Positions 1-64,000 of a stretch of 64,000 nucleotides of DNA are shown here, in pieces (position 1 is the stretch's first letter; each line of letters begins with the position of its first letter). The position numbers and the translations under genes are program-made. Origin of the DNA: Pelomonas sp. Root405 (GTDB lineage Bacteria > Pseudomonadota > Gammaproteobacteria > Burkholderiales > Burkholderiaceae_C); NCBI RefSeq assembly GCF_001425165.1, contig NZ_LMDU01000018.1, positions 149,429-213,428 on the forward strand, read 5' to 3'. Below the pieces are notes generated by a model. The model ran no database searches. It worked only from the letters and a program-made list of their open reading frames with translations, and was not told where the DNA came from.

Positions 1-628
1 ACCAGTTCTTGGTCTGCCAGGCGGTGGAGGCGGCGCAGCTTTCGTTGCCGGGCACGCAGGCCGCGTCATTGAAGGTGATGACGTTGGCGCCGACGAACTG
101 GTCGGGCGAGATGGGCGGCAGGCCGGCCGGCTGGCGGCCGCCCATCTCCATGATGTCGATCTCGCCCTTGCGCGGCCAGACCTGCGGGCTGGTGCCCAGC
201 ATCCAGGCGGCCGGCCACAGGCCCACGCCTACCTTGGGCGTGGCCATGCGGACTTCGACCAGGCCGTACTTGACCTGTACCTTGCCGGACGTGTCGATCT
301 TGCCGGAGGTGAACTGGTTGCTGCCGACGACCTCGCGCTTGGCCGTGATGGCGAGCGCGCGCGTGGCCGGCTCGAAGGGCACGTTGGTGATGCTGAGGTT
401 GTTGGCGCTGTAGTACTGCAGCTCCTGGTTGCCGTAGCCGCACAGGCCGATCTGGCAGCCGTTGCCGGTGGTGGCGGTCCAGACGCTGCCGTCGAGGCTG
501 GCGCCGTTGAATTCCTCGGACCAGAGCAGCTTGCCGATGACGGGGCTGGTGACGCTGGCGGAGGCGGCGACGCCGGTGGCCAGCAGCAGGCCGCCGGCGG
601 CGGCGCGCACGATGTGTTGATGCTTCAT
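1..628 (-). CDS. GH16 family beta-glucanase (laminarinase-like), partial, C-terminus beyond window
   Basis: A secreted glycoside hydrolase expected to cut internal beta-1,3 or mixed beta-1,3/1,4 glucan linkages. Only 209 residues are visible; the gene runs off the left edge. The start is the ATG at 628, with AAGGA about 8 bases upstream. Residues 1-25 form a signal peptide (VAASA cleavage region). After it come LLWSEEFNG, a GNQELQYY stretch and GEIDIMEMGG. The last is the GH16 E-x-D-x-x-E catalytic motif in its laminarinase form, so both catalytic glutamates are present. It begins only 5 bases after the stop of the upstream PEP-CTERM gene and is probably the third gene of that operon. Substrate preference inside GH16 cannot be judged from this fragment. 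Confidence 0.88.
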   Translation of the reverse strand, partial: MKHQHIVRAAAGGLLLATGVAASASVTSPVIGKLLWSEEFNGASLDGSVWTATTGNGCQIGLCGYGNQELQYYSANNLSITNVPFEPATRALAITAKREVVGSNQFTSGKIDTSGKVQVKYGLVEVRMATPKVGVGLWPAAWMLGTSPQVWPRKGEIDIMEMGGRQPAGLPPISPDQFVGANVITFNDAACVPGNESCAASTAWQTKNW

Positions 629-633
629 GGGGG

Positions 634-1275
634 TCATCCTTGCTGGCTGGCGTTGGACTTGCGGCGGCGCGCGGCAGCTGCCAGCAACAGGCCACCGGCG
701 AACATCAAGCCGTACGTCGAGGGCTCGGGCACGGCGCTGGTGACGGTGATGCGGGCGGCGGGCATGCCGATGAAGGGCGAGTCGACCGTCACCCAGGCGC
801 CGGTACTGGTGCTGCGCGCCCAGTTGGCGGTGGGGTCGCTGGTCGCGCTTTGCCATTGCCCGATGAAGCCGCTGTCGGGCACGGCGACGAGCCAGTAGCT
901 TCCAGCATCGAGCGCCCAACCCGAGGGGGTCAGCAAGGTGTTGACGACGGGGTTCGCGAGATGGGTGCTGTAGAGCCAGTTGGCGCCGGAAGGCAGCGCG
1001 CCGCCGCGAGCGAGGATGCCCACCGTGACGCCGCCGCTGCCATCGGTGCGCTCGATGGAGGTCAGGATGGACTGGATGGAGGTGGCGTCGGCAAGCGCGA
1101 ACGGGATGGCGATGTCCTGGCCCTGGGCCAGCGGGTTGGGCCAGCCGTCCAGCCAACTGATGTCGGACTGGTAGGTGTCCAGCACGACGGTGCCGGACGC
1201 GTGGGCATGGGCGGCCAAGCCGCAAATCAGCAGGGCAGCGGCGACCTTGGAGAGGGTGTGGGTCTGAAGTGTCAT
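634..1275 (-). CDS. PEP-CTERM sorting domain protein
   Basis: A 213-residue exported protein. It has a signal peptide (residues 1-27, ending AHAHA) and a textbook C-terminal sorting tail: VPEPSTYGLM, a hydrophobic helix, then an AARRRK basic cluster. By family knowledge, an exosortase cuts such tails and the protein is delivered to the cell surface or the extracellular matrix. The body is beta-rich and Ser/Thr/Gly-rich with no catalytic motif that I recognise. It lies 15 bases after another PEP-CTERM gene and 5 bases before the GH16 gene, so the three are probably cotranscribed. No exosortase gene is in this window. Confidence 0.88.
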   Translation of the reverse strand: MTLQTHTLSKVAAALLICGLAAHAHASGTVVLDTYQSDISWLDGWPNPLAQGQDIAIPFALADATSIQSILTSIERTDGSGGVTVGILARGGALPSGANWLYSTHLANPVVNTLLTPSGWALDAGSYWLVAVPDSGFIGQWQSATSDPTANWARSTSTGAWVTVDSPFIGMPAARITVTSAVPEPSTYGLMFAGGLLLAAAARRRKSNASQQG

Positions 1276-1290
1276 GGTGGTCTTTCCGTA

Positions 1291-1956
1291 TCAGGCGCGG
1301 CGGCGGCGAGCGATGGCGCCCACGATGCCGAGGCCGGCGATCAGCAGCGCATAGGTCTCGGGCTCGGGCACGGCGGCGGTGGTCAGCGTGAACTGCACGT
1401 CGTCGAGGTAGACGGCATTGACGCGGCCGTCCAGCAGCGGGCCGACGGCAGTGTTGATCTCCAGGAACAGCGACTTCGTGCCGGCGGGAATGGCGGCGGC
1501 CTGGAAGCTGATCTGCGTCCAGCTGCTGCCGTTGATGTCGTTCTGGAAGAAGCGGTTGCCGCTGCCCCACAGGCTGCCGTTGTCGCCCATGTAGCCGAGC
1601 GAGAACATGATGTTGCCGGTGGTGCTGACATCGCCCTTGACCCAGAAGCTGAGCACGGGGGTGTCGCCAACGTTGGCGGCCGTCAACGCCGGCAGGCCGC
1701 CGTGGGCGAACGAGTCCTGGAACAGCGTGGATGCGCCGAAGCCGTTGGGCACTGTCAACAGCACGGCAGCGCTACCGCTGTGCGCGTCAGCGGTGGGCAT
1801 GACGGGATTGCCGGTGGGGGCCGTCAGCCAGCCCGCCGCAACGGCGCCGCCGGGCGTTTCAAATCCGCCGTTGGCGAAGCCATTGGTGGTGGCCGCGCTG
1901 GCCGCGCCGGCCAGCAACAGGGTTGCAAGCGCCGTGTAGGTCTTGAAGTTGAGCAT
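1291..1956 (-). CDS. PEP-CTERM sorting domain protein, carbohydrate-binding-like body
   Basis: A 221-residue exported protein and the first gene of the GH16 operon. The ATG at 1956 was chosen because AAGGAG sits just upstream and a signal peptide (LATLLLAGAASA) follows at once; a longer upstream frame would extend into the operator region. The body starts with NGGFETPGG and contains SFWVKG and YLDDVQF, a pattern typical of jelly-roll carbohydrate-binding modules in PEP-CTERM proteins. The tail is VPEPETYALL, a hydrophobic stretch and RRRRA. Binding a polysaccharide is an inference from the fold pattern and from the GH16 neighbour. Its transcript should start near 2066. Confidence 0.87.
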   Translation of the reverse strand: MLNFKTYTALATLLLAGAASAATTNGFANGGFETPGGAVAAGWLTAPTGNPVMPTADAHSGSAAVLLTVPNGFGASTLFQDSFAHGGLPALTAANVGDTPVLSFWVKGDVSTTGNIMFSLGYMGDNGSLWGSGNRFFQNDINGSSWTQISFQAAAIPAGTKSLFLEINTAVGPLLDGRVNAVYLDDVQFTLTTAAVPEPETYALLIAGLGIVGAIARRRRA

Positions 1957-1983
1957 GTCGTCTCCTTGGTTTTTCGGTGAAAG

Positions 1984-1997
1984 TCGAATCGATTCAA
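1984..1997. promoter_or_regulatory. Possible additional LacI-type operator in the 5' leader
   Basis: TCGAATCGATTCAA contains the perfect palindrome GAATCGATTC centred on CG, the usual layout of LacI-family sites. It lies in the leader of the PEP-CTERM/GH16 operon, about 27 bases before the first start codon. It could serve a second regulator or be chance. Confidence 0.35.
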
Positions 1998-2036
1998 AAC
2001 GAGGCGACGACGAACTGCCATGCCGGCCGCCAATCA

Positions 2037-2063
2037 TGAAACCGCTTTCTGAAAGCGCTTTCA
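2037..2063. promoter_or_regulatory. Tandem LacI-family operators
   Basis: Bases 2050-2063 read TGAAAGCGCTTTCA, a perfect 14-base palindrome with the central CG typical of LacI/GalR operators. An adjoining imperfect copy, TGAAACCGCTTTCT, occupies 2037-2050 and shares one base with it. Both lie immediately downstream of the predicted transcription start, a position where a bound repressor would block transcription. No LacI-family gene is in the window, so the regulator must be elsewhere. Confidence 0.68.
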
Positions 2064-2072
2064 GGACGGCGG

Positions 2073-2101
2073 ACCATAGGGTCAAGGGAAAAGGCTGTCA
2101 A
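2073..2101 (-). promoter_or_regulatory. Sigma70-type promoter of the PEP-CTERM/GH16 operon
   Basis: On the minus strand there is a perfect -35 TTGACA (2101-2096), a 17-base spacer and a -10 TATGGT (2078-2073). Transcription would start near 2066, just before the tandem operators, leaving a leader of about 110 bases. Confidence 0.68.
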
Positions 2102-2150
2102 TGCGGCCTGCCCTTGATCTCAGGGTTAGTCAGGAGCAGCGGCGGATGCG

Positions 2151-2182
2151 AAAAAGCCGCGCGGCATGGCTGCTGCGCGGCT
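2151..2182 (-). terminator. Intrinsic terminator after the carotenoid oxygenase gene
   Basis: Read on the minus strand, AGCCGCGC pairs with GCGCGGCT across a 12-base loop and is followed by a run of T. It sits about 25 bases after the stop codon at 2208 and separates that gene from the GH16 operon promoter. Confidence 0.75.
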
Positions 2183-2207
2183 CGCGGCTGACCTGACGCC
2201 ATGCTTC

Positions 2208-3689
2208 TCAGGTTGCGTAGAACCTGCCGTGAAATCCGTACGGAACCCAGTAGGGCAACCAGGCGCGAGCCACCGGCCCCGCGGCGAGGGCCATTGCGTC
2301 GAAGACGCTCAAGAAACTGCGCTGGCGCTTGATGTCGTAGCCCATGCCGACCAGCCAGCCCTCACCTTCTTTGGTGCTGCCGGGCCGGGCGACGAGCACA
2401 TGCTCTTCGACCACGGTATCGGCGCCGAAGCTGAAACGCTCCCGCGCGCCGGTCTCGATGTTCAGCCGCATCAGTCCGTTGAAGCCCCAACGCGCCCCGG
2501 TGTCAACGGCCGTGGGATACCAGACGAAGCGATGCCGCTGTGCGACGACGCGCGGGTCGACGACCGGGAACTCGACCGCCTCGTCGCGCGCAGCCACGCG
2601 CAGGCGGCCGGTCTGGAGATCGATCTCCAGCACACGCGGCATGGACACCTCGCGCGCCGTGCGCTGGCCGCGCATGATCTGCTCGGCGGCGACATTGAAC
2701 TGCGGCAGCGGCACGCTCTCGACATAGTCCAGGCGCAGCATGCGGCCATCGTCCCAGGCATTGCCGAAGTGGAATACCAGGGCGGCGGGCATCTCGAAGA
2801 TGCGCTGCCTGCTGAAGTCAGCCTTGTCGATGACGAGGACGCGGGTCGGGCCAGCCGGGTTCCAGCCCATGGCGTCGACCATCGACGCGCCGGCGCGCAC
2901 CGCTGCCATATCCATCGTGATCGGTGCCAGCAGAAAGACGAGGTGGCGCTGCGACACGACGAAGTCATGCAGCATCGCGGGCGCGCCGACGTCCAGGACC
3001 GCGTGGCGGCGCACGCTGCCGGCGGCGTCGATCTGGTAGACCGCGAGCCGGCCGTTGGCGGTGCCGAAGTTCCACACCGTGCCGTCCGCCTCGACCTTGG
3101 GATGGGCCGAGAACGGCATGCCGCGCAGCTCGGCTGACCAGGTCTTGACACCCCGGGTGGCCAGCGTCGCCGGGTCCAGCTCATGGGCGCTGCCGCCCTC
3201 CCAAAGCGCGTAGAGGCGGTCACCCTGCAGCAGCACACTGGTGTTGGCGACGTTGAGGCTGTCCGGGCCGCGCACCGGGCGCTCGGCATTGATGGCGGTG
3301 CCGAAGGCGGGCAACAGGAAGCGGCCGGCCTGCTGTTCCGCACGGAACTTGTCGGTCTGCACAAAGCGGCCGCGGTGGCTAGCGCGGCCGTCGCCCAACG
3401 TCCAGGCCTGCATGAAGCCGTCGCCGTCGAACCAATGGCGGTAGCGTTGGTCGGCGCGCTGCATCAAGCCGGGGCCGTTGCGGAAGTAGCGCCCGCGTAG
3501 CGCCGTGGGCAGGCGGCCTTCGACGATTGCGCTCGCGGTGTCCAGACCTTCTCCATCGAGGCCCCGAAATGGCGCCAGCTCCGGCGCATCGGAAGCAAAC
3601 CCATCGGCCGATAGGCCCAGGGCAAGCAACTCGGGGTTGAGGCCGCCGGCCAGCAGCGCGGTCAGCAGGGAACGACGTGTGGTGTCCAT
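2208..3689 (-). CDS. Carotenoid cleavage oxygenase family protein
   Basis: A non-haem iron enzyme of the carotenoid/lignostilbene oxygenase (RPE65-like) family, 493 residues, which splits a conjugated double bond with O2. The four iron-binding histidines are visible in order: FSAHPK, MLHDF, VFHFGN and, near the C-terminus, GFHGRF. An N-terminal RR followed by a hydrophobic stretch (TTRRSLLTALLAGGL) suggests a Tat-type signal, so it may act in the periplasm. I chose the ATG at 3689; a GTG at 3698 would add three residues. It follows the DUF2141 gene by about 13 bases and ends in an intrinsic terminator, so the pair is probably one transcript. The substrate (carotenoid, apocarotenoid or stilbene) is not evident. 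Confidence 0.88.
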   Translation of the reverse strand: MDTTRRSLLTALLAGGLNPELLALGLSADGFASDAPELAPFRGLDGEGLDTASAIVEGRLPTALRGRYFRNGPGLMQRADQRYRHWFDGDGFMQAWTLGDGRASHRGRFVQTDKFRAEQQAGRFLLPAFGTAINAERPVRGPDSLNVANTSVLLQGDRLYALWEGGSAHELDPATLATRGVKTWSAELRGMPFSAHPKVEADGTVWNFGTANGRLAVYQIDAAGSVRRHAVLDVGAPAMLHDFVVSQRHLVFLLAPITMDMAAVRAGASMVDAMGWNPAGPTRVLVIDKADFSRQRIFEMPAALVFHFGNAWDDGRMLRLDYVESVPLPQFNVAAEQIMRGQRTAREVSMPRVLEIDLQTGRLRVAARDEAVEFPVVDPRVVAQRHRFVWYPTAVDTGARWGFNGLMRLNIETGARERFSFGADTVVEEHVLVARPGSTKEGEGWLVGMGYDIKRQRSFLSVFDAMALAAGPVARAWLPYWVPYGFHGRFYAT

Positions 3690-3702
3690 GGCCGCCACCC
3701 CG

Positions 3703-4134
3703 TCAGTTCATCCGAACCTTGATCGTCACGCCGGCAGCCGGCGTCATGACGGCCTGCTCGAACTTGGGCGGACCGAAGCCACCGTCGGCGTTGTTGGAGA
3801 AGCCATAGGGTTCGGTGGGGATGCCCATGGCGTTCATGTCCAGGCGGCCATTGGCATTGGCGTCCTGGAAGAGGCTCAGCGCCAGCGGGCCGTCGGGCAG
3901 GTCCTTCAGCACGACGCTGACCTTGCCGTTGGCCGCTTCAGCGCCCAGCACGAATCGCTGTCCCGACTGCGGTTGGCGCAGCCAGCCGGCGGGATCGGTG
4001 AACACCGCCACCATCAGCGTGGCGCCTGCCAAGCGGCTGGCGTCCAGGCCTTCGACTTCAAGGGTGACGTCGGCGGCGTGGCTGCACAGCGGCAGCATGG
4101 CGGTCAGGGCGGCGGCGGCAAGCGCTTTCTTCAT
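3703..4134 (-). CDS. DUF2141 family periplasmic protein
   Basis: A 143-residue exported protein. MKKALAAAALTAML...SHA is a clear signal peptide, which fixes the start at 4134. The mature part has the features of DUF2141 proteins: a beta-sandwich pattern with LFQDANANGRLD, then GIPTEPYGFSNNA and GFGPPKFEQA. Members have no established biochemical role. It sits directly upstream of the carotenoid oxygenase gene and probably shares its transcript; a link to carotenoid chemistry is my inference from that pairing. Confidence 0.85.
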   Translation of the reverse strand: MKKALAAAALTAMLPLCSHAADVTLEVEGLDASRLAGATLMVAVFTDPAGWLRQPQSGQRFVLGAEAANGKVSVVLKDLPDGPLALSLFQDANANGRLDMNAMGIPTEPYGFSNNADGGFGPPKFEQAVMTPAAGVTIKVRMN

Positions 4135-4237
4135 CACGGTCTCCAGGTTCAGCAGAAGGAATGGCTGAATTCTGGAAACCGGCTCGCCGCGACGCGAGCG
4201 CACTGCGACAGCCGGGCGCCGGCTGGCGCGAGCGGGG

Positions 4238-5374
4238 TCAGCCGCGCCGTGTGCGGACCGCCGCTGCCAGCTCTTGCAGCAGCGGCTCGGTCTGCGCCCA
4301 GCCAAGGCAGGCATCGGTGATGGAGACGCCCGGCTTGAGGTCGGCCTTGGTCTGGCCTTCGGCCAAGTCTTGCCGGCCGGGTTGCAGATGGCTTTCGATC
4401 ATCACGCCGGTGATGCGGGCATCACCGCCCGCGATCTGACCCGCGACATCACGCCCCACATCGACCTGCCGCTCGTACTTCTTGCTGGAGTTGGCGTGCG
4501 AGAAGTCGATCATGACCTGCTCACGCAGGCCCGACGTCTTCAGCGCAGTGCAGGCCGCGTTGACCGACGGCGCGTCGTAGTTGGGCGCCTTGCCGCCGCG
4601 CAGGATGAGGTGGCAGTCCTCGTTGCCGCGCGTCTCGAAGATGGCGGCCGTGCCCATCTTGGTCATGCCCATGAAGGCATGCGGCGAACTGGCGGCCAGC
4701 ACCGCGTCGCTGGCCACCTTGATGCCGCCATCGGTGCCGTTCTTGAAGCCCACCGGGCAGCTCAGGCCCGAGGCCAGCTGTCGATGGCTCTGGCTTTCGG
4801 TCGTGCGTGCGCCGATGGCGCCCCAGGCGATCAGATCCGAGATGTATTGCGGCGACAGCAAGTCCAGGAACTCGGTGCCTGCCGGCAGGCCCAGCGCGTT
4901 CACGTCCAACAGCAGCTGGCGCGCCAGGCGCAGGCCCTCGTTCATGTGGAAGCTGCCGTCCAGCCGGGGGTCGTTGATGTAGCCCTTCCATCCGACCGTG
5001 GTCCGCGGCTTCTCGAAGTAGACACGCATGACGACGAGCAGATCTCGGCTCAGCTCGTCACGCGTGGCCTTGAGCAGGCGGGCGTAGTCCATTGCCTGGT
5101 CGTGATCATGGATGGAGCATGGCCCGACGATGACGAGCAGGCGGTCGTCCTGGCCATGCAGGATGGCGCTGATCTGCTGGCGGGCCTGCTCGACCAGCTC
5201 CAGCGTCGCATCCGGGATGGGCAGCTCTTCGAGCAGCAGCGCCGGGCTGATCAGCGCACGCACGGCACCGATGCGGGTGTCGTCGGTGCGGGTCGTGTCG
5301 CGGGTTTCGTCGCGGGAGCCGCGTTCATCCTCAAACGGACGGCGGTCGGGGTGGGGATGGTCGAGAGAGGTCAT
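4238..5374 (-). CDS. aroG: 3-deoxy-7-phosphoheptulonate (DAHP) synthase, class I
   Basis: Catalyses phosphoenolpyruvate + erythrose 4-phosphate to DAHP, the entry step of the shikimate pathway for aromatic amino acids. The protein has 378 residues. Family motifs are all present: VGPCSIHD (around 83-90), FEKPRTTVGWKGYINDP, GARTTESQSHR, GFKNGTDGG and MIDFSHANSSK. The ATG at 5374 was preferred over an upstream start because homology begins soon after it. An Asp/Arg/Glu-rich segment of about 30 residues precedes the conserved domain. Which paralogue (Phe-, Tyr- or Trp-sensitive) is uncertain; aroG is used as the general symbol. It stands alone, about 100 bases from the DUF2141 gene. Confidence 0.93.
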   Translation of the reverse strand: MTSLDHPHPDRRPFEDERGSRDETRDTTRTDDTRIGAVRALISPALLLEELPIPDATLELVEQARQQISAILHGQDDRLLVIVGPCSIHDHDQAMDYARLLKATRDELSRDLLVVMRVYFEKPRTTVGWKGYINDPRLDGSFHMNEGLRLARQLLLDVNALGLPAGTEFLDLLSPQYISDLIAWGAIGARTTESQSHRQLASGLSCPVGFKNGTDGGIKVASDAVLAASSPHAFMGMTKMGTAAIFETRGNEDCHLILRGGKAPNYDAPSVNAACTALKTSGLREQVMIDFSHANSSKKYERQVDVGRDVAGQIAGGDARITGVMIESHLQPGRQDLAEGQTKADLKPGVSITDACLGWAQTEPLLQELAAAVRTRRG

Positions 5375-5402
5375 CGCGGGGCTCCAGGCAAGCCCCGCAT
5401 TT

Positions 5403-6326
5403 TCACCGCTTGGCGGCAGCGAAACACACCGCCAGCGCGGACAGCGCAAAGCCGGCCAGCGCCAGCGGCTCCAGACGCTCACCGAGCAGCACGAAGCCCA
5501 TCAGCGCCGACACCCCGGGGATCAGGAAGAAAAGCCGCGCCACCTGCCCCGCCTGGCCGCGGCGGATCATGATGAACATCAGGCTGAAGGCGCCGATGGA
5601 GTTGACGAGGCCCAGCCACAGCCAGGCGCCGACCAGCTCGGGCGTCCAGTCGATGGCGAAGCCCTCCAACGGCCCGGCGACGGTGGCAACGGCGAGTGCC
5701 GACACCGCCATCTGGATACCCGCGCCGCTGCGCAGGTCCATGTGGGCGCAATAGCGCTTTTGGTAGAGGGTGCCGGCGACGAGGCCGAGCAGGCCGAGGC
5801 CGGCCACGGCATAGGCGGTCCAGGCGCCGCCGAGCGGCTTGTCGGCGATGACCAGGCCCACACCCGCCAGGCCGCCAAGCAGGCCGAGCATCTGCCGGGC
5901 GCCGATGCGCTCGGCCAGCCACAGGTGCGCGCCCAGCGCCATGGCCAGCGGCATCAGGCCGATCAGCAAGCCGGCCACACCGGCACTCAAGCCCCAGCGC
6001 AGCGCGAAATAGATGCAGGAAAAGTGCAGCACCTGCATCAGCAGGCCGACAACGGCGAGATGGCCCCAGTCCGCGCGCCGCCGCGGCCACGGCGCGCCGG
6101 TAGCGGCCGCCACAGCCAGCAGCACCACCGCCGCCAAGCCGAAGCGCAGCGTCAGCAAGGTCATCGGGCCCGTGTGCGGCAGGGCCAGCTTGCCGGCGAC
6201 GTAACCGCTGCTCCACAGCAAGATGAAAACCAGCGGCAGGCTGGCCGCAACGAGCCCGGCGATGAGGCGGTACGGCAGGCTGGGGCGTAAGGAGCGGGCC
6301 GGGAGGCAAGGTGACAAGGTGGTCAT
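5403..6326 (-). CDS. EamA/DMT family transporter
   Basis: A 307-residue inner-membrane protein with about ten hydrophobic helices in two repeats, the arrangement of drug/metabolite transporters with two EamA domains. Conserved features include LLWSSGYVAGKL near the N-terminus and FLIPGVSALMGFVLLGERL near the C-terminus. Many members export amino acids or related metabolites; the substrate is unknown here. It is divergent from a LysR-type regulator gene at 6425, the usual arrangement of a regulator and its target. Confidence 0.88.
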   Translation of the reverse strand: MTTLSPCLPARSLRPSLPYRLIAGLVAASLPLVFILLWSSGYVAGKLALPHTGPMTLLTLRFGLAAVVLLAVAAATGAPWPRRRADWGHLAVVGLLMQVLHFSCIYFALRWGLSAGVAGLLIGLMPLAMALGAHLWLAERIGARQMLGLLGGLAGVGLVIADKPLGGAWTAYAVAGLGLLGLVAGTLYQKRYCAHMDLRSGAGIQMAVSALAVATVAGPLEGFAIDWTPELVGAWLWLGLVNSIGAFSLMFIMIRRGQAGQVARLFFLIPGVSALMGFVLLGERLEPLALAGFALSALAVCFAAAKR

Positions 6327-6424
6327 GGCAATTCCTTCAAAGGCGTGGCGTCACTCTAGGAATTAGCGATATAGGACACAATCCTTCAAAAATTCGATTC
6401 AGAGTTTCCAAACGGAGCACACTG
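6327..6424. promoter_or_regulatory. Divergent promoter region, probable LysR-regulator site
   Basis: A 98-base region between the EamA transporter and the LysR gene. It contains an AT-rich stretch (6357-6400) that is unusual in this genome and includes ATTAGCGATATAGGACACAAT, where a T-N11-A type LysR box could lie. The exact operator cannot be fixed by eye. Confidence 0.45.
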
Positions 6425-7369
6425 ATGGGCCGCCTCGAAGACCTGCAAGCCTTTGCCCGTGTCGTCGACGCCCGCGGTTTCTCGGGCGCAGCCCGCCTGT
6501 TGGGCACCACCAAATCGGCCGTCAGCAAGCAGGTCGGCCGGCTGGAGGACCAGCTCGGCACGCGGCTGCTGCACCGCACGACGCGCAGCGTCAGCGCGAC
6601 CGCCGAGGGCCGGGCGGTCTACGAGCGCGCGCTGCGCCTGATGGAGGATTCGCTGGCGCTGGAGACCGAACTGGCCGGCCAGCGCGACGAGGCGCGCGGC
6701 GTGTTGCGCCTGTCCACGTCCACGGCGTTCGGCAACCTGCAGTTCACGGCGCTGATGGCCGAGTTCTGCGCCCGCCACCCACGCCTGGAAGTGGTGCTGG
6801 GCCTGAACGACCGCTACGTCGACCTGGCCGAAGAAGGCTTCGACGTCGTGATGCGGTTGACGAACAGGCCGTCCGACGGGCTGGTGGCACGGCGGCTGGC
6901 CACCATCCGCTTCGTGCTTTGCGCCGCGCCGGCGTATCTGCAGGCCCACGGCGAACCGAGGTCCGTGGCTGACATCGCCGGCCACCGCTGCCTGCGCTTC
7001 GGCTATCTGCAGTCCCCCGACCGCTGGCGCTTCCGCCATGCCCCACAGAGTGAGGTCGCCGAAGTCGAGACCCGCGGCGCGCTGCGCTTCGAGAGCGGCT
7101 TGACGGCCAACAGCAGCGAGTCTCTGCGCGTCGCTGCACTCACCGGCCTGGGGCTGGCAGTGCTGCCGACCTATGCCGTCGGCGCCGACCTCCGCGCCGG
7201 CCGCCTGCGTGCCGTGCTGCCCGGCTGGCAGCCGGTGGGCGGCCTGGCCGATGCCGACACGCTCTACGCCGTCTACTTGCCAAGCCGCCACCCGGCGCCG
7301 AAGGTGCGGGCGCTGATCGACTTCATGCTGGAGAAGATGGGCGACGTGCCGCCGTGGGATCGTGACTGA
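6425..7369 (+). CDS. LysR family transcriptional regulator
   Basis: A 314-residue DNA-binding regulator. The N-terminal winged helix-turn-helix is typical ([14 protein letters not shown], then [15 protein letters not shown] and [11 protein letters not shown]) and a substrate-binding domain follows. I chose the ATG at 6425 because the family motif starts there; an upstream frame adds 38 unrelated residues. Its sequence resembles the CrgA/AaeR-like branch of the family. Being divergent from the EamA gene, it probably controls that transporter. It ends 14 bases before pyrD. Confidence 0.92.
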
Positions 7370-7383
7370 GAGAATCGGGGGCT

Positions 7384-8424
7384 ATGCCGCTGATGCCCTA
7401 CGCCCTCGTCCGCCCTTTCCTTTTTGGCCTCGACGCCGAACACGCCCACGAACTGACGCTGAACAGCATCGCCAAGCTGCAGAACACGCCCGCGCAGCTG
7501 CTGTGGTGCGGCGAACGCATCAGCGATCCGGTCACCATCGCCGGGCTGCGCTTCCCCAATCGCATCGGCCTGGCCGCCGGCCTGGACAAGAACGGCCGCT
7601 GCATCGACGGCTTCGGCGCGATGGGTTTCGGCTTCATCGAGGTGGGCACCGTCACGCCCAAGGGCCAGCCAGGCAACGACAAGCCGCGCATGTTCCGCCT
7701 GCCGGAGGCTAACGCGCTGATCAACCGGCTTGGCTTCAACAACGAGGGCTTGCCGAGCTTCATCGCCAACGTGAAACGTGCCCACAGCTTCCGCAAGGCC
7801 GGCGGCATCCTCGGCCTGAACATCGGCAAGAACGCCGCCACACCCATCGAGAACGCGGCCGACGACTACCTGCTCGGTCTGGACGGCGTGTTCCCGCATG
7901 CCGACTACATCGCGGTCAACATCTCCAGCCCCAACACCAAGAACCTGCGCGCTTTGCAAAGCGACGAGGCGCTCGACGCCCTGCTGTCGCGCCTGCAGCA
8001 GCGCAAGCTTCAGCTGGAAAATCAGACCGGCCGGCGGGTGCCGATGTTCGTCAAGATCGCACCGGACCTGGAGGAGGACCAGGTCGGCGTCATCGCACAG
8101 ACGCTGAAGGCCAACGGCATGGACGGCGTCATCGCGACCAACACCACCATCGCGCGAGACAAAGTGCAAGGCCTGGCCCACTCCGGCGAGACCGGCGGCC
8201 TGTCCGGCGCTCCCGTCTTCGAAGCCAGCAACCGCGTCATCCGCCTGCTGCGCGCCGCGCTGCCGGCGGGCTGCCCCATCATCGGCGTGGGCGGCGTCAT
8301 GAGCGGCGCCGATGCACGCGCCAAGATCCAGGCCGGCGCTGATCTTGTGCAGGTCTATACCGGCCTTATCTACAAGGGCCCGGCCCTTGTCAGCCAGTGC
8401 GCGAGGGCCCTCGCACAAGGTTGA
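7384..8424 (+). CDS. pyrD: Dihydroorotate dehydrogenase (quinone), class 2
   Basis: Oxidises dihydroorotate to orotate with membrane quinone as acceptor, the fourth step of pyrimidine synthesis; FMN enzyme, inner-membrane associated. It has 346 residues, a normal class 2 length. It shows the N-terminal membrane-binding helices ([16 protein letters not shown]), [43 protein letters not shown] and the FMN phosphate-binding [13 protein letters not shown]. The BamE-like lipoprotein gene follows after 6 bases. Confidence 0.96.
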
Positions 8425-8430
8425 AACATC

Positions 8431-8928
8431 ATGCGCTTCGCCCTCCTCGCCATCTGCGCAGCCGTTCTCACCGGCTGTGCGACCCTGGACCGTGATGCGC
8501 GACTGCAGCCCGGCGTCAGCAGCGAGGCGGAGGTGGTCGCGATCTACGGCCAACCGCGCCGCGTCTGGCCTGAAGCCGATGGCGGGCGCACGCTGGAATA
8601 TTCAAGCCAGCCCATGGGCCGGCACAGCTATATGGTGCGCCTCAATGCCGACGGACGGCTTATGGGCATCCAGGACGGCCTATCACCCGCCAACCGCGCG
8701 CGCATCGAGCCGGGCATGACACCCGAGCAGGTCAGCCGCATCCTCGGCACCGAAAGGAGCCGCGTGTTCTACCGCAACAGCGGCGAGAATGTCTGGGACT
8801 GGACCATCGAGCCCGACCAAGCCGGCTACGGCATGCGCTTCAACGTCCACTTCAAGGAAGGCCGCGTTGTGCGGGCGGGCCAGAGCATGGTGTTTCCGAG
8901 CCGGTTGTTCCCGGGCATGGACGACTGA
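8431..8928 (+). CDS. Outer-membrane lipoprotein with two BamE/SmpA-like repeats
   Basis: A 165-residue predicted lipoprotein. The signal peptide ends in the lipobox LTGC, giving a lipid-modified Cys near residue 16. The mature part contains two similar segments, LQPGVSSEAEVVAIYGQP and IEPGMTPEQVSRILGTE, each followed by a tryptophan-containing beta segment. This is the SmpA/OmlA (BamE-like) fold in duplicate. BamE belongs to the outer-membrane protein assembly machine, but normal BamE has one such domain and is shorter, so this is a paralogue. It is 6 bases after pyrD and probably cotranscribed. Confidence 0.82.
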   Translation: MRFALLAICAAVLTGCATLDRDARLQPGVSSEAEVVAIYGQPRRVWPEADGGRTLEYSSQPMGRHSYMVRLNADGRLMGIQDGLSPANRARIEPGMTPEQVSRILGTERSRVFYRNSGENVWDWTIEPDQAGYGMRFNVHFKEGRVVRAGQSMVFPSRLFPGMDD

Positions 8929-9076
8929 TCTGCAGGGCGTGGGCGTGAAAAAGGCCCTGGAAGCTTGCGCTACCAAGACCTTGAAGGATCATGAATACCA
9001 ACGAACCTCAGGTTTACGCCCGAGGTCGCTGAAGACGAATCCTGAATTTTTGGGGGAGCGTTGGCGCTCCTGAAGC

Positions 9077-9094
9077 GCGCCCCACCAGGGGCGC
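9077..9094. terminator. GC-rich hairpin after the PEP-CTERM gene
   Basis: GCGCCCC and GGGGCGC form a perfect 7-base stem with an ACCA loop, about 17 bases beyond the stop codon of the minus-strand gene at 9111. A second hairpin, GGAGCG/CGCTCC with loop TTGG, lies at 9055-9070. Neither has a proper T-run, so they may end or stabilise transcripts from either side. Confidence 0.45.
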
Positions 9095-9110
9095 TCATCC
9101 CAAGTTCCGA

Positions 9111-9590
9111 TTAACGGTCGTCGCGGCGGCGACGCGAAGCGACGAAGCCGATGATGCCGAGGCCGGCGCCCAACAGGGCATAGGTTTCGGGTTCCGGCAC
9201 CGGCGTGGCAGCCGAAGCGATGGCGTACGAAGCCGTGCCGGCTGCGCCGCCCAGGACCGAGTAGTAGTAGCTGCCAGCGCCCAGGGACACGGAGTTCGTG
9301 CCACCGAAGGTCCAGGCGCCGATGCCGACGTCGTCGCCGCCGCCGATCATGCCGTCGCCACCTGCGGAGTACAGGCTGTAAGCGCCGCCCACGATGGTGC
9401 CGAAGGACAGAACACCGCTCTCCACGTTGGACGCAGTGCCCAGCGAGAACGAGAAGGTGTCGAAGATGGCGCCGCTGACGGTGTTGCCACCGAGCTCAAG
9501 GGCGCCGTGCGAGCCCCAGTTCCAAGATGCGGCTTGGCTGCTGAGGGCGGTGAACGCCGCCACTGCGGCGACGATGGTTTTCAATTTCAT
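9111..9590 (-). CDS. PEP-CTERM sorting domain protein
   Basis: A 159-residue exported protein. The ATG at 9590 has AGGAG upstream and starts a signal peptide (KTIVAAVAAFTALSSQA). The mature part is Gly/Ser-rich and low in charge, with IFDTFSFSL near the middle, reminiscent of the FxDxF-type PEP-CTERM family. It ends VPEPETYALL, a hydrophobic stretch and SRRRRDDR. Sorting by an exosortase is expected; no function beyond that is evident. The gene stands alone between pyrD/lipoprotein and parC. The 192 bases upstream (9591-9782) hold its promoter region; I found no convincing sigma54 or sigma70 consensus there. Confidence 0.86.
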   Translation of the reverse strand: MKLKTIVAAVAAFTALSSQAASWNWGSHGALELGGNTVSGAIFDTFSFSLGTASNVESGVLSFGTIVGGAYSLYSAGGDGMIGGGDDVGIGAWTFGGTNSVSLGAGSYYYSVLGGAAGTASYAIASAATPVPEPETYALLGAGLGIIGFVASRRRRDDR

Positions 9591-9782
9591 ATGCGTAGCT
9601 CCTGACTTGGGACGGTCAAGCACAACCGCCGGAAACTATTGTGCAGTGCAACGAAGCGGTAGAAAGTCTCAAACATCCCTTGGCCTAGGGGTACACCCTC
9701 TTTTACTTGTAGCCTCTTGTAAGTACACGCCCCAGCCTTGTCACTTCTGCACCAGTGAAGCGCTGGCTGTCACCAATTCTGT

Positions 9783-12116
9783 TCATGGCAACTCGGCAGT
9801 GAGGCGCGCGACCTTTTGCAAGCCATCGACCGCCTTGCCCTTGCGAGCCCGCTTGGACGCATGAGCGGCCAAAGACTGGTTCTTCAGCAGTTCCTCGCGC
9901 GGCTTGCCGCCACGACCGCTGCCGAGCACGCGGAGATGGGTCGTGAAGCAGGCAACGGAGGCCAGCGTGTCTTTCGCTTCCAGGTCCATCAACATCAACC
10001 CCTTGCCGCCCTTGGGCTGATGCTTGAGTTCGTCGAGAGAAAAGGTTAGCAAGCGCCCCTGCGCGCTCAACACGCCGAGCTGGACCGCCACCACGGTCGC
10101 GGGTACCGCAGCCACCAAGGGCTGTTCGCCTTCATCAAGCGCCAGGAAGGTCTTGCCTGCCTTCTGCCGCCCGACGAGGTCGCCCACCTGCGCGATCAGG
10201 CCGTAACCGGTCGACCCAGCCATGACGAGGCGCTGCGACGCTGCCGCCGCCATGTAGTGCGCGATCTGTGACCCGCTTTCGAGCTCGATCATCGTCGTGA
10301 TGGGCTGGCCGTCGCCCCGCCCGCCGGGCAGTGTCGAGACAGGCACCGAGTACACGCGCCCATTGCTGGCGATGACGACGAGCGGGTCGACGCTGCGGCA
10401 GCGGAAGGCACCCCGGAGTGCGTCTCCGGCCTTGAAGGTCTGGGCGGCGACATCGACCTCGTGACCTTTCAGCGCCCTCACCCAGCCCTTCTGGCTGACG
10501 ATGACAGTGACCGGTTCATCGACGATTCTGACCTCCGCCGTGATGCGCTTCTCCGCCTGGATCAGCGTGCGGCGGTCGTCGCCGTATTGCTTGGCGTCGG
10601 CCTCGATCTCCTTGATGACCGTGCGGCGCAGCGCGGCGGCCGAGCCCAGGATGTCTTCGAGCTTGGCGCGCTCGTCCCGCAGCTTGGCCAGCTCCTGCTC
10701 GATCTTGATGGCTTCGAGCCGCGCGAGCTGGCGCAGGCGGATTTCGAGGATGTCCTCGGCCTGGCGGTCGCTGAGCTTGAAGTGCGCAATCAGCGCCGTC
10801 TTCGGCTCGTCGGACTCCCGAATGATGCGGATCACCTCGTCGATGTTCAGCAACACCAGCTGCCGGCCTTCGAGCACATGGATGCGGTCATTGACGTGCG
10901 CGAGGCGATGCTCGGTGCGCCGGCGCACCGTCACCTGGCGGAAGCCCACCCACTCGGCCAGCATTTCGCGCAGGCTCTTCTGTGTCGGACGGCCGTCGGC
11001 GCCGATCATGGTCAGGTTGACCGGTGCGCTGCTTTCCAAACTGGTGTGGGCCAGCAACGTGTTGATCAGGTCCTGCTGCTCGACGGTGCGGCTCTTGGGT
11101 TCAAAGACGATGCGCACGGCCGCGTCCTTGCTGGACTCGTCGCGCACGACGTCCAGCACCGCCAGCAGGCCGGCCTTGAGCTGCAACTGGTCGGCAGACA
11201 GCGTCTTCTTGCCCGCCTTGACCTTGGGGTTGGACAGCTCCTCGATCTCCTCCAGCACCTTCTGCGCGCTGGTGCCGTGGGGCAGTTCGGTGACGACGAG
11301 TTGCCACTGGCCGCGCGCCAGGTCCTCGATCTTCCAGCGCGCGCGCAGCTTGAGGCTGCCGCGACCCGACGCATAGGCCGCGCGGATTTCCTCGGGCGCG
11401 CTGATCAACTGGCCGCCGCCAGGGAAGTCCGGCCCCGGGATCAGGTCGTAGAGCGCGTCGTCGCCGAGCTTGTCGTCCTTGAGCAGCGCCACGGCGGCCG
11501 CGGCCACCTCGCGCAGGTTGTGGCTCGGGATCTCGGTGGCCAGGCCGACCGCAATGCCGCTGGCGCCATTCAGCAGCACGAAGGGCAGGCGCGCCGGCAG
11601 CTCGACCGGCTCCTGCGTCGTGCCGTCGTAGTTGGGGCGGAAGTCGACCGTGCCTTCGTCGATCTCGTCCATCACCAGGCGGGCGATGGGGGCGAGGCGC
11701 GCTTCGGTGTAGCGCATCGCCGCAGCGCCGTCACCGTCGCGGCTGCCGAAGTTGCCGTGGCCGTCGATCAACGGATAGCGCAGCGAGAAGTCCTGCGCCA
11801 TGCGCACCAGCGCGTCGTAGACCGACTGGTCGCCGTGCGGGTGAAAGCTGCCGAGCACATCGCCGACGACCTTGGCGCCCTTGACCGGCTTGGCGCCTGA
11901 GTTGCCGCTCCAGCCGAGGCCGAGGCGATGCATGGAATAGAGGATGCGGCGCTGCACCGGCTTCTGGCCGTCGGCATAGGACGGCAATGCGCGGCCCTTG
12001 ACGACGCTGAGCGCGTATTCGAGGTAGGCCTGCTGTGCGTAGGCGGCCAGCGTCAGCGCGTTGGCGTCGTCGCCCTCGGTGGGCAAGTCGAAATCGATGG
12101 GGGTCTGGGAACTCAT
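9783..12116 (-). CDS. parC: DNA topoisomerase IV subunit A
   Basis: The DNA-breaking subunit of topoisomerase IV, which unlinks daughter chromosomes together with ParE. It has 777 residues. The catalytic tyrosine is in AMRYTEARL (about Tyr136). LPSYADGQKPVQRRILY and GAKPVKGAKVVGDVLG belong to the winged-helix DNA-binding part, and a C-terminal pinwheel domain follows. In the quinolone-determining region (HPHGDQSVYD) the position of E. coli ParC Ser80 is Gln and that of Glu84 is Asp. The length and ParC-like C-terminus favour ParC over GyrA. Its start overlaps the upstream lytic transglycosylase gene by 4 bases (ATGA), so it is cotranscribed with that gene and the GNAT gene. Confidence 0.95.
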   Translation of the reverse strand: MSSQTPIDFDLPTEGDDANALTLAAYAQQAYLEYALSVVKGRALPSYADGQKPVQRRILYSMHRLGLGWSGNSGAKPVKGAKVVGDVLGSFHPHGDQSVYDALVRMAQDFSLRYPLIDGHGNFGSRDGDGAAAMRYTEARLAPIARLVMDEIDEGTVDFRPNYDGTTQEPVELPARLPFVLLNGASGIAVGLATEIPSHNLREVAAAAVALLKDDKLGDDALYDLIPGPDFPGGGQLISAPEEIRAAYASGRGSLKLRARWKIEDLARGQWQLVVTELPHGTSAQKVLEEIEELSNPKVKAGKKTLSADQLQLKAGLLAVLDVVRDESSKDAAVRIVFEPKSRTVEQQDLINTLLAHTSLESSAPVNLTMIGADGRPTQKSLREMLAEWVGFRQVTVRRRTEHRLAHVNDRIHVLEGRQLVLLNIDEVIRIIRESDEPKTALIAHFKLSDRQAEDILEIRLRQLARLEAIKIEQELAKLRDERAKLEDILGSAAALRRTVIKEIEADAKQYGDDRRTLIQAEKRITAEVRIVDEPVTVIVSQKGWVRALKGHEVDVAAQTFKAGDALRGAFRCRSVDPLVVIASNGRVYSVPVSTLPGGRGDGQPITTMIELESGSQIAHYMAAAASQRLVMAGSTGYGLIAQVGDLVGRQKAGKTFLALDEGEQPLVAAVPATVVAVQLGVLSAQGRLLTFSLDELKHQPKGGKGLMLMDLEAKDTLASVACFTTHLRVLGSGRGGKPREELLKNQSLAAHASKRARKGKAVDGLQKVARLTAELP

Positions 12117-12766
12117 GGATGCAAGGTCAGGCGCTGCGCGCGGGCCGGCTGGCTCTGCTGCAGCAAGGCCCAGTACAGCTCAAGGACGAGCTGCACATGG
12201 GCCTGGGTTTCATCGATGTCGGGCAAGCGGTTGCCGGCGCGACGTACCGCGCCCTCGCCGGCATTCCAGGCGGCCAATGCCGTGTCGATGGGAAAGCGGC
12301 GCAACAAGTCGGCCAGCATGCGCGCGCCCGTGTGAATGTTGATGCGCGGCTCGATCAGCCGCGCAGCGTCGGCCGGCGTCGCGTAACGGGCCGCCGTCTC
12401 CGGCGTGATCTGCATCAGGCCCATGGCGCCCCGCGGCGATACGGCCGCCTTCTGGTAGCCCGACTCGACGGCGATGATGGCCTTGAGCAGTTCGGCGTCG
12501 ACGCCATGCCGCGCGGCGGCCTCGCGCACCCAGGGCTGGACGGCTTTCACTTCCGGCGCAATATCCAGCCAGTTCAGCAAGGCCAGTCCGGCGTCGGTCT
12601 TGCCGGGCACGCGCTGCATGCCGACGCTGCCGAGCACCGGCTTGTAGCGCGCATCGAGCTGGCGCGGCGCGAAATGAGCCACACCGGCCGCGTCGACAAA
12701 GCCCCAAAGCTCGGCGTGCACGGGCAGCGCAAGACAGGCCAGCAACACCAAAAGCCAGGCCCTCAT
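12113..12766 (-). CDS. Periplasmic lytic transglycosylase (SLT domain)
   Basis: A 217-residue exported enzyme predicted to cleave peptidoglycan glycan strands without hydrolysis. It has a signal peptide (MRAWLLVLLACLALPVHA), then a short DUF4124-like segment (LWGFVDAAGVAHFAP). The SLT/lysozyme-like domain carries the catalytic Glu in IIAVESGYQ, followed by SPRGAMGLMQITPETA and the AWNAGEGAV motif. Both ends overlap its neighbours by 4 bases (GNAT upstream, parC downstream), so translation is probably coupled. Confidence 0.92.
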   Translation of the reverse strand: MRAWLLVLLACLALPVHAELWGFVDAAGVAHFAPRQLDARYKPVLGSVGMQRVPGKTDAGLALLNWLDIAPEVKAVQPWVREAAARHGVDAELLKAIIAVESGYQKAAVSPRGAMGLMQITPETAARYATPADAARLIEPRINIHTGARMLADLLRRFPIDTALAAWNAGEGAVRRAGNRLPDIDETQAHVQLVLELYWALLQQSQPARAQRLTLHP

Positions 12767-13287
12767 GCGGCCTCCAAGCCGAGCGCCACGCGCGCCTGGT
12801 ATTCGCGATCCAGCAGCGACATGACGATCAGCGAGTCGTAGCCATCTGCGCCGTCGGTCGTCACGCGCACGCTCTCACGCAGCCGGCCCTCCTCGACGAA
12901 GCCTTCGCTGCGGTACAGCTCGAAAGCGCGCGTGTTCAACCCCTTCACGTCGAGCCAGAAGCGGTGAGATTTCAGCTGCGTGAAGGCCATCGCCTTGAGC
13001 TGCCGCACCGCCGCCCGCCCCAGGCCGCGGCCCTTGGCCTGCAGCACCAAGCGCTTCAACTCGACCGAGCCGTTCGGGTTGCGGCAGCCCTGCAGGATGA
13101 CAAAGCCGATGCGCTCCAGTGCGTCGCCCTCCTCCAGGATGAAGTGGCGCGAGTCCGGAAAACGGATGGCGCCTTCGTGCTGCGTCCTTTCCCAGGGCGT
13201 GATGAAGGGCAGGTTGGCACCGTCGCGCTCGACCGAGACGACCCAGTCGAGGTCGGACAGCATGGTCGGGCGCAATCTGAGGCTCAT
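12763..13287 (-). CDS. GNAT family N-acetyltransferase
   Basis: A 174-residue acetyl-CoA-dependent transferase of the RimJ/RimL-like GNAT type. The ATG at 13287 starts the homology (MSLRLRPTMLSDLDWV). The acetyl-CoA-binding segment is visible as LKRLVLQAKGRGLGRAAVRQL, and the C-terminal part has NTRAFELYRSEGFVEEG. The acceptor is unknown. It is the first gene of the GNAT-transglycosylase-parC unit and overlaps the transglycosylase start by 4 bases. A repeat element lies between it and the upstream amidohydrolase gene. Confidence 0.88.
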   Translation of the reverse strand: MSLRLRPTMLSDLDWVVSVERDGANLPFITPWERTQHEGAIRFPDSRHFILEEGDALERIGFVILQGCRNPNGSVELKRLVLQAKGRGLGRAAVRQLKAMAFTQLKSHRFWLDVKGLNTRAFELYRSEGFVEEGRLRESVRVTTDGADGYDSLIVMSLLDREYQARVALGLEAA

Positions 13288-13321
13288 AGGCCTTCCCGCC
13301 GGGCCGTCCCAAGGAATGACC

Positions 13322-13363
13322 AACCCCCTCGGGGGGCAGTGAGCGGAGCGAGCGGGGGGGTTG
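13322..13363. repeat. GC-rich dispersed repeat (copy 1), hairpin-forming
   Basis: Bases 13323-13360 match a second copy at 30833-30870 at 34 of 38 positions. The shared core is CCCCCTCGGGGGGCAG, then GAGCG, then GCGAGCG and a run of G. The ends AACCCCC and GGGGGTT can pair, so the RNA would form a stem. This copy fills the gap between two minus-strand genes. I recall similar elements as common between genes in Burkholderiales. Confidence 0.75.
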
Positions 13364-14395
13364 TCATGCAGTCTCAAATCCGCCAAGCACGGCAACGACA
13401 TTGCGGCCGATGGCCTCGGTCGCATAACCGCCTTCCTGGATGAACAGCGTCGGCGCGCCGAAGGCGGCGATGCGCTGGCCCATGCGGCGGAACTCGGGCT
13501 CGTCGAGCTTGAAATGCGAGATCGGATCGCCGCCGTAGGTGTCGACGCCGAGGGACACGATCAGCAGGTCGGGCCGGTAGACCGTCAGCCGCGCCAGCGC
13601 CTGCTCCAGCGCAGCGAACCAGCCATCGTTCGCGACACCGACCGGCAACGGGAAGTTGGCGTTGAAGCCCGCGCCCTCACCTGCGCCCGTCTCGTCGGCA
13701 TGGCCGAGGAAGAAGGGGAACTCGGTGCGCGGGTCGCCATGGACGCTGGCGTAGAACACGTCGGCGCGGTCATAGAAGATGGCCTGGGTGCCGTTGCCAT
13801 GGTGGTAGTCCACGTCCAGGATGGCGACGCGTGCGAGGCCCGCATCGCGCGCGGCCTGCGCGGCAACGGCGGCGTTGTTGATGAAGCAATAGCCGCCGAA
13901 GAAGTCCGCGCCGGCATGGTGGCCGGGCGGGCGGGTCAGCACATAGGCAGACCGCTGGCCGGCCAGCACCAGGTCCAGCGCCGTCAGCGAAGCCTGCGCG
14001 CCGGCATAGGCCGCGGTCCAGCTGCCCGATGTGAGCGGCGTGCCGCTGTCCATCGAATACAGGCCCATGCGCGCCGCGAAGCTCGCCGGTTCGACATCGC
14101 TGCGCAGCGAACGCACCGGCCACACGGCCGGGAAGGCGTCGCCTTCTCCTCCCAGAGCCAGCCACTCGGCATGCGCGCCCTCGATGAACTTGAGATAGCG
14201 CGCCGCGTGCACCCGCGCGAGCGGCGCCAGGCCATGGTCGACCGGCACGAGCACGTCGCCCAGCCCGGCCGCCTGCAGGGCCTGCAGGATGTAGTCGGCC
14301 CGTGCCGGGATCTCGAACGCTGGCACCAGCCGGCCGCGGAAGAACTCGTGCGTGGCCGCGTGCTGCGCGTGCCCGGTGTTGTAGACCGTTCGCAT
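13364..14395 (-). CDS. Histone deacetylase family protein (acetylpolyamine amidohydrolase-like)
   Basis: A zinc-dependent deacetylase of the arginase/deacetylase fold, 343 residues. The active-site motifs are intact: RPPGHHAG with the paired histidines, DVDYHHGNGT with zinc ligands, and LGVDTYGGDP with the distal aspartate. The N-terminal VYNTGHAQH and HEFFRGRLVPAFEIPAR resemble acetylpolyamine amidohydrolases, so acetylated polyamines or similar small amides are the likeliest substrates; lysine deacetylation is less likely. It has no signal peptide and should be cytoplasmic. A repeat element follows its stop codon. Confidence 0.9.
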   Translation of the reverse strand: MRTVYNTGHAQHAATHEFFRGRLVPAFEIPARADYILQALQAAGLGDVLVPVDHGLAPLARVHAARYLKFIEGAHAEWLALGGEGDAFPAVWPVRSLRSDVEPASFAARMGLYSMDSGTPLTSGSWTAAYAGAQASLTALDLVLAGQRSAYVLTRPPGHHAGADFFGGYCFINNAAVAAQAARDAGLARVAILDVDYHHGNGTQAIFYDRADVFYASVHGDPRTEFPFFLGHADETGAGEGAGFNANFPLPVGVANDGWFAALEQALARLTVYRPDLLIVSLGVDTYGGDPISHFKLDEPEFRRMGQRIAAFGAPTLFIQEGGYATEAIGRNVVAVLGGFETA

Positions 14396-14536
14396 CAGCC
14401 CTCCGTTCGACGTGGCAGCGCGCAGCCACGGCCGCCGGGCGGCGTCAGAGGCGAGGGGATCAGGGTGGGGGCGGTCATCACGGCGCGGGATTGTGCAACG
14501 CTTTGATGCCGCCCCGTCAGGGCGAAGGCCGCGGCC

Positions 14537-16102
14537 TCAGCTGCCGCAGCCCATCGTGGCGATGCGCTGGTGAGCGGCCTTGGCCTGCACGAGGCCGTTG
14601 CCGTAGTAGTCATCACGCCCTGCGGTCCCCAGGTCGAGGGTGCTCTTGTTCAGCGAGGCGCGGAGCTGAGCGGCGGTGCAGCCGGGGTTCAGGCTCCAGA
14701 CCAGAGCCGCGACCGCGGACACATGGGGCGTGGCCATCGACGTGCCGCTGTAGGCCGCGTACAGGTCCGGCAGGCCGAAGACGCCGACCTCGGCCGACTG
14801 GCCGAGCTGGCCGAGCAGCGTCGCGCCATCGGCCTGCGTGGCGCCGACCGAGGGAATGGCCGTCACCGTCTCGCCGAGCGTGCCGACCAGGTCGCCCGCC
14901 GTGTTGTTGTAGACCACCGCCCCAGCGCCGCCGCTGGCCTGGCAGTTGCCGACTTTCTCCGCGAAGCTGATCGTGCCGCGCTGGATCAGGCAGACCTTGC
15001 CCGTCATGCTGCCGGCCGCGGCGGCCGTGCCGAGGCCGAAATCGGCCAGAGCGCCGGTCGCGGTGCTGCGCGGCGAGCCCTCCATGGACTGCTCGGCGTA
15101 GCCGCTGCCGGCCACGTCCAGCGACGCGCCGGTCTGGCTGAAGGCCGGCACCGTCGACATCACGGCCACGCCCGGCGCGGCCAGCTCGACGTCGGCGTTG
15201 AACTGCGAGAAGCCCGCCACGACCTTGTCCGAGTCGACGGCGGCAACCGAGACGACCTCGGGAAAGGCGGCGGGATAGGACAGCGTGTTGTCGCCATCGT
15301 TGCCGGCCGCAGCGATGAGCAGAACGCCCTGCTTGGCCAGGCGGGACACGACGCGGGCTTCGAGCCTGCTGCCCTCGGCCCCGCCGAGCGACATGCTGAT
15401 GACGTTGGCGCCGTTGCGGGCGCAGCTCATCATGGCGCGGGCGATCTGCGGGTCGGTGGCGCTGCCGCTGGCGTCGAAGACCTTGGCGATGAAGAGGTTC
15501 AGCCGGCCCGACGGCGCCACGCCGACGACACCCACCGCATTGTTCAGTGCCGCGATGGTGCCGGCCACATGGGTGCCGTGGGAGTTCTCGTCGCTGTTCC
15601 AGGTGCCGGATTTGGTGAAGTTCTCGCCGGCCATCGGCACGCCCGCCAGGTCTTCGTGACCGGCGTCGATGCCCGAGTCGACGATGCACAGGCGGCGATT
15701 GCCGGCCTGGCTGTCGGGCAGCTTGTCGGCCTGCACCATGGCGATGCCATAGGGTGCCGCCTGGGCCTGGCTCCCGGCCACCCGGATGCTGCGGCTGCCG
15801 AGGACGCGGCGGCGCACGGGCGAGTCGACGAAATCGACCTTGCCGTTGCGGGCCAGGGCCTGGGCCGCAGCGCGCGGCATGGTGACGACCAGCGCGTCAA
15901 CTTCGGACAGGTCGTGGTCGACGCGACCGCCGCCACGGTTCACCTCCGCGCGCACGCTGCCGCCGGCATTGGCCTTGTGGCCGACGATGACCTGGACCTC
16001 ATCCTTGCCGGCTGCCAGCGACGGCAGGGCCAGCGTGCTCAAACCCAGGCACACGGCGAGGGCACGAGGGAGCAATCTTCGGGCGAATCTGTGCTGGCGC
16101 AT
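14537..16102 (-). CDS. Secreted subtilisin-like serine protease (S8) with PA insert
   Basis: An exported endopeptidase of 521 residues. The signal peptide covers about residues 1-31. An I9-like propeptide follows (VQVIVGHKANAGG to about residue 95). The catalytic triad is Asp142 in CIVDSGID, His175 in SHGTHVAGT and Ser455 in GTSMATPH; the oxyanion Asn is in AAAGNDG (about 268). A protease-associated (PA) domain is inserted at about 345-440. There is no C-terminal P-domain or sorting tail, so the enzyme is probably released. It stands alone between the HDAC-like gene and parE. The 141 bases downstream (14396-14536) show no clear terminator. Confidence 0.93.
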   Translation of the reverse strand: MRQHRFARRLLPRALAVCLGLSTLALPSLAAGKDEVQVIVGHKANAGGSVRAEVNRGGGRVDHDLSEVDALVVTMPRAAAQALARNGKVDFVDSPVRRRVLGSRSIRVAGSQAQAAPYGIAMVQADKLPDSQAGNRRLCIVDSGIDAGHEDLAGVPMAGENFTKSGTWNSDENSHGTHVAGTIAALNNAVGVVGVAPSGRLNLFIAKVFDASGSATDPQIARAMMSCARNGANVISMSLGGAEGSRLEARVVSRLAKQGVLLIAAAGNDGDNTLSYPAAFPEVVSVAAVDSDKVVAGFSQFNADVELAAPGVAVMSTVPAFSQTGASLDVAGSGYAEQSMEGSPRSTATGALADFGLGTAAAAGSMTGKVCLIQRGTISFAEKVGNCQASGGAGAVVYNNTAGDLVGTLGETVTAIPSVGATQADGATLLGQLGQSAEVGVFGLPDLYAAYSGTSMATPHVSAVAALVWSLNPGCTAAQLRASLNKSTLDLGTAGRDDYYGNGLVQAKAAHQRIATMGCGS

Positions 16103-16208
16103 GGCAGCTCCATGGAATTGAAGCCACCCATTTTTCGCCTCGCGCCGCCCGCGTCAACGGGGGCGGGCCCTGTCCCTCGTATCGGGGGCAGCCCGCTTCA
16201 CACAGGCG

Positions 16209-18191
16209 TCAGACGTCCACCTCGACGGCGTCGCCATGCAGCTCCATCAGCTCGCGCCGCGACGCCGCCTCGCCCTTGCCCATCAGCTTGTTGAAGGCCT
16301 CCACCGTGGCACCGAAGTCGAGCTGGCCGTAGTCGACCCGCGACAGCCGCCGCGTCTCGGGGTTCAGCGTCGTGTCCCACAGCTGCTCGGCATTCATCTC
16401 GCCCAGGCCCTTGAAGCGGCTGATGCTCCATGAGCCTTCACGCGCGCCTTCCTTGCGCAGCTTGTCCAGCGTGGCGGTCAGCTCGCCCTCGTCCAGCGCA
16501 TACAGCTTGGCGGCCGGCTTCTTGCCGCGGGCCGGCGCGTCCACGCGGTACAGCGGCGGGCGGGCGATGAAGACGTGGCCGGTCTCGACCAGCTTGGGGA
16601 AATGGCGGAAGAACAGCGTCAGCAGCAGCACCTGGATGTGCGAGCCGTCGACATCGGCGTCCGACAGGATGCAGACCTTGCCGTAGCGCAGGCCGCTCAG
16701 GTCGGGCGAGTCGTTGGGCCCGTGCGGGTCCACGCCGAGGGCCACCGAGATGTCGTGGATCTCGTTGTTCTTGAACAGCAGATCGCGCTCGACTTCCCAG
16801 GAATTCAGCACCTTGCCACGCAGCGGCAGGATGGCCTGGGTTTCCTTGTCGCGGCCCATCTTGGCGCTGCCGCCGGCCGAGTCGCCTTCGACGAGAAAGA
16901 CCTCGTTGTGCAGCAGGTCGCGGCTCTCGCAGTCGGTCAGCTTGCCTGGCAGCACGGCCACGCCGGAGCCCTTGCGCTTTTCAACTTTCTGGCTGGCGCG
17001 TTGCCGGGTTTGTGCCTGCTTGATGACCAGCTCGGCCAGCTTCTTGCCGTGGTCGACATGGTGATTCAGCCACAGCTCCAGCGCCGGCTTCACATAGGCC
17101 GAGACCAGCCGCAGCGCGTCGCGCGAGTTCAGGCGCTCCTTGGTCTGGCCCTGGAACTGCGGGTCCAGCACCTTGGCAGACAGCACGAAGCTGGCGCGCG
17201 AGAACACGTCGTCGGGCATCAGCTTGACGCCCTTGGGCAGCAGCGAATGCATCTCGATGAAGCCCTTGACCGCGCCGAACAGGCCGTCCTTCAGGCCCGA
17301 GTCGTGCGTGCCGCCGGCGACCGTCGGGATCAGGTTCACATAACTCTCGCGCAGCGGTGCACCGTCTTCGGTGAAGGCCACGCACCAGCTGGCGCCCTCG
17401 CCTTCGGCAAAGTTCTCGCTCTCGCCGGCGGTGGCGAAGCCCTCGCCCTCGAACAGCGGGACCAGCGGGTCGCTCTGCAGCGACTGCGCCAGGTAGTCGC
17501 GCAGGCCGGCCTTGTAGAGCCAGGTCGTCGTCTCGCCGGTCTTCTCGATCTTGAGCGTGACGGTCACGCCCGGCATCAGCACGGCCTTGGAGCGCAGCAA
17601 ATGCACCAGCTCGTGCTTGGGCAGTTCGGCGCTCTCGAAATACTTGGCTTCGGGCCAGACACGCACCGTCGTGCCCTGCTTGCGGTCGCCACTGGCGGCC
17701 GGGCGGGTGACGACCTGCTGCACGACATCGCCGTGCTCGAAGGCGATGCCGGCCACCTGCTTGTCGCGCCAGACGGCCACTTCCAGCCGCTTGGCCAAAG
17801 CATTGGTCACCGACACGCCCACCCCGTGCAGGCCGCCCGAAAAGCTGTAGGCGCCGCCCGAGCCCTTGTCGAACTTGCCGCCGGCATGCAGGCGGGTGAA
17901 GACGATCTCGACGACCGGCACGCCTTCCTCGGGGTGCAAGCCGAAGGGAATGCCGCGGCCATCGTCGGCGACGGACACCGAGCCGTCGACATGCAGGGTG
18001 ACGTCGATGCGCTTGCCGAAACCGCCCAGCGCCTCGTCGGCGGCGTTGTCGATGACCTCCTGGATGCAGTGCAGCGGGTTCTCGGTGCGGGTGTACATGC
18101 CCGGCCGCTGTTTGACGGGCTCAAGGCCCTTCAACACGCGGATGGAAGCTTCACCGTAAGAGGCGGGAGAGGAAGGCGGACGGCTCGACAT
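16209..18191 (-). CDS. parE: DNA topoisomerase IV subunit B
   Basis: The ATPase subunit of topoisomerase IV, partner of ParC. It has 660 residues, a usual ParE length without the GyrB insert. Motifs in order: IDNAADEALGG (ATP/Mg binding), DDGRGIPFGLHP, the ATP-lid region SGGLHGVGVSVTNALA, then the TOPRIM EGDSAGGSAKMGRD, PLRGKVLN and SDADVDGSHIQ. The ATG at 18191 is followed by a short Ser/Pro-rich lead. It is about 4 kb from parC on the same strand, with a protease, an HDAC-like gene, a GNAT gene and a transglycosylase between them. It is divergent from the amidohydrolase gene at 18258. Confidence 0.95.
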   Translation of the reverse strand: MSSRPPSSPASYGEASIRVLKGLEPVKQRPGMYTRTENPLHCIQEVIDNAADEALGGFGKRIDVTLHVDGSVSVADDGRGIPFGLHPEEGVPVVEIVFTRLHAGGKFDKGSGGAYSFSGGLHGVGVSVTNALAKRLEVAVWRDKQVAGIAFEHGDVVQQVVTRPAASGDRKQGTTVRVWPEAKYFESAELPKHELVHLLRSKAVLMPGVTVTLKIEKTGETTTWLYKAGLRDYLAQSLQSDPLVPLFEGEGFATAGESENFAEGEGASWCVAFTEDGAPLRESYVNLIPTVAGGTHDSGLKDGLFGAVKGFIEMHSLLPKGVKLMPDDVFSRASFVLSAKVLDPQFQGQTKERLNSRDALRLVSAYVKPALELWLNHHVDHGKKLAELVIKQAQTRQRASQKVEKRKGSGVAVLPGKLTDCESRDLLHNEVFLVEGDSAGGSAKMGRDKETQAILPLRGKVLNSWEVERDLLFKNNEIHDISVALGVDPHGPNDSPDLSGLRYGKVCILSDADVDGSHIQVLLLTLFFRHFPKLVETGHVFIARPPLYRVDAPARGKKPAAKLYALDEGELTATLDKLRKEGAREGSWSISRFKGLGEMNAEQLWDTTLNPETRRLSRVDYGQLDFGATVEAFNKLMGKGEAASRRELMELHGDAVEVDV

Positions 18192-18257
18192 AGGGGCGCG
18201 ATTCTATGAAGGCGCTCCGGCTAGGATTCGCGGCCCCCGAAGTTCGCCTGATCCCGC

Positions 18258-19631
18258 TTGAGAATCCTGACCGCCTTTTTGCTGCTCGCCTGCGGACTCG
18301 CACAGGCCGAAGCCCCCTACCAGGCCAGCGCCCCACTGTCCTGGGAGCTGAAGAACGCCCGCTGGTTCGACGGCCGCCAGCTCCAGCGTGGCAACCTCTA
18401 TGTCGAGAACGGCGTCTTCGTCGCCAACAGGCCCGCCAAGGTCAACCGCAAGATGGACCTGCGCGGCCAGCAGATCCTCATCAATCCGCTGGCCGAAGCC
18501 CACAACCACAACCTGCAGACAGCCTGGGGCTGGGGCCAGTTCGCGGACAAGTACATCGACGAGGGCGTCTTCTACGCCGCCATGCTCTGCGGCGACCCAG
18601 CCGGCGTTGCCGAAGTGCAGCCGTTGGCTGCCACGCCAGGCGCGCCGGACGTCAGCTTCGTCACCGCCTGCATCACCTCGCCCGACGGTTATCCGCTGGC
18701 CGCGGTGCTGCCCGAGCCCACGGCCGAGGCGGCCGCGGCGCAAAAGCAGATCGTGCTGGTCGACAGCCCCGAGCAGGCCCACGCGCAGTGGCCAGCGATC
18801 CAGGCGCGTGGTGGCCGCTGGCTGCGCATCGTGCTGGCGCACAGCGAGCGGCCCGAGCTGCGCGGCCGGCCCGAGAGCTTCGGCCGCCTGGGACTGCGCC
18901 CCGACACGGCCAGCGCGTTGACACGGCTGGCCCAGGCCGACGGCCGCCGCGTCGTTGCCCATGTGGAAACTGCCGCCGACTTCGATGCGGCGCTGGCCGC
19001 CGGCGTCGACGCCATCGCCCACCTGCCCGGCTATGCCAACACGCTGGACCAGGCGCCCGAGCGCTTCGTCATCAGCGACAGCGCCGCCTCCCAGGCCGCG
19101 CGCCAGCGCACAGCCGTCATCACGACGACGGCGGCCACCGCCCTCTTCAAGCTCGACGCGGAATCGCTGGCGGCCATGCGCGAGGTTCAGCGCGCCAACC
19201 TGGCCCGGCTGCAGGCAGCCGGCGTGCCGCTGTTGCTGGGGTCCGATGTGTTCATCGGCACCGCCCGTGCCGAGTTGCATGCGCTGAGCGAGTTGGGCAT
19301 GGACCGCGCCACGCTGCTGCGCCTGGCCACCCGGGACACGCCACGCGCCCTCTTTCCCGATCGCAAGCTCGGCTGTTTCGAGCCGGGCTGCGAGGCGAGC
19401 TTCCTGCTGCTGGGCGGCGACCCGCTGGCCGATCTGGCCCATGTCGACATGCCGCTGCTGCGCGTCAAGCAGGGACGGCTGCTGACCCGCCTGGCGGAGG
19501 TGGCAGCGTCCAGCTCGCAGGCCAGCACGTCCACGGCCGACCCGCCGAAGAAGAAGGCCGCGGCGAAAAAGAAGAAGACCGGCAAGGCCAAGGCCCAAAG
19601 CAAGCCAGCCAGCAAACCGAAGCGGCGCTGA
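18258..19631 (+). CDS. Exported amidohydrolase-superfamily protein with lysine-rich C-terminal tail
   Basis: A 457-residue predicted metal-dependent hydrolase. The TTG at 18258 is chosen because the signal peptide (RILTAFLLLACGLAQAEA) starts there and no ATG is available. The core shows amidohydrolase features: a short beta-strand domain (KNARWFDGRQLQRGNLYVENG), AEAHNHN at the place of the first metal site, VVAHVETAADF and AIAHLPGY histidine motifs, and GSDVFIGTA with a late aspartate. Residues after about 425 are unusual: a Ser/Ala linker, then Lys/Ala-rich repeats (PPKKKAAAKKKKTGKAKA) ending KPKRR, like histone H1 tails. Substrate unknown. It is followed after 13 bases by the MFS gene. Confidence 0.82.
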   Translation: MRILTAFLLLACGLAQAEAPYQASAPLSWELKNARWFDGRQLQRGNLYVENGVFVANRPAKVNRKMDLRGQQILINPLAEAHNHNLQTAWGWGQFADKYIDEGVFYAAMLCGDPAGVAEVQPLAATPGAPDVSFVTACITSPDGYPLAAVLPEPTAEAAAAQKQIVLVDSPEQAHAQWPAIQARGGRWLRIVLAHSERPELRGRPESFGRLGLRPDTASALTRLAQADGRRVVAHVETAADFDAALAAGVDAIAHLPGYANTLDQAPERFVISDSAASQAARQRTAVITTTAATALFKLDAESLAAMREVQRANLARLQAAGVPLLLGSDVFIGTARAELHALSELGMDRATLLRLATRDTPRALFPDRKLGCFEPGCEASFLLLGGDPLADLAHVDMPLLRVKQGRLLTRLAEVAASSSQASTSTADPPKKKAAAKKKKTGKAKAQSKPASKPKRR

Positions 19632-19644
19632 TTAAAGTCGGCCG

Positions 19645-20859
19645 ATGAACAATCCCCGCCCCGCTTCGACAGGCCTGTCCGTCCAGCAGGTGCTGCTTTG
19701 CGGCGCCCTCATCGTCACCCTGTCGATGGGCATCCGGCACGGCTTCGGCTTCTGGCTCCAACCCGTCATCACGGAACGTGGCTGGACACGCGAGACCTTC
19801 TCCTTCGCGATGGCCATCCAAAACCTGGCCTGGGGCATCGCCGGCCCGATTGCGGGCATGCTGGCCGACCGCTTCGGTGCCTGGAAGGTGCTGATCGGCG
19901 GCGGCCTAGCCTATGCACTCGGCCTGGTGCTGATGGCCGTGACCAGCCACCCGCTGAGCTTCACGCTCGGCGCCGGCGTGCTGATCGGCGTCGCCCAATC
20001 CGGTTCGACGTATGCGGTCATTTACGGCGTGCTGGGCCGCACCGTGTCGCCCGAGAAGCGTTCCTGGGCCTTCGGCGTCGCGGCGGCTGCCGGCTCGTTC
20101 GGCCAGTTCGTCATGATCCCCGTCGAGACCTGGCTGATCAGCCATCTCGGCTGGCAAGGCGCCTTGTGGCTGCTGGCCGGCGCGGCGCTGTTGATCGTGC
20201 CGCTGGCGCTGGGTGTGCGCGAACGCAATGTGGCTGCCTTCGGCGGCGTGCACCAGAGCATCGGCCAGGCCCTGCGAGAGGCCTTCGGCTACCGCAGTTT
20301 CCAGCTCTTGATGCTGGGCTATTTCGTCTGCGGCTTCCAGGTCGTCTTCATCGGCGTGCACCTGCCGAGCTATCTGAAGGACCACGGCCTGGGGATCGGC
20401 GTGTCGACCGGTGCACTGATGTTGATCGGCTTGTTCAACATCTTCGGCACCTACACGGCGGGCATGCTGGGCCAGCGCTTCCCCAAGCGCTATCTGCTGT
20501 CGGCCATCTACGGCCTGCGCGCGGTGGCCATCGTCATCTTCATCTCGGTGCCGCTGACGCCGCTGAGCGTCTACGTCTTCGCCGCCGTCATCGGCTTCCT
20601 GTGGCTGTCCACGGTCCCGCCGACCAATGCTGTAGTTGCGCAGATCTTCGGCGCCCAGCACCTGTCCATGCTGGGCGGCTTCGTCTTCCTGAGCCATCAG
20701 GTGGGCAGCTTCCTGGGCGTCTGGCTGGGCGGCAAGCTATATGACGCCACCGGCAACTACGACATCGTCTGGTGGCTGTCCATCGCGCTGGGCATCATGG
20801 CCATGCTGGCCAATCTGCCGGTGCGCGAAACGCCCATCGCGCGGGTGCAGCCGGCATGA
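19645..20859 (+). CDS. MFS transporter
   Basis: A 404-residue inner-membrane protein with about 12 hydrophobic helices in two six-helix halves. Typical MFS segments are visible, such as GMLADRFGAWKVL after helix 2 and a Gly-rich GVLIGVAQSGSTYAVIYG. The overall pattern resembles oxalate/formate- or monocarboxylate-type transporters, but the substrate cannot be read from sequence. Its last codons overlap the start of a 41-residue membrane protein (ATGA at 20856), which in turn overlaps a methyltransferase, so the three are translationally coupled. Confidence 0.9.
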   Translation: MNNPRPASTGLSVQQVLLCGALIVTLSMGIRHGFGFWLQPVITERGWTRETFSFAMAIQNLAWGIAGPIAGMLADRFGAWKVLIGGGLAYALGLVLMAVTSHPLSFTLGAGVLIGVAQSGSTYAVIYGVLGRTVSPEKRSWAFGVAAAAGSFGQFVMIPVETWLISHLGWQGALWLLAGAALLIVPLALGVRERNVAAFGGVHQSIGQALREAFGYRSFQLLMLGYFVCGFQVVFIGVHLPSYLKDHGLGIGVSTGALMLIGLFNIFGTYTAGMLGQRFPKRYLLSAIYGLRAVAIVIFISVPLTPLSVYVFAAVIGFLWLSTVPPTNAVVAQIFGAQHLSMLGGFVFLSHQVGSFLGVWLGGKLYDATGNYDIVWWLSIALGIMAMLANLPVRETPIARVQPA

Positions 20860-20981
20860 AGCCGCGCCGATGGATCCTGCCGGCGCTGGTCGTCGCCGCC
20901 TTGGTGGCCACCGTGCTGGCCTACCGCCACCCGGCGGTCATGATCCAGCTCAGCGAGCAGGTCTGGTCCTGCTTCGGATGA
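20856..20981 (+). CDS. Small single-span membrane protein (41 residues)
   Basis: A very short gene that links two others by ATGA overlaps at both ends (20856-20859 with the MFS stop, 20978-20981 with the methyltransferase start). The peptide begins MKPRRW, continues with one hydrophobic helix (ILPALVVAALVATVLAY) and ends in an SEQVWSCFG tail. The positive N-terminus suggests it sits inside with the C-terminus out. The exact fit between neighbours argues that it is translated. Function unknown; it may assist the transporter. Confidence 0.62.
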   Translation: MKPRRWILPALVVAALVATVLAYRHPAVMIQLSEQVWSCFG

Positions 20982-21484
20982 CGGGAGCGCTCTCGCCCTG
21001 GCTGCAGCGCTTTGCGCCCCGACCGGCGGGCACGGCGCTGGATGTGGCCTGTGGCTCGGGTCGCAATCTGCGCTGGCTGGCTGAGGCCGGCTGGCGCGTC
21101 ACCGGCGTCGACCGTGACACCGGGGCCACCGCCCCGCTGCGCGATCTGGCCGAGATCGTCGACGCCGACATCGAGAGCGGCCCCTGGCCGCTGCCGGAAC
21201 GAACCTTTGACCTGGTTGTCGTCTGCAACTACCTGTGGCGCCCGCTGTTGGACAGCATCAAGTCGGCCGTCAAGCCCGGCGGCTGGCTGGTTTGGGAAAC
21301 CTTTGCCGATGGCCAGCAGACCATCGGCCGGCCGTCGCGCCCCGATTTCCTGCTGCAGCGCGGCGAGTTGCTGCGCGTCTGCGCAGACTGGCGCATCGTG
21401 GCTTACGAAGATCTGTTCGACGACAGCGTCAACCCGCGCTTCGTCCAGCGCGTTGCCGCCATTCGACCGCCGCCGGCAGCCTAA
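20978..21484 (+). CDS. SAM-dependent methyltransferase, class I
   Basis: A 168-residue small methyltransferase. The SAM-binding motif I is TALDVACGSGRNLRWLAEAG, followed by the acidic loop VTGVDRD and a post-I strand FDLVVVCNYL. Motif III is VKPGGWLVWETFADGQ. It resembles the short TehB/UbiE-like methyltransferases of unknown acceptor found in proteobacteria. The start overlaps the stop of the 41-residue gene. dapA follows after 30 bases. Confidence 0.85.
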   Translation: MTGALSPWLQRFAPRPAGTALDVACGSGRNLRWLAEAGWRVTGVDRDTGATAPLRDLAEIVDADIESGPWPLPERTFDLVVVCNYLWRPLLDSIKSAVKPGGWLVWETFADGQQTIGRPSRPDFLLQRGELLRVCADWRIVAYEDLFDDSVNPRFVQRVAAIRPPPAA

Positions 21485-21514
21485 AATCGCCGGATTCCTT
21501 AAGACATTCCCACC

Positions 21515-22396
21515 ATGAAGCCCATCCTCGGCAGCATCGTCGCCCTCGTCACGCCCATGAACGAGGACGGCAGCATCGACTACCCGGCGCTGCGCCGCCT
21601 GATCGACTGGCATGTCGAGGAGGGCACGGCCTGCGTCGGCGTCGTCGGCACGACCGGCGAGTCGCCGACGGTCAGCATGGAAGAGAACCGGGAAATCATC
21701 CGTGTCGCGGTCGAGCATGCCAAGGGCCGCGTCCCCGTCCTGGCGGGCACCGGCGCCAATTCCACCGCTGAGGCCATCGAACTCAGCCGCTACGCCAAGG
21801 AAGTCGGCGCGGACTGCACGCTGTCCGTCGTGCCTTACTACAACAAGCCCTCGCAGGAAGGCATCTACCAGCACTTCAAGGCGATTGCCGAGGCCGTGGA
21901 CATCCCCATGATGCTCTACAACGTGCCGGGCCGGACGGTGGCCGATATGGCACCCGAGACCGCGTTGCGCTGCGCCGGCCTGCCCGGCGTCTTCGGCATC
22001 AAGGAGGCCACCGGCAACATCGAGCGTGGCGCCTTCCTGATCAAGCACGCCCCAGCGGGCTTCCACATCTACTCGGGCGACGACGGTACCGCGGTGGCGT
22101 TGATGCTGCTGGGCGGCCATGGCAATGTCAGCGTGACGGCCAACGTCGCGCCCGGCGCGATGGCCGAAATGTGCCGCCTGGCGCTGCAAGGCAATGCCGT
22201 CGAGGCCCGCAAGATCCACCTCAATCTGTTGAACCTGCACAAGCAGCTGTTCTGCGAGCCCAGCCCCGGCCCGGCCAAGTGGGCGCTGTCCCGACTGGGC
22301 CGCTGCGGCGCCGCGCTGCGCCTGCCCATCACGCCGCTGACGGCGGCTGGCCAGGCCCTGGTCAGCCAGGCCATGGTCGAAGCCGGATTGCTCTGA
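21515..22396 (+). CDS. dapA: 4-hydroxy-tetrahydrodipicolinate synthase
   Basis: Condenses pyruvate with aspartate semialdehyde, the first committed step to diaminopimelate and lysine. It has 293 residues, the normal size. The Schiff-base lysine is in [11 protein letters not shown]; the catalytic tyrosine is in [25 protein letters not shown] binds pyruvate carboxylate. As in E. coli, bamC lies immediately downstream. The gene starts 30 bases after the methyltransferase. Confidence 0.96.
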
Positions 22397-22422
22397 AGGC
22401 TCTGGTCTAATGCGCGGCTGCG

Positions 22423-22448
22423 CGCCGGCCATGCCCGGCGTCTTTGTT
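22423..22448 (+). terminator. Weak intrinsic terminator or attenuator between dapA and bamC
   Basis: CGCCGG and CCGGCG form a 6-base stem with a CCATGC loop, followed by TCTTTGTT. It lies 27 bases after the dapA stop and just before the bamC ribosome-binding site. It may lower read-through rather than stop it. Confidence 0.4.
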
Positions 22449-22465
22449 CCCCGGAGATTTCCAGC

Positions 22466-23647
22466 GTGATGTCTGTTTCCTCGCTCCGCCCCACGGCGAC
22501 CCGCCTGGCCTGCACGGCCTTTGTCCTGTCGCTCGCGGGCTGCAGCACCATCGACGGCCTCTTCTCGACGGACAAGGTCGACTATCGCGCCGCCTCGCGC
22601 CAGACCCAGGGCCTAGACATCCCGCCCGACCTGACCCAGCTCGCCAAGGACAACCGCGCCCAGGTGCAGGGCGGCTCCATCACCGCCTCGGCGCTGTCCG
22701 CCGCGCGCCCCGCCGCGCCCACGGCGCCTGGCCAGACGATGGCGGCCAACAGCGTCGCGCCGAACACCGCCGGTGACGTGCGCCTGGAGCGCAGCGGCAA
22801 CGAGCGCTGGCTTCACACCACAGCTGCCCCCGAGCAGGTGTGGCCGCAGCTGCGCGCCTTCTGGCAGGAGCGCGGCCTGGACCTCACCAAGGACCAGCCC
22901 GAAGTCGGCATCATGGAAACCAACTGGGCCGAAAACCGGGCCAAGCTGCCGCAGGACATCATCCGCTCGACCATCGGCAAGGTGTTCGACGGCCTGTACT
23001 CGACCGGCGAGCGGGACATGTACCGCACCCGCATCGAGCGCAGCGCCACCGGCACGGACATTTTCATCAGCCACCGCGGCATGCAGGAGGTCTACACCTC
23101 CCAAAGCCGTGATTCGACCTCCTGGCAAAACCGCCCGAGCGACCCGACGCTGGAAGCCGAGATGCTTTCACGCCTGATGCTCAAGCTAGGCGGCCAGGAA
23201 ACCGCAGCCAAGGCCGTCGTCGCCGAAGCGCCGGCCGCCGCGCCTGCGGCCAAGCCGTCGCCGCTGGCCGTCGGTGGCGAGGCTGCGCGCCCGCGCCGCG
23301 CGCTGTCCGAAGTGCCCGACAGCCTCAGCGTCAACGACGGCTTCGACCGCGCCTGGCGCCGTGTCGGCCTGTCGCTGGACCGTCACGGCTTCACCATCGA
23401 AGACCGCGACCGCGCCGCCGGGCTGTTCTACCTGCGCTACGCCGACCCGGAGCAAGCCGGCAAGGAAGAGCCCAACTTCTTCCAGCGCCTGCTCGGCGCC
23501 AAGTCGGCATCGCCGGTGCGCTACCGCGTCTCGGTCAAGGCCGACGGCGTCAAGAGCACGGTGCGCATCCTGGACGACCGTGGCCAGGCCATTGCGGACG
23601 ACAACGCCAAGCGCATCCTCAGCCTGCTGATGGATGACCTGAAGTAA
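22466..23647 (+). CDS. bamC: Outer-membrane assembly lipoprotein BamC
   Basis: A 393-residue lipoprotein of the BAM complex that inserts beta-barrels into the outer membrane. The signal ends in the lipobox LAGC (SLAGCSTIDGLF). The long unstructured N-terminal part has DYRAASRQTQGLDIPPDLTQL, the BamC segment that binds BamD. Two helix-grip domains follow, separated by an Ala/Pro-rich linker (about 250-275). The GTG at 22466 is better spaced from GGAG at 22453; the ATG at 22469 is an alternative. Position directly after dapA matches the conserved enterobacterial order. Confidence 0.9.
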   Translation: MMSVSSLRPTATRLACTAFVLSLAGCSTIDGLFSTDKVDYRAASRQTQGLDIPPDLTQLAKDNRAQVQGGSITASALSAARPAAPTAPGQTMAANSVAPNTAGDVRLERSGNERWLHTTAAPEQVWPQLRAFWQERGLDLTKDQPEVGIMETNWAENRAKLPQDIIRSTIGKVFDGLYSTGERDMYRTRIERSATGTDIFISHRGMQEVYTSQSRDSTSWQNRPSDPTLEAEMLSRLMLKLGGQETAAKAVVAEAPAAAPAAKPSPLAVGGEAARPRRALSEVPDSLSVNDGFDRAWRRVGLSLDRHGFTIEDRDRAAGLFYLRYADPEQAGKEEPNFFQRLLGAKSASPVRYRVSVKADGVKSTVRILDDRGQAIADDNAKRILSLLMDDLK

Positions 23648-23664
23648 GGTCACCGCCTGCCGTG

Positions 23665-24444
23665 ATGCGCTTTTGCAGCCTCGGCAGCGGCAGCGGTGGC
23701 AACGCGACGCTGGTCGAAGCGAGCCAGGGCATCACGAGCACCCGGCTGCTCGTCGATGCCGGATTCAGCGTTCGGGAACTCGTCAAACGACTGGCTCGCG
23801 CCGGCTGCACGCCCGCGGACGTCGACGCCATCTTCATCACCCATGAGCATGGCGACCACATTGGCTGCGCGCTGGGCTTCGCAACGCGCTATCGCATCCC
23901 GCTGATCACAAGCCGCGGCACTTGGCAGGCCGTGGGCAATGCCGAGTTCGACCCTGCCCTGCTGCACATCGTGAAGAGCGGTCAGGCCATGGCCCTGGGC
24001 GACATGGAACTGCAGCCCTTTTCGGTGCCGCACGACGCCAACGAGCCGCTGCAACTGCGGCTTGACGATGGCGCGCTCCGGCTGGGCATCGTCACCGACC
24101 TGGGTTGCGCACCAGCCGGTGTCGCGGCGGCACTGGCGGGCTGCCGGGCGCTACTGCTGGAATGCAATCACGACGAGAGCATGCTGCGCGCCGGGCCGTA
24201 TCACCCTGCATTGAAGAAACGCATCCTGGGCAGCCATGGACACCTGTCAAACGCTGCCGCTGCTGACCTGCTGGCTCGTTGCATGCACGCGCAGCTGGGT
24301 TTCATTGCTGCGGCTCACCTCAGCGAGCACAACAACACACCCAATCTCGCCTGCGCAGCACTTGCCGAAGTGGTCGGCGCGTCTGGCTCCGATATTCACG
24401 TCGCGCACCCTAAGCATGGCCTGGACTGGTTGACGTTGAATTGA
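23665..24444 (+). CDS. MBL-fold metallo-hydrolase (YycJ/WalJ-like)
   Basis: A 259-residue metallo-beta-lactamase-fold enzyme. It starts with RFCSLGSGSGGNATLVE and has the metal motif ITHEHGDHIG (H-x-H-x-D-H), then TDLG, LECNHDE and GSHGHLSN. This pattern is typical of the YycJ/WalJ group; members are linked to DNA metabolism and cell-wall stress signalling, possibly as nucleases. The ATG at 23665 was chosen; GTG at 23662 is an alternative. It follows bamC by 17 bases and faces the small lipoprotein gene across a strong shared terminator. Confidence 0.88.
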   Translation: MRFCSLGSGSGGNATLVEASQGITSTRLLVDAGFSVRELVKRLARAGCTPADVDAIFITHEHGDHIGCALGFATRYRIPLITSRGTWQAVGNAEFDPALLHIVKSGQAMALGDMELQPFSVPHDANEPLQLRLDDGALRLGIVTDLGCAPAGVAAALAGCRALLLECNHDESMLRAGPYHPALKKRILGSHGHLSNAAAADLLARCMHAQLGFIAAAHLSEHNNTPNLACAALAEVVGASGSDIHVAHPKHGLDWLTLN

Positions 24445-24518
24445 CCCGCAGCCCACAGCAGTTTGGCTGGAGGCGCACATAGTCGCCCCAAATTGGCGGC
24501 ATCGACTAAAAGCAAAGA

Positions 24519-24554
24519 AAAGAGCCGTCGCTGCTTGCGCAGCGACGGCTCTTT
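24519..24554. terminator. Strong bidirectional intrinsic terminator
   Basis: A perfect 16-base stem (AAAGAGCCGTCGCTGC with its complement) and a TTGC loop. T-rich sequence follows on the plus strand (TCTTTCTT) and, read on the minus strand, CTTTTCTTTGCTTTT follows. It ends both the MBL gene and the convergent lipoprotein gene. Confidence 0.88.
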
Positions 24555-24570
24555 CTTGGGGACGAAGCGA

Positions 24571-24774
24571 TTACTTCGAAGCAGCGGACGCAGCAGCGTC
24601 GGCAACCGACGAAGCAGCGTCGGCAACGGCGCTAGCGGCGGCCGAGGCAGCCTCAGGAGCCGGGGCCGGGGTCACGACCGCAGCCGGGGCCTCAACCTTG
24701 GGTTCTTCCTTCTTGCTGCAAGCGCTCAGAGCAACGGCAGCCAGCAGGGAAGCCAACAGGATCGACTTATTCAT
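24571..24774 (-). CDS. Small alanine-rich lipoprotein
   Basis: A 67-residue predicted lipoprotein. MNKSILLASLLAAVALSAC is a type II signal with lipobox LSAC, so the mature protein starts at Cys20. It continues SKKEEPKVEAP, a Pro/Ala stretch, and then a C-terminal half of Ala/Ser repeats with Val/Asp (AVADAASSVADAAASAASK), which would form an amphipathic helix. The length and composition recall Lpp-like or stress-induced small lipoproteins, but no family is recognised. The strong terminator and a separate leader suggest an independently and perhaps highly expressed gene. Confidence 0.75.
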   Translation of the reverse strand: MNKSILLASLLAAVALSACSKKEEPKVEAPAAVVTPAPAPEAASAAASAVADAASSVADAAASAASK

Positions 24775-24911
24775 ACTTGTCCTCAAACGTTTAAACGACG
24801 GTGCACACCATAACTTTGGGGTCGAGCGCCGGTGTTTTTTCATGCACCAACGGGCGACCCCCGACAGACAAGACGCGGAAAACCTCGAGCGCTTCCCTCG
24901 CCTAGCCGGTA

Positions 24912-24917
24912 ATTATA
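24912..24917 (-). promoter_or_regulatory. Possible -10 element for the small lipoprotein gene
   Basis: A perfect TATAAT on the minus strand, about 140 bases before the lipoprotein start. No good -35 is visible 16-18 bases upstream, so the assignment is tentative. The leader between also contains the AT-rich palindrome GTTTAAAC at 24788-24795. Confidence 0.3.
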
Positions 24918-24939
24918 GGGGTGCATATGTCACAGACGC

Positions 24940-25434
24940 TCATAGTCCCAAAGTTGTAGGCGCAAATGAATCGCTGGAGCGTTGCGCCAGGGCATCAAAC
25001 CATTCCAGCGCACGCAACCGCTGGGCCGCGTCCACGCTGATTTCGCCTCGCCAAAGGTGGCGATCAAAGAGACGCAGTGTCAGTGTCGACTCGGCGCCAG
25101 CAGCGAGCAGCAGGCTCTCGGGGGCCGCATCCACGCGGACTTCCGGATCAACGGCGCGCGCGGTCACGCAATGCGCGTAATCACGCCGCCAGCGAACAAA
25201 GCGCGGGTGACGCCGCAAGACGTCGTCGTACTGCAATGCCAGCAGATGCAGCTGCCGGCCCGACCGGGCCCAGGTCGCCAGCGCGGCAAGGGCTTGCGCA
25301 TCCGAAAGCGGCCAGTCGACGAAGCTGGCATCCCACGCATGCAGTTCGCGACAGCCCTGTTCGGCCGTCCATGCCAGGGTTTCGATCAGCAGACGCTGGA
25401 AGTCCGCGCGGCCGGCAAAGCTCTGAGCCTTCAT
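24940..25434 (-). CDS. Conserved-type hypothetical protein coupled to RoxA-like oxygenase
   Basis: A 164-residue cytoplasmic protein that I do not recognise by family. It begins MKAQSFAGRADFQRLLIETL and contains LHAWDASFVDWPLSDAQALAALATWA and LALQYDDVLRRHPRFVRWRRDY, then a C-terminal LRLFDRHLWRGEISVDA. The middle portion, with a short acidic-to-basic pattern and many Trp/Arg, looks like a compact alpha/beta domain. Its ATG overlaps the stop of the RoxA-like gene by 4 bases (25431-25434), so the two are translated together. A role linked to the ribosomal oxygenase is possible but only from context. Confidence 0.72.
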   Translation of the reverse strand: MKAQSFAGRADFQRLLIETLAWTAEQGCRELHAWDASFVDWPLSDAQALAALATWARSGRQLHLLALQYDDVLRRHPRFVRWRRDYAHCVTARAVDPEVRVDAAPESLLLAAGAESTLTLRLFDRHLWRGEISVDAAQRLRALEWFDALAQRSSDSFAPTTLGL

Positions 25435-26546
25435 GGTGTCATCGGCTGCACCCAGCCGTCCTCGGTCCACTGATCGAGCAGTTCGCGCGCATCCGGCGAT
25501 AAACGTGCCACTTCGGTCGCGCTCAACAGGCGCTGGTCGGCCAGACAACGCATCAGCGCCGCGTCACGGCCGCCGGCGCGAAAACTCTCACCGTTGAGGA
25601 ACACGTGGGCCGCGTCGTAGAGCATGCGACTGCGGCGGTCGAGCACGGCACCCTGCCCCGGCGGCAGCGGCTCACCGGGCTCGAACCAGACGGTCGGCTT
25701 GGGTTCCGTCAGCGTCTCGCCCAGGGCACGCTCGAGCGCCTGCGGCCGCTGCAGCGCTGCCTCGACGGCGCGGCGTGCAAAGTCCAGCAGCGCCGCTGGC
25801 ACGCAGCCCGGCTCGTTGACAGCCTCCTGGCGCGGGTCGGCGTAGAGCTTGCCGCCTTCATCGATCTCGTCCATCAGGCGCGGCAGCAGCTCGGCGGCCA
25901 AGCCCTCGGCCGTCGGCGCACGAAAACCCACCGAGCCGGTGATGCATCCCCCGCCGACGGCGACGCCGTCGTGCGCCCAGCCGGGCGGCAGGTAGAGCAT
26001 GTCGCCAGGTTCCAGCACGAACTCCTGCTCGGGTTTGAAGTTCGCGATGATTTTCAGCGGCACATCGTCATGCAGCACGGCATCACGCTGCGCGCCGATG
26101 CGCCACCGGCGCCGGCCGGCGAGCTGGATCAGGAAGACGTCGTAGGAGTCGAAATGCGGGCCCACGCCGCCGCCATCGCTGGCGACGGACAGCATCAGGT
26201 CGTCCAGCCGCGCATCGGGCACGAAGCGGAACTGATCCAGCAGCGCGCGAGCTTCGGGCAGGTGTTGATCGAGACCTTGCACTAACAATGTCCAGCCCGG
26301 CTTGCTCATGGCCGGCAGGCGCGCGATAGGCCCCTGCTTGAGTTTCCACTCGCCATCGAAAGCGGTGACCAGGCGGGACTCGACGTCGTCACGGGCGGCC
26401 AGCGCCGCCAGTTCCTTCAGCGAAGCGGGCGGCTGGACATTGGCAAAGGCCTGGCGCACGACCAGCGGCTTCTTCTGCCAGTGCTTGCGCATGAACTGGG
26501 CGGGGCTCAGGCCGGAAAGCATCGGGGTGGGGAGGTCTATCTGCAT
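25431..26546 (-). CDS. Cupin/JmjC ribosomal oxygenase (RoxA/YcfD-like, 50S L16 arginine hydroxylase)
   Basis: A 2-oxoglutarate/Fe(II) oxygenase of 371 residues. In E. coli the homologue YcfD hydroxylates an arginine of ribosomal protein L16. The iron triad is visible: VGPHFDSYDVF gives His131 and Asp133, and LPPGWAHDGVA gives His192. A winged-helix-like C-terminal region ends in LLDQWTEDGWVQP. The ATG at 26546 starts the homology (MQIDLPTPMLSGLSPAQFM). It is divergent from the SlyD-like gene by only 40 bases and overlaps the next gene by 4 bases. Confidence 0.9.
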   Translation of the reverse strand: MQIDLPTPMLSGLSPAQFMRKHWQKKPLVVRQAFANVQPPASLKELAALAARDDVESRLVTAFDGEWKLKQGPIARLPAMSKPGWTLLVQGLDQHLPEARALLDQFRFVPDARLDDLMLSVASDGGGVGPHFDSYDVFLIQLAGRRRWRIGAQRDAVLHDDVPLKIIANFKPEQEFVLEPGDMLYLPPGWAHDGVAVGGGCITGSVGFRAPTAEGLAAELLPRLMDEIDEGGKLYADPRQEAVNEPGCVPAALLDFARRAVEAALQRPQALERALGETLTEPKPTVWFEPGEPLPPGQGAVLDRRSRMLYDAAHVFLNGESFRAGGRDAALMRCLADQRLLSATEVARLSPDARELLDQWTEDGWVQPMTP

Positions 26547-26586
26547 GCGGTCATTGTGCCGAGGGCCGCGTGCGAAAATCTCGCCC

Positions 26587-27108
26587 ATGCAAGCGACCCG
26601 CCCCTGTGTCGTCTCCCTGCGTTGGAGACTAGAAGATGCTCAGGGCCAGCTCATCGACGAGTTGGCCGAACCGATGGAATTCCTGCTCGGCGGGGAAGAC
26701 CTGTTTGCCAAGGTCGAGGCCGCGCTGGAGGGGCAGGAGGTCGGCTTCGAGACCGACCTCGCGCTGCAGCCCGAAGAAGCCTTTGGCGACTATGACTCCA
26801 ACCTCGTCTGCTTCGAGGCGCGCAGTCTCTTCCCCGAAGGCGTGGAGCCGGGCTTGCAGATCGAGGGCTTGCCGGAAGGCGCCGTCACCGAAGGCATGCC
26901 CGATCAGGTGGTCTACACCGTGACCGAGGTCTACCCGGCGCATGTCGTGCTCGACGGCAACCACCCGTTGGCTGGCATCGGCCTGCGCATGCACCTGACG
27001 CTGCTCGACGTGCGCGCGGCGACGGAAGAGGAGGTTCAGGCCGGCTCGGTCGGCGAGCCCATCTTCATGGTGCAGACCGGCGCCCCGCCGGACGAACCGA
27101 TCCACTGA
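26587..27108 (+). CDS. FKBP-type peptidyl-prolyl isomerase, SlyD-like
   Basis: A 173-residue cytoplasmic prolyl isomerase and chaperone candidate. It has the FKBP N-terminal strand (VSLRWRLEDAQGQLIDE), the insert-in-flap segment around LQPEEAFGDYDSNLV, and the closing ALDGNHPLAG-like stretch (VLDGNHPLAGIGLRMHL) that marks SlyD-type FKBPs. The C-terminal histidine-rich metal tail of E. coli SlyD is missing. The ATG at 26587 is 40 bases from the divergent RoxA-like gene. A terminator follows the stop. Confidence 0.88.
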   Translation: MQATRPCVVSLRWRLEDAQGQLIDELAEPMEFLLGGEDLFAKVEAALEGQEVGFETDLALQPEEAFGDYDSNLVCFEARSLFPEGVEPGLQIEGLPEGAVTEGMPDQVVYTVTEVYPAHVVLDGNHPLAGIGLRMHLTLLDVRAATEEEVQAGSVGEPIFMVQTGAPPDEPIH

Positions 27109-27111
27109 GCC

Positions 27112-27139
27112 GAAGGCGCCTCTCGGGCGCCTTCTTGTC
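27112..27139. terminator. Intrinsic terminator between slyD-like gene and dut
   Basis: GAAGGCGCC and GGCGCCTTC form a 9-base perfect stem with a TCTCG loop, followed by TTGTCTTC. It ends the plus-strand gene and lies just beyond the convergent dut stop codon at 27141. Confidence 0.75.
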
Positions 27140-27140
27140 T

Positions 27141-27590
27141 TCAGGCCTTGCCTGTCGAGCCAAAGCCGCCTGCGCCGCGGGCGGATGCATCGAAGCTGTC
27201 GACGCGCCGGAACTGCGCCTGCACGACCGGCACGATGACGAGCTGCGCGATGCGCTCGAAGGGCTGGATGGTGAATTCGGCCTGGCCGCGGTTCCAGCAG
27301 CTGACCATCAGCTGGCCCTGGTAGTCGCTGTCGATCAGGCCTACCAGATTGCCCAGCACGATGCCGTGTTTGTGACCCAGGCCCGAGCGCGGCAGGATGA
27401 TGGCCGCCAGGCCGGGGTCGGCGATGTGGATGGCCAGGCCCGTCGGGATCAGCGTCGTCTGGCCCGGTGCCAGCTGGACAGCCTCATCCAGGCAGGCGCG
27501 CAGGTCCAGGCCGGCGCTGCCGGGCGTGGCGTAGGCGGGGATCTGCTCGGCCATGCGGGCGTCGAGCACTTGCAGGTCTATCTGGGTCAT
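27141..27590 (-). CDS. dut: dUTP diphosphatase
   Basis: Hydrolyses dUTP to dUMP, keeping uracil out of DNA and feeding thymidylate synthesis. It has 149 residues, the trimeric dUTPase size. The conserved motifs are present: [34 protein letters not shown] and the C-terminal arm [10 protein letters not shown] that closes over the nucleotide. Its ATG shares a base with the coaBC stop (TGATG). The family role fits the end of a nucleotide-metabolism operon. Confidence 0.96.
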
Positions 27591-28792
27591 CAGAGTCGTT
27601 TGGAAAGTTCTGCGATCAGCTCGCGCGCGAGGCTGAGCTTGTCTGCCCGGGGGAGTTCGCGCTGCCCCTGCGCGTCAATGAGCAGCAGCGCGTTGTCGTC
27701 GCGGCCGAAGGTGGCCGGGCCGAGGTTAGCGACGATCAGCGGGATGCCCTTGCGGCGGCGCTTGGCATCGGCATGCTCGGCCAGCTTCTCGCTTTCAGCG
27801 GCGAAGCCGACGCAGTAGGGCGGCTTGGGCAGCCCGGCGACGGCAGCGAGGATGTCGGGGTTCTCGGTCATTGCGATGGTCGGCGCTGTGGCGCCGCCTT
27901 CGGCCTTCTTGAGCTTGTGCTCGTGGGTTTCGGCAGGCCGCCAGTCGGCGACGGCAGCCGTCGCGATGAAGGCGTGCTGGTGGGCCGCGAGCGGCAGTAC
28001 GGCGTCGAACATCTGGCGCGCGCTTTGCACGTCGATGCGCTGCACGCCACGCGGCGTAGCCAGGTGCACGGGGCCGGCCACCAGCGTGACGTCGGCACCG
28101 GCCTCGGCCGCAGCCCGGGCGATGGCGAAGCCCATCTTGCCGCTGCTGTGGTTGGTGATGCCGCGCACCGGGTCGATGGGCTCGAAGGTCGGGCCTGCAG
28201 TGATGAGCAGCTTCTTGCCGCGCAGCATCTTGGGCGCAAGGAAGGCCTCGACGTCGTCGAAGATCTCCTGCGCCTCCAGCATGCGGCCATCACCGATCTC
28301 GCCGCAGGCTTGGTCGCCGTTCCCTGGCCCGATGAGGACAGCGCCATCGGCCTGGATCTGCGCGACGTTGCGCTGCGTGGCAGGGTGGGCCCACATCTCG
28401 CGGTTCATCGCGGGCACGACCAGCAGCGGGCATTCATGGATGCGGCGGGCCAGCGCGGTCAGGCTGACGAGGTCGTCGGCTCTGCCCTGCGCCAGCGCGG
28501 CAATCGCGTCGGCGCTGGCGGGCGCCACCAGCATCAAATCCGCCTCGCGGCTCAGGTTGATGTGCGCCATGTGGTTGTCGGGCCGGGCGTCCCACTGGCT
28601 GGTGTAGACAGGCCGGCCGGACAGCGCCTGCATCGTCACCGCGGTGATGAACTGCTCGGCGGCCTCGGTCATCATGACCTGCACGGTTGCGCCGCCCTTC
28701 ACGAACAGCCGCGTCAGCTCGGCAATCTTGTAGCCGGCGATACCGCCGGTCATGGCGAGGAGGATGTGCTTGCCGTGGAGGGGTGATGTCAT
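27590..28792 (-). CDS. coaBC: Bifunctional phosphopantothenoylcysteine decarboxylase/synthase
   Basis: Makes 4'-phosphopantetheine for coenzyme A in two steps: CTP-dependent cysteine ligation (CoaB, C-terminal half) and FMN-dependent decarboxylation (CoaC, N-terminal half). It has 400 residues. CoaC features: [28 protein letters not shown] and [13 protein letters not shown]; CoaB features: [25 protein letters not shown] and the FAAESEKL segment. ATG at 28792 overlaps the trmB stop by one base, and the stop overlaps dut the same way. Confidence 0.96.
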
Positions 28793-29487
28793 CAACGCTT
28801 CCTGAACACCAGGTCCCACACGCCATGCCCGAGCTTGATGCCGCGATTCTCGAACTTGGTCAGGGGACGGTAGGCCGGCTTGTCAGCGTAACCTGTTGCA
28901 GCGGCCGCCGTGTTCTGGAGCGTCGGCTCGGCGGATAGCACTTCCAGCATCTGCTCGGCATAGGGCTGCCAATCAGTCGCCAGATGCAGGTAGCCGCCCG
29001 GCCTGATGTGCTGCACCAGCCTGGCGACGAAGTCGGGCTGGATCAGCCGGCGCTTGTGATGGCGCTTCTTGTGCCATGGGTCGGGGAAGTAGATGTGCAC
29101 GCCGGCCAGCAGGTCGGGGCCGATCATGTCGCGCAGCACTTCCACCGCGTCGTGCTGCACGATGCGGATGTTCTTGAGTTGCTTCTCGTCGATGAGCTTG
29201 AGCAGCGCGCCGACACCGGGCTCGTGGACCTCGCAGCCAATGAAGTCGTGGTCAGGCAGCGTGGCGGCGATCTCGGCAGTGGCGCCGCCCATGCCGAAGC
29301 CGATCTCCAGCACCAGCGGGGCCTTGCGGCCGAACACCGTCTCGGCGTCGACGCGCTCGGGCTTGTAAGGCAGCACGAACTTCGGGCCCAATTCCGCCAG
29401 CGCCTTGATCTGACCCGTGCCCATGCGGCCGGCGCGGGTGACGAAGCTTTTGATGGCTCGGCGCGGCGGCTGATCGTTCTCGTCCAT
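28792..29487 (-). CDS. trmB: tRNA (guanine(46)-N7)-methyltransferase
   Basis: Methylates guanine 46 in the variable loop of tRNA using SAM. It has 231 residues. Motifs: [17 protein letters not shown] (SAM site), [13 protein letters not shown], and [16 protein letters not shown], the TrmB signature with catalytic Asp. It is linked by single-base TGATG overlaps to deoA upstream and coaBC downstream, so it is embedded in the nucleoside operon although its role in tRNA modification is unrelated. Confidence 0.95.
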
Positions 29488-30797
29488 CAGCCGACCTCGG
29501 CCATGACCATGGGCGCGGCGGCGATGTCGACGTCGCCCAGCGTGCAGGCAGCCAGATAGGACGCGACGGCGCGGTCGGCGGCGGCTTCATCGGCCGCGTG
29601 GATCAAGGCCAGCGGCTCGGCTGCGGCGACGCGGGTGCCGAGTGGCTTCACTTCAGAGAAGCCGACGCGCATGTCGATGGCGTTTCCCGCCTTGCGGCGG
29701 CCACCGCCCAGCTCGACGATGGCAACACCGAGGTCGCGGGTGGACATGGTGGTGATAACGCCGGCGCGCGGCGCAGGCACCGGCTTCACGACGGGCGCCG
29801 CGGTCAGATAGGCTTCGGGCCGCTCCATCAGGTCGGCCGGGCCACCCAGGGCGACGACCATCTTGGCGAACTTCTCAGCAGCGGCGCCGGAGTCCAGCGC
29901 GGCTTGCAGCTTCACGCGCGCCGCGGCGGTACTCGCCGCCAAGCCACCGAGCACCAGCATCTCGGCGCACAGCGCCAGCGTCACCTCATGCAGGCGCGGC
30001 TCGCGGTGCTCGCCCTTCAGGTAGCGGATGGTCTCGATGACTTCCAGCGAGTTGCCGACGTCGGTGCCCAGGATCTGGTTCATGTCGGTGATCAGCGCGC
30101 GGGTCTTCAAGCCCGCGCCGCCCGCCACCGCGACGATGCTCTCGGCCAGTTCACGCGCGAATTCGGGCGTGGACGCGAAGGCGCCGTTGCCGCACTTGAT
30201 GTCCATCGCCAAGCCTTCAAGGCCGGCGGCGAGCTTCTTGGACAGGATGCTGGCGGTGATCAGCGGCACGCTCTCGACCGTGGCTGTCACGTCGCGCGTC
30301 GCGTAGAAGCGCTTGTCGGCGGGGGCCAGGTCGGCTGTCTGGCCGATGATGGCGCAGCCCAGCGTGCGCACGATCTGGTCGAAGCGCACCGGGTCGGGCG
30401 TGGTCGTGTAGCCGGCAATGGCCTCCAGCTTGTCGACCGTGCCGCCGGTGTGACCCAGGCCCCGGCCAGCGATCATCGGCACATAGCCGCCGCAGGCCGC
30501 CACCATGGGCGCCAGCATCAGGCTGACCTTGTCGCCGACGCCACCGCTGCTGTGCTTGTCGAGCACCGGGCCGGGCATGTCGGGCCAGCGCATGACGCGG
30601 CCCGAATTCATCATCGCGCGGGTCAGCAGCACGGCTTCGTCACGGCCCATGCCCTTGAGGAAGACGGCCATGCCGAGGGCGGCCACCTGGCCTTCGCTCC
30701 AGGAGTTGTCGACCAGGCCGCGGACGAAGTGGTTGATCTGCGCTTCGTTGAGCGCCTGGCCGTCGCGCTTGGCGCGGATGATTTCTTGAGCAAGCAT
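29487..30797 (-). CDS. deoA: Thymidine phosphorylase
   Basis: Splits thymidine (and deoxyuridine) with phosphate into base and 2-deoxyribose 1-phosphate. It has 436 residues, as E. coli DeoA. Motifs: [20 protein letters not shown] (phosphate site), [16 protein letters not shown] and the [10 protein letters not shown] region. It is the first gene after the repeat-containing gap behind deoC and shares a base with trmB at its stop. Its product feeds DeoC by way of phosphopentomutase, which is not in the window. Confidence 0.96.
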
Positions 30798-30831
30798 GTC
30801 AGTGGTGCCCGGCCGCCCGAAGCCACTGACG

Positions 30832-30872
30832 CACCCCCTCGGGGGGCAGCGAGCGACGCGAGCGTGGGGGCG
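30832..30872. repeat. GC-rich dispersed repeat (copy 2), hairpin-forming
   Basis: Same element as at 13322-13363, with 34 of 38 core bases identical (30833-30870). CACCCCC at one end can pair with TGGGGGCG at the other. It sits in the 84-base gap between deoC and deoA, the one interruption in an otherwise overlapping gene chain. Confidence 0.75.
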
Positions 30873-30881
30873 ATCGTTTCA

Positions 30882-31646
30882 TCAGTAGGCGGAGGTCACG
30901 GCGGCCGATTCGGCACCGGCCAGCACAGCTTCAATATCGGTCAGCAGGCCGCTTGCGCCAAAGCGCAGACGTTGCGGGTTCAAGGCAGCGGCGCCGAGGG
31001 CGGCTTCGGTTTGGGCGATGTAGCCGGCGGCATCTGCCACCGAGCGCACGCCACCCGAGGCCTTGAAGCCGGCGGCGGACAGGCCACTCGCGGCGATCTC
31101 TTTCAGCATCACCGCAGCCGCGGCCGGCGTGGCGCCGACCTGGGTCTTGCCGGTGCTGGTTTTGACGAAATCGGCACCTGCCGCCAGCGCCAGGCGCGTG
31201 GCCTGGGCGATGCGCTCCGGCGTCTGCAGCTCACCCGATTCGATGATGACCTTGAGCGTCAGCGGGCGGCTGGCGAAGCGGATTTCAGAAAGGAAGTCGC
31301 CCACGTCGTTGCTGTTGCCGGCCAGCAGCGCGCGCCAGGGCAGCACGATGTCGACCTCGTTACCGCCGGCCTGCGCGATCTCGGCCACATCGGCAAGTGC
31401 AGCGGCCAGATCGATGGCGCCGTCGGGGAAGTTGGCGACGGCGGCCACTTTGATCGACGCCGGCAATGCCGCGCGCGCCTGGGCGACGAAGCGCGGCCAC
31501 ACGCAGACGGCGGCCACCGGGCCGTGAACGGTCTGCGCGCGGCGGCACAGCGCGGCAATGTCCTCGGCGGTGTCGGCGTCGTTCAGGCTGGTCAGATCCA
31601 GGCAGGCCAGCGCCGTTCGCGCGGCGGCCTTCAGATCCGTCGTCAT
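30882..31646 (-). CDS. deoC: Deoxyribose-phosphate aldolase
   Basis: Cleaves 2-deoxyribose 5-phosphate to glyceraldehyde 3-phosphate and acetaldehyde. It has 254 residues. The Schiff-base lysine lies in DFVKTSTGKTQVGAT, and GFKASGGVRSVADA holds the second active-site lysine and the phosphate loop. ATG at 31646 overlaps the purine nucleoside phosphorylase stop by 4 bases. It completes the breakdown of deoxynucleoside sugars imported by this operon. Confidence 0.96.
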   Translation of the reverse strand: MTTDLKAAARTALACLDLTSLNDADTAEDIAALCRRAQTVHGPVAAVCVWPRFVAQARAALPASIKVAAVANFPDGAIDLAAALADVAEIAQAGGNEVDIVLPWRALLAGNSNDVGDFLSEIRFASRPLTLKVIIESGELQTPERIAQATRLALAAGADFVKTSTGKTQVGATPAAAAVMLKEIAASGLSAAGFKASGGVRSVADAAGYIAQTEAALGAAALNPQRLRFGASGLLTDIEAVLAGAESAAVTSAY

Positions 31647-32479
31647 AGCGTCAGGTCCGCAAAGCTCGCGACCAGCGCCGCCAGGAAGGCCGACGCGCGC
31701 TCGCCGGAAATCTGCGCCTGCTTCAGGGTCAGGTCATGCGTCAGCGCCTCGGCGGACAGACCGGCGGCCATGTTGGTCATCAGCGCCACACCCATCACCT
31801 TGAGGCCGGCGTGGCGGGCCAGGATGGTCTCGGGCACGGTGCTCATGCCGACGGCGTCGGCGCCCCAGGCGGCAAACATCCGGATCTCGGCCGGCGTCTC
31901 GAACTGCGGGCCCAGGGCCCAGCAGTAGGTGCCTTCGCCCAGCATCAGGTTCTCGCGCTTGGCCAGGGCCAGCGCGTGCTTGCGCAGCTCGGGGTCATAC
32001 GCCGCGCTCATGTCGACAAAGCGATGGCTGCCCTGCTCGCCCACCAGCGGGCTGCGCTGCGGCGCGTTGATGTGGTCGGCAATCAGCATCAGGCTGCCGG
32101 GTGGCATGTGGCCGCGCAGTGAGCCCGAGGCATTCGTCTGCAACAGCAGCTTGACGCCCCAGCGCTTGAGGGTGCGCAGTGCGCCGGCCATGCCGGTGCA
32201 ATCGCCGCTCTCATAGGTGTGGGCGCGGCCACGCAGGAAGATGACGCGCTGCCCGCCGATGTTGCCGACGACGATCTCGTTGACGTGCCCCTCGACCTTG
32301 GGCTGCGGGAAGGCCGGCAGCTCGGTGTAGGGCAGGTTCTTGGCGGCCTGCACATGGCTGACCGCGCCGGCCCAGCCGGAGCCGAGGACGACGGCGACTT
32401 CAGGGGCGGTGCCGAACAGGGATTGCAGCTTCTCGACGCTCGCGGTGATCGCGACGTCGAGCTTGTTGTTATCGATCAT
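31643..32479 (-). CDS. Purine-nucleoside phosphorylase (trimeric, inosine/guanosine type)
   Basis: Phosphorolyses purine nucleosides to free base and (deoxy)ribose 1-phosphate. It has 278 residues. Family motifs: VVLGSGWAGAV near residue 33, RGRAHTYESGD (phosphate), QTNASGSL, GSHRFVDMSAAYD and GEGTYCWALGPQFETPAE, which includes the purine-site glutamate, then MSTVPETI. This is the class with high-molecular-weight trimeric subunits, not DeoD. The ATG at 32479 is 8 bases after cdd. Confidence 0.93.
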   Translation of the reverse strand: MIDNNKLDVAITASVEKLQSLFGTAPEVAVVLGSGWAGAVSHVQAAKNLPYTELPAFPQPKVEGHVNEIVVGNIGGQRVIFLRGRAHTYESGDCTGMAGALRTLKRWGVKLLLQTNASGSLRGHMPPGSLMLIADHINAPQRSPLVGEQGSHRFVDMSAAYDPELRKHALALAKRENLMLGEGTYCWALGPQFETPAEIRMFAAWGADAVGMSTVPETILARHAGLKVMGVALMTNMAAGLSAEALTHDLTLKQAQISGERASAFLAALVASFADLTL

Positions 32480-32487
32480 GAGGAACC

Positions 32488-32904
32488 TCAGAAATTCAAA
32501 TGACTGGGCCCGAAGCTGTGGGGCAGCAATTCGGCCAGGGTCCAGCGTTGGCGGATGCCGCCAGGATCGCCGGCAATGATGACGAGCTCTTCGGGCACGG
32601 AAAACTCCCGCAGCTTCTGGCGGCAGCCGCCGCAGGGCGTGATGACGTCGGGGCCGGGGCCGGTCACCAACACTGCTTTCGCCTGCTTGCCGCCGGCCAT
32701 GATCATGGCCGTCAGCGCCGAAGGCTCGGCGCACCAGCCCTGCGGGTAGGACGCGTTCTCCATGTTGGCGCCGAGATGGATGCGGCCCTGCTCATCCAGC
32801 AGCGCCACGCCGACCTTGTATTTGGAATAGGGCGAATGCGAAAACTCGCGGGCGCGCAGCGATTCGGCGAGCAGGCGGTCCAGCAGGTCTTGGGTCAGTT
32901 CCAT
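32488..32904 (-). CDS. cdd: Cytidine deaminase
   Basis: Converts cytidine and deoxycytidine to uridine and deoxyuridine. It has 138 residues, the small tetrameric form. Zinc and proton-shuttle motifs are intact: WCAEPSALTAM (Cys and catalytic Glu) and TPCGGCRQKLREF (two Cys). SHSPYSKYKVG and NMENASYP bind the substrate. Its ATG shares a base with the permease stop. Deamination would feed uridine/deoxyuridine to the phosphorylases. Confidence 0.95.
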   Translation of the reverse strand: MELTQDLLDRLLAESLRAREFSHSPYSKYKVGVALLDEQGRIHLGANMENASYPQGWCAEPSALTAMIMAGGKQAKAVLVTGPGPDVITPCGGCRQKLREFSVPEELVIIAGDPGGIRQRWTLAELLPHSFGPSHLNF

Positions 32905-33869
32905 CAGCGTTCCTTCACATACGGCTTGCCCAGAGCCTTCGGGGCGATGGCAGACCCGATGAAGCCAGCCAGCAGGACCACCGTCAAGATGTACGGCAAA
33001 GCCTGGATCAGCTGCACGGGTACTTCACCGATGCCCGGCAACTGCACGCCCTGCATGCGGATGGCGACGGCGTCCAGGAAGCCGAACAGCAGGCAGGCGG
33101 CCATGGTCGGCAGCGGCTTCCATTTGCCGAAGATCATCGCGGCCAGCGCGATGAAGCCGCGGCCGGCCGTCATGTTGGGAGAGAAGGAGGCGTTCTGCGC
33201 CAGCGTCAGGTAGGCGCCGGCCAGGCCGCAGAGCACGCCGTTCATCAGCAGCGCCTGGTAGCGCAGGCTTTGCACGGACATGCCGGCAGCCTCCACCATC
33301 GCCGGGTTTTCGCCCACCGCGCGCAGGCGCAGGCCCGGGCGGGTGCGCTCCAGGAAGAACCAGACGGCCGCGACCATCAGGAAGGCGACGTAGACCAGCA
33401 CGTTATGGCTCAGCAGCCCATGGCCGAAGACCGACGCGAACCAGTTGCCCGGCTGCGGCTCGGCAAAGCCCTTGGCAATCGCTGTCAGGCGCACGTCGGC
33501 CTCGATGGGCGGTGTCTGCCCGCCCTGCTGGAACCAGGCGATGCCGAGCACGACGGTCAGGCCCGCCGCGATCATGTTCAGCGCCACGCCCGAGACGACC
33601 TGGTCGCCGCGGTTGCTCACGCAGGCAAAGCCGTGCACCAGCGACGCCGAGCAAGCCACCGCGATGGCGGCCATCAGACCGAAGGCGGTGGAATGCGTGA
33701 CCGAGGCCGTCGCCGCGGCGGCGAAGGCGGCGAACAGCATCTTGCCTTCCAGGCCCAGGTCGACGACGCCGGCGCGCTCGGACAGCACACCGGCCATCGC
33801 GCACAGCAGCAGCGGCGCGCTGACGCGCAAGGTCGACGCCAGCACCGAGGCGATCAGGACTTCATCCAT
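32904..33869 (-). CDS. Nucleoside ABC transporter permease (second subunit)
   Basis: A 321-residue inner-membrane permease of the BMP-type ABC family. It begins MDEVLIASVLASTLRVSAPLL, then has SERAGVVDLGLEGKMLF and the conserved GENPAMVEAAGM loop that contacts the ATPase, followed by RGFIALAAMIFGKWKP. It has about eight to ten hydrophobic helices. The start at 33869 shares a base with the stop of the first permease; longer frames that run through that gene are antisense-like shadows. It forms the channel together with the first permease. Confidence 0.93.
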   Translation of the reverse strand: MDEVLIASVLASTLRVSAPLLLCAMAGVLSERAGVVDLGLEGKMLFAAFAAAATASVTHSTAFGLMAAIAVACSASLVHGFACVSNRGDQVVSGVALNMIAAGLTVVLGIAWFQQGGQTPPIEADVRLTAIAKGFAEPQPGNWFASVFGHGLLSHNVLVYVAFLMVAAVWFFLERTRPGLRLRAVGENPAMVEAAGMSVQSLRYQALLMNGVLCGLAGAYLTLAQNASFSPNMTAGRGFIALAAMIFGKWKPLPTMAACLLFGFLDAVAIRMQGVQLPGIGEVPVQLIQALPYILTVVLLAGFIGSAIAPKALGKPYVKER

Positions 33870-34972
33870 CAGCGGCCTCCCTTCACGGCGGCATAGAGGC
33901 GCGCGAACAACGGTGCGCTGACGGTGGCCATGGCGCCGGAGAACAGCACGATCAGGCCCTGGGCCGTGACCACCATCTCGCGGCTGAAGCCCGGCAGCTC
34001 GAAGCTCACCTCGACGCCGCCCTGGTAGAGCACGCCGAACAGCAGCGAGGCCAGCACGATGCCGACCGGGTGATTGCGGCCCATCAGCGACACGGCGATG
34101 CCGGTGAAGCCGGCGCCGGCCACGAAGTCCAGCGTGAGCTTGCCTTGCACACCAGAGATTTCGTTGATGCCCACCATGCCGGCCAAGGCGCCGGAAATCG
34201 CCATCGCGACCATGACCTGGGCGCGCGGCCGGATGCCGGCGTAGTGGGCCGCGCGCGGCGCGCTGCCTACCGAGCGCACGGCATAGCCGGCGGCGCTCTT
34301 CCACAGGAACCAGCCGACCGCGACACAGGCGATCAGCGCGATGACGAGGCTGAGGTTGAGCGGCGACGACGGCAGCTCGTAGCCGAAGGCGGCGGCCATC
34401 TGGTGCAGGGCCGGCATGCGCGCGGCCTCGCTGAATTCCGCGGACTCGACCGACATGCTGCCCGCCGGGCGCAGCCAGTTCACCAGCAGGTAGGCGTTCA
34501 GCGCCGCGCCGAGGAAATTGAACATGATCGTCGTGATGACGATGTGGCTGCCACGCCAGGCCTGCAGATAGGCCGGCAGCGCCGCCCACAGCATGCCGAA
34601 GAAAGCAGCCGCGACCACCAGCAGCGGCAGCAGCACAACGGCCGGCAGCGAGGCGCCCAGCGTCAGCGCGACCAGCGCGACACCGACGCCGCCCAGCGTG
34701 GCCTGGCCCTCGCCGCCGATGTTGAACAGGCCGGCGTGGATGGCGACCGCGACCGCCAGGCCGGTGAAGATGAAAGTCGTTGCGTAATAGAGCGAATAGC
34801 CCAGGCCGCGCACGCTGCCCAGCGCCCCGTTCAACAACACCGTCAGCGCCTGCCAGGGACTGTGGCCGATGACCGTGACGACCAGGCCCGCCACCAGCAA
34901 CGCGACGGCCAGGTTCCACAGCGGCAGCAGGCCGATGTCGATCCAGCGGGGAAGTTGCAGTGGTTGGCTCAT
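33869..34972 (-). CDS. Nucleoside ABC transporter permease (first subunit)
   Basis: A 367-residue inner-membrane protein, permease of the BMP/nucleoside ABC system. It shows the family segments ATTFIFTGLAVAVAIHAGLFNIGGEGQ and AVRSVGSAPRAAHYAGI (the cytoplasmic coupling loop) and QGGVEVSFELPG near the C-terminus. About nine hydrophobic stretches are visible. Its ATG overlaps the ATPase gene stop by 4 bases, and its stop shares a base with the second permease gene. Confidence 0.93.
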   Translation of the reverse strand: MSQPLQLPRWIDIGLLPLWNLAVALLVAGLVVTVIGHSPWQALTVLLNGALGSVRGLGYSLYYATTFIFTGLAVAVAIHAGLFNIGGEGQATLGGVGVALVALTLGASLPAVVLLPLLVVAAAFFGMLWAALPAYLQAWRGSHIVITTIMFNFLGAALNAYLLVNWLRPAGSMSVESAEFSEAARMPALHQMAAAFGYELPSSPLNLSLVIALIACVAVGWFLWKSAAGYAVRSVGSAPRAAHYAGIRPRAQVMVAMAISGALAGMVGINEISGVQGKLTLDFVAGAGFTGIAVSLMGRNHPVGIVLASLLFGVLYQGGVEVSFELPGFSREMVVTAQGLIVLFSGAMATVSAPLFARLYAAVKGGR

Positions 34973-36501
34973 GCCGCGGCTCGTTCTTCTTGTGCGGCCA
35001 TCAGCAGGCCAAGACGCTTCTCGTCGCAGTCCTCGATGGCCAGCTCGCCGGTAATGCGCCCGCAGTTCATGACGACGACGCGGTCCGCCAGTGCCAGGAT
35101 TTCGTCCAGCTCGCTGCTGACCAGCAGCACCGCGCAGCCGGCATCGCGCAGCGCGCGCAGTTGGCCGTGGATGAATTCGATCGCACCGATGTCGACGCCG
35201 CGGGTCGGCTGGCCGACCAGCAGCACGGTCGGCTGCTCACCGATCTCGCGCGCCAGGATGAGCTTCTGCTGGTTGCCGCCGGAGAATTTGGACGAGCCCA
35301 GGTTCTCGTCACGCGGGCGCACGTCGAAGCGCTCCTGCATCGCGCGGGTCGCGTCGCGCATGGCCGCATGGTTCATCGCCGCGCGCTTGCGGTACTTGGG
35401 CAGGTTCTGGTAGCCCAGCACGGCAGATTCCCACGCGGGGAAGCTCATGACGAGGCCCACCGCATGCCGGTCCTCGGGCACATGGGCCAGGCGCAGCGGA
35501 CGTGCGCGGGCCGTGTCCAGCCAGGCCTCGGGCGCGAACGACGCACCGCCCAGCTCCATGCGGCCACCTTCAGGCGCGCGCAGCCCGGACAGCACTTCGA
35601 GCAGCTCGCTCTGGCCATTCCCCGACACGCCGGCCACGCCGACGATCTCGCCGGCCTTCAGCGTCAGGCTCACGTCCTTGAGCGCCGGCACGCCGTTGGC
35701 GTGCTTCAGGCTCAGGCCGGACGCTTGCAGGCGCACCTCGCCGGCGTGCACTTCCAACCCCTCGGGCCGGCCCAGCGTGACCTTGCGGCCGACCATTGAT
35801 TCAGCGAGCGACTCTTCGCTCCATTCGGAGATCGACCGCGTCTCGACCACCTGGCCCGCGCGCATGACCGTGACGGCGCTGCACAGGCTCATGACTTCGC
35901 GCAGCTTGTGCGTGATGAGGATCAGCGTCGTGCCGCGCTCCTTGAGCCGGCGCAGCGTGACGAAGAGCTGGTCGGTCTCCTGGGGCGTCAGCACCGCCGT
36001 CGGCTCGTCCAGGATCAGGATCCGGGCGCCGCGGTACAGCGCCTTCAGGATCTCCAGGCGCTGCAGCTCACCCACGGGCAGGTCGGCCACGACGGCGTCG
36101 AGTTGCACGCTCAGGCCGGTCTCCTGCATCAGCGCCTGCAGCTTGGCACGCACCTTGGCCTTGGACGGCGCCAGGAAGAAGCCACCCTCGGCGCCCAACA
36201 TGATGTTTTCCAGGCAGGTCAGCGTGTCGACCAGCATGAAGTGCTGGTGGACCATGCCGATACCCAGCGCAATCGCCTGCTGGGAATTGGCGATGTGAAC
36301 CTGCTTGCCGTCGACCTCGATATGGCCGGCGTCGGCGTGGTAGTAGCCATACAGGATGGCCATCAGCGTGCTCTTGCCCGCGCCGTTCTCGCCGACGAGG
36401 CCATGCACGCTGCCCGCGGCGATGTCGAACGACACCTCGCGGTTGGCTTGCACGGCGCCGAAGCGCTTGGAAACGCCCTTGAGGCGGACGGCCGCGGCCA
36501 T
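34969..36501 (-). CDS. Nucleoside ABC transporter ATP-binding protein (tandem ATPase domains)
   Basis: A 510-residue protein with two ABC ATPase domains, as in sugar/nucleoside importers. Domain 1 has Walker A GENGAGKSTLM, signature LPVGELQRLEILKALY and Walker B ILILDEPTAVLT. Domain 2 has a degenerate Walker A (GVSGNGQSELLEVL), signature KFSGGNQQKLILAREI and a Walker B whose acidic position reads VLLVGQPTRGVDIG. One site should hydrolyse ATP; the other is weak. The ATG at 36501 is 5 bases after the BMP gene stop. Confidence 0.94.
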   Translation of the reverse strand: MAAAVRLKGVSKRFGAVQANREVSFDIAAGSVHGLVGENGAGKSTLMAILYGYYHADAGHIEVDGKQVHIANSQQAIALGIGMVHQHFMLVDTLTCLENIMLGAEGGFFLAPSKAKVRAKLQALMQETGLSVQLDAVVADLPVGELQRLEILKALYRGARILILDEPTAVLTPQETDQLFVTLRRLKERGTTLILITHKLREVMSLCSAVTVMRAGQVVETRSISEWSEESLAESMVGRKVTLGRPEGLEVHAGEVRLQASGLSLKHANGVPALKDVSLTLKAGEIVGVAGVSGNGQSELLEVLSGLRAPEGGRMELGGASFAPEAWLDTARARPLRLAHVPEDRHAVGLVMSFPAWESAVLGYQNLPKYRKRAAMNHAAMRDATRAMQERFDVRPRDENLGSSKFSGGNQQKLILAREIGEQPTVLLVGQPTRGVDIGAIEFIHGQLRALRDAGCAVLLVSSELDEILALADRVVVMNCGRITGELAIEDCDEKRLGLLMAAQEERAAA

Positions 36502-36506
36502 ACCGC

Positions 36507-37484
36507 TCAGTACTTGCAGGCGTTGTCGGCCATGTAGTCGGCCACCTTCACCTTGCCCGCAATGATGTCCGCCTTGACGGCGTCGACCTTGGCCTTCAGC
36601 GTCGGGTTCAGCAGCTTGGCGTTGTGCTCGTCGGCGGCGTAATCCACGCCGCCTTCCTTCAACCCCAGCACGCTGACGCCGGGCTTCCAGCCTTTGAGCA
36701 CGTTGTAAACCGCCACATCCACGCGCTTGACCATCGAGGTCAGCATGGTGCCGGGCTGGATGTGGTTCTGGTTGCTGTCGACGCCGATGGCGAGCTTGCC
36801 GGCGTCCTTGGCAGCCTGGTAGACACCCACGCCCGTGCCACCGGCCGCGGCAAAGACGACGTCCGAGCCCTTGGCGAACTGAGCCTTGGCGAGTTCGCCA
36901 CCGCGGGTCGGGTCGTTCCAGGCGGTCGAGGTGGTGCCCGTCATGTTCGAGAACACCTCGATCTTCGGGTTGGTCTTCTTGGCGCCCTGCTCGTAGCCGC
37001 ACTGGAACTTGCGGATCAGCGGGATGTCCATGCCGCCGACGAAGCCGACCTTGCCGGTCTTGCTGACCATGGCGGCCATGGCGCCAACGACATAGCTGCC
37101 CTCGTGCTCCTTGAACAGCAGCGACTGCACATTGGGCAGGTCGACCTTGGCGTCAATGATGGCGAACTGGGTCTTGGGGAAGTCCTTGGCCACCTGCTGC
37201 AATGCCGAAGCCTGGGCGAAACCGATGCTGATGATGGGGCTGGCGCCGCGCTCAGCCATGCGGCGGATGGCCTGCACACGTTGGGTGTCGTTGCTGATCT
37301 CGAATTCGAGGTACGTCTTGCCAGTTTCCTTCTTCCACTGCTCGGCGCCCTGGTAGCCGGCCTGGTTGAAGGATTTGTCGAACTTGCCGCCCATGTCGAA
37401 GATCACCGCGGGCTGCTGGGCCTGGGCCATGGCCGACGCGACCACCAGGGTCAAAGCGGCAAGACGGGGCAGAGAAGACGTCAT
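36507..37484 (-). CDS. BMP family ABC transporter substrate-binding protein
   Basis: A 325-residue periplasmic nucleoside-binding protein of the basic membrane protein (BMP/PnrA) family. The signal peptide runs to AMAQAQ. The family features are present: VIFDMGGKFDKSFNQAGYQGAE, ISNDTQRVQAIRRM, KVGFVGGMDIPLIRKFQCGYEQGA and GVGVYQAAKDAG. There is no lipobox, so it appears soluble. The ATG at 37484 is preferred; 15 further codons upstream look non-coding. It is the first gene of the nucleoside operon, and its neighbours make nucleosides the likely ligand. Confidence 0.94.
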   Translation of the reverse strand: MTSSLPRLAALTLVVASAMAQAQQPAVIFDMGGKFDKSFNQAGYQGAEQWKKETGKTYLEFEISNDTQRVQAIRRMAERGASPIISIGFAQASALQQVAKDFPKTQFAIIDAKVDLPNVQSLLFKEHEGSYVVGAMAAMVSKTGKVGFVGGMDIPLIRKFQCGYEQGAKKTNPKIEVFSNMTGTTSTAWNDPTRGGELAKAQFAKGSDVVFAAAGGTGVGVYQAAKDAGKLAIGVDSNQNHIQPGTMLTSMVKRVDVAVYNVLKGWKPGVSVLGLKEGGVDYAADEHNAKLLNPTLKAKVDAVKADIIAGKVKVADYMADNACKY

Positions 37485-37515
37485 GGGGTGGACTCGGGCA
37501 AGGCGAAAGGGGCGC

Positions 37516-37521
37516 ATTGTA
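37516..37521 (-). promoter_or_regulatory. Candidate -10 of the nucleoside operon promoter
   Basis: TACAAT on the minus strand, 32 bases before the BMP start codon, in an 88-base gap that is AT-richer than its surroundings. The -35 is poor (GTAAAA at the right distance), as expected if an activator is needed. Tentative. Confidence 0.35.
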
Positions 37522-37572
37522 GAAAACATCCCTCAAGTTTTACTGGGTAGGAAAATACGGATTCCCCGCGAC

Positions 37573-38922
37573 TCAGTGGACCCGGCTGTGGCGCAGGCGC
37601 CGGTGAGCCGCACGGGCGTGGGGCAGCCAGCCGAGTGTCGCCCAACGCCGCCACATCAACAGGCCGCGAATCCATTCATCAGCGGCATAAGCAATCCACA
37701 CGCCAACCAGGCCCCAACCGAGGTGGACGCCAAGGAACCAGCTGCCGCCGGCCAGCACGATGGCCATGGACGCCGTGCCCACCATGACCGGATAGCGCGC
37801 GTCCCCGGCTGCGCGCAGCGCGTTGATGACAACGAGGTTGAAGCTGCGCCCCGGCTCGACCAGGACCGTCCACCACAGCAGCGTGCAGCCCAGCGCAATG
37901 ATGGCGGGGTCAGCCGTGAAGCGGGTCAGCAGCCAGGGCCCGGCCAGTGCAAAGCCGCATGAAACGACCAGCGCCAGGACGATACCCAGCGCCAGCGACC
38001 GCCGCACCAGCCGGTTGGCCGCATGCAGCCGGCCCGCGCCGATCATGTGGCCGACCATGATCTCGACCGCAAAGCTGATGGCCAAGCTGAACATCAGGAT
38101 CACGTGCAGGAACTGCATCGTGTAGGCGTGCGTTGCGAGCGAGTGGGCACCAAGTTGCGCCACGGCGGCGAGGCTGGTCATGAAGGCCAGCCGCCAGGAG
38201 ATGTTTTCGGCGGCGCCGGGGATGCCGATGTGCAGCACCGTCGCCAGCGGCGCACGCACCAGCCGCCACCAGTCCGACGCGCGCAGGCGCAGGTCCAGGC
38301 GGGTGCGCCACAGCAGGATGTGCATGACCAGACCGACGCCGCGACCAACGGCGCAAGCCAGCGCATAGCCCACCAGGCCCAGGCTCGGCATGGTCAGCAG
38401 GGCCACGACCAAGGTGATGACCTGGATGACCACGACGACGAACAGGGCCTCGCGGCTGCGCAGGTGCGAGCGCATGACGCTGGACATGTTGGCGTTCCAG
38501 GCATCCAGCATCAGTGCCGGCGCCAGTGCCTGAAGCAGCATCTGCGCGAGCGGGGCCACCTCGGGCGGCGCATTCACCAGCGCCAGCAGCGGGCCGGCGG
38601 CGATCAATGCCGCCACGGCCCCACCCAGCCCCAGCCAGGTGCTCGCGCCGACGACGGCACGGGCCACTGCATCGGCCTGGTCGCGCCGGCCGGCGCCCAG
38701 CGCCTGCGTGACCGCCACGCTGACGCCCGCACCGATGACGCGGAACAGCACGAAGAGGGCCGCAAACACCTGGTTGGCCAGCCCGAACGCGGCGCCGCTG
38801 TTGTCGGACAGGCGTGCAGCCAGCCCGGTGCCGATGACGCCAATGCCGATGCCCAGCAGCAGCTCCAGCAGCATCGGCCAGGTCAGCGCGAACAGGCGGG
38901 GGCGAGCAAAAGGGGCCGTCAT
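37573..38922 (-). CDS. MATE family efflux transporter
   Basis: A 449-residue inner-membrane exporter with about 12 hydrophobic helices in two similar halves, the multidrug and toxin extrusion layout. Typical segments are GLANQVFAALFVLFRVIGAGVSVAVTQALGA in the first half and GIPGAAENISWRLAFMTSLA with HAYTMQFLHV in the second half. Proton or sodium coupling and substrate are not readable. It is divergent from acnA (76 bases between starts) and lies upstream of the nucleoside operon on the same strand. Confidence 0.9.
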   Translation of the reverse strand: MTAPFARPRLFALTWPMLLELLLGIGIGVIGTGLAARLSDNSGAAFGLANQVFAALFVLFRVIGAGVSVAVTQALGAGRRDQADAVARAVVGASTWLGLGGAVAALIAAGPLLALVNAPPEVAPLAQMLLQALAPALMLDAWNANMSSVMRSHLRSREALFVVVVIQVITLVVALLTMPSLGLVGYALACAVGRGVGLVMHILLWRTRLDLRLRASDWWRLVRAPLATVLHIGIPGAAENISWRLAFMTSLAAVAQLGAHSLATHAYTMQFLHVILMFSLAISFAVEIMVGHMIGAGRLHAANRLVRRSLALGIVLALVVSCGFALAGPWLLTRFTADPAIIALGCTLLWWTVLVEPGRSFNLVVINALRAAGDARYPVMVGTASMAIVLAGGSWFLGVHLGWGLVGVWIAYAADEWIRGLLMWRRWATLGWLPHARAAHRRLRHSRVH

Positions 38923-38998
38923 GGCAGGGTCCTAACGGCGGGATTCACACAAGTCACGGCAACTCGCCAGAATGGCCGGGAATCGTAAAGGAGTAACC

Positions 38999-41713
38999 AT
39001 GCCGAAACCCGCCGCCGCCCACGCGTTTGCCAACACCCGAGCCGAGTTCAAGACAGCGTCCGGCACACCCGGGCAGTTCTTCTCGCTGCCCAGGCTGGCC
39101 GAAACGCACCCCAACGTGGCGCGCATGCCGGTGTCGCTGCGCATCGTGCTGGAGAGCGTGCTGCGCAACTGCGACGGCAAGAAGGTGACGGCCGAGCATG
39201 TCGAGCAACTCGCCAACTGGAAGCCCAACGCGGCCCGCGTCGACGAGATCCCCTTCGTCGTCGCCCGCGTCGTGCTGCAGGACTTCACTGGCGTGCCGCT
39301 GCTGGCCGACCTGGCCGCGATGCGCAACGTGGCGGCTGCGATGGGCAAGAACCCGAAGGCCATCGAACCGCTGGTACCGGTGGACCTGGTCGTCGACCAC
39401 AGCGTCATGATCGACCACTACGGCAACAAGAAAGCCCTGGACCTGAACATGAAGCTGGAGTTCGAGCGCAACCGTGAGCGCTACGAATTCATGAAGTGGG
39501 GCATGCAGGCCTTCGACACCTTCGGCGTGGTGCCCCCGGGCTTCGGCATCGTCCACCAGGTCAACCTGGAATACCTCGCGCGTGGCGTGCACAAAAGCAA
39601 GGACGACGTCTACTACCCCGACACCCTCGTCGGCACCGACAGCCACACGACCATGATCAACGGCATCGGCGTCGTCGGCTGGGGCGTCGGCGGCATCGAG
39701 GCAGAGGCCGGCATGCTGGGCCAGCCGGTCTACCTGCTGACGCCCGACGTCGTCGGCTTCGAGCTGACGGGCCAACTGCGCGAAGGCGTCACGGCGACCG
39801 ATCTGGTGCTGACCGTCACCGAGATCCTGCGCAAGCACAAGGTCGTCGGCAAGTTCGTCGAGTTCTTCGGCGAGGGCACGCGCACGCTGGCCCTGCCCGA
39901 CCGGGCGACGATTGCCAACATGGCGCCCGAGTACGGCGCAACGATGGGCTTCTTCCCCGTTGACGAGAAGACGGTCGACTACTTCAAGGGCACCGGCCGC
40001 ACCCCGGCCGAGATCGAGGCGTTCGAGGCCTACTGGCGCGCCCAAGGCCTGTTCGGCGTGCCCACGGCCGGCGACATCGACTTCACCTCCGTCGTCTCGC
40101 TGGACCTTGGCAGCGTCGTGCCCAGCCTGGCCGGACCGAAGCGCCCGCAGGACCGCATCGAAATCACCCACCTGGCCTCGACCTTTGCTCAGCTGTTCAG
40201 CAAGCCCATCGCCGAGAACGGCTTCAACCAGCCGGCGGAAAAGCTGGACCGCAATTTCGTCACCGAATCCGGCATCCCGGTCAAGAACGGCGACGTGCTG
40301 ATCGCCGCCATCACCTCCTGCACCAACACTAGCAACCCGGGCGTGCTGCTGGCCGCCGGCCTCTTGGCCAAGAAGGCCGTGCAAGCCGGCCTCAGCGTGG
40401 CGCCGCACATCAAGACGTCGCTGGCGCCCGGCTCGCGCATCGTCACCGAATACCTGGAGAAGGCCGGCCTGCTGCCCTACCTGGAGACGCTAGGCTTCAA
40501 CGTCGCCGCCTATGGCTGCACGACCTGCATCGGCAATGCCGGCGACCTGACGCCCGAGCTCAACAAGCTCATCCAGGACAACGACCTGGTCTGTGCCGCC
40601 GTGCTGTCGGGCAACCGCAATTTCGAAGCGCGCATCCACCCCAACCTGAAGGCCAACTTTCTGGCCAGCCCGCCGCTCGTCGTGGCCTATGCCATCGCCG
40701 GCAACGTGACGCGCGACCTGATGACCCAGCCCGTGGGCCACAACGCCCAGGGACACCCGGTCTTCCTCGGCGACATCTGGCCCAGCAGCGACGAGATCTA
40801 CGCGCTGATGAAGTACGCCATGGACCCGCAAGCCTTCAAGGCCAACTACGACAAGGTGGCCAGCGAGCCCGGCAAGCTGTGGGACGCGATCAAGGGCGTG
40901 AAGGGTCAGGTCTACACCTGGCCCAAGAGCACCTACATTGCCCAGCCGCCTTTCTTCGAGGGTTTCACGATGGTGCCCGGGCAGTTGGTCAGCGGCGTGC
41001 AGGGCGCCAAGATCATGGCGCTGTTCGGCGACTCCATCACCACCGACCACATCAGCCCGGCCGGCTCCTTCAGGGAGACGACCCCGGCCGGCAAGTTCCT
41101 GACCGCCAATGGCGTGCAGAAAGCCGATTTCAACTCCTACGGCGCCCGCCGCGGCAACCACGACGTGATGATGCGCGGCACCTTCGCCAACGTGCGTGTC
41201 AAGAACCTGATGCTGCCCGCCCGGCCCGACGGCTCGCGCGAGGAAGGCGGCTACACGCTGAAGGACGGCCAGCAGACGACCATCTACGACGCCGCGATGG
41301 CCTACATCGCCGAAGGCAGGCCCACCGTCATCTTTGCCGGCGAGGAGTACGGGACCGGCTCCAGCCGCGACTGGGCCGCCAAGGGCACGCAACTGCTCGG
41401 CATCAAGGCCGTCATCGCACGCAGCTTCGAGCGCATCCACCGCAGCAACCTCATCGGCATGGGCGTGCTGCCTCTGCAGTTCAAGCCCGGCACGAGCTGG
41501 GAGTCCCTGGGCCTGACCGGCGCGGAGACGGTGGACATCACGCTGGCCGGCGACATCAAGCCTCAAGGCGACGCCGCGATGACGATCACACGCCCCGACG
41601 GCACGACCCAGACCATCATCCTGACGCTGCGCATCGATACCGCCATCGAGGTCGACTACTACAAGCACGGCGGCATCCTGCCCTTTGTGCTCAGGCAGCT
41701 GCTCGCCGCATGA
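38999..41713 (+). CDS. acnA: Aconitate hydratase A
   Basis: Interconverts citrate and isocitrate in the TCA cycle using a [4Fe-4S] cluster. It has 904 residues, normal for AcnA. Cluster cysteines are in [10 protein letters not shown] and YGCTTCIGN. Other motifs: [50 protein letters not shown] and [12 protein letters not shown] of the swivelling domain. The start at 38999 has AAAGGAG upstream. Its stop overlaps the start of an AraC-type regulator (ATGA at 41710). Confidence 0.96.
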
Positions 41714-42150
41714 CCCAGAAGTCCGACGAGGTGCAGCTGCGCGACCTCGCCCGGCTGCGCCGCGTGCGCGACCGCATCGACCGCGAGTACGCCCAACCGC
41801 TTGACGTCGAGGCGCTCGCCGCCGGCGTCCATATGTCGGGCGGCCATCTCAGCCGGCAGTTCCGCCTTGCGTATGGCGAGTCGGTCTACAGCTACCTGAT
41901 GACACGCCGCATCGAGCGTGCGATGGCGCTGCTGCGCCGCGGTGACCTGAGCGTCACCGATGTTTGCTTCACCGTCGGCTGCTCGTCGCTGGGGACCTTC
42001 AGCACCCGCTTCAGCGAACTGGTCGGCCAATCGCCCAGCGCCTACAAGCGCGATCAGGCGCTGGCCACGCAGGGCATGCCGGCCTGCGTGGCACGCCAGG
42101 TCACGCGACCGGTCAGGAATCGAGAAGCGGCCCAGGAGAGCGAAACCTAG
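41710..42150 (+). CDS. AraC family helix-turn-helix regulator (short, HTH only)
   Basis: A 146-residue protein made almost only of the AraC/XylS DNA-binding domain: [29 protein letters not shown] is the first helix-turn-helix and [34 protein letters not shown] the second. It has no ligand-binding domain. By context it probably controls the VOC protein gene that follows after 39 bases; this AraC-plus-VOC arrangement is common. The overlap with the acnA stop would couple its translation to aconitase synthesis, which is unusual. Confidence 0.88.
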
Positions 42151-42189
42151 ACTGCCTGCCGTGCCCTAACCTCCCACGGAAACTGACCC

Positions 42190-42600
42190 ATGGACATCAG
42201 CATTCACTCAAGTTTTCTGCCCCAATCCGACCCCGAGGCGTCGCTCGCCTTCTACCGCGACACCCTGGGCTTCGAGGTGCGCAACGACGTCGGCTACAAC
42301 GGCCTGCGCTGGATCACCGTCGGCCCCACCGGCCAGCCGGGTACGTCCATCGTGTTGCACCCGCCGGCCGTCACGCCCGGCATCACCGAGGACGAGCGCC
42401 GCACCATCACCGAGATGATGGCCAAGGGCACCTTCGGCATGCTGATCCTGGCGACGCCCGACCTCGACAAGACCTTTGCCAAGCTGCAGGCCCAGGACGC
42501 CGAGATCGTCGAGGAGCCGACGATGCAGCCCTATGGCGTGCGCGATTGCGCCGTGCGTGATCCCGCTGGCAATCTGCTCCGCATTCAAGAAAGAAATTGA
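42190..42600 (+). CDS. VOC (glyoxalase/bleomycin-resistance-like) family protein
   Basis: A 136-residue protein with the paired beta-alpha-beta-beta-beta modules of the vicinal oxygen chelate superfamily. It starts DISIHSSFLPQSDPEASLAFYRDTLGF and ends YGVRDCAVRDPAGNLLRIQERN, the common VOC closing strand with a metal-type Glu. Metal and substrate are not known; members range from dioxygenases to drug-binding proteins. It lies 39 bases after the AraC-type gene and before the UvrA-like ATPase, and is probably under that regulator. Confidence 0.87.
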   Translation: MDISIHSSFLPQSDPEASLAFYRDTLGFEVRNDVGYNGLRWITVGPTGQPGTSIVLHPPAVTPGITEDERRTITEMMAKGTFGMLILATPDLDKTFAKLQAQDAEIVEEPTMQPYGVRDCAVRDPAGNLLRIQERN

Positions 42601-42644
42601 AGCCCCTCGTCCAAGGATTACCTTGGCCGGTCCCCCCAGGGGAC

Positions 42645-42681
42645 GGCGATGCTTGCGGCATCGAGCCGCAAGCACATCGCC
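42645..42681. repeat. Inverted repeat before the UvrA-like gene
   Basis: GGCGATGCTTGCGGC (42645-42659) and GCCGCAAGCACATCGCC (42665-42681) pair with a 2-base bulge around a 5-base loop. It lies between the VOC gene and the UvrA-like gene and could terminate or stabilise RNA. It has no T-run. Confidence 0.5.
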
Positions 42682-42732
42682 AGGGCGGGCCGGCTAGGGA
42701 GCGGCCCGTCGCTCGCCCCGCAGGAAACTGAA

Positions 42733-45135
<2,403 letters not shown>

Positions 45136-45756
45136 GGCTCGCACACAGCCAGGCAGACCACAGGCTGTGGCTCACGAAATGAGCGCCGCGGGCCCACTGC
45201 GTAAAAGACGCCAGCAAGCCAAAGCCGAACAGCGTCGCGCAAGCCACCGGCCAGCGCACGCCCAGGTCGTGTCGCCACGGTCGCCACAGCCAGAGCCAGC
45301 TGCAGAACGCGAACACGCCGGCGCTGTGACCTGACGGGAAGCAGTGGCCCGGCCCGCCGTCGGCCAGCAGCCAGTTCCAGTGCGACACCCAGGGAGCCGA
45401 ACCCCCAAACGGCACCAGGCTCCACGGGCAACTGCTGCTGCTGATCGACTTCAGCGCGGGCACCAGCAGCAGGGTCAGGACGCCCCCGAGCAATGCCCTG
45501 CGGCGCTGGCCGCGCGAAGGCCCGAACGCTGGCCGCTGGCGGCGCATGGCGTCGGCACCCAGCAGCAGCCACGCGGCGGCTTCCAGCCAGCGCAGCGCAT
45601 CGTGCAGCAGGGTCCTGGCCCAAAACGCATCACGCATCGCAAAGCCCCTGGCATCGCCGAGCTGGTGCGCCACGACAAGGTCCAGACCGCTGGCGTCCCA
45701 GGCCAGAACCACCATCAGCAGCACCGCCAGCATGCGAAGTTCGCCCCGCCGCCCGC

Positions 45757-47400
45757 TCATGCCGCGCACGCCGCGAGCAGGCTCCAGCGCGGGTCTCGCA
45801 GCGCAGTGCGCACGTCGAGCAGGTCCAGCACCGTATGGAACAGATGCTCATGCGACGCCGGCTGCTCGGGCAGCCTTCCCAGGCAGTCGCCGCCCCAGCC
45901 TCGCGCGGCCGCCCAGGACGGCGAGATGCCCATCAGCATCGGAACCTGCAGCTGTTCCCTTGGGGCGATGGCATAGGGCAGGCCATGCAGGAACAAGCCA
46001 TGCTCGCCCAGGGATTCACCGTGATCGGGCAGGAAGATCATCGCGGTGTCGACCCCTCCGTTTGCTGCCTTCAAGCCCTGCCAGAGGGAGGCCAGCAGGA
46101 CGTCGGTGTAGCGCAGGGCGTTGTCGTAGGCGTTGACGATGGCAGCCCGCTCGCAGGAGCCGAATGCATCCTCGCTGCACACGGGGGCGTAGGGCGCGAA
46201 CTGCTCCGGCACGCGGCGGTGATAGGCCGGGCCATGGTTGCCGAGCATGTGCAGCACCAGCAACTGGGTGGTGCTAGGACGGGCGTCGCGCAGCACCGCC
46301 TGCACGCGGTCGAACAACGCGCCATCCAGGCATCGCCCGCCGTCGCAGGCCAGCACTTCCTCGGTGGCCGCGTCGCAAACCCCCTTGCATCCGCTCTGGT
46401 TGTCCAGCCATCGCACCTGCACGCCGGCCCGCGCCAGCACATGCAGCAGCGATTCCTGCCGGCGGATGCGCGACTCGTCATAGTCCCGGCGCCCGACGGG
46501 CGCGAACATGCAGGGCAGCGAAGTCTCGGTGTCGCTGCCGCAGGTGCTGACGGCGGGCCAGTTCAGCAGGCCGCTTTCCTGCCGCAACAACGGCGTGGTG
46601 TCGCGGGTGCCGCCGTCTTCCAGCTCCCGCAGCCCCCAGTTCGCCGCGCGCACGGTCTCGCCCACAACCAGGACCAGCACCCGCGGCCGGGCCGTGGCGG
46701 ACCAGCTGGGGCCGGCCTTTGCATCCAGGCCGATGGGCTCGCGCGGACCGGGTGCGGCTTGCGCCGCCTTCATGCTGCGCGGCAGAGACCAGATGGGTGC
46801 AGCCGGCATCAACTGGTAGCGCAGTTCGCGCTTCTCGCGCATCAGCCCGGACAGCGGTTGGTAGGCGCAGGCCAACAAGGCCGATGCCGCTACCGCCGCC
46901 AGCAGCCAGCGCCCCAGCGCCGGCAAGGCAGCACGCCAGCCCTTGCCTGCAGGCACCAGCTCCACCTGCAGCGTGAACCACCAGGCCGGCACCAGGACCA
47001 CCAGCACATGCGCGAACAGCCCGCCACTGAGCAGCTCGCGTGCCTCCGGCCAATCGGTGCGCATCGCGTTGCGGAGCATGGCCGGGTCGAACGCCGTGCC
47101 GAAGGCCTGCGTGAAATGGCCGCCGACCGCTGCGACAAGGCTCAGCAGCATCAGCGCCGGCTTCGCCCAGCGCCGCTGGATGAGCGGCGCCAGCAGCACA
47201 TAGTGAAGCAGCGCAACCAGCACGACCAGCAACACAAGACTGCCCGGCTGGCCTCGCCAAGCCTGATTGGCTGCAACGAGAAAGGCACGGTTGCTGGTCA
47301 TGGCCCAGTAAAGGCACATCAGCGCCAGCAGGCTGTCGGTGCCCAATCGCAGCCGCAACGCAAAGCGGCTGTCGACGGCAGCTCGGAGGATGTCTTGCAT
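45757..47400 (-). CDS. eptA: Phosphoethanolamine transferase, EptA-like
   Basis: A 547-residue inner-membrane enzyme of the sulfatase/alkaline phosphatase superfamily that transfers phosphoethanolamine to lipid A, reducing binding of polymyxins. It has about five N-terminal membrane helices, then a periplasmic domain. Zinc and nucleophile motifs: LVLVVGETVRAANW, SDTETSLPCMF (catalytic threonine), VLHMLGNHGPAYHRR and LPDHGESLGEHGLFLHG. Conserved cysteines in SGCKGVCD fit the disulfides of this family. It starts 98 bases from a divergent response regulator gene. Activity on lipid A rather than another acceptor is inferred from the locus. Confidence 0.9.
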   Translation of the reverse strand: MQDILRAAVDSRFALRLRLGTDSLLALMCLYWAMTSNRAFLVAANQAWRGQPGSLVLLVVLVALLHYVLLAPLIQRRWAKPALMLLSLVAAVGGHFTQAFGTAFDPAMLRNAMRTDWPEARELLSGGLFAHVLVVLVPAWWFTLQVELVPAGKGWRAALPALGRWLLAAVAASALLACAYQPLSGLMREKRELRYQLMPAAPIWSLPRSMKAAQAAPGPREPIGLDAKAGPSWSATARPRVLVLVVGETVRAANWGLRELEDGGTRDTTPLLRQESGLLNWPAVSTCGSDTETSLPCMFAPVGRRDYDESRIRRQESLLHVLARAGVQVRWLDNQSGCKGVCDAATEEVLACDGGRCLDGALFDRVQAVLRDARPSTTQLLVLHMLGNHGPAYHRRVPEQFAPYAPVCSEDAFGSCERAAIVNAYDNALRYTDVLLASLWQGLKAANGGVDTAMIFLPDHGESLGEHGLFLHGLPYAIAPREQLQVPMLMGISPSWAAARGWGGDCLGRLPEQPASHEHLFHTVLDLLDVRTALRDPRWSLLAACAA

Positions 47401-47422
47401 GCAGGCATTGAAAGAGCCAGGA

Positions 47423-47439
47423 CTGAAGCCAAACTGAAG
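47423..47439. promoter_or_regulatory. Direct repeat resembling a PmrA box
   Basis: CTGAAG-CCAAA-CTGAAG on the plus strand (CTTCAG-N5-CTTCAG on the minus) in the gap between eptA and the response regulator gene. The PmrA consensus is CTTAAG-N5-CTTAAG, so each half has one mismatch and the 11-base period is exact. It lies 60 bases before the regulator gene and 22 before eptA, so autoregulation of the two-component genes fits best. Confidence 0.5.
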
Positions 47440-47498
47440 CGGCGCATTTGCTGACGCTGCTCAAGCGCGTCGAGGCGCCTGCGTGATACGGTGCCCGC

Positions 47499-48164
47499 AT
47501 GCGATTGCTGCTGCTTGAAGACGACCGCCTGCTCGGAGAAGGTCTGCGCGATTTCCTGTGCACCGAAGGCCACGTCGTCGATTGGTGCTGCACCGTGGCG
47601 CAGGCACGGGCCGCGCTCCGCGGTGACCCCTTCGACGCCTGGCTGCTGGACTGGCAACTGCCCGACGGCTCGGGCCGGCAACTGCTTGCCGAGCTGCGCC
47701 GTGGCAACGCGCGCACGCCAGCGCTGATGCTGACGGCGCGTGACGCGCTGGCGGATCGCATCGACGGGCTCGACAGCGGCGCGGACGACTACCTCGTCAA
47801 GCCATTCGCTCCCGAGGAACTCGCAGCGCGCATCCGCGTCTGCCTGCGCCGGCTCCAGGCCGAGCCCCAGGGCCTGCGGCTGCAGGCGCAGCTCCAGGTC
47901 GGCCTGGCAGAACGCCAGGTTTGGTGGAAAGGCTCGGCCGTTGAACTGACCGCGCGCGAGTGGACCCTGCTGGAGGCGCTGTGCCTGCGCGCGGAGCGTT
48001 GGGTCAGCAAGTCCGATCTGGACCGGCTGGTCCACGGCTTTGATGGCGAGCCCGCTGCCAGCAATGCACTGGAGGTCCATGTGTCCAACCTGCGCCGCAA
48101 GCTGGGCCGCACCAGCATCGAGACTTTGAGAGGCATGGGTTACAGGGTTCGCCATGAGCGCTGA
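47499..48164 (+). CDS. OmpR family response regulator (PmrA/QseB-like)
   Basis: A 221-residue two-component regulator. The receiver domain has the acidic pair in LLEDDRLL, the phospho-accepting Asp in AWLLDWQLPDGSG, the Thr in LMLTARDAL and the Lys in DDYLVKPFAPEEL. The C-terminal winged helix has WTLLEALCLRAERWVSKSDL and EVHVSNLRRKLG. It overlaps the sensor kinase gene by 11 bases. Beside eptA and PAP2 it most resembles PmrA, but QseB is similar in sequence, so I leave the symbol empty. Confidence 0.92.
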   Translation: MRLLLLEDDRLLGEGLRDFLCTEGHVVDWCCTVAQARAALRGDPFDAWLLDWQLPDGSGRQLLAELRRGNARTPALMLTARDALADRIDGLDSGADDYLVKPFAPEELAARIRVCLRRLQAEPQGLRLQAQLQVGLAERQVWWKGSAVELTAREWTLLEALCLRAERWVSKSDLDRLVHGFDGEPAASNALEVHVSNLRRKLGRTSIETLRGMGYRVRHER

Positions 48165-49407
48165 ACCGCTGCCGACCATTGCCCGGCGCCTGCTATGGGT
48201 GACCGCCGTCGGCAGCTTGGTGATCGCGCTCGCGATGAGCGCGGCGGCGGTGCTGACCGTCGATGCCGAAGTGGATGAGCTGCTGGACGACGGGCTGCAG
48301 GCCAGTGCGGCACTGCTCGCCCCATTGCTGATCGAGCCAGGCGCCGCGCTGGCGCCCACGCCGCCCGACCCGGAGGGCGAACTGCGCTTTGCCTGGGCCT
48401 GGTACGACAGCGCGGGCCGCCTGGTGCGGGCCAGCCCGGGTGCGGAGCCTGGCGCCTGGCAGAGTGCCGGCAGCGGCTTCTCGGATCGACACCATTGGCG
48501 CCTGTACGGCCTGGCATTGCGCGGCGAACAGGGCTTGCTGGTTGTCGCGCAGACGCGCGCAGAGCGTCACGAGGCGCGCCGCGAGGTCAGCAGCTACGCC
48601 TTGCTGGCGGGGCTTGCGATGACGCTGCTTTGCCTGCCGCTGCTGGCCTGGCGCGCCCAGCAGGAGCTGCGGCCGCTGCTGCGCCTGGGCGAGCGGTTGG
48701 CGGACTTCGATGCCGGCCGAGCAGACCCGCGCCGCCTTCCGGCCCAACTGGGCAGTGCGGAGCGTGGCGAACTGCTGCCTGTCCATGAAGCACTGGCCAG
48801 CATCTCGCTGCGGCTCGGCGAGCGCCTGGATTTCGAGCGCGAGTTCAGCGCCCAGGCGGCGCATCTGTTGCGCACGCCGCTGGCCGGCATCGAGGCGCAA
48901 CTCGCGGTCGCGCTGCGCGAGCAGCCGGATCAACTGCGGCTGCAGCGGGTGCGCCAGGCCAGCCAGCGCTTGCAGCACCTGGTGCTGGCGCTGCTGCGGC
49001 TGTTCCGTGCCGAACCCGAGTTGCAACGCAAGCCGCTGGAGGTGCGGACCTTGCTGACCGGCCTGCAGCTTGGAGAGCTGGAGTTGGACGATGGACCGCC
49101 CTGCCCGCTCGATGCCGACCCGGAACTGCTGGCGGCCGCGCTGCTGAATCTGGTGGACAACGCCCAGCGCCACGGTGCAACGCGGCTGACGCTGAGCGCC
49201 ATACCCGGCGGGCTCCGGCTCGTCGACAACGGCCACGGCGTCACGCCCGAACGGCTTGACGCGCTGCGCGCAAAACTGCAGCCCAACCAGCATTCATCGG
49301 GCCTGGGCCTGCGGCTGGCCCTGCTGGTGGCGCGCGCCCACGGCGGACGGATCGAACTCCCCGGCGTGGAGCGGGGCTTCGCCGTCGAACTCCATCTGCA
49401 GGCCTGA
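48154..49407 (+). CDS. Sensor histidine kinase (PmrB/QseC-like)
   Basis: A 417-residue membrane kinase. It has one hydrophobic helix near the N-terminus, a periplasmic part of about 115 residues, a second helix (SYALLAGLAMTLLCLPLLAW), a HAMP-like linker, then the H-box FSAQAAHLLRTPLAGIEA with the phospho-accepting histidine, the N-box LVDNAQRHG and the G-box DNGHGV / GLGLRLALLVARAHGG. It starts inside the end of the regulator gene. The periplasmic part is longer than in enterobacterial PmrB and lacks an obvious iron-binding ExxE motif. It is the likely partner of the response regulator and faces the next gene across 45 bases. Confidence 0.9.
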   Translation: MSAEPLPTIARRLLWVTAVGSLVIALAMSAAAVLTVDAEVDELLDDGLQASAALLAPLLIEPGAALAPTPPDPEGELRFAWAWYDSAGRLVRASPGAEPGAWQSAGSGFSDRHHWRLYGLALRGEQGLLVVAQTRAERHEARREVSSYALLAGLAMTLLCLPLLAWRAQQELRPLLRLGERLADFDAGRADPRRLPAQLGSAERGELLPVHEALASISLRLGERLDFEREFSAQAAHLLRTPLAGIEAQLAVALREQPDQLRLQRVRQASQRLQHLVLALLRLFRAEPELQRKPLEVRTLLTGLQLGELELDDGPPCPLDADPELLAAALLNLVDNAQRHGATRLTLSAIPGGLRLVDNGHGVTPERLDALRAKLQPNQHSSGLGLRLALLVARAHGGRIELPGVERGFAVELHLQA

Positions 49408-49452
49408 GCCCGCGTCCATCGTCGACGCGGCCGGCCTCGCCGCGCCGGCTTG

Positions 49453-51117
49453 TCAGGCCTGCACCGGCACGCTGATCTCGAACCAGAAACGGCTGCCCTG
49501 GGCCAGCCGGCTTTCAAGGCGGATCTCGCCGCCCATCATGCGCACCAGTTGCCGGCTGATGGCCAGCCCCAGGCCGGTGCCGCCAACGCGCTGCTCGGCA
49601 TTGCCGGCCTGCTCGAAGGGCTCGAACAGGCGCGCGATCTGGTCCTCGGCGATGCCGACGCCGGTGTCCTGCACCTCGAAGCACAGCCTGACATGACCCG
49701 GCTCCTCGCCGGTTGAGGGCAGCGTGCGCGCATGCAGCGTCACGCCGCCCACGTGGGTGAACTTGACCGCATTGCCCAGCAGGTTGAGCAGGATCTGGTT
49801 GAGCCGTTTCTCGTCGGCCAGCACGACGGCCGGCAACTGCGGGTCGAGCTGCAGGTCCAGCGTGATGTGCTTGTCCTCGGCCATCACGCGCACGATGTCG
49901 ATGACGGCCTGCAGCCGCGGTACCAGCTCGACGGGCGCGATGCGCAGCTCGGCCTTGCCGGCCTCGATGCGCGACAGGTCCAGGATGTCGACGATCAGCG
50001 TCAACAGGTGCTGGCCGCTGCTGTGGATGATGTCCAGGCCGTTGCGCTGCTTGGCGCTGAGATCGGCGTCCAGCTTCAGGATCTGCGCATAACCCATGAC
50101 GGCGTTCAGCGGCGTGCGGAGCTCGTGGCTCATGCGCGCCAGGAACTGGCTCTTGGCGCGGTTGGCGATCTCGGCGCGCTCCTTGGCATGGCTGAGCTCC
50201 AGGGTGCGCTCGCGCACCAGGTCTTCCAAGTGGTCACGGTGGGCGCCGAGTTCGGTTTCGCGGTCCTGCAGCACGGCCAGCATGCGGTTGAAGCTGTGGG
50301 CCATGGCGGCAATGTCGCGCGGGCCGCCGGCGGGCGCGCGCACGTCGACCTCGCCGCGCTCGACCCGCTCCATCGCGTCGGACAGCGCGACCAGCGGGCG
50401 CGTCAGCCGCAACGCCAGGAAGCGCACTGCGAACAGGAACAGCGTCGCGAACAACAGCGCCACGCCGAAATTGGCGATGAACAGCGAGGTCTGGGTGCGG
50501 TGCAGCGTCGCCTTGCTCTGGATGACGCGCACATGCCCGAGCAGCTGCGCCGGCCGCAGCGTCGCGTCGAAGGGTGAGGCCTCGGGGCGCGTCCAGACCG
50601 GCGCAGCGAAGGCCCAGCTGTCCTCGGTCTCCTGGGCCAGCCAGGGCGCACTGGATGCCGGGTCTGGCGCCACAACCGCCGCGCCTGCCAGGGGCAGGCG
50701 GTCGCGCTCGGCGCCGAGCGACAGCAGCAGGCGCCCGGTGGTGTCACGGATCTCGATGGCCATGACGTCGGGAAAGGCCAGCGACGCGCGCACGGCTTCC
50801 TCGGCGTTGTCCGCGGCCGCGTACAGCAGGGCCAGCGAACTGTTGGACGCCAGGTTGGCCGCCACGCGCCCGCCCTGGTCCATTAGCATGGCCCGCACCT
50901 CTCGACCGCCCTGCCAGGCGTTGACCGCTGCCACCAGCAGGGCCAGGCAAAGCGCGCCCAAGGCAACAGCCACGCTGAGATGGCGGCGGAAGGGAACTTC
51001 ACGCAACCAGCGCGCATACACGTTCAGCGGCCAGGGGCGTTGTCGGCCCGGCGGCACGGCGCCCTCGTCCCGCAGCAGGGCGGGCGGCTGGGAGTCCAGT
51101 GGAAGAGGTGGCGTCAC
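49453..51117 (-). CDS. Sensor histidine kinase with CHASE8-like periplasmic domain
   Basis: A 554-residue membrane kinase. After about 40 residues comes helix 1 (VALGALCLALLVAAVNAW), then a periplasmic sensor with MDQGGRVAANLASNSSLALLYAAADNAEEAVR, the CHASE8 type. Helix 2, HAMP (LTRPLVALSDAMERVERGEV), a coiled coil and the kinase core follow: MSHELRTPLNAVMGYAQIL, LLNLLGNAVKFTH, DTGVGIAEDQIARLFEPFEQ and GGTGLGLAISRQLVRMMGG. No receiver domain is attached. The GTG at 51117 is chosen because it follows AAGGGTC and lies 10 bases after the binding-protein gene. The partner regulator is not in the window. Confidence 0.9.
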   Translation of the reverse strand: MTPPLPLDSQPPALLRDEGAVPPGRQRPWPLNVYARWLREVPFRRHLSVAVALGALCLALLVAAVNAWQGGREVRAMLMDQGGRVAANLASNSSLALLYAAADNAEEAVRASLAFPDVMAIEIRDTTGRLLLSLGAERDRLPLAGAAVVAPDPASSAPWLAQETEDSWAFAAPVWTRPEASPFDATLRPAQLLGHVRVIQSKATLHRTQTSLFIANFGVALLFATLFLFAVRFLALRLTRPLVALSDAMERVERGEVDVRAPAGGPRDIAAMAHSFNRMLAVLQDRETELGAHRDHLEDLVRERTLELSHAKERAEIANRAKSQFLARMSHELRTPLNAVMGYAQILKLDADLSAKQRNGLDIIHSSGQHLLTLIVDILDLSRIEAGKAELRIAPVELVPRLQAVIDIVRVMAEDKHITLDLQLDPQLPAVVLADEKRLNQILLNLLGNAVKFTHVGGVTLHARTLPSTGEEPGHVRLCFEVQDTGVGIAEDQIARLFEPFEQAGNAEQRVGGTGLGLAISRQLVRMMGGEIRLESRLAQGSRFWFEISVPVQA

Positions 51118-51127
51118 GCTTTGACCC

Positions 51128-52111
51128 TTAACTGGTGGGGTAGACCAGGTCGAACCCGGACTGCACTGCCGCGACATCGATGCCCAGATGCGCGGCTGTG
51201 CGGATGTTGATGGCGGCCCGCGCCTGGCGCAGCGGGAGTACCCCGGCCGTGCCTGCCCCGCCGGCACGCGAGCCCGCGGCCAGGCGCTGGGCCGACGTGG
51301 CCAGCGTGCGGCCCAACTCGTGGTTGTCGGGATAGAGGGAGAACAGGGCACCGCGCTTCACATGGGCGAGATGGCTGGAGAACACGGCGATGTTGCGGTT
51401 CCAGCCCTCCTTGAGCACGAGGGGCAGCACGGTGCCGTCGTCCACCGAAGTGAGGTCCTGCGGCAGCCACAGTGCGTCGCGCGCGGGGTCGGCCGCGGCC
51501 AGCAACTGGGTGTAGGCGCGCAGCGCCCCGGCTTGGTCGGCGGCCTCCTGCGCCAGCAACTCCAGCCCTTCGGCACGGGCGGCATCACGCGCCAGCTTCA
51601 CGAGCCAGGCATTGAGCTTCGGGTCATAGACCAGATGCACCCGCCGTGTGCCGGGCTTGAGGCGTTTCAGCCGTGCCAGCAGCAGGGCCGGGTCGGGCGC
51701 CAGCGTGTGAATGGGGAAGCCGCGCGCCTCGGATTCCTGCACCGACACGACGCAGCCGACCAGCACCGCCAGCTCATCGGCCAGCGCCGCCGCGATGCGC
51801 ATGCCGCCGCGGCCCAGACCGATCAGCACCTTGGCCTCGCGCCGGCGCATGTCCTCGGCAATCTGCGCCGGATTGGCGTTGTTGGCGACGGCCAGGCTGG
51901 TCACCGCACCGCCCAGCTTGTCTTCGATGCCGCCGATGATGGCGGTGAAGATCTGCCGGAAGGGCTCGCCCAGCTCCGGGTAGACGACCACCAGCGAGCG
52001 GCCCAGCTCCGCCGCCGGCGCGGCGCCAGCGGCGAGCGCCACGGCAGCGCCCAGGGCCTGTCGCAATGCAGCGCGGCGCGTGGCTTGGGCGGGGCAACCG
52101 GGCTCAGTCAA
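51128..52111 (-). CDS. ABC-type substrate-binding protein (DUF534/ABC_sub_bind-like)
   Basis: A 327-residue periplasmic protein. The signal region is ATRRAALRQALGAAVALAAG, with RR that could suit the Tat route. The mature part has the two-lobed fold of the TrpX-like ABC_sub_bind group: VVVYPELGEPFRQIFTAIIGG, GLGRGGMRIAAALADE, PGTRRVHLVYDPKLNAWLVK and ALWLPQDLTSVDD. No permease or ATPase gene accompanies it. It precedes a sensor kinase by 10 bases and is divergent from a TonB-dependent receptor. It may bind a ligand brought in by the receptor and present it to the kinase. Ligand unknown. Confidence 0.82.
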   Translation of the reverse strand: MTEPGCPAQATRRAALRQALGAAVALAAGAAPAAELGRSLVVVYPELGEPFRQIFTAIIGGIEDKLGGAVTSLAVANNANPAQIAEDMRRREAKVLIGLGRGGMRIAAALADELAVLVGCVVSVQESEARGFPIHTLAPDPALLLARLKRLKPGTRRVHLVYDPKLNAWLVKLARDAARAEGLELLAQEAADQAGALRAYTQLLAAADPARDALWLPQDLTSVDDGTVLPLVLKEGWNRNIAVFSSHLAHVKRGALFSLYPDNHELGRTLATSAQRLAAGSRAGGAGTAGVLPLRQARAAINIRTAAHLGIDVAAVQSGFDLVYPTS

Positions 52112-52443
52112 GTGAAGGGTGCAACGTGGAAGGGCGATCGGGGCCGGGACGGGTGGGCGGCATTATGCAAAGGCCAGAGGCTGGCGACGGTACACGGCGC
52201 GCACGGTGACGCCTCCCAAATAGACCGCCAAGTCGTGCACGATGCCCACCGTCCGCATCCCCCGGGCGCAGTGCTCGCTTCAAGTTCAGGCCGCGTACCA
52301 CGTTTGGGCGCTGCCGGCACACGACTTGTCGCGCGTGCACAGTTCACGACGCGCACCACACGCCCATGGCGCCTGCTCCTGCGCGCACCACGGCGGCGAC
52401 AGCACAATACGCGCCCACACCTTTCACCTCGGAGAAGCCAGCA
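52112..52443. promoter_or_regulatory. Divergent intergenic region, no gene seen
   Basis: A 332-base gap between the binding-protein gene and the TonB receptor gene. It must hold both promoters. The only clear structure is the perfect palindrome TCGTGCACGA at 52233-52242, a possible operator midway. A partly similar GCGTGCACAG occurs near 52336. No convincing -35/-10 pair or Fur-type site was found. Confidence 0.4.
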
Positions 52444-54552
52444 ATGCGACCTTTCTTTGGCTTGGTGATTCTGGGCGGTCTCTGGTTTGCGGCGGGGGCA
52501 CCGGCCGCCTTCGCGCAGCCGGCCAGCGAGGAAGAGGAACTGGCGCAGGTCTACGGCGACAAGACCACCGTCAGCATCGCCACCGGCGCCGCGCAGTCGC
52601 TGCGCCGCGCGCCGGCGGTGGCCACCGTCATCACGGCGCAGGACATCGCCATGATGGGCGCGACCGACCTGGACCAGGTGCTGGCCACCGTGCCCGGCAT
52701 CCATGTGGGCCGCAACAACCAGGGCTACAACCCGCTCTACATCGTCCGCGGCATCTACAGCGAGTTCAACGCGCAGACGCTGGTGCTCTACAACGGCGTG
52801 CCGATGACGACGATGTTCATCGGCAACCGGGGCACGATCTGGGCCGGCATGCCGGTGGCCAACATCGCGCGCATCGAGGTCATTCGCGGTCCGGGCTCGG
52901 CGCTGTACGGCGCGGACGCCTATGCCGGCGTCATCAACATCGTCACCAAGGGGCCGGCCGACACCGCCGGCCTGGAGCTGGGGCTGCGCGCCGGCTCGTT
53001 CGCCAGCCGCGACGCCTGGGTGCAGTACGGCGGCGAGATCGGCGCGCTGGCCGTGGCCGCCTATCTGCGCGCGGGCCGCACCGACGGCTTCAAGGAGCTG
53101 GTGCAGGCCGACGCACAGACCGGCCTGGACGGCCTGTTCGGCACCCGGGCCAGCCTGGCGCCGGGGCCGGTGAACACCGGGCACGACGCGGTGGACGCGC
53201 ATGTCGAGGGCAACTACGGCAAGCTGCGCCTGCGCGCCGGCTACACGCTGCGCGACGACGTCGGCACCGGCGCCGGTGCCGGCGGCGCGCTCGACCCGGT
53301 CGGCAAGGGCCGCAACCAGCGCTGGAACGCCAGCGTGTCGCTGTCGGACCTGGAACTGGCGCCCCAGCTGCTGCTCAACCTCAGCGGCAGCTACTTCCAG
53401 TTCAGCAACCAGTTCACGAAACCCCTGCAGGTCTTCCCGCCCGGCTCATTTGGCGGCAGCTTTCCGCAGGGCATGTTCGGTGCGCCCAACACCTGGGAAC
53501 GGCAGAGCCGGGTGGCCGCCGTGGTGGCCTACACCGGCTGGGCCGGCCACCAACTGCGGCTCGGCGTGGGCCATGACGACCTGGACATGTACCGCACGCA
53601 GGAGTTCAAGAACTTCACCATCATCGACTCCGGACCCGCCAAGGGGCTGCCGATGCCGCTGCCGGGCGGGCAGCTGGAGGAGTTCCCGGTCGACAAGTCC
53701 TTCGCGACGCCGCAGCGGCGCCGCGTCAGCTATGCCTATGTGCAGGACGAATGGAGCGTCGCGCCCGACTGGACGCTCACCGCCGGCGTGAGGCGCGACC
53801 ACTACAGCGACTTCGGCGCCACCACCAACCCGCGCCTGGCGCTGGTGTGGGACGCCAGCCTGGACCTGACCGCCAAGCTGCTGATCGGCCGCGCGTTCCG
53901 CGCACCGTCGTTCTCGGAGGAATACAGCATCAACAACCCCGTCATCCGCGGCAACCCGCTGCTGAAGCCGGAGCGAATCAGCACGGCCGAGGCGTCCGTC
54001 AGCTGGCAGCTGGGCGAGGCAGCACAGCTGCAGGCCAGCGCCTTCCGCTACACGATGACGGACATCATCCGCGCGGCAAGCGTCGGCGGCGGCACGTCGG
54101 AGTACATGAACCAGGGCACGCAGCGCGGCCACGGCTTTGAGCTGGAGCTGGTGGTGGACGTGGCGCGCAACCTGCGCCTGGCGGGCCACTACGCCTACCA
54201 GCGCGCCATCGACGAAAGCACCAACCACGACGCCGGCTACGCGCCGCACCAGATGGCCTATGTGCGTGCCGACTGGCACTTCGACAAGGGCTGGGCGTTG
54301 AGCGGCCAGGTCAAGCGCGTGGCAGGCCGCATGCGCGCCGCAGGCGATGCCCGGCCGCCGGTGCCCGACTACACCAGTGCCGACCTGACGTTGCGCACGG
54401 CGCTGCGCCAGTCCGGCTGGGACCTGGCTGTCTCGGCACGCAACCTGTTCAACGCCGACGTGCGCGAGCCCAGCCTGGCGAGCACCGGCGTGCCGTACGA
54501 CCTGCCGATGGCGGGCCGTGCGGTCGACGTGCAGCTGGTCTACCGCTTCTAG
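52444..54552 (+). CDS. TonB-dependent outer-membrane receptor
   Basis: A 702-residue outer-membrane receptor for a large or rare substrate. The signal peptide ends APAAFA; the ATG at 52444 follows CGGAGAAG. The TonB-box region is near DKTTVSIATGAAQ. The plug domain carries AVATVITAQDIAMMGATDLDQVLATVPGIHV, RGIYSEFNAQTL, and the family motif VANIARIEVIRGPGSALYGADAYAGVINIVTK. The beta-barrel has typical C-terminal strands ending YDLPMAGRAVDVQLVYRF with terminal Phe. It resembles vitamin B12 or copper/siderophore-type receptors. Divergent genes for a binding protein and kinase suggest a shared ligand. The stop overlaps the convergent citrate-synthase-like gene by 4 bases. Confidence 0.92.
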   Translation: MRPFFGLVILGGLWFAAGAPAAFAQPASEEEELAQVYGDKTTVSIATGAAQSLRRAPAVATVITAQDIAMMGATDLDQVLATVPGIHVGRNNQGYNPLYIVRGIYSEFNAQTLVLYNGVPMTTMFIGNRGTIWAGMPVANIARIEVIRGPGSALYGADAYAGVINIVTKGPADTAGLELGLRAGSFASRDAWVQYGGEIGALAVAAYLRAGRTDGFKELVQADAQTGLDGLFGTRASLAPGPVNTGHDAVDAHVEGNYGKLRLRAGYTLRDDVGTGAGAGGALDPVGKGRNQRWNASVSLSDLELAPQLLLNLSGSYFQFSNQFTKPLQVFPPGSFGGSFPQGMFGAPNTWERQSRVAAVVAYTGWAGHQLRLGVGHDDLDMYRTQEFKNFTIIDSGPAKGLPMPLPGGQLEEFPVDKSFATPQRRRVSYAYVQDEWSVAPDWTLTAGVRRDHYSDFGATTNPRLALVWDASLDLTAKLLIGRAFRAPSFSEEYSINNPVIRGNPLLKPERISTAEASVSWQLGEAAQLQASAFRYTMTDIIRAASVGGGTSEYMNQGTQRGHGFELELVVDVARNLRLAGHYAYQRAIDESTNHDAGYAPHQMAYVRADWHFDKGWALSGQVKRVAGRMRAAGDARPPVPDYTSADLTLRTALRQSGWDLAVSARNLFNADVREPSLASTGVPYDLPMAGRAVDVQLVYRF

Positions 54553-55358
54553 GCGCCCCAGGCTCGGGGCGCGGCGCCCTCATACGTCACGTTGTCGCAG
54601 GCCAGCGGCAAAAGCGTGCCGGCGGGCTTCTCGCTCGCCTCGATGTAGCAGGGCTGCATGCCGGCCAGGAAGGCCGGGAAGCCGTACTGGTAATGCTGGC
54701 GCGGCGTGAAGCCCATGTCCGACGTCAGCGCGGCGGTCAGCGCGGCGTAGTTCATGCGCAGCCGCCAGCGGCCTTCCTGCAGGTGCTTCTCGACGGCCAG
54801 TGCCGCCTGCACGTGGGCGCCACCGGCCAGCCCTTCCCGCTCCACCAGACGCAGCATCGGGCCAATGCGCTCGTCGCCCGCCGCGATGGGCCGGCCGTAG
54901 CCGGCGATGGCGCGGTGGCGCTGCAATTCCTCGCGCACGCAGTCGTCAAGGCCTGACCCCGACGCGATCACCTGCTGCGCGCGCTGGATGAAGCTGGCGG
55001 CACGGATGTCGATGCCACGGCCGTAGATCTCGGCCTCGGACACCGCCAGCGCCGCCGCCACGGCCAGCGTGCCCGAGCTGCGGGCGCTGCCGGCCAGCGC
55101 GGCCACGCGGTTGTTCCAGATGCGGGCGTCCGGGTAGCTGGTGTGGACCCAGATCGCATGCAGCACCTTCAGCTGCGCCGGCGTATAGCGCTGGCCAGTG
55201 ATGCCGAAGACATACAGCGCCAGCCAGTCCATGTCGCCCAAATCGGCATGCAGGTCATGGCCGCGGAACACGGCGCGCTGGCCCACGAAGGCGCCACCCA
55301 TGCGGGTGCGCAGGCGGCCGGCGTGCTCTTCAAGCGGCGAGGTCTTCTGTTCGTTCAT
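54549..55358 (-). CDS. Citrate-synthase-fold protein, half-size, degenerate active site (subunit A)
   Basis: A 269-residue protein of the citrate synthase/citryl-CoA lyase superfamily, about 60 percent of the usual size. Family features: LGDMDWLALYVFGITGQRYTP, HAIWVHTSYPDARIWNNRVAALAGSARSS, and FGFPAFLAGM-like GFPAFLAGM near the C-terminus. The usual catalytic motifs are altered: HGGA reads YGRG (112-115), GFGHPxY reads GYGRPI (153-158) and the NVDF aspartate position reads MNYA (202-205). So it may not make citrate alone. It overlaps the other half-size gene by 4 bases and probably works with it. Possible names such as citryl-CoA lyase are by fold only. Confidence 0.75.
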   Translation of the reverse strand: MNEQKTSPLEEHAGRLRTRMGGAFVGQRAVFRGHDLHADLGDMDWLALYVFGITGQRYTPAQLKVLHAIWVHTSYPDARIWNNRVAALAGSARSSGTLAVAAALAVSEAEIYGRGIDIRAASFIQRAQQVIASGSGLDDCVREELQRHRAIAGYGRPIAAGDERIGPMLRLVEREGLAGGAHVQAALAVEKHLQEGRWRLRMNYAALTAALTSDMGFTPRQHYQYGFPAFLAGMQPCYIEASEKPAGTLLPLACDNVTYEGAAPRAWGA

Positions 55359-56143
55359 GCCGCTTCCTTCAGCGGGTCGTCCTGCAGGTCCAACGCGAAG
55401 AACGGGAAGTCCTTGTAGCTGCCGGCGCGCTGCTCCAGCGCATGCGCCGCCGCACCCGGTAGGCGCAGCAGCAGGTGCAGCATCTCGCCCTGCTCCGGGC
55501 TGAAGCCGAGGTCGGCCAACGCTGCGGCAGCGACACCCGACATCGCCAGCGGCAGGCCCACGGCCGCCCCGACGGCCGCGTGATGCGCCGCCAGCCAGCG
55601 CAGGCGCGGGGTGTCGGCTATGTCGGCCAGCCGCTGCAAGGCATCACGAACGATGCCGGCCGTGACGACGCCGTTGGGCTCGAAGCCCGGCGGGTGCTCG
55701 GCGTCGGGCCAGATGGCCGACGTGGGCGCCGCGGACGACACCCAATGCGTCGCCAGCGATGCAACGTCCAGCGGCGCGTCGGTCCACAGCGTCATCGCCG
55801 CAGCCACCTCCTGCGCCCCGCCATGCCGGCCGGCGCCCACGGCCAGCGCGGCCATCAAGGCCGCTGCGGCCGGCGAGCGGCCCAGCCCCGAGCACATGGC
55901 CGCGTGCACGGCCGCATCACGCGGGCCCGCGTTGGCCAGCGCCACCGCCAGCGCCTCCAGCAGGCGCGCCTGCGCCTCGGTCGGCGCGTCCTCGCGGAAC
56001 AACAGCCACAGCATGTCGACCCAGCGGGCGCGACCCAGCATGTCGCCGTACACGTCGTAGCCGCGGCAGTGCGCGGTGCGCGTGGCAAAGCGGTCGGCGG
56101 GCTCCGCCTCTTCGCGCCAGATGCGCGTGCGCACCTGCGCCAT
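55355..56143 (-). CDS. Citrate-synthase-fold protein, half-size, keeps HGGA motif (subunit B)
   Basis: A 262-residue second member of the same superfamily. It has the N-terminal citrate-synthase-like core MLWLLFREDAPTEAQARLLEALAVALANAGPRDAA, then AALAVGAGRHGGAQEVAAAM with an intact HGGA (His107), which is the acyl-CoA histidine in true enzymes. The second and third catalytic places (around PPGFEPNG, 151-158, and GLPLAMSG, 196-203) do not match His or Asp. Its ATG shares a base with the SDR stop (TGATG), and its own end overlaps subunit A by 4 bases. With subunit A it may form a split enzyme. Function unknown. Confidence 0.72.
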   Translation of the reverse strand: MAQVRTRIWREEAEPADRFATRTAHCRGYDVYGDMLGRARWVDMLWLLFREDAPTEAQARLLEALAVALANAGPRDAAVHAAMCSGLGRSPAAAALMAALAVGAGRHGGAQEVAAAMTLWTDAPLDVASLATHWVSSAAPTSAIWPDAEHPPGFEPNGVVTAGIVRDALQRLADIADTPRLRWLAAHHAAVGAAVGLPLAMSGVAAAALADLGFSPEQGEMLHLLLRLPGAAAHALEQRAGSYKDFPFFALDLQDDPLKEAA

Positions 56144-56916
56144 CACATCAACTGGCTGAAGCCGCCGTCCACCACCAGCTCGGCGCCGACGACATAGGAC
56201 GAAGCCGGCGAGGCCAGATACAGCACCGCGTTGGCGACTTCCTCGGCCGTGCCGAAACGCTGGCTGGGCGAGCGCTGCGTCAGGTCGGCGCGCGCGGCGT
56301 CCACGGCTTCGCGGGGCACGTTGTCCCAACGGCCGAAGCCGGGCGTGTCGATGGGGCCGGGGCTGACCGCATTGACGCGGATGCCGCGCGGCGCCAGCTC
56401 CAGGCTGGCGCTGCGCACCAGCGAACGCGCCGCCGCCTTGCAGGCCGCGTAGGCCGAGAAGCCCGGCGCGCCGACCTGGTTGGCGATGGACGTCGTCACG
56501 ACGATGGACGCCCCCGGGCGCAGCAGCGGCAGCGCGCGCTGGATGGTGAAGAACACACCCTTGAAGGCGACGTTGTTCATCGCGTCGAACTGGTCTTCGC
56601 TCATGAACTCGATGGGCATCGGCGAGCCGCCGGTGGCGTTCAGCACCAGCAGGTCGAGGTGGCCGAACCTGGCCTTCACCTGCGCCATCAGGCGGTCGAT
56701 GTCGTCCAGCTTGCCGGCGTCGCTGCGCTCGGCCAGCAGGTCGTGGCCCAGGCTGTCGCGCGCCGCAGCCAGCGTCGCTTCATCGCGGCCGGTGATCATC
56801 ACGCTGGCGCCCTGCGCCATGAAGAGCCTGGCCGTGGCCAGGCCGATGCCGCTGTTGCCACCGGTGATGAGGGCCGTCTTGCCCAGCAGTGATCCGGTAT
56901 TCGTCATGTCGCTCAT
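56143..56916 (-). CDS. SDR family oxidoreductase
   Basis: A 257-residue NAD(P)-dependent dehydrogenase of the classical short-chain type. Motifs: ALITGGNSGIGLATA (Gly-rich cofactor loop), LVLNATGGSP (in place of the usual NNAG), the catalytic Ser in VVTTSIANQVG, YAACKAA with Tyr and Lys, and AVSPGPIDTPGFG. It has no signal peptide. ITGRDEAT after strand 2 has an Arg, which favours NADP(H). The ATG at 56916 overlaps the ThDP enzyme stop by 4 bases, so it works in the same pathway. It could reduce the ketone made by the ThDP enzyme. Confidence 0.92.
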   Translation of the reverse strand: MSDMTNTGSLLGKTALITGGNSGIGLATARLFMAQGASVMITGRDEATLAAARDSLGHDLLAERSDAGKLDDIDRLMAQVKARFGHLDLLVLNATGGSPMPIEFMSEDQFDAMNNVAFKGVFFTIQRALPLLRPGASIVVTTSIANQVGAPGFSAYAACKAAARSLVRSASLELAPRGIRVNAVSPGPIDTPGFGRWDNVPREAVDAARADLTQRSPSQRFGTAEEVANAVLYLASPASSYVVGAELVVDGGFSQLM

Positions 56917-58757
56917 TTCGCAGTCCCAAGGGTTTTCATTCGAAGATTCATCGGCGGCACTTCCTCGCCGTCGATGCGCACATCCAGCAGCGTCGGCCCG
57001 CCGCGCGACAGGATGGCGTTGAAGTCCAGCGCGTCGAGGTCGGCCGGCGAGCGCACCACATGGCCCGGGATGCCCATGGCGGCGGCCATCATGGCGAAGT
57101 CCACCTTGGGCAGCTGGAAGCCGATGGGCTCCGCACCCGCCAGGCGCTGGCCGTGCTTGACCATGCCCAGCGCGCCGTCGTTCAGCACGACATAGAGCAC
57201 CGGCAGGCCCAGCTCGGCGGCCACGGTGATCTCCTGGCCGTTCATCAGATAGCTGCCGTCGCCCGTCAGGCAGACGACCGGGCAGCGGCGGTTGGCCATC
57301 GCGATGCCCACGGCCGAGCCGATGGCCCAGCCCATGGGCGCGAAGTCCATCGTCACGCGCAGCCAGCTGGACGGGCGCGTGCGCCGTTCCTGGCCCGCCG
57401 GCAGGTAGGGCCCGCCGGGCAGGCGGCCGCTGCGTTGGTCATGCGGCGCGAGGTAGTGCACAGCCCAGGCGGCGCTGTTGCCGGCGTCGGCGACAAAGCG
57501 GGTCTGCGGCGGGCAGCGCTCGGAAAGCGTGGCCAGCAGGCGCTGCGGCTTGACCGGCGTGCTGTCGCTGTGGATGGCGGTCGGGCTGTCCACCATGGCC
57601 TCGTAGGCCTGGCGTGCTTTCTGTGGATGCAGGAAGGGCAGCACGGTGGCGTCCTGCCCGTTGTTGGACGGCGCCAGCAAGGTGATCAGCTGCTCGCACA
57701 CCGACTTGATATGGCCGCGCACATGCAGCCGCGCCGTCGGCGAGCGCATCAGGTTCTCGTCGCTGTCGTCCACATGCACGAGGCGGCTGTTCAGCAGGTG
57801 GGTGGACCAGCCACCGCTGTTGAACTCGCCGAAGCCCGTGCCCAGCGCGACGACCAGGTCGGGCTCGCTGGACAGCAGCTCGGCCGCGCTGGCGTGGCCG
57901 CCAAAGCCGAACACGCCGCGAAAGCGCGGGTGGCGCGGGTTGATGAAGCCCTTGCCGTCCGGCGTGGCGATGAAATGGCCGTCGGTCAGCTGCACCAGCT
58001 GCATCAGCTCGTTGGCGGCCTCGCCGCAGCCGTCGCCGATCAGCCAGACCGGCGCACGAGCCGAGAACAGTAGGCGCGCCAGCTGGCGCACGGCGGGCAG
58101 GTCCACCAGCGCCGGTGCGCGGCGCAGCAGGCCGGAGAAGTCGGGCGTCTCCAGGTCGTGCGGCAGCGGCTGGCGCAGGATGTCCACCGGGATGGACAGG
58201 TGGCTCGGCCCGCTCGGCGCGCGCTGCGCATGCATCAGCGCGTTGAACAGCTTGATGGGCAGCTGCTCGGCATGCGAGACCAGCGAGTTGTAGCGCGTGC
58301 ACGGGCGGAACATCGCCATCGTGTTGATGCCCGTGCAGCTCGACTCCTGCAGCGCGCCCTTGCCGAAGTTCTTGATCGGGGGCTGGCCGGTGATGACCAG
58401 CATCGGCACGTTGTTGTCATAGGCGCAGGCCACGCCGGTGATCAGGTTGGTGGCGCCCGGCCCGGAGGTGGCGATGCACACACCGATCTTGCCGGTCTCG
58501 CGGGCATAGCCGTCAGCCATGTAGGCGGCACCCTGCTCGTTGCGGGCGACGACGGCCTGCGGGCCGCCGCGCCGGCCGCTGCGGGCCAGCGCGTTGTACA
58601 GCGGCTCGATGGCGCCGCCGGGCACGCCGAAGACGTACTCGACGCCGAGGGCCTCAAGCGCCTCGACCAGCATGTCGGCGGCGTCACGGGCAGCGGGCTG
58701 GTGCGCCGAGTCGGGCGCGGCGGCATAGAAAGGGGCAAGAGCAGTGTTTGATTCCAC
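56913..58757 (-). CDS. Thiamine-diphosphate-dependent enzyme, acetolactate synthase-like
   Basis: A 614-residue ThDP enzyme with the three domains of the acetolactate synthase/glyoxylate carboligase family. The N-terminal domain has VPGGAIEPLYNALA and the catalytic Glu in ARNEQGAAYMADGYAR. The middle FAD/Rossmann-type domain is present. The C-terminal ThDP motif is GDGSYLMNGQE followed by VVLNDGALGMVKHGQ. The start is uncertain: GTG at 58757 is chosen because homology begins about 40 residues later; longer frames include unlikely sequence. A carboligase acting on 2-oxoacids is likely, but its neighbours are not ilv genes, so the product may be unusual. First gene of a four-gene unit. Confidence 0.85.
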   Translation of the reverse strand: MESNTALAPFYAAAPDSAHQPAARDAADMLVEALEALGVEYVFGVPGGAIEPLYNALARSGRRGGPQAVVARNEQGAAYMADGYARETGKIGVCIATSGPGATNLITGVACAYDNNVPMLVITGQPPIKNFGKGALQESSCTGINTMAMFRPCTRYNSLVSHAEQLPIKLFNALMHAQRAPSGPSHLSIPVDILRQPLPHDLETPDFSGLLRRAPALVDLPAVRQLARLLFSARAPVWLIGDGCGEAANELMQLVQLTDGHFIATPDGKGFINPRHPRFRGVFGFGGHASAAELLSSEPDLVVALGTGFGEFNSGGWSTHLLNSRLVHVDDSDENLMRSPTARLHVRGHIKSVCEQLITLLAPSNNGQDATVLPFLHPQKARQAYEAMVDSPTAIHSDSTPVKPQRLLATLSERCPPQTRFVADAGNSAAWAVHYLAPHDQRSGRLPGGPYLPAGQERRTRPSSWLRVTMDFAPMGWAIGSAVGIAMANRRCPVVCLTGDGSYLMNGQEITVAAELGLPVLYVVLNDGALGMVKHGQRLAGAEPIGFQLPKVDFAMMAAAMGIPGHVVRSPADLDALDFNAILSRGGPTLLDVRIDGEEVPPMNLRMKTLGTAK

Positions 58758-59107
58758 GGTGCGGCAGCGGCAGGCAATAGGACACCGCAGCGGGCTGCGG
58801 AACCATTGCTTGCGCAAAGGCACCTGGCGGGTCCGCACGGCATCTGGAACTGGATGAGTCCACCGAGGCGGACCCTTGAACGGCCAATGGACGCAATGTC
58901 CCAACGGCCTTGCTCCCCCTGCGTGTGCGCGGTGGACCTGACTAGCCCCGCGTCATCTTTAGTCTGCGCATGAAGCCGTTAGCACCGCGCAGTGGACGCA
59001 ACTGTATCGAGGTGAAACTTACCCACATCCCCGCGAATGCGGGAAAACACGGGCCGGCCAGGGCCCAGTCGTGAACTAGTACCGCACGGCGCGGGGTCAG
59101 GGCTTGC
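58758..59107. promoter_or_regulatory. Intergenic region upstream of the ThDP operon, no gene seen
   Basis: A 350-base gap that must hold the promoter of the ThDP-SDR-citrate-synthase-like operon. It contains a 9-base direct repeat, TGGACGCAA, at 58889-58897 and 58993-59001, and a short hairpin (CCCGC-GAAT-GCGGG at 59030-59043) that lies just after the convergent side of the peptidase gene. No clear -35/-10 pair was seen. Confidence 0.4.
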
Positions 59108-60358
59108 CTAGGGCTTGCCTCTTGCGCCGGTCAGCCGCGCGACAGCGGCGAGTGTGGTCTGCGCCGCGTTCAGGCCGAGCAGGAAGTCCTTGTCCGAGTA
59201 CGTGTCGTACAGATCGGTCGGCTGGTGCCAATGGGGGTTCCAGCCCGCGCCGATCTGCATGCCGCGCTCGTTCTCGCGCACCGAGACGGCGGGCGCATGG
59301 TCCATGAAGGGCACCGAGTCGGTGTTGGTCATGCGGTTGCCGACGGCCACAGGGTAGTCTGTCGCATAGGTCTCGTTGGCCGCGCGCATGGCCCAGGCCA
59401 GCTTGGCGGACGCATCCGCCTGCTTGGAGTTGACCTGGAACTCCACATTCACGTCCGCCTCGGCGCGCTGGGCCGAAGGCGCGGTGTAGACCGGCTGGCC
59501 GCGCGCGTCGAGCACCGGCTTGCCTGCAGCGTCGAGCTTCGGGATGGGCATGCCATGGTCGAACAGCAGCATGTCGTGCTGGATGACGGCCAGCCACCTG
59601 GGCTCGGGGTAGCGACCCGAGCCCTTGGGCGATTCGATGCCCTGCAAATCTTTGCGCTGGGCCACATAGGCATGGGCACCGTTCAAGCCGCTCTCTTCGT
59701 TGTTCCAGAGGATGAAGCGGATGGACCGCTCCGTAGTCACGCCCGGCGCATTGAAGACGCGCGCCAGCTCCATCACCAGCGCCGTGCCCGAGCCATCGTC
59801 ATTGGCCGCCTCGCCGAAACCGAGGCCGTCCATGTGGGCCGACACGATGACCATCTCGTCGGGGCGGGTTGCGCCGACCTTGGTGCAATAGACGCTCTCA
59901 CGCGGGCCGGTGCCCAGCGGCGTCAGCTCCGAGTTCAGTGCCCGCAGCTTCTCGTCCGGTTGGGCCATCGGGTCGTTGTTCACGCCGATGGGCGCTCGCT
60001 TGCCAAACAGCGTGCCACCGCCCTGCGCCGCCGGGCCGGCTGCACGCACCGGCTGCAGCTGCACGGGACCACGCTTGGCCGGCTCAGTAAATTCGTAGCG
60101 CAGGCGCTCGGTGGCCGTGCAGCCATAGCTCTGCAGCTGCGCCTCGATCCAGTCCAGCGCCGCCCGGTTGCGCGCCGTGCCCTGGCGCCGGTCGCCGAAC
60201 TGCGTCAGGCCCTTGATGGTGGCCTTGTACTTGTCGAGTTCCAGCTGGTTGACGAGGGGCGCCACAGGGTCGGCCGTGTCGACGGGCGCCAGCTGGGCCA
60301 TGGCGTTCAGGCAGGTGGTGGCCAGCAAGGCGGCAGCAAGAGCGTGTTTGGAGCGCAT
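59108..60358 (-). CDS. M28 family zinc aminopeptidase, exported
   Basis: A 416-residue exported metallopeptidase. The signal peptide is ALAAALLATTCLNAMA. The co-catalytic zinc ligands are visible: VSAHMDGLG (His, Asp), GEAANDDGSGTA (Asp), ILWNNEESGLNGA (Glu pair with the general base), the DSVPF aspartate region and a closing HWHQPTDLYDTY histidine. It would release N-terminal amino acids from peptides in the periplasm or medium. The ATG at 60358 is chosen over a TTG three codons upstream. It stands alone, 66 bases from the next gene on the same strand. Confidence 0.92.
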   Translation of the reverse strand: MRSKHALAAALLATTCLNAMAQLAPVDTADPVAPLVNQLELDKYKATIKGLTQFGDRRQGTARNRAALDWIEAQLQSYGCTATERLRYEFTEPAKRGPVQLQPVRAAGPAAQGGGTLFGKRAPIGVNNDPMAQPDEKLRALNSELTPLGTGPRESVYCTKVGATRPDEMVIVSAHMDGLGFGEAANDDGSGTALVMELARVFNAPGVTTERSIRFILWNNEESGLNGAHAYVAQRKDLQGIESPKGSGRYPEPRWLAVIQHDMLLFDHGMPIPKLDAAGKPVLDARGQPVYTAPSAQRAEADVNVEFQVNSKQADASAKLAWAMRAANETYATDYPVAVGNRMTNTDSVPFMDHAPAVSVRENERGMQIGAGWNPHWHQPTDLYDTYSDKDFLLGLNAAQTTLAAVARLTGARGKP

Positions 60359-60424
60359 CGTGAGCAAGTGGGAGTCGGGTGTGGCTCATCCTAGGCCCGC
60401 TGCGGCGGCGCTCGACGACCGTGG

Positions 60425-61339
60425 TCAACCGCGCGGATCGGCCAGGCTCGCCGACAGCAGCAAGGCGGGCTCGTCGCGGTCATCGGGGTCCGTCACAAGC
60501 AGCAGCTGCAGCACGCCGTTCGCCTCGGTCACCGCGATGCCCTCGGCCTTGCAGCGCAGGGACAGCGGCCATACGCCAAGCAAGCGCCCGTCGGCCGCCA
60601 CGACACCGACGGCAGATCCCCGGCAGGGACCGTCCGCGTAGTTGTCATCGGTCGCCTCCGCCGCCGCGCAGAACACCCAGCTGCCGTCCAGCAGCGCCGC
60701 GCCGTCGGTGAAGCACAGCGGCACGCCCTCGATGGCCCCCAGATCAATCGGCGTGCTCGCCACCGGCTCGGGCGCCCGCCCTGCGCCGTCCAGCCACGCC
60801 TGGATCGCCAGCCAGTCGTAACCGATGAGCCCGTTGACCGGGCTGGCCTGGTTGCCCCGCTGCAGCAGGCAGAAGCGGCCGGCAGCGACGAAGGCGCCTT
60901 CGATGTTCAGCTGCGCGTGCCGGGCCTGCAGCGGCTCGTACAACGGCGAGAGGTCGATCACGCGAACGGCGCCGTCGATGTCACCCGCCTCGTTGAACGC
61001 CAGCAGCGCAGCGCGTTGGCGTTGCGGCCGGGACCCGGAACCGAGGGCCAGCAGCGCGCCGTGCGGGCAGTGGGGCGAGGGCGGCAAGTGCGCCAGCGCC
61101 TCCAGGTCGGGCTTGGCGGCCTTGCGGGCCTTGGGCTCGTCGGGCAGCTCGCCGTCGAAGAGCCGGTGCAGCCGGCCGGAGTGCTCGCCCCCGAGATCAA
61201 ACGCGGCCAGCGTGTGCTCGTCGTCGGCAACGACAAACAGTCGCTGGCCCAGCTGAACCAAGCCGCTGGCGGCGCTGAGGTGGCCCAACGCGGCGTTGGT
61301 CTCGACAGACAGGGTGCGGGCGACTCGGACCTTCAGCAT
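60425..61339 (-). CDS. Protein of unknown function, DUF6929-like, beta-propeller-type
   Basis: A 304-residue cytoplasmic protein without signal peptide. It has repeated strands such as GLVQLGQRLFVVADDEHTLAAFDL, DLEALAHLPPSPHCPHGALLALGSGSR and LNIEGAFVAAGRFCLLQRGN that suggest a beta-propeller-like fold. SRPQRQRAALLAF and KAEGIAVTEANGVLQLLLVTDPDD also match the conserved pattern I associate with DUF6929. No catalytic residues are evident. The ATG at 61339 is chosen; longer frames look non-coding. It is divergent from the tail-specific protease gene by 203 bases. Confidence 0.68.
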   Translation of the reverse strand: MLKVRVARTLSVETNAALGHLSAASGLVQLGQRLFVVADDEHTLAAFDLGGEHSGRLHRLFDGELPDEPKARKAAKPDLEALAHLPPSPHCPHGALLALGSGSRPQRQRAALLAFNEAGDIDGAVRVIDLSPLYEPLQARHAQLNIEGAFVAAGRFCLLQRGNQASPVNGLIGYDWLAIQAWLDGAGRAPEPVASTPIDLGAIEGVPLCFTDGAALLDGSWVFCAAAEATDDNYADGPCRGSAVGVVAADGRLLGVWPLSLRCKAEGIAVTEANGVLQLLLVTDPDDRDEPALLLSASLADPRG

Positions 61340-61542
61340 GGCAACGCTTCCCGGGAGTTTGCGGGCGATGCTAGCGGGGCTGCCGCTTTGCAGCGGTTGC
61401 GGGCCCAGGTGGCCACGGCGCGCGGCTCCCATTGCCATCAATTGCCCGCCGCGTGAGGTCCCGCCGGACCTGCCCCAGGGCATTCACGCCAGACATGGCA
61501 CCATCCAAACGTGCAAATCCGCGTGCGGGACCGTGTGAAGGA

Positions 61543-63729
61543 ATGAGAGTGAGACACAAGCTGTTGGGGTTGATGCTGGCCGTTGCGGCCGCAATGCCGC
61601 TTGCCACCGCTGATACGGCGCTGGCTTATCCGCCGCTGCTCGAGCCCGGCGCGCAGGACGCCAAGGCGGCCCGCCTGGCGGCGGACCTGCTGTCGCGCTA
61701 CCACTACAAGGCCATGCCGCTGGACGACGCGCTGTCGAGCCAGGTGTTCGATCAGTACCTGAAGCTGCTCGACCCCGAGAAGCTGTACTTCCTGCGGTCC
61801 GACATCGACCGCCTGGCGGCTGACCGCACCCGGCTCGACGACGCCATCCTGAACGAAGACCTGCGCACACCGTTCGCGATCTTCAACCTCTACGAACGCC
61901 GCGCCGCCGAGCGCATGGCTTTCGCGCGCAGCCTTCTGGCCAAGGGCTTCGACTTTGAGCGCAACGAGACGCTGATGATCGACCGCAAGGACCAGCCCTG
62001 GCCGGCGAGCGAGGCCGAGGCGCAGGAGCTCTGGCGCAAGCGCGTCAAGAACGACTGGCTGCGCCTCAGGCTCGCCGGCCGGGACGACGCGGCCATCCGC
62101 AAGCTGCTGGACAAGCGCTACGACAACAACGCCAAACGGCTGGCCAAGATCAACAGCGCGGATGCCTTCCAGGCGTTCATGAACGCCTACACCACGGCGA
62201 TCGAGCCGCACACCAACTACCTCGGGCCGCGCGCCGCCGAGAACTTCGACATCGCGATGCGCCTGTCGCTGGTGGGCATCGGCGCCGTCCTGACTGAAAA
62301 CGACGGCCACATCACCATTCGCGAACTGGTGGCAGGCGGGCCGGCCATGGTGTCGGGCCAGCTCCAGGTGGGCGACCGCATCGTCGGCGTCGGCCAAGGA
62401 CCGTCAGGCCCGATGGAGGATGTGGTCGGCTGGCGCCTGGACGACGTGGTGGCGCTGATCCGCGGCAAGGCGGCGTCGACGGTGCGGCTTGACATCCTGC
62501 CGGCGGACGGCGGGCCCGACGCGCCGGTCAAGACCATCGCCCTGGTCCGCGACACCATCAAGATGCAGGACAGCGCGGCCAAGGCCAAGGTGTACTCGGT
62601 GACGACCGGCGACGGCAAGCGCCGGGTCGGCGTCATCACCCTGCCCTCGTTCTACGAGGACGTCGCGGCCATGCAGAACGGCACCAAGGACTACCGCAGC
62701 GCCGCGCGCGACGTGGCCCGGCTGTTGCAGGACCTGAAGGCCCAGCAGGTCGAAGGCGTGCTGATCGACCTGCGCAACAACGGCGGCGGCTCGCTGCGCG
62801 AGGCGGTGGAGCTGACGGGCCTGTTTCTCGGCAAGGTGCCCGTGGTGCAGACCCGCAATGCCAAGGGCGAGGTCTCTGTCGCCACCAATACCGATACCGC
62901 GGTGGCCTGGCAGGGGCCGCTGGCGGTGCTGATCAACCGGGGCTCGGCATCGGCATCGGAGATCTTCGCGGCCGCGGTCCAGGACTACGGCCGCGGCCTG
63001 GTCATCGGCGAGCCCAGCTTCGGCAAAGGCACGGTCCAGACGGTCGCCCGGCTCGACCAGATCGCCAGGAATGCCAAGCCGACATTCGGCGACCTGAAGT
63101 TGACCATCGCGCAGTTCTTCCGCGTGAATGGCGGGACGACGCAACTGCATGGCGTGACGCCGGACATCCGCGTCCCCGCGGTGGGCGACGACAGCCCGTT
63201 CGGCGAGTCGAGCTTCGGCAACGCCCTGCCCGGGACGCGCATCCCGGCGGTCGACCACCAACCCGTCGGCGACCTGAAACCCCATCTGCCCCGCCTGAAG
63301 GCCTGGCACGAGAGCCGCGTGCAGCGAGACCGCGACTACCAGGACCTGGTGGAGGACCTGGCCAAGGCACGGGCGCAGCGCAAGAACAATGTGATTTCGC
63401 TCAACGAGGACGTGCGGCGCAAGGAGCGCGCCGCGCAGGAAAAGCGCCTGGTCGCCCTGCTGGGGGGCGCCGCCGCGAGCGCCGCGTCGGGCGCGGGCGG
63501 CACCCTGGCGGACGACGGCCTGCAATTCAACGAGCGCCAGCTCGCCCGCAACCTCGCCGCCCAGAAAGCCCGCGACGATGCCAACGACGCCATCCTGAAT
63601 GAGGCCGTCAACATCGTGTCCGACAGCGTCGCGTTGAAGGCCGGCAAGTCGCACGTGGCGGCGAGCGCCTCGTCGACGCGCCCCACGGTGATCAAGGCCC
63701 TGCTACTCCCGGGTTCATCGGAGCAATAG
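61543..63729 (+). CDS. prc: Carboxy-terminal (tail-specific) protease
   Basis: A 728-residue periplasmic serine protease of family S41 that degrades proteins marked at the C-terminus, including mislocalised or ssrA-tagged ones and some lipoprotein substrates. The signal peptide runs to about ATADTALA. N-terminal helical domain, then a PDZ domain around LVGIGAVLTENDGHITIRELV, then the catalytic Ser in NRGSASASEIFAA and Lys in GEPSFGKGTVQT. The C-terminal part (after about residue 570) matches the DUF3340 type helical tail. The ATG at 61543 has GAAGGA upstream. Confidence 0.93.
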   Translation: MRVRHKLLGLMLAVAAAMPLATADTALAYPPLLEPGAQDAKAARLAADLLSRYHYKAMPLDDALSSQVFDQYLKLLDPEKLYFLRSDIDRLAADRTRLDDAILNEDLRTPFAIFNLYERRAAERMAFARSLLAKGFDFERNETLMIDRKDQPWPASEAEAQELWRKRVKNDWLRLRLAGRDDAAIRKLLDKRYDNNAKRLAKINSADAFQAFMNAYTTAIEPHTNYLGPRAAENFDIAMRLSLVGIGAVLTENDGHITIRELVAGGPAMVSGQLQVGDRIVGVGQGPSGPMEDVVGWRLDDVVALIRGKAASTVRLDILPADGGPDAPVKTIALVRDTIKMQDSAAKAKVYSVTTGDGKRRVGVITLPSFYEDVAAMQNGTKDYRSAARDVARLLQDLKAQQVEGVLIDLRNNGGGSLREAVELTGLFLGKVPVVQTRNAKGEVSVATNTDTAVAWQGPLAVLINRGSASASEIFAAAVQDYGRGLVIGEPSFGKGTVQTVARLDQIARNAKPTFGDLKLTIAQFFRVNGGTTQLHGVTPDIRVPAVGDDSPFGESSFGNALPGTRIPAVDHQPVGDLKPHLPRLKAWHESRVQRDRDYQDLVEDLAKARAQRKNNVISLNEDVRRKERAAQEKRLVALLGGAAASAASGAGGTLADDGLQFNERQLARNLAAQKARDDANDAILNEAVNIVSDSVALKAGKSHVAASASSTRPTVIKALLLPGSSEQ

Positions 63730-64000
63730 CGCTGGGCGGGCAGGGGAGTGATCCGGCGGGCTCACAAGTCGACGTGCGCTTCGCAGCGACTGCTGCCCGT
63801 CAGACTGACGCCCCGAAGGTCAAGTCTCGGCCGGAGCCGTCATCCATGAACGGCTGCTATGCGGCCACGAGCATGGCAGCCCGGGAGGCCTCGTTTGCCA
63901 GCGCTGGCCCGGAAATTCCACCGTTGCGGCGGGTTCGAGCGGCTGGCAAAGTCGTGCCAGTGAACGCCGCTTTCCCGGCATGGCGTGCTGGACTAACTAA
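63730..64000. other. Right-edge intergenic sequence, nothing recognised
   Basis: The last 271 bases after prc. No open frame with a recognisable product, terminator, repeat or RNA gene was seen. The terminator of prc, if any, is not obvious. Confidence 0.5.

Follow-up and report, generated by a model that had tools for sequence, protein, structure and literature searches.

A small group of genes in Pelomonas sp. Root405 may enable the cell to make a small molecule, take it back up and sense it. We place the probability of this reading, drawn from sequence comparisons, at roughly 45%. The genes lie in a 64,000-nucleotide stretch of the genome (the window) and specify a ThDP enzyme, two citryl-CoA-lyase-like chains (subunits A and B), a TonB-dependent outer-membrane receptor, a periplasmic binding protein of the PF04392 family and a membrane sensor. 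What is established is the gene set with its conservation, the existence of proteins in which ThDP enzyme and B are fused, the folds (as predicted) and the disappearance of the classical catalytic residues. No description of this gene set was found in the open-licence papers searched. The available text of a Caulobacter iron study (PMC3751524) mentions a ‘citrate lyase beta chain/citryl-CoA lyase subunit’; judging from that name, the lyase is of a different kind.

Four frames are open on the minus strand where the initial annotation had placed an operon: the ThDP enzyme, of the acetolactate-synthase superfamily (56913..58757, start GTG at 58757; Pfam TPP_enzyme N, M and C); an SDR-family oxidoreductase, an optional tailoring or reducing gene (56143..56916; PF13561, PF00106); subunit B (55355..56146); and subunit A, with rewired active-site positions (54549..55358). 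The three overlapping junctions it described are also present. The ThDP and SDR genes overlap by the four bases ATGA (56913-56916), as do those for B and A (55355-55358), and the SDR gene meets that of B in TGATG, where base 56143 is common to TGA and ATG; B may start at this ATG (262 aa) or at a GTG at 56146. Convergent with the operon, on the plus strand, is the receptor gene (52366..54552; PF00593, PF07715), whose true start is possibly downstream. The binding protein (51128..52111; PF04392, ABC_sub_bind), the single match to its family in this genome, and the sensor histidine kinase (49453..51351; N-terminal sensor region, HAMP, HisKA, HATPase) are encoded on the minus strand. Riboswitches were found neither in window positions 46000-64000 nor in seven other loci, and the same scan gave two tRNAs, in L034 only. 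Subunit A had no plasmid match.

Since both chains are well below citrate synthase length and have a weak Pfam score, the pair could be taken for decaying pseudogenes, or for one gene of citrate synthase or citryl-CoA lyase that a sequencing error has disrupted. This view is almost certainly wrong. The gene for B lies upstream of that for A in 52 of 52 named relatives, with an overlap of exactly four bases in 46 (starts chosen by script), and one full citrate synthase is encoded elsewhere in the genome (G000:C18:66986-68095). Because the layout is kept in the relatives and a separate full enzyme exists, the pair is neither a product of sequencing error nor a broken citrate synthase. Moreover, both chains are near full citryl-CoA lyase length, and 52 of 269 and 52 of 263 positions are at least 98% conserved. 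No fusion of A and B in one frame was seen in the window and 92 loci.

The description of A and B as halves of a split enzyme needs revision. ‘Half-size’ is apt only against citrate synthase, because citryl-CoA lyase itself has about 265 aa (268 aa in the Hydrogenobacter thermophilus enzyme, 6hxp). Each chain aligns along nearly the whole of citryl-CoA lyase, so that A and B are two diverged paralogues rather than two parts. In size, fold and near full-length alignment both resemble 6hxp and the citryl-CoA lyase module of ATP citrate lyase, and the fold common to citryl-CoA lyase and citrate synthase extends along each of them. Unlike these lyases, which keep the HGGA and GYGH histidines and the catalytic Asp, A and B lack the His-His-Asp set (HGGA, GYGH, NVD), form two paired chains and occur in a locus with a ThDP enzyme, a receptor and a sensor. 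With the NCBIfam models of citryl-CoA lyase they reach 40-60 bits, where the cut-offs lie at 193-261; the best PRK06224 values are 52.1 against 245 bits for A and 60.3 against 261 for B.

The motifs first reported are present exactly as given: HGGA at 108-111 of B, and YGRG (112-115), GYGRPI (153-158) and MNYA (202-205) in A. Conservation was counted over 172 A and 170 B sequences, comprising the window, 120 listed proteins for each, and loci within length limits of 255-300 aa (A) and 240-300 aa (B). Tyr112 of A occurs in 168 of 172 and there is no His at the GYGRP site. The position equivalent to the catalytic Asp, 205, is Ala in 97, Gly in 74 and Val in one, and is never Asp in 48 further sequences; the alignment places Ala205 there rather than Tyr204, which varies in other lineages. 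In B the corresponding position, 203, is Ser in 111 and Thr in 42 of 170. The HGGA histidine that B had been said to keep is present in the window but patchy across the family (51 of 170 sequences, 1 of 25 near matches after one too short to align was left out of 26, and 12 of 19 diverged ones), which rules out a residual catalytic His as a family feature. By these alignments, both chains have lost the classical catalytic residues of citrate synthase and citryl-CoA lyase.

Subunit A nevertheless appears to be under selection, judging by R79, W81, R156, R164 and N203, which all 48 further sequences retain, even the diverged ones (47 of the 48 have Y112). In the alignment, Arg164 matches the arginine with which citrate synthase binds a carboxylate. 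These residues bear on the idea that A–B is a non-catalytic partner that regulates or scaffolds the ThDP enzyme, like the small subunits of acetohydroxyacid synthase. The loss of catalytic residues from both chains would fit this, as would the seven listed proteins in which B and the ThDP enzyme are fused. However, where the substrate site aligns, A keeps polar residues without variation (among them the DPR-type arginine and the LNVD-motif Asn) that an allosteric scaffold could do without, and we consider the idea improbable. The fusions number seven of 120 among the matches listed (the query's own included), cover 95-100% of an 886-aa ThDP–B chain and, for six of the seven, are listed under a single source (lgn). 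Together with the pairing of A and B in all 52 named loci, they make a heteromer of A and B likely; this part of the initial annotation is supported, its split reading is not.

The ThDP enzyme may act as a carboligase. Its nearest solved structures by sequence are BbmA (312 bits), CsmA (255) and IlvB (228), an order repeated in a profile search (388, 343 and 288 bits), and it does not reach the acetolactate synthase cut-off TIGR00118 (308 against 538.35 bits). In a tree of 13 cassette and four Geobacter sequences with only six references, long branches and partial PDB rows (as HMMER printed them), the cassette and Geobacter enzymes group with BbmA and CsmA, apart from IlvB (support 99/92), BbmA itself falling with the Geobacter enzymes. 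Gly536, invariant in the 26 sequences of alignment A3, aligns with Gly484 of BbmA and a Gly of CsmA, so that a small residue occupies the same place in all three; it is Gln in IlvB. Of 43 ThDP sequences searched by pattern, 35 have Gly there, one has Ala and seven gave no match, and the small residue is therefore not universal. The PDB entries of CsmA and BbmA presumably belong to a Nat. Chem. 2025 paper.

CsmA, BbmA, CybE (furanolide) and CqsB3 (carbazole) are alpha-hydroxy-beta-keto acid synthases. The activities of the first two are taken from the accessible parts of citing papers, one of which prints ‘BpmA’, and the available text of one review (PMC12247030) contains neither CsmA nor CybE. 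CybE and CqsB3, likened here by their description in the accessible text, also precede a second bond-forming enzyme (PMC12395478, PMC8777810, PMC7466098). Their partner is the KAS III-like CybF or CqsB1 (PMC8777810, PMC7466098), whereas here it would be a citrate-synthase-fold pair. The furanolide pathway proper is unlikely, as CybF is described, in the text available, as KAS III-like and not of citrate-synthase fold (PMC8777810). Inspection by eye of the listed neighbour clusters (19, from 100 loci) brought out no KAS III-like (CybF-type) gene.

A neighbourhood survey of the kind first proposed showed that the gene set is conserved, with the receptor, PF04392 protein and sensor besides. Families were counted by profile matches of at least 60 bits in 52 named loci and 40 regions of an even draw across the class (40 of 42 matches, the two left out being the window's own genome and G093, where the match was partial and spanned 133 model positions). 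The named loci contain A and B in all 52, the ThDP enzyme in 47, the receptor in 44, the sensor in 34 and the PF04392 protein in 31, plus four with a second PF04392 type. Among the 31 with at least 8 kb on both sides, the counts are 31 for the ThDP enzyme, 29 for the receptor, 26 for the sensor and 22 + 4 for PF04392. Counts for receptor, PF04392 protein and sensor in named loci are partly circular, because the profiles were built from those loci; the class draw is the fairer count. It gave B in 37, the ThDP enzyme in 31, the receptor in 33, and the PF04392 protein and sensor in 26 each, both being present together in 26 of 40. All six families occur together in 30 of 52 named and 22 of 40 class-draw loci. 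Nine class-draw regions lack a ThDP match, four of them with at least 8 kb on both sides, and three lack B; L115, from a single-contig genome with at least 8 kb on both sides, has A alone. The ThDP enzyme, B and A stand as a conserved coupled unit of undescribed function. The SDR, which 13 of the 52 named loci have and 3 of the 40 from the class draw, does not belong to the core; P450 (7 of 52) and sulfotransferase (4 of 52) genes are likewise optional.

Across 369 genomes, A occurs in 42, the PF04392 protein in 45 and both in 37, against 5.1 expected (Fisher p ~1.5e-37); by family, 23 are shared, of 26 with A and 27 with the PF04392 protein. The PF04392 protein is missing from five of the 42 genomes that have A, and A from 8 of the 45 that have the protein. 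As a control, a neighbouring DUF6929 gene was found in 5 of 369, two of them with A (the window's own genome included).

With the receptor, binding protein and sensor beside the operon, which the initial annotation left out, the set reads less as a metabolic pathway than as a system that makes, takes up and senses a molecule. LuxP/LuxQ and TorT/TorS are known pairings of a sensor with a periplasmic binding protein. In the window, too, such a protein is encoded next to a membrane sensor, of a kind that carries HAMP and has either a kinase or a c-di-GMP output. Here, unlike there, the protein is of the PF04392 family, the sensor region has no Pfam match above cut-off (sCache_4 at 19.7 against 22.1 bits in one scanned protein), and a TonB receptor and another kind of synthase are present. 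The N-terminal region of the window's sensor shares one model with the kinase and GGDEF-EAL sensors from other loci.

The closest solved relatives of the receptor by sequence are siderophore receptors (colicin I receptor, PirA, enterobactin receptor), and the names of many carriers mark them as iron-oxidising genera or Geobacter. The product could therefore be a small hydroxy-acid chelator whose metal complex is imported, with sensing for metal homeostasis. We regard this as rather unlikely, as no widely conserved permease was seen among the clusters of 100 loci and Fur-like sites (at least 13 of 19 matches) show no excess upstream of the ThDP gene (4 of 82; shuffles 9.3%) and a small one upstream of the receptor (6 of 75 against 3.5%) and PF04392 (4 of 56 against 1.8%) genes. 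The window reaches at most 10 of 19 matches, and Fur regulation gave no clear signal overall.

Equally unlikely is catabolic scavenging, in which the receptor would import an outside substrate for the PF04392 protein and sensor to detect; its degradation would fall to the ThDP enzyme, acting as a lyase, and to A–B, acting as a CoA-dependent lyase. TonB receptors import nutrients, uptake and sensing genes are adjacent, and in known cases ThDP enzymes and citryl-CoA lyases work in the cleaving direction. Against this, the classical lyase residues are absent from A–B, the optional P450 and sulfotransferase look anabolic, and neither an inner-membrane importer nor another catabolic gene shows wide conservation: the commonest ABC-ATPase-like neighbour, named by eye, occurs in 6 of 100 loci at a median of 8.2 kb from A, and no further cluster is in more than 16 of 100. 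Carriers, which also include Geobacter and burkholderial relatives, count among them the lithoautotrophs Gallionella, Sideroxydans, Ferrigenium and Sulfuricella. Making an acid is more likely than breaking one.

In the preferred system, an A–B heteromer held beside the ThDP enzyme would bind the acid from the preceding step and acylate, condense or cyclise it with its own residues (Y112, R156, R79, W81 and N203 of A), taking the role of the KAS III-like partner in the furanolide and carbazole pathways and yielding a small product of lactone or acyloin type. Among the 19 listed clusters, judged by eye, neither an exporter nor a CoA ligase was conspicuous, and an acyl-CoA partner would therefore come from primary metabolism. 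SDR, P450 and sulfotransferase may tailor the product in some lineages. It would re-enter, perhaps as a metal complex, through the TonB receptor and be bound by the PF04392 protein, which would inform the sensor, with phosphotransfer or cyclic-di-GMP as output.

The name ‘citryl-CoA lyase’ on these proteins is weak evidence for a reductive TCA cycle. If the system proposed here exists, roughly one genome in nine of those sampled from the class (A is in 42 of 369) would carry a private small-molecule system hidden by annotation as ‘acetolactate synthase’ and ‘citryl-CoA lyase’. The citrate-synthase fold would then join the partners of carboligating ThDP enzymes, the classical His-Asp mechanism being impossible, and there would be a definite signal or metallophore to seek.

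The four genes of the operon lie on the minus strand of the window in the transcript order ThDP enzyme (58757-56913), SDR oxidoreductase (56916-56143), B (56143, or 56146, to 55355) and A (55358-54549). The sequence bears out the three overlapping junctions reported in the initial annotation, and the translated chains carry the motifs it quoted for A and B. The closest named proteins in protein searches come from Roseateles and Pelomonas. One full-length citrate synthase is encoded elsewhere in the same genome, so A and B are not the Krebs-cycle synthase. We found no description of this gene set in the open-licence literature, and it is undescribed in that sense.

Both citryl-CoA-lyase-like chains have lost the classical catalytic set while holding other residues almost without exception (counts over 172 A and 170 B sequences, with A positions taken from the alignment). 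In A, the first catalytic histidine is replaced by tyrosine (Y112, 168/172) and the second is missing from a GYGRP motif whose R156 and P157 are invariant (172/172). The catalytic aspartate position (A205) holds Ala in 97 sequences, Gly in 74 and Val in 1. Also kept in 172/172 are the LNVD asparagine (N203) and the DPR-motif arginine (R164), the residue that in citrate synthase binds the carboxylate of the substrate. An additional 48 A sequences (27 near, 21 diverged) all retain R79, W81, G113, G153, R156, R164, N203 and G233; Y112 is present in 47 and is F in the remaining one, Tyr204 is not conserved, and position 205 is Ala 27, Gly 8, Asn 6, Ser 3, Thr 3 or Leu 1, never Asp. The HGGA histidine of B, said to be kept, is indeed present in the window but not across the family (His 51/170; mostly Tyr 45, Leu 35 or Ser 19 in the others). 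Its presence in 1/25 near against 12/19 diverged additional sequences suggests that the residue may go back to the ancestor and have been lost several times. The aspartate position of B is Ser or Thr in 153/170, and R228 of its RxxGxxAH motif is found in 170/170 and is missing from the diverged set. Positions conserved at ≥98% number 52/269 in A and 52/263 in B. Given this loss of the classical set alongside strict conservation of their own residues, A and B are, judged by sequence, rewired rather than decaying.

Scanning for A recovered 52 named loci from Sphaerotilaceae and other Burkholderiales, Gallionellaceae, Sulfuricella, Rhodocyclales, a few Pseudomonadales and Geobacter relatives, the other labels being single MAGs (one Fibrobacteres). 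In every one of these loci B precedes A, and in 46 the two genes overlap by 4 bases. A ThDP gene accompanies them in 47 loci: in 42 it shares their strand, and in five loci of the Geobacter type it has a divergent sequence and lies on the other strand (34-36% identical in L025, L028, L044 and L064). The proposed gene set thus holds across relatives for A, B and the ThDP enzyme, but not for the SDR (13/52), which is optional, as are a P450 (7) and a sulfotransferase (4). Family profiles place the TonB-dependent receptor in 44 of these loci, the sensor in 34, the periplasmic PF04392 protein in 31 (a second PF04392 type in 4 more) and all six core genes in 30. Because the profiles derive from these same loci, the 40 regions of the class draw are a fairer test: B occurs in 37, the ThDP gene in 31, the receptor in 33, the PF04392 protein and sensor in 26 each, and all six in 22. 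Five of the nine regions lacking the ThDP gene are close to a contig end; L115, L132, L136 and L140 lack it away from contig ends. At L115 (8934-9602, single-contig genome G195) A has no other profiled family within 18.6 kb, and is a lone A or one put to different use. In the phylum draw, ThDP, B and A occur in 8/8 loci, four with the order receptor-B-A-ThDP-PF04392-sensor, the last two at weak scores (57-88 bits). Some loci depart in layout: L023 (3611-10777, a Pseudomonadales MAG) has ThDP-B-A twice in tandem, L121, L128 and L138 have two TonB receptor genes in succession, and the Geobacter relatives L025, L028, L044 and L064 have the second PF04392 type and other kinases.

Across 100 loci, no further gene cluster occurs in more than 16, the largest resembling, by eye, a response-regulator protein. 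A catabolic role for the cassette is unlikely: in these loci neither an importer nor any additional catabolic gene is widely conserved, the P450 and sulfotransferase of some lineages speak against it, and the carriers include bacteria known as lithoautotrophs.

The association extends to whole genomes. A is found in 42/369 class genomes (and 10/398 in the phylum draw) and the PF04392 protein, whose window copy is the single match in its own genome, in 45/369. They occur together in 37/369 genomes against 5.1 expected (Fisher p ~1.5e-37, a guide only, the genomes being mutually related); excluding the own genome gives 41, 44 and 36. At family level, A occurs in 26 families, the PF04392 protein in 27 and both in 23. 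The comparison gene, an unrelated neighbour encoding a DUF6929/DUF6910 protein (60425-61483, minus strand), is rare in the class (5/369), 2 of these genomes, own genome included, having A.

By the NCBIfam cut-off, the ThDP enzyme is not an acetolactate synthase (308 versus 538 bits). Sequence and profile searches give BbmA and CsmA as its nearest solved enzymes, and a tree with few references and long branches groups cassette and Geobacter ThDP enzymes with these two, separate from both IlvB and the remaining ThDP enzymes of the genome (99/92), BbmA itself falling with the Geobacter enzymes and not the main cassette ones. Gly536 aligns with BbmA Gly484, the residue changed in PDB entry 8xod, and is invariant in 26/26 sequences of alignment A3; by pattern, 43 family members have Gly (35), Ala (1) or no match (7). 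IlvB has Gln here, and in acetohydroxyacid synthase II a Trp sets the specificity. Glycine at this position would fit a bulky substrate. Excerpts of PMC12395478 describe CsmA and "BpmA", taken to be BbmA, as CybE homologues making alpha-hydroxy-beta-keto acids. In Aquabacterium terrae (L015, 15337-17097), another ThDP gene of the cassette type, 69% identical, stands without B or A but close to a gene for a sulfotransferase.

At L116, the ThDP enzyme and B form a single 886-aa chain with an open linker. Among the 120 matches listed of 4850, at least seven such fusions (query included) span 858-901 aa at 95-100% query coverage, the other six being 53-72% identical to the query. Simple patterns find the two B motifs in 6/7 (exception P0245) and the GDGS-LMNG ThDP motif in 6/7 (exception P0248). 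These fusions are evidence that B acts adjacent to the ThDP enzyme. Also among the matches listed, P0250-P0362 are same-type ThDP enzymes without a B part, named, where names are given, acetolactate synthase or thiamine pyrophosphate-binding protein, from carriers including Marinobacter, Hahella, Alkalimarinus and Ketobacter.

According to excerpts of PMC8777810 and PMC7466098, the pathways to furanolides and carbazoles pass the acid on to a KAS III-like enzyme (CybF, CqsB1) for acylation or condensation. On the likeliest reading, A-B would take this place here: tied to the ThDP enzyme, it would grip the acid from the ThDP step by its carboxylate through R164 of A, and would then carry out acyl transfer, condensation or ring closure. 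Directly beyond the sensor kinase lie genes for a response regulator of the OmpR type and its histidine kinase (47499-49407, plus strand). Sensor outputs differ between loci (kinase, GGDEF-EAL or both) whereas the profile finds a common N-terminal sensor region, the pattern to be expected of a system with a constant input. Together, the receptor, PF04392 protein and sensor would bring the product back into the cell and read it. Among solved structures the receptor matches siderophore-type receptors best, so the product may be taken up as a metal complex.
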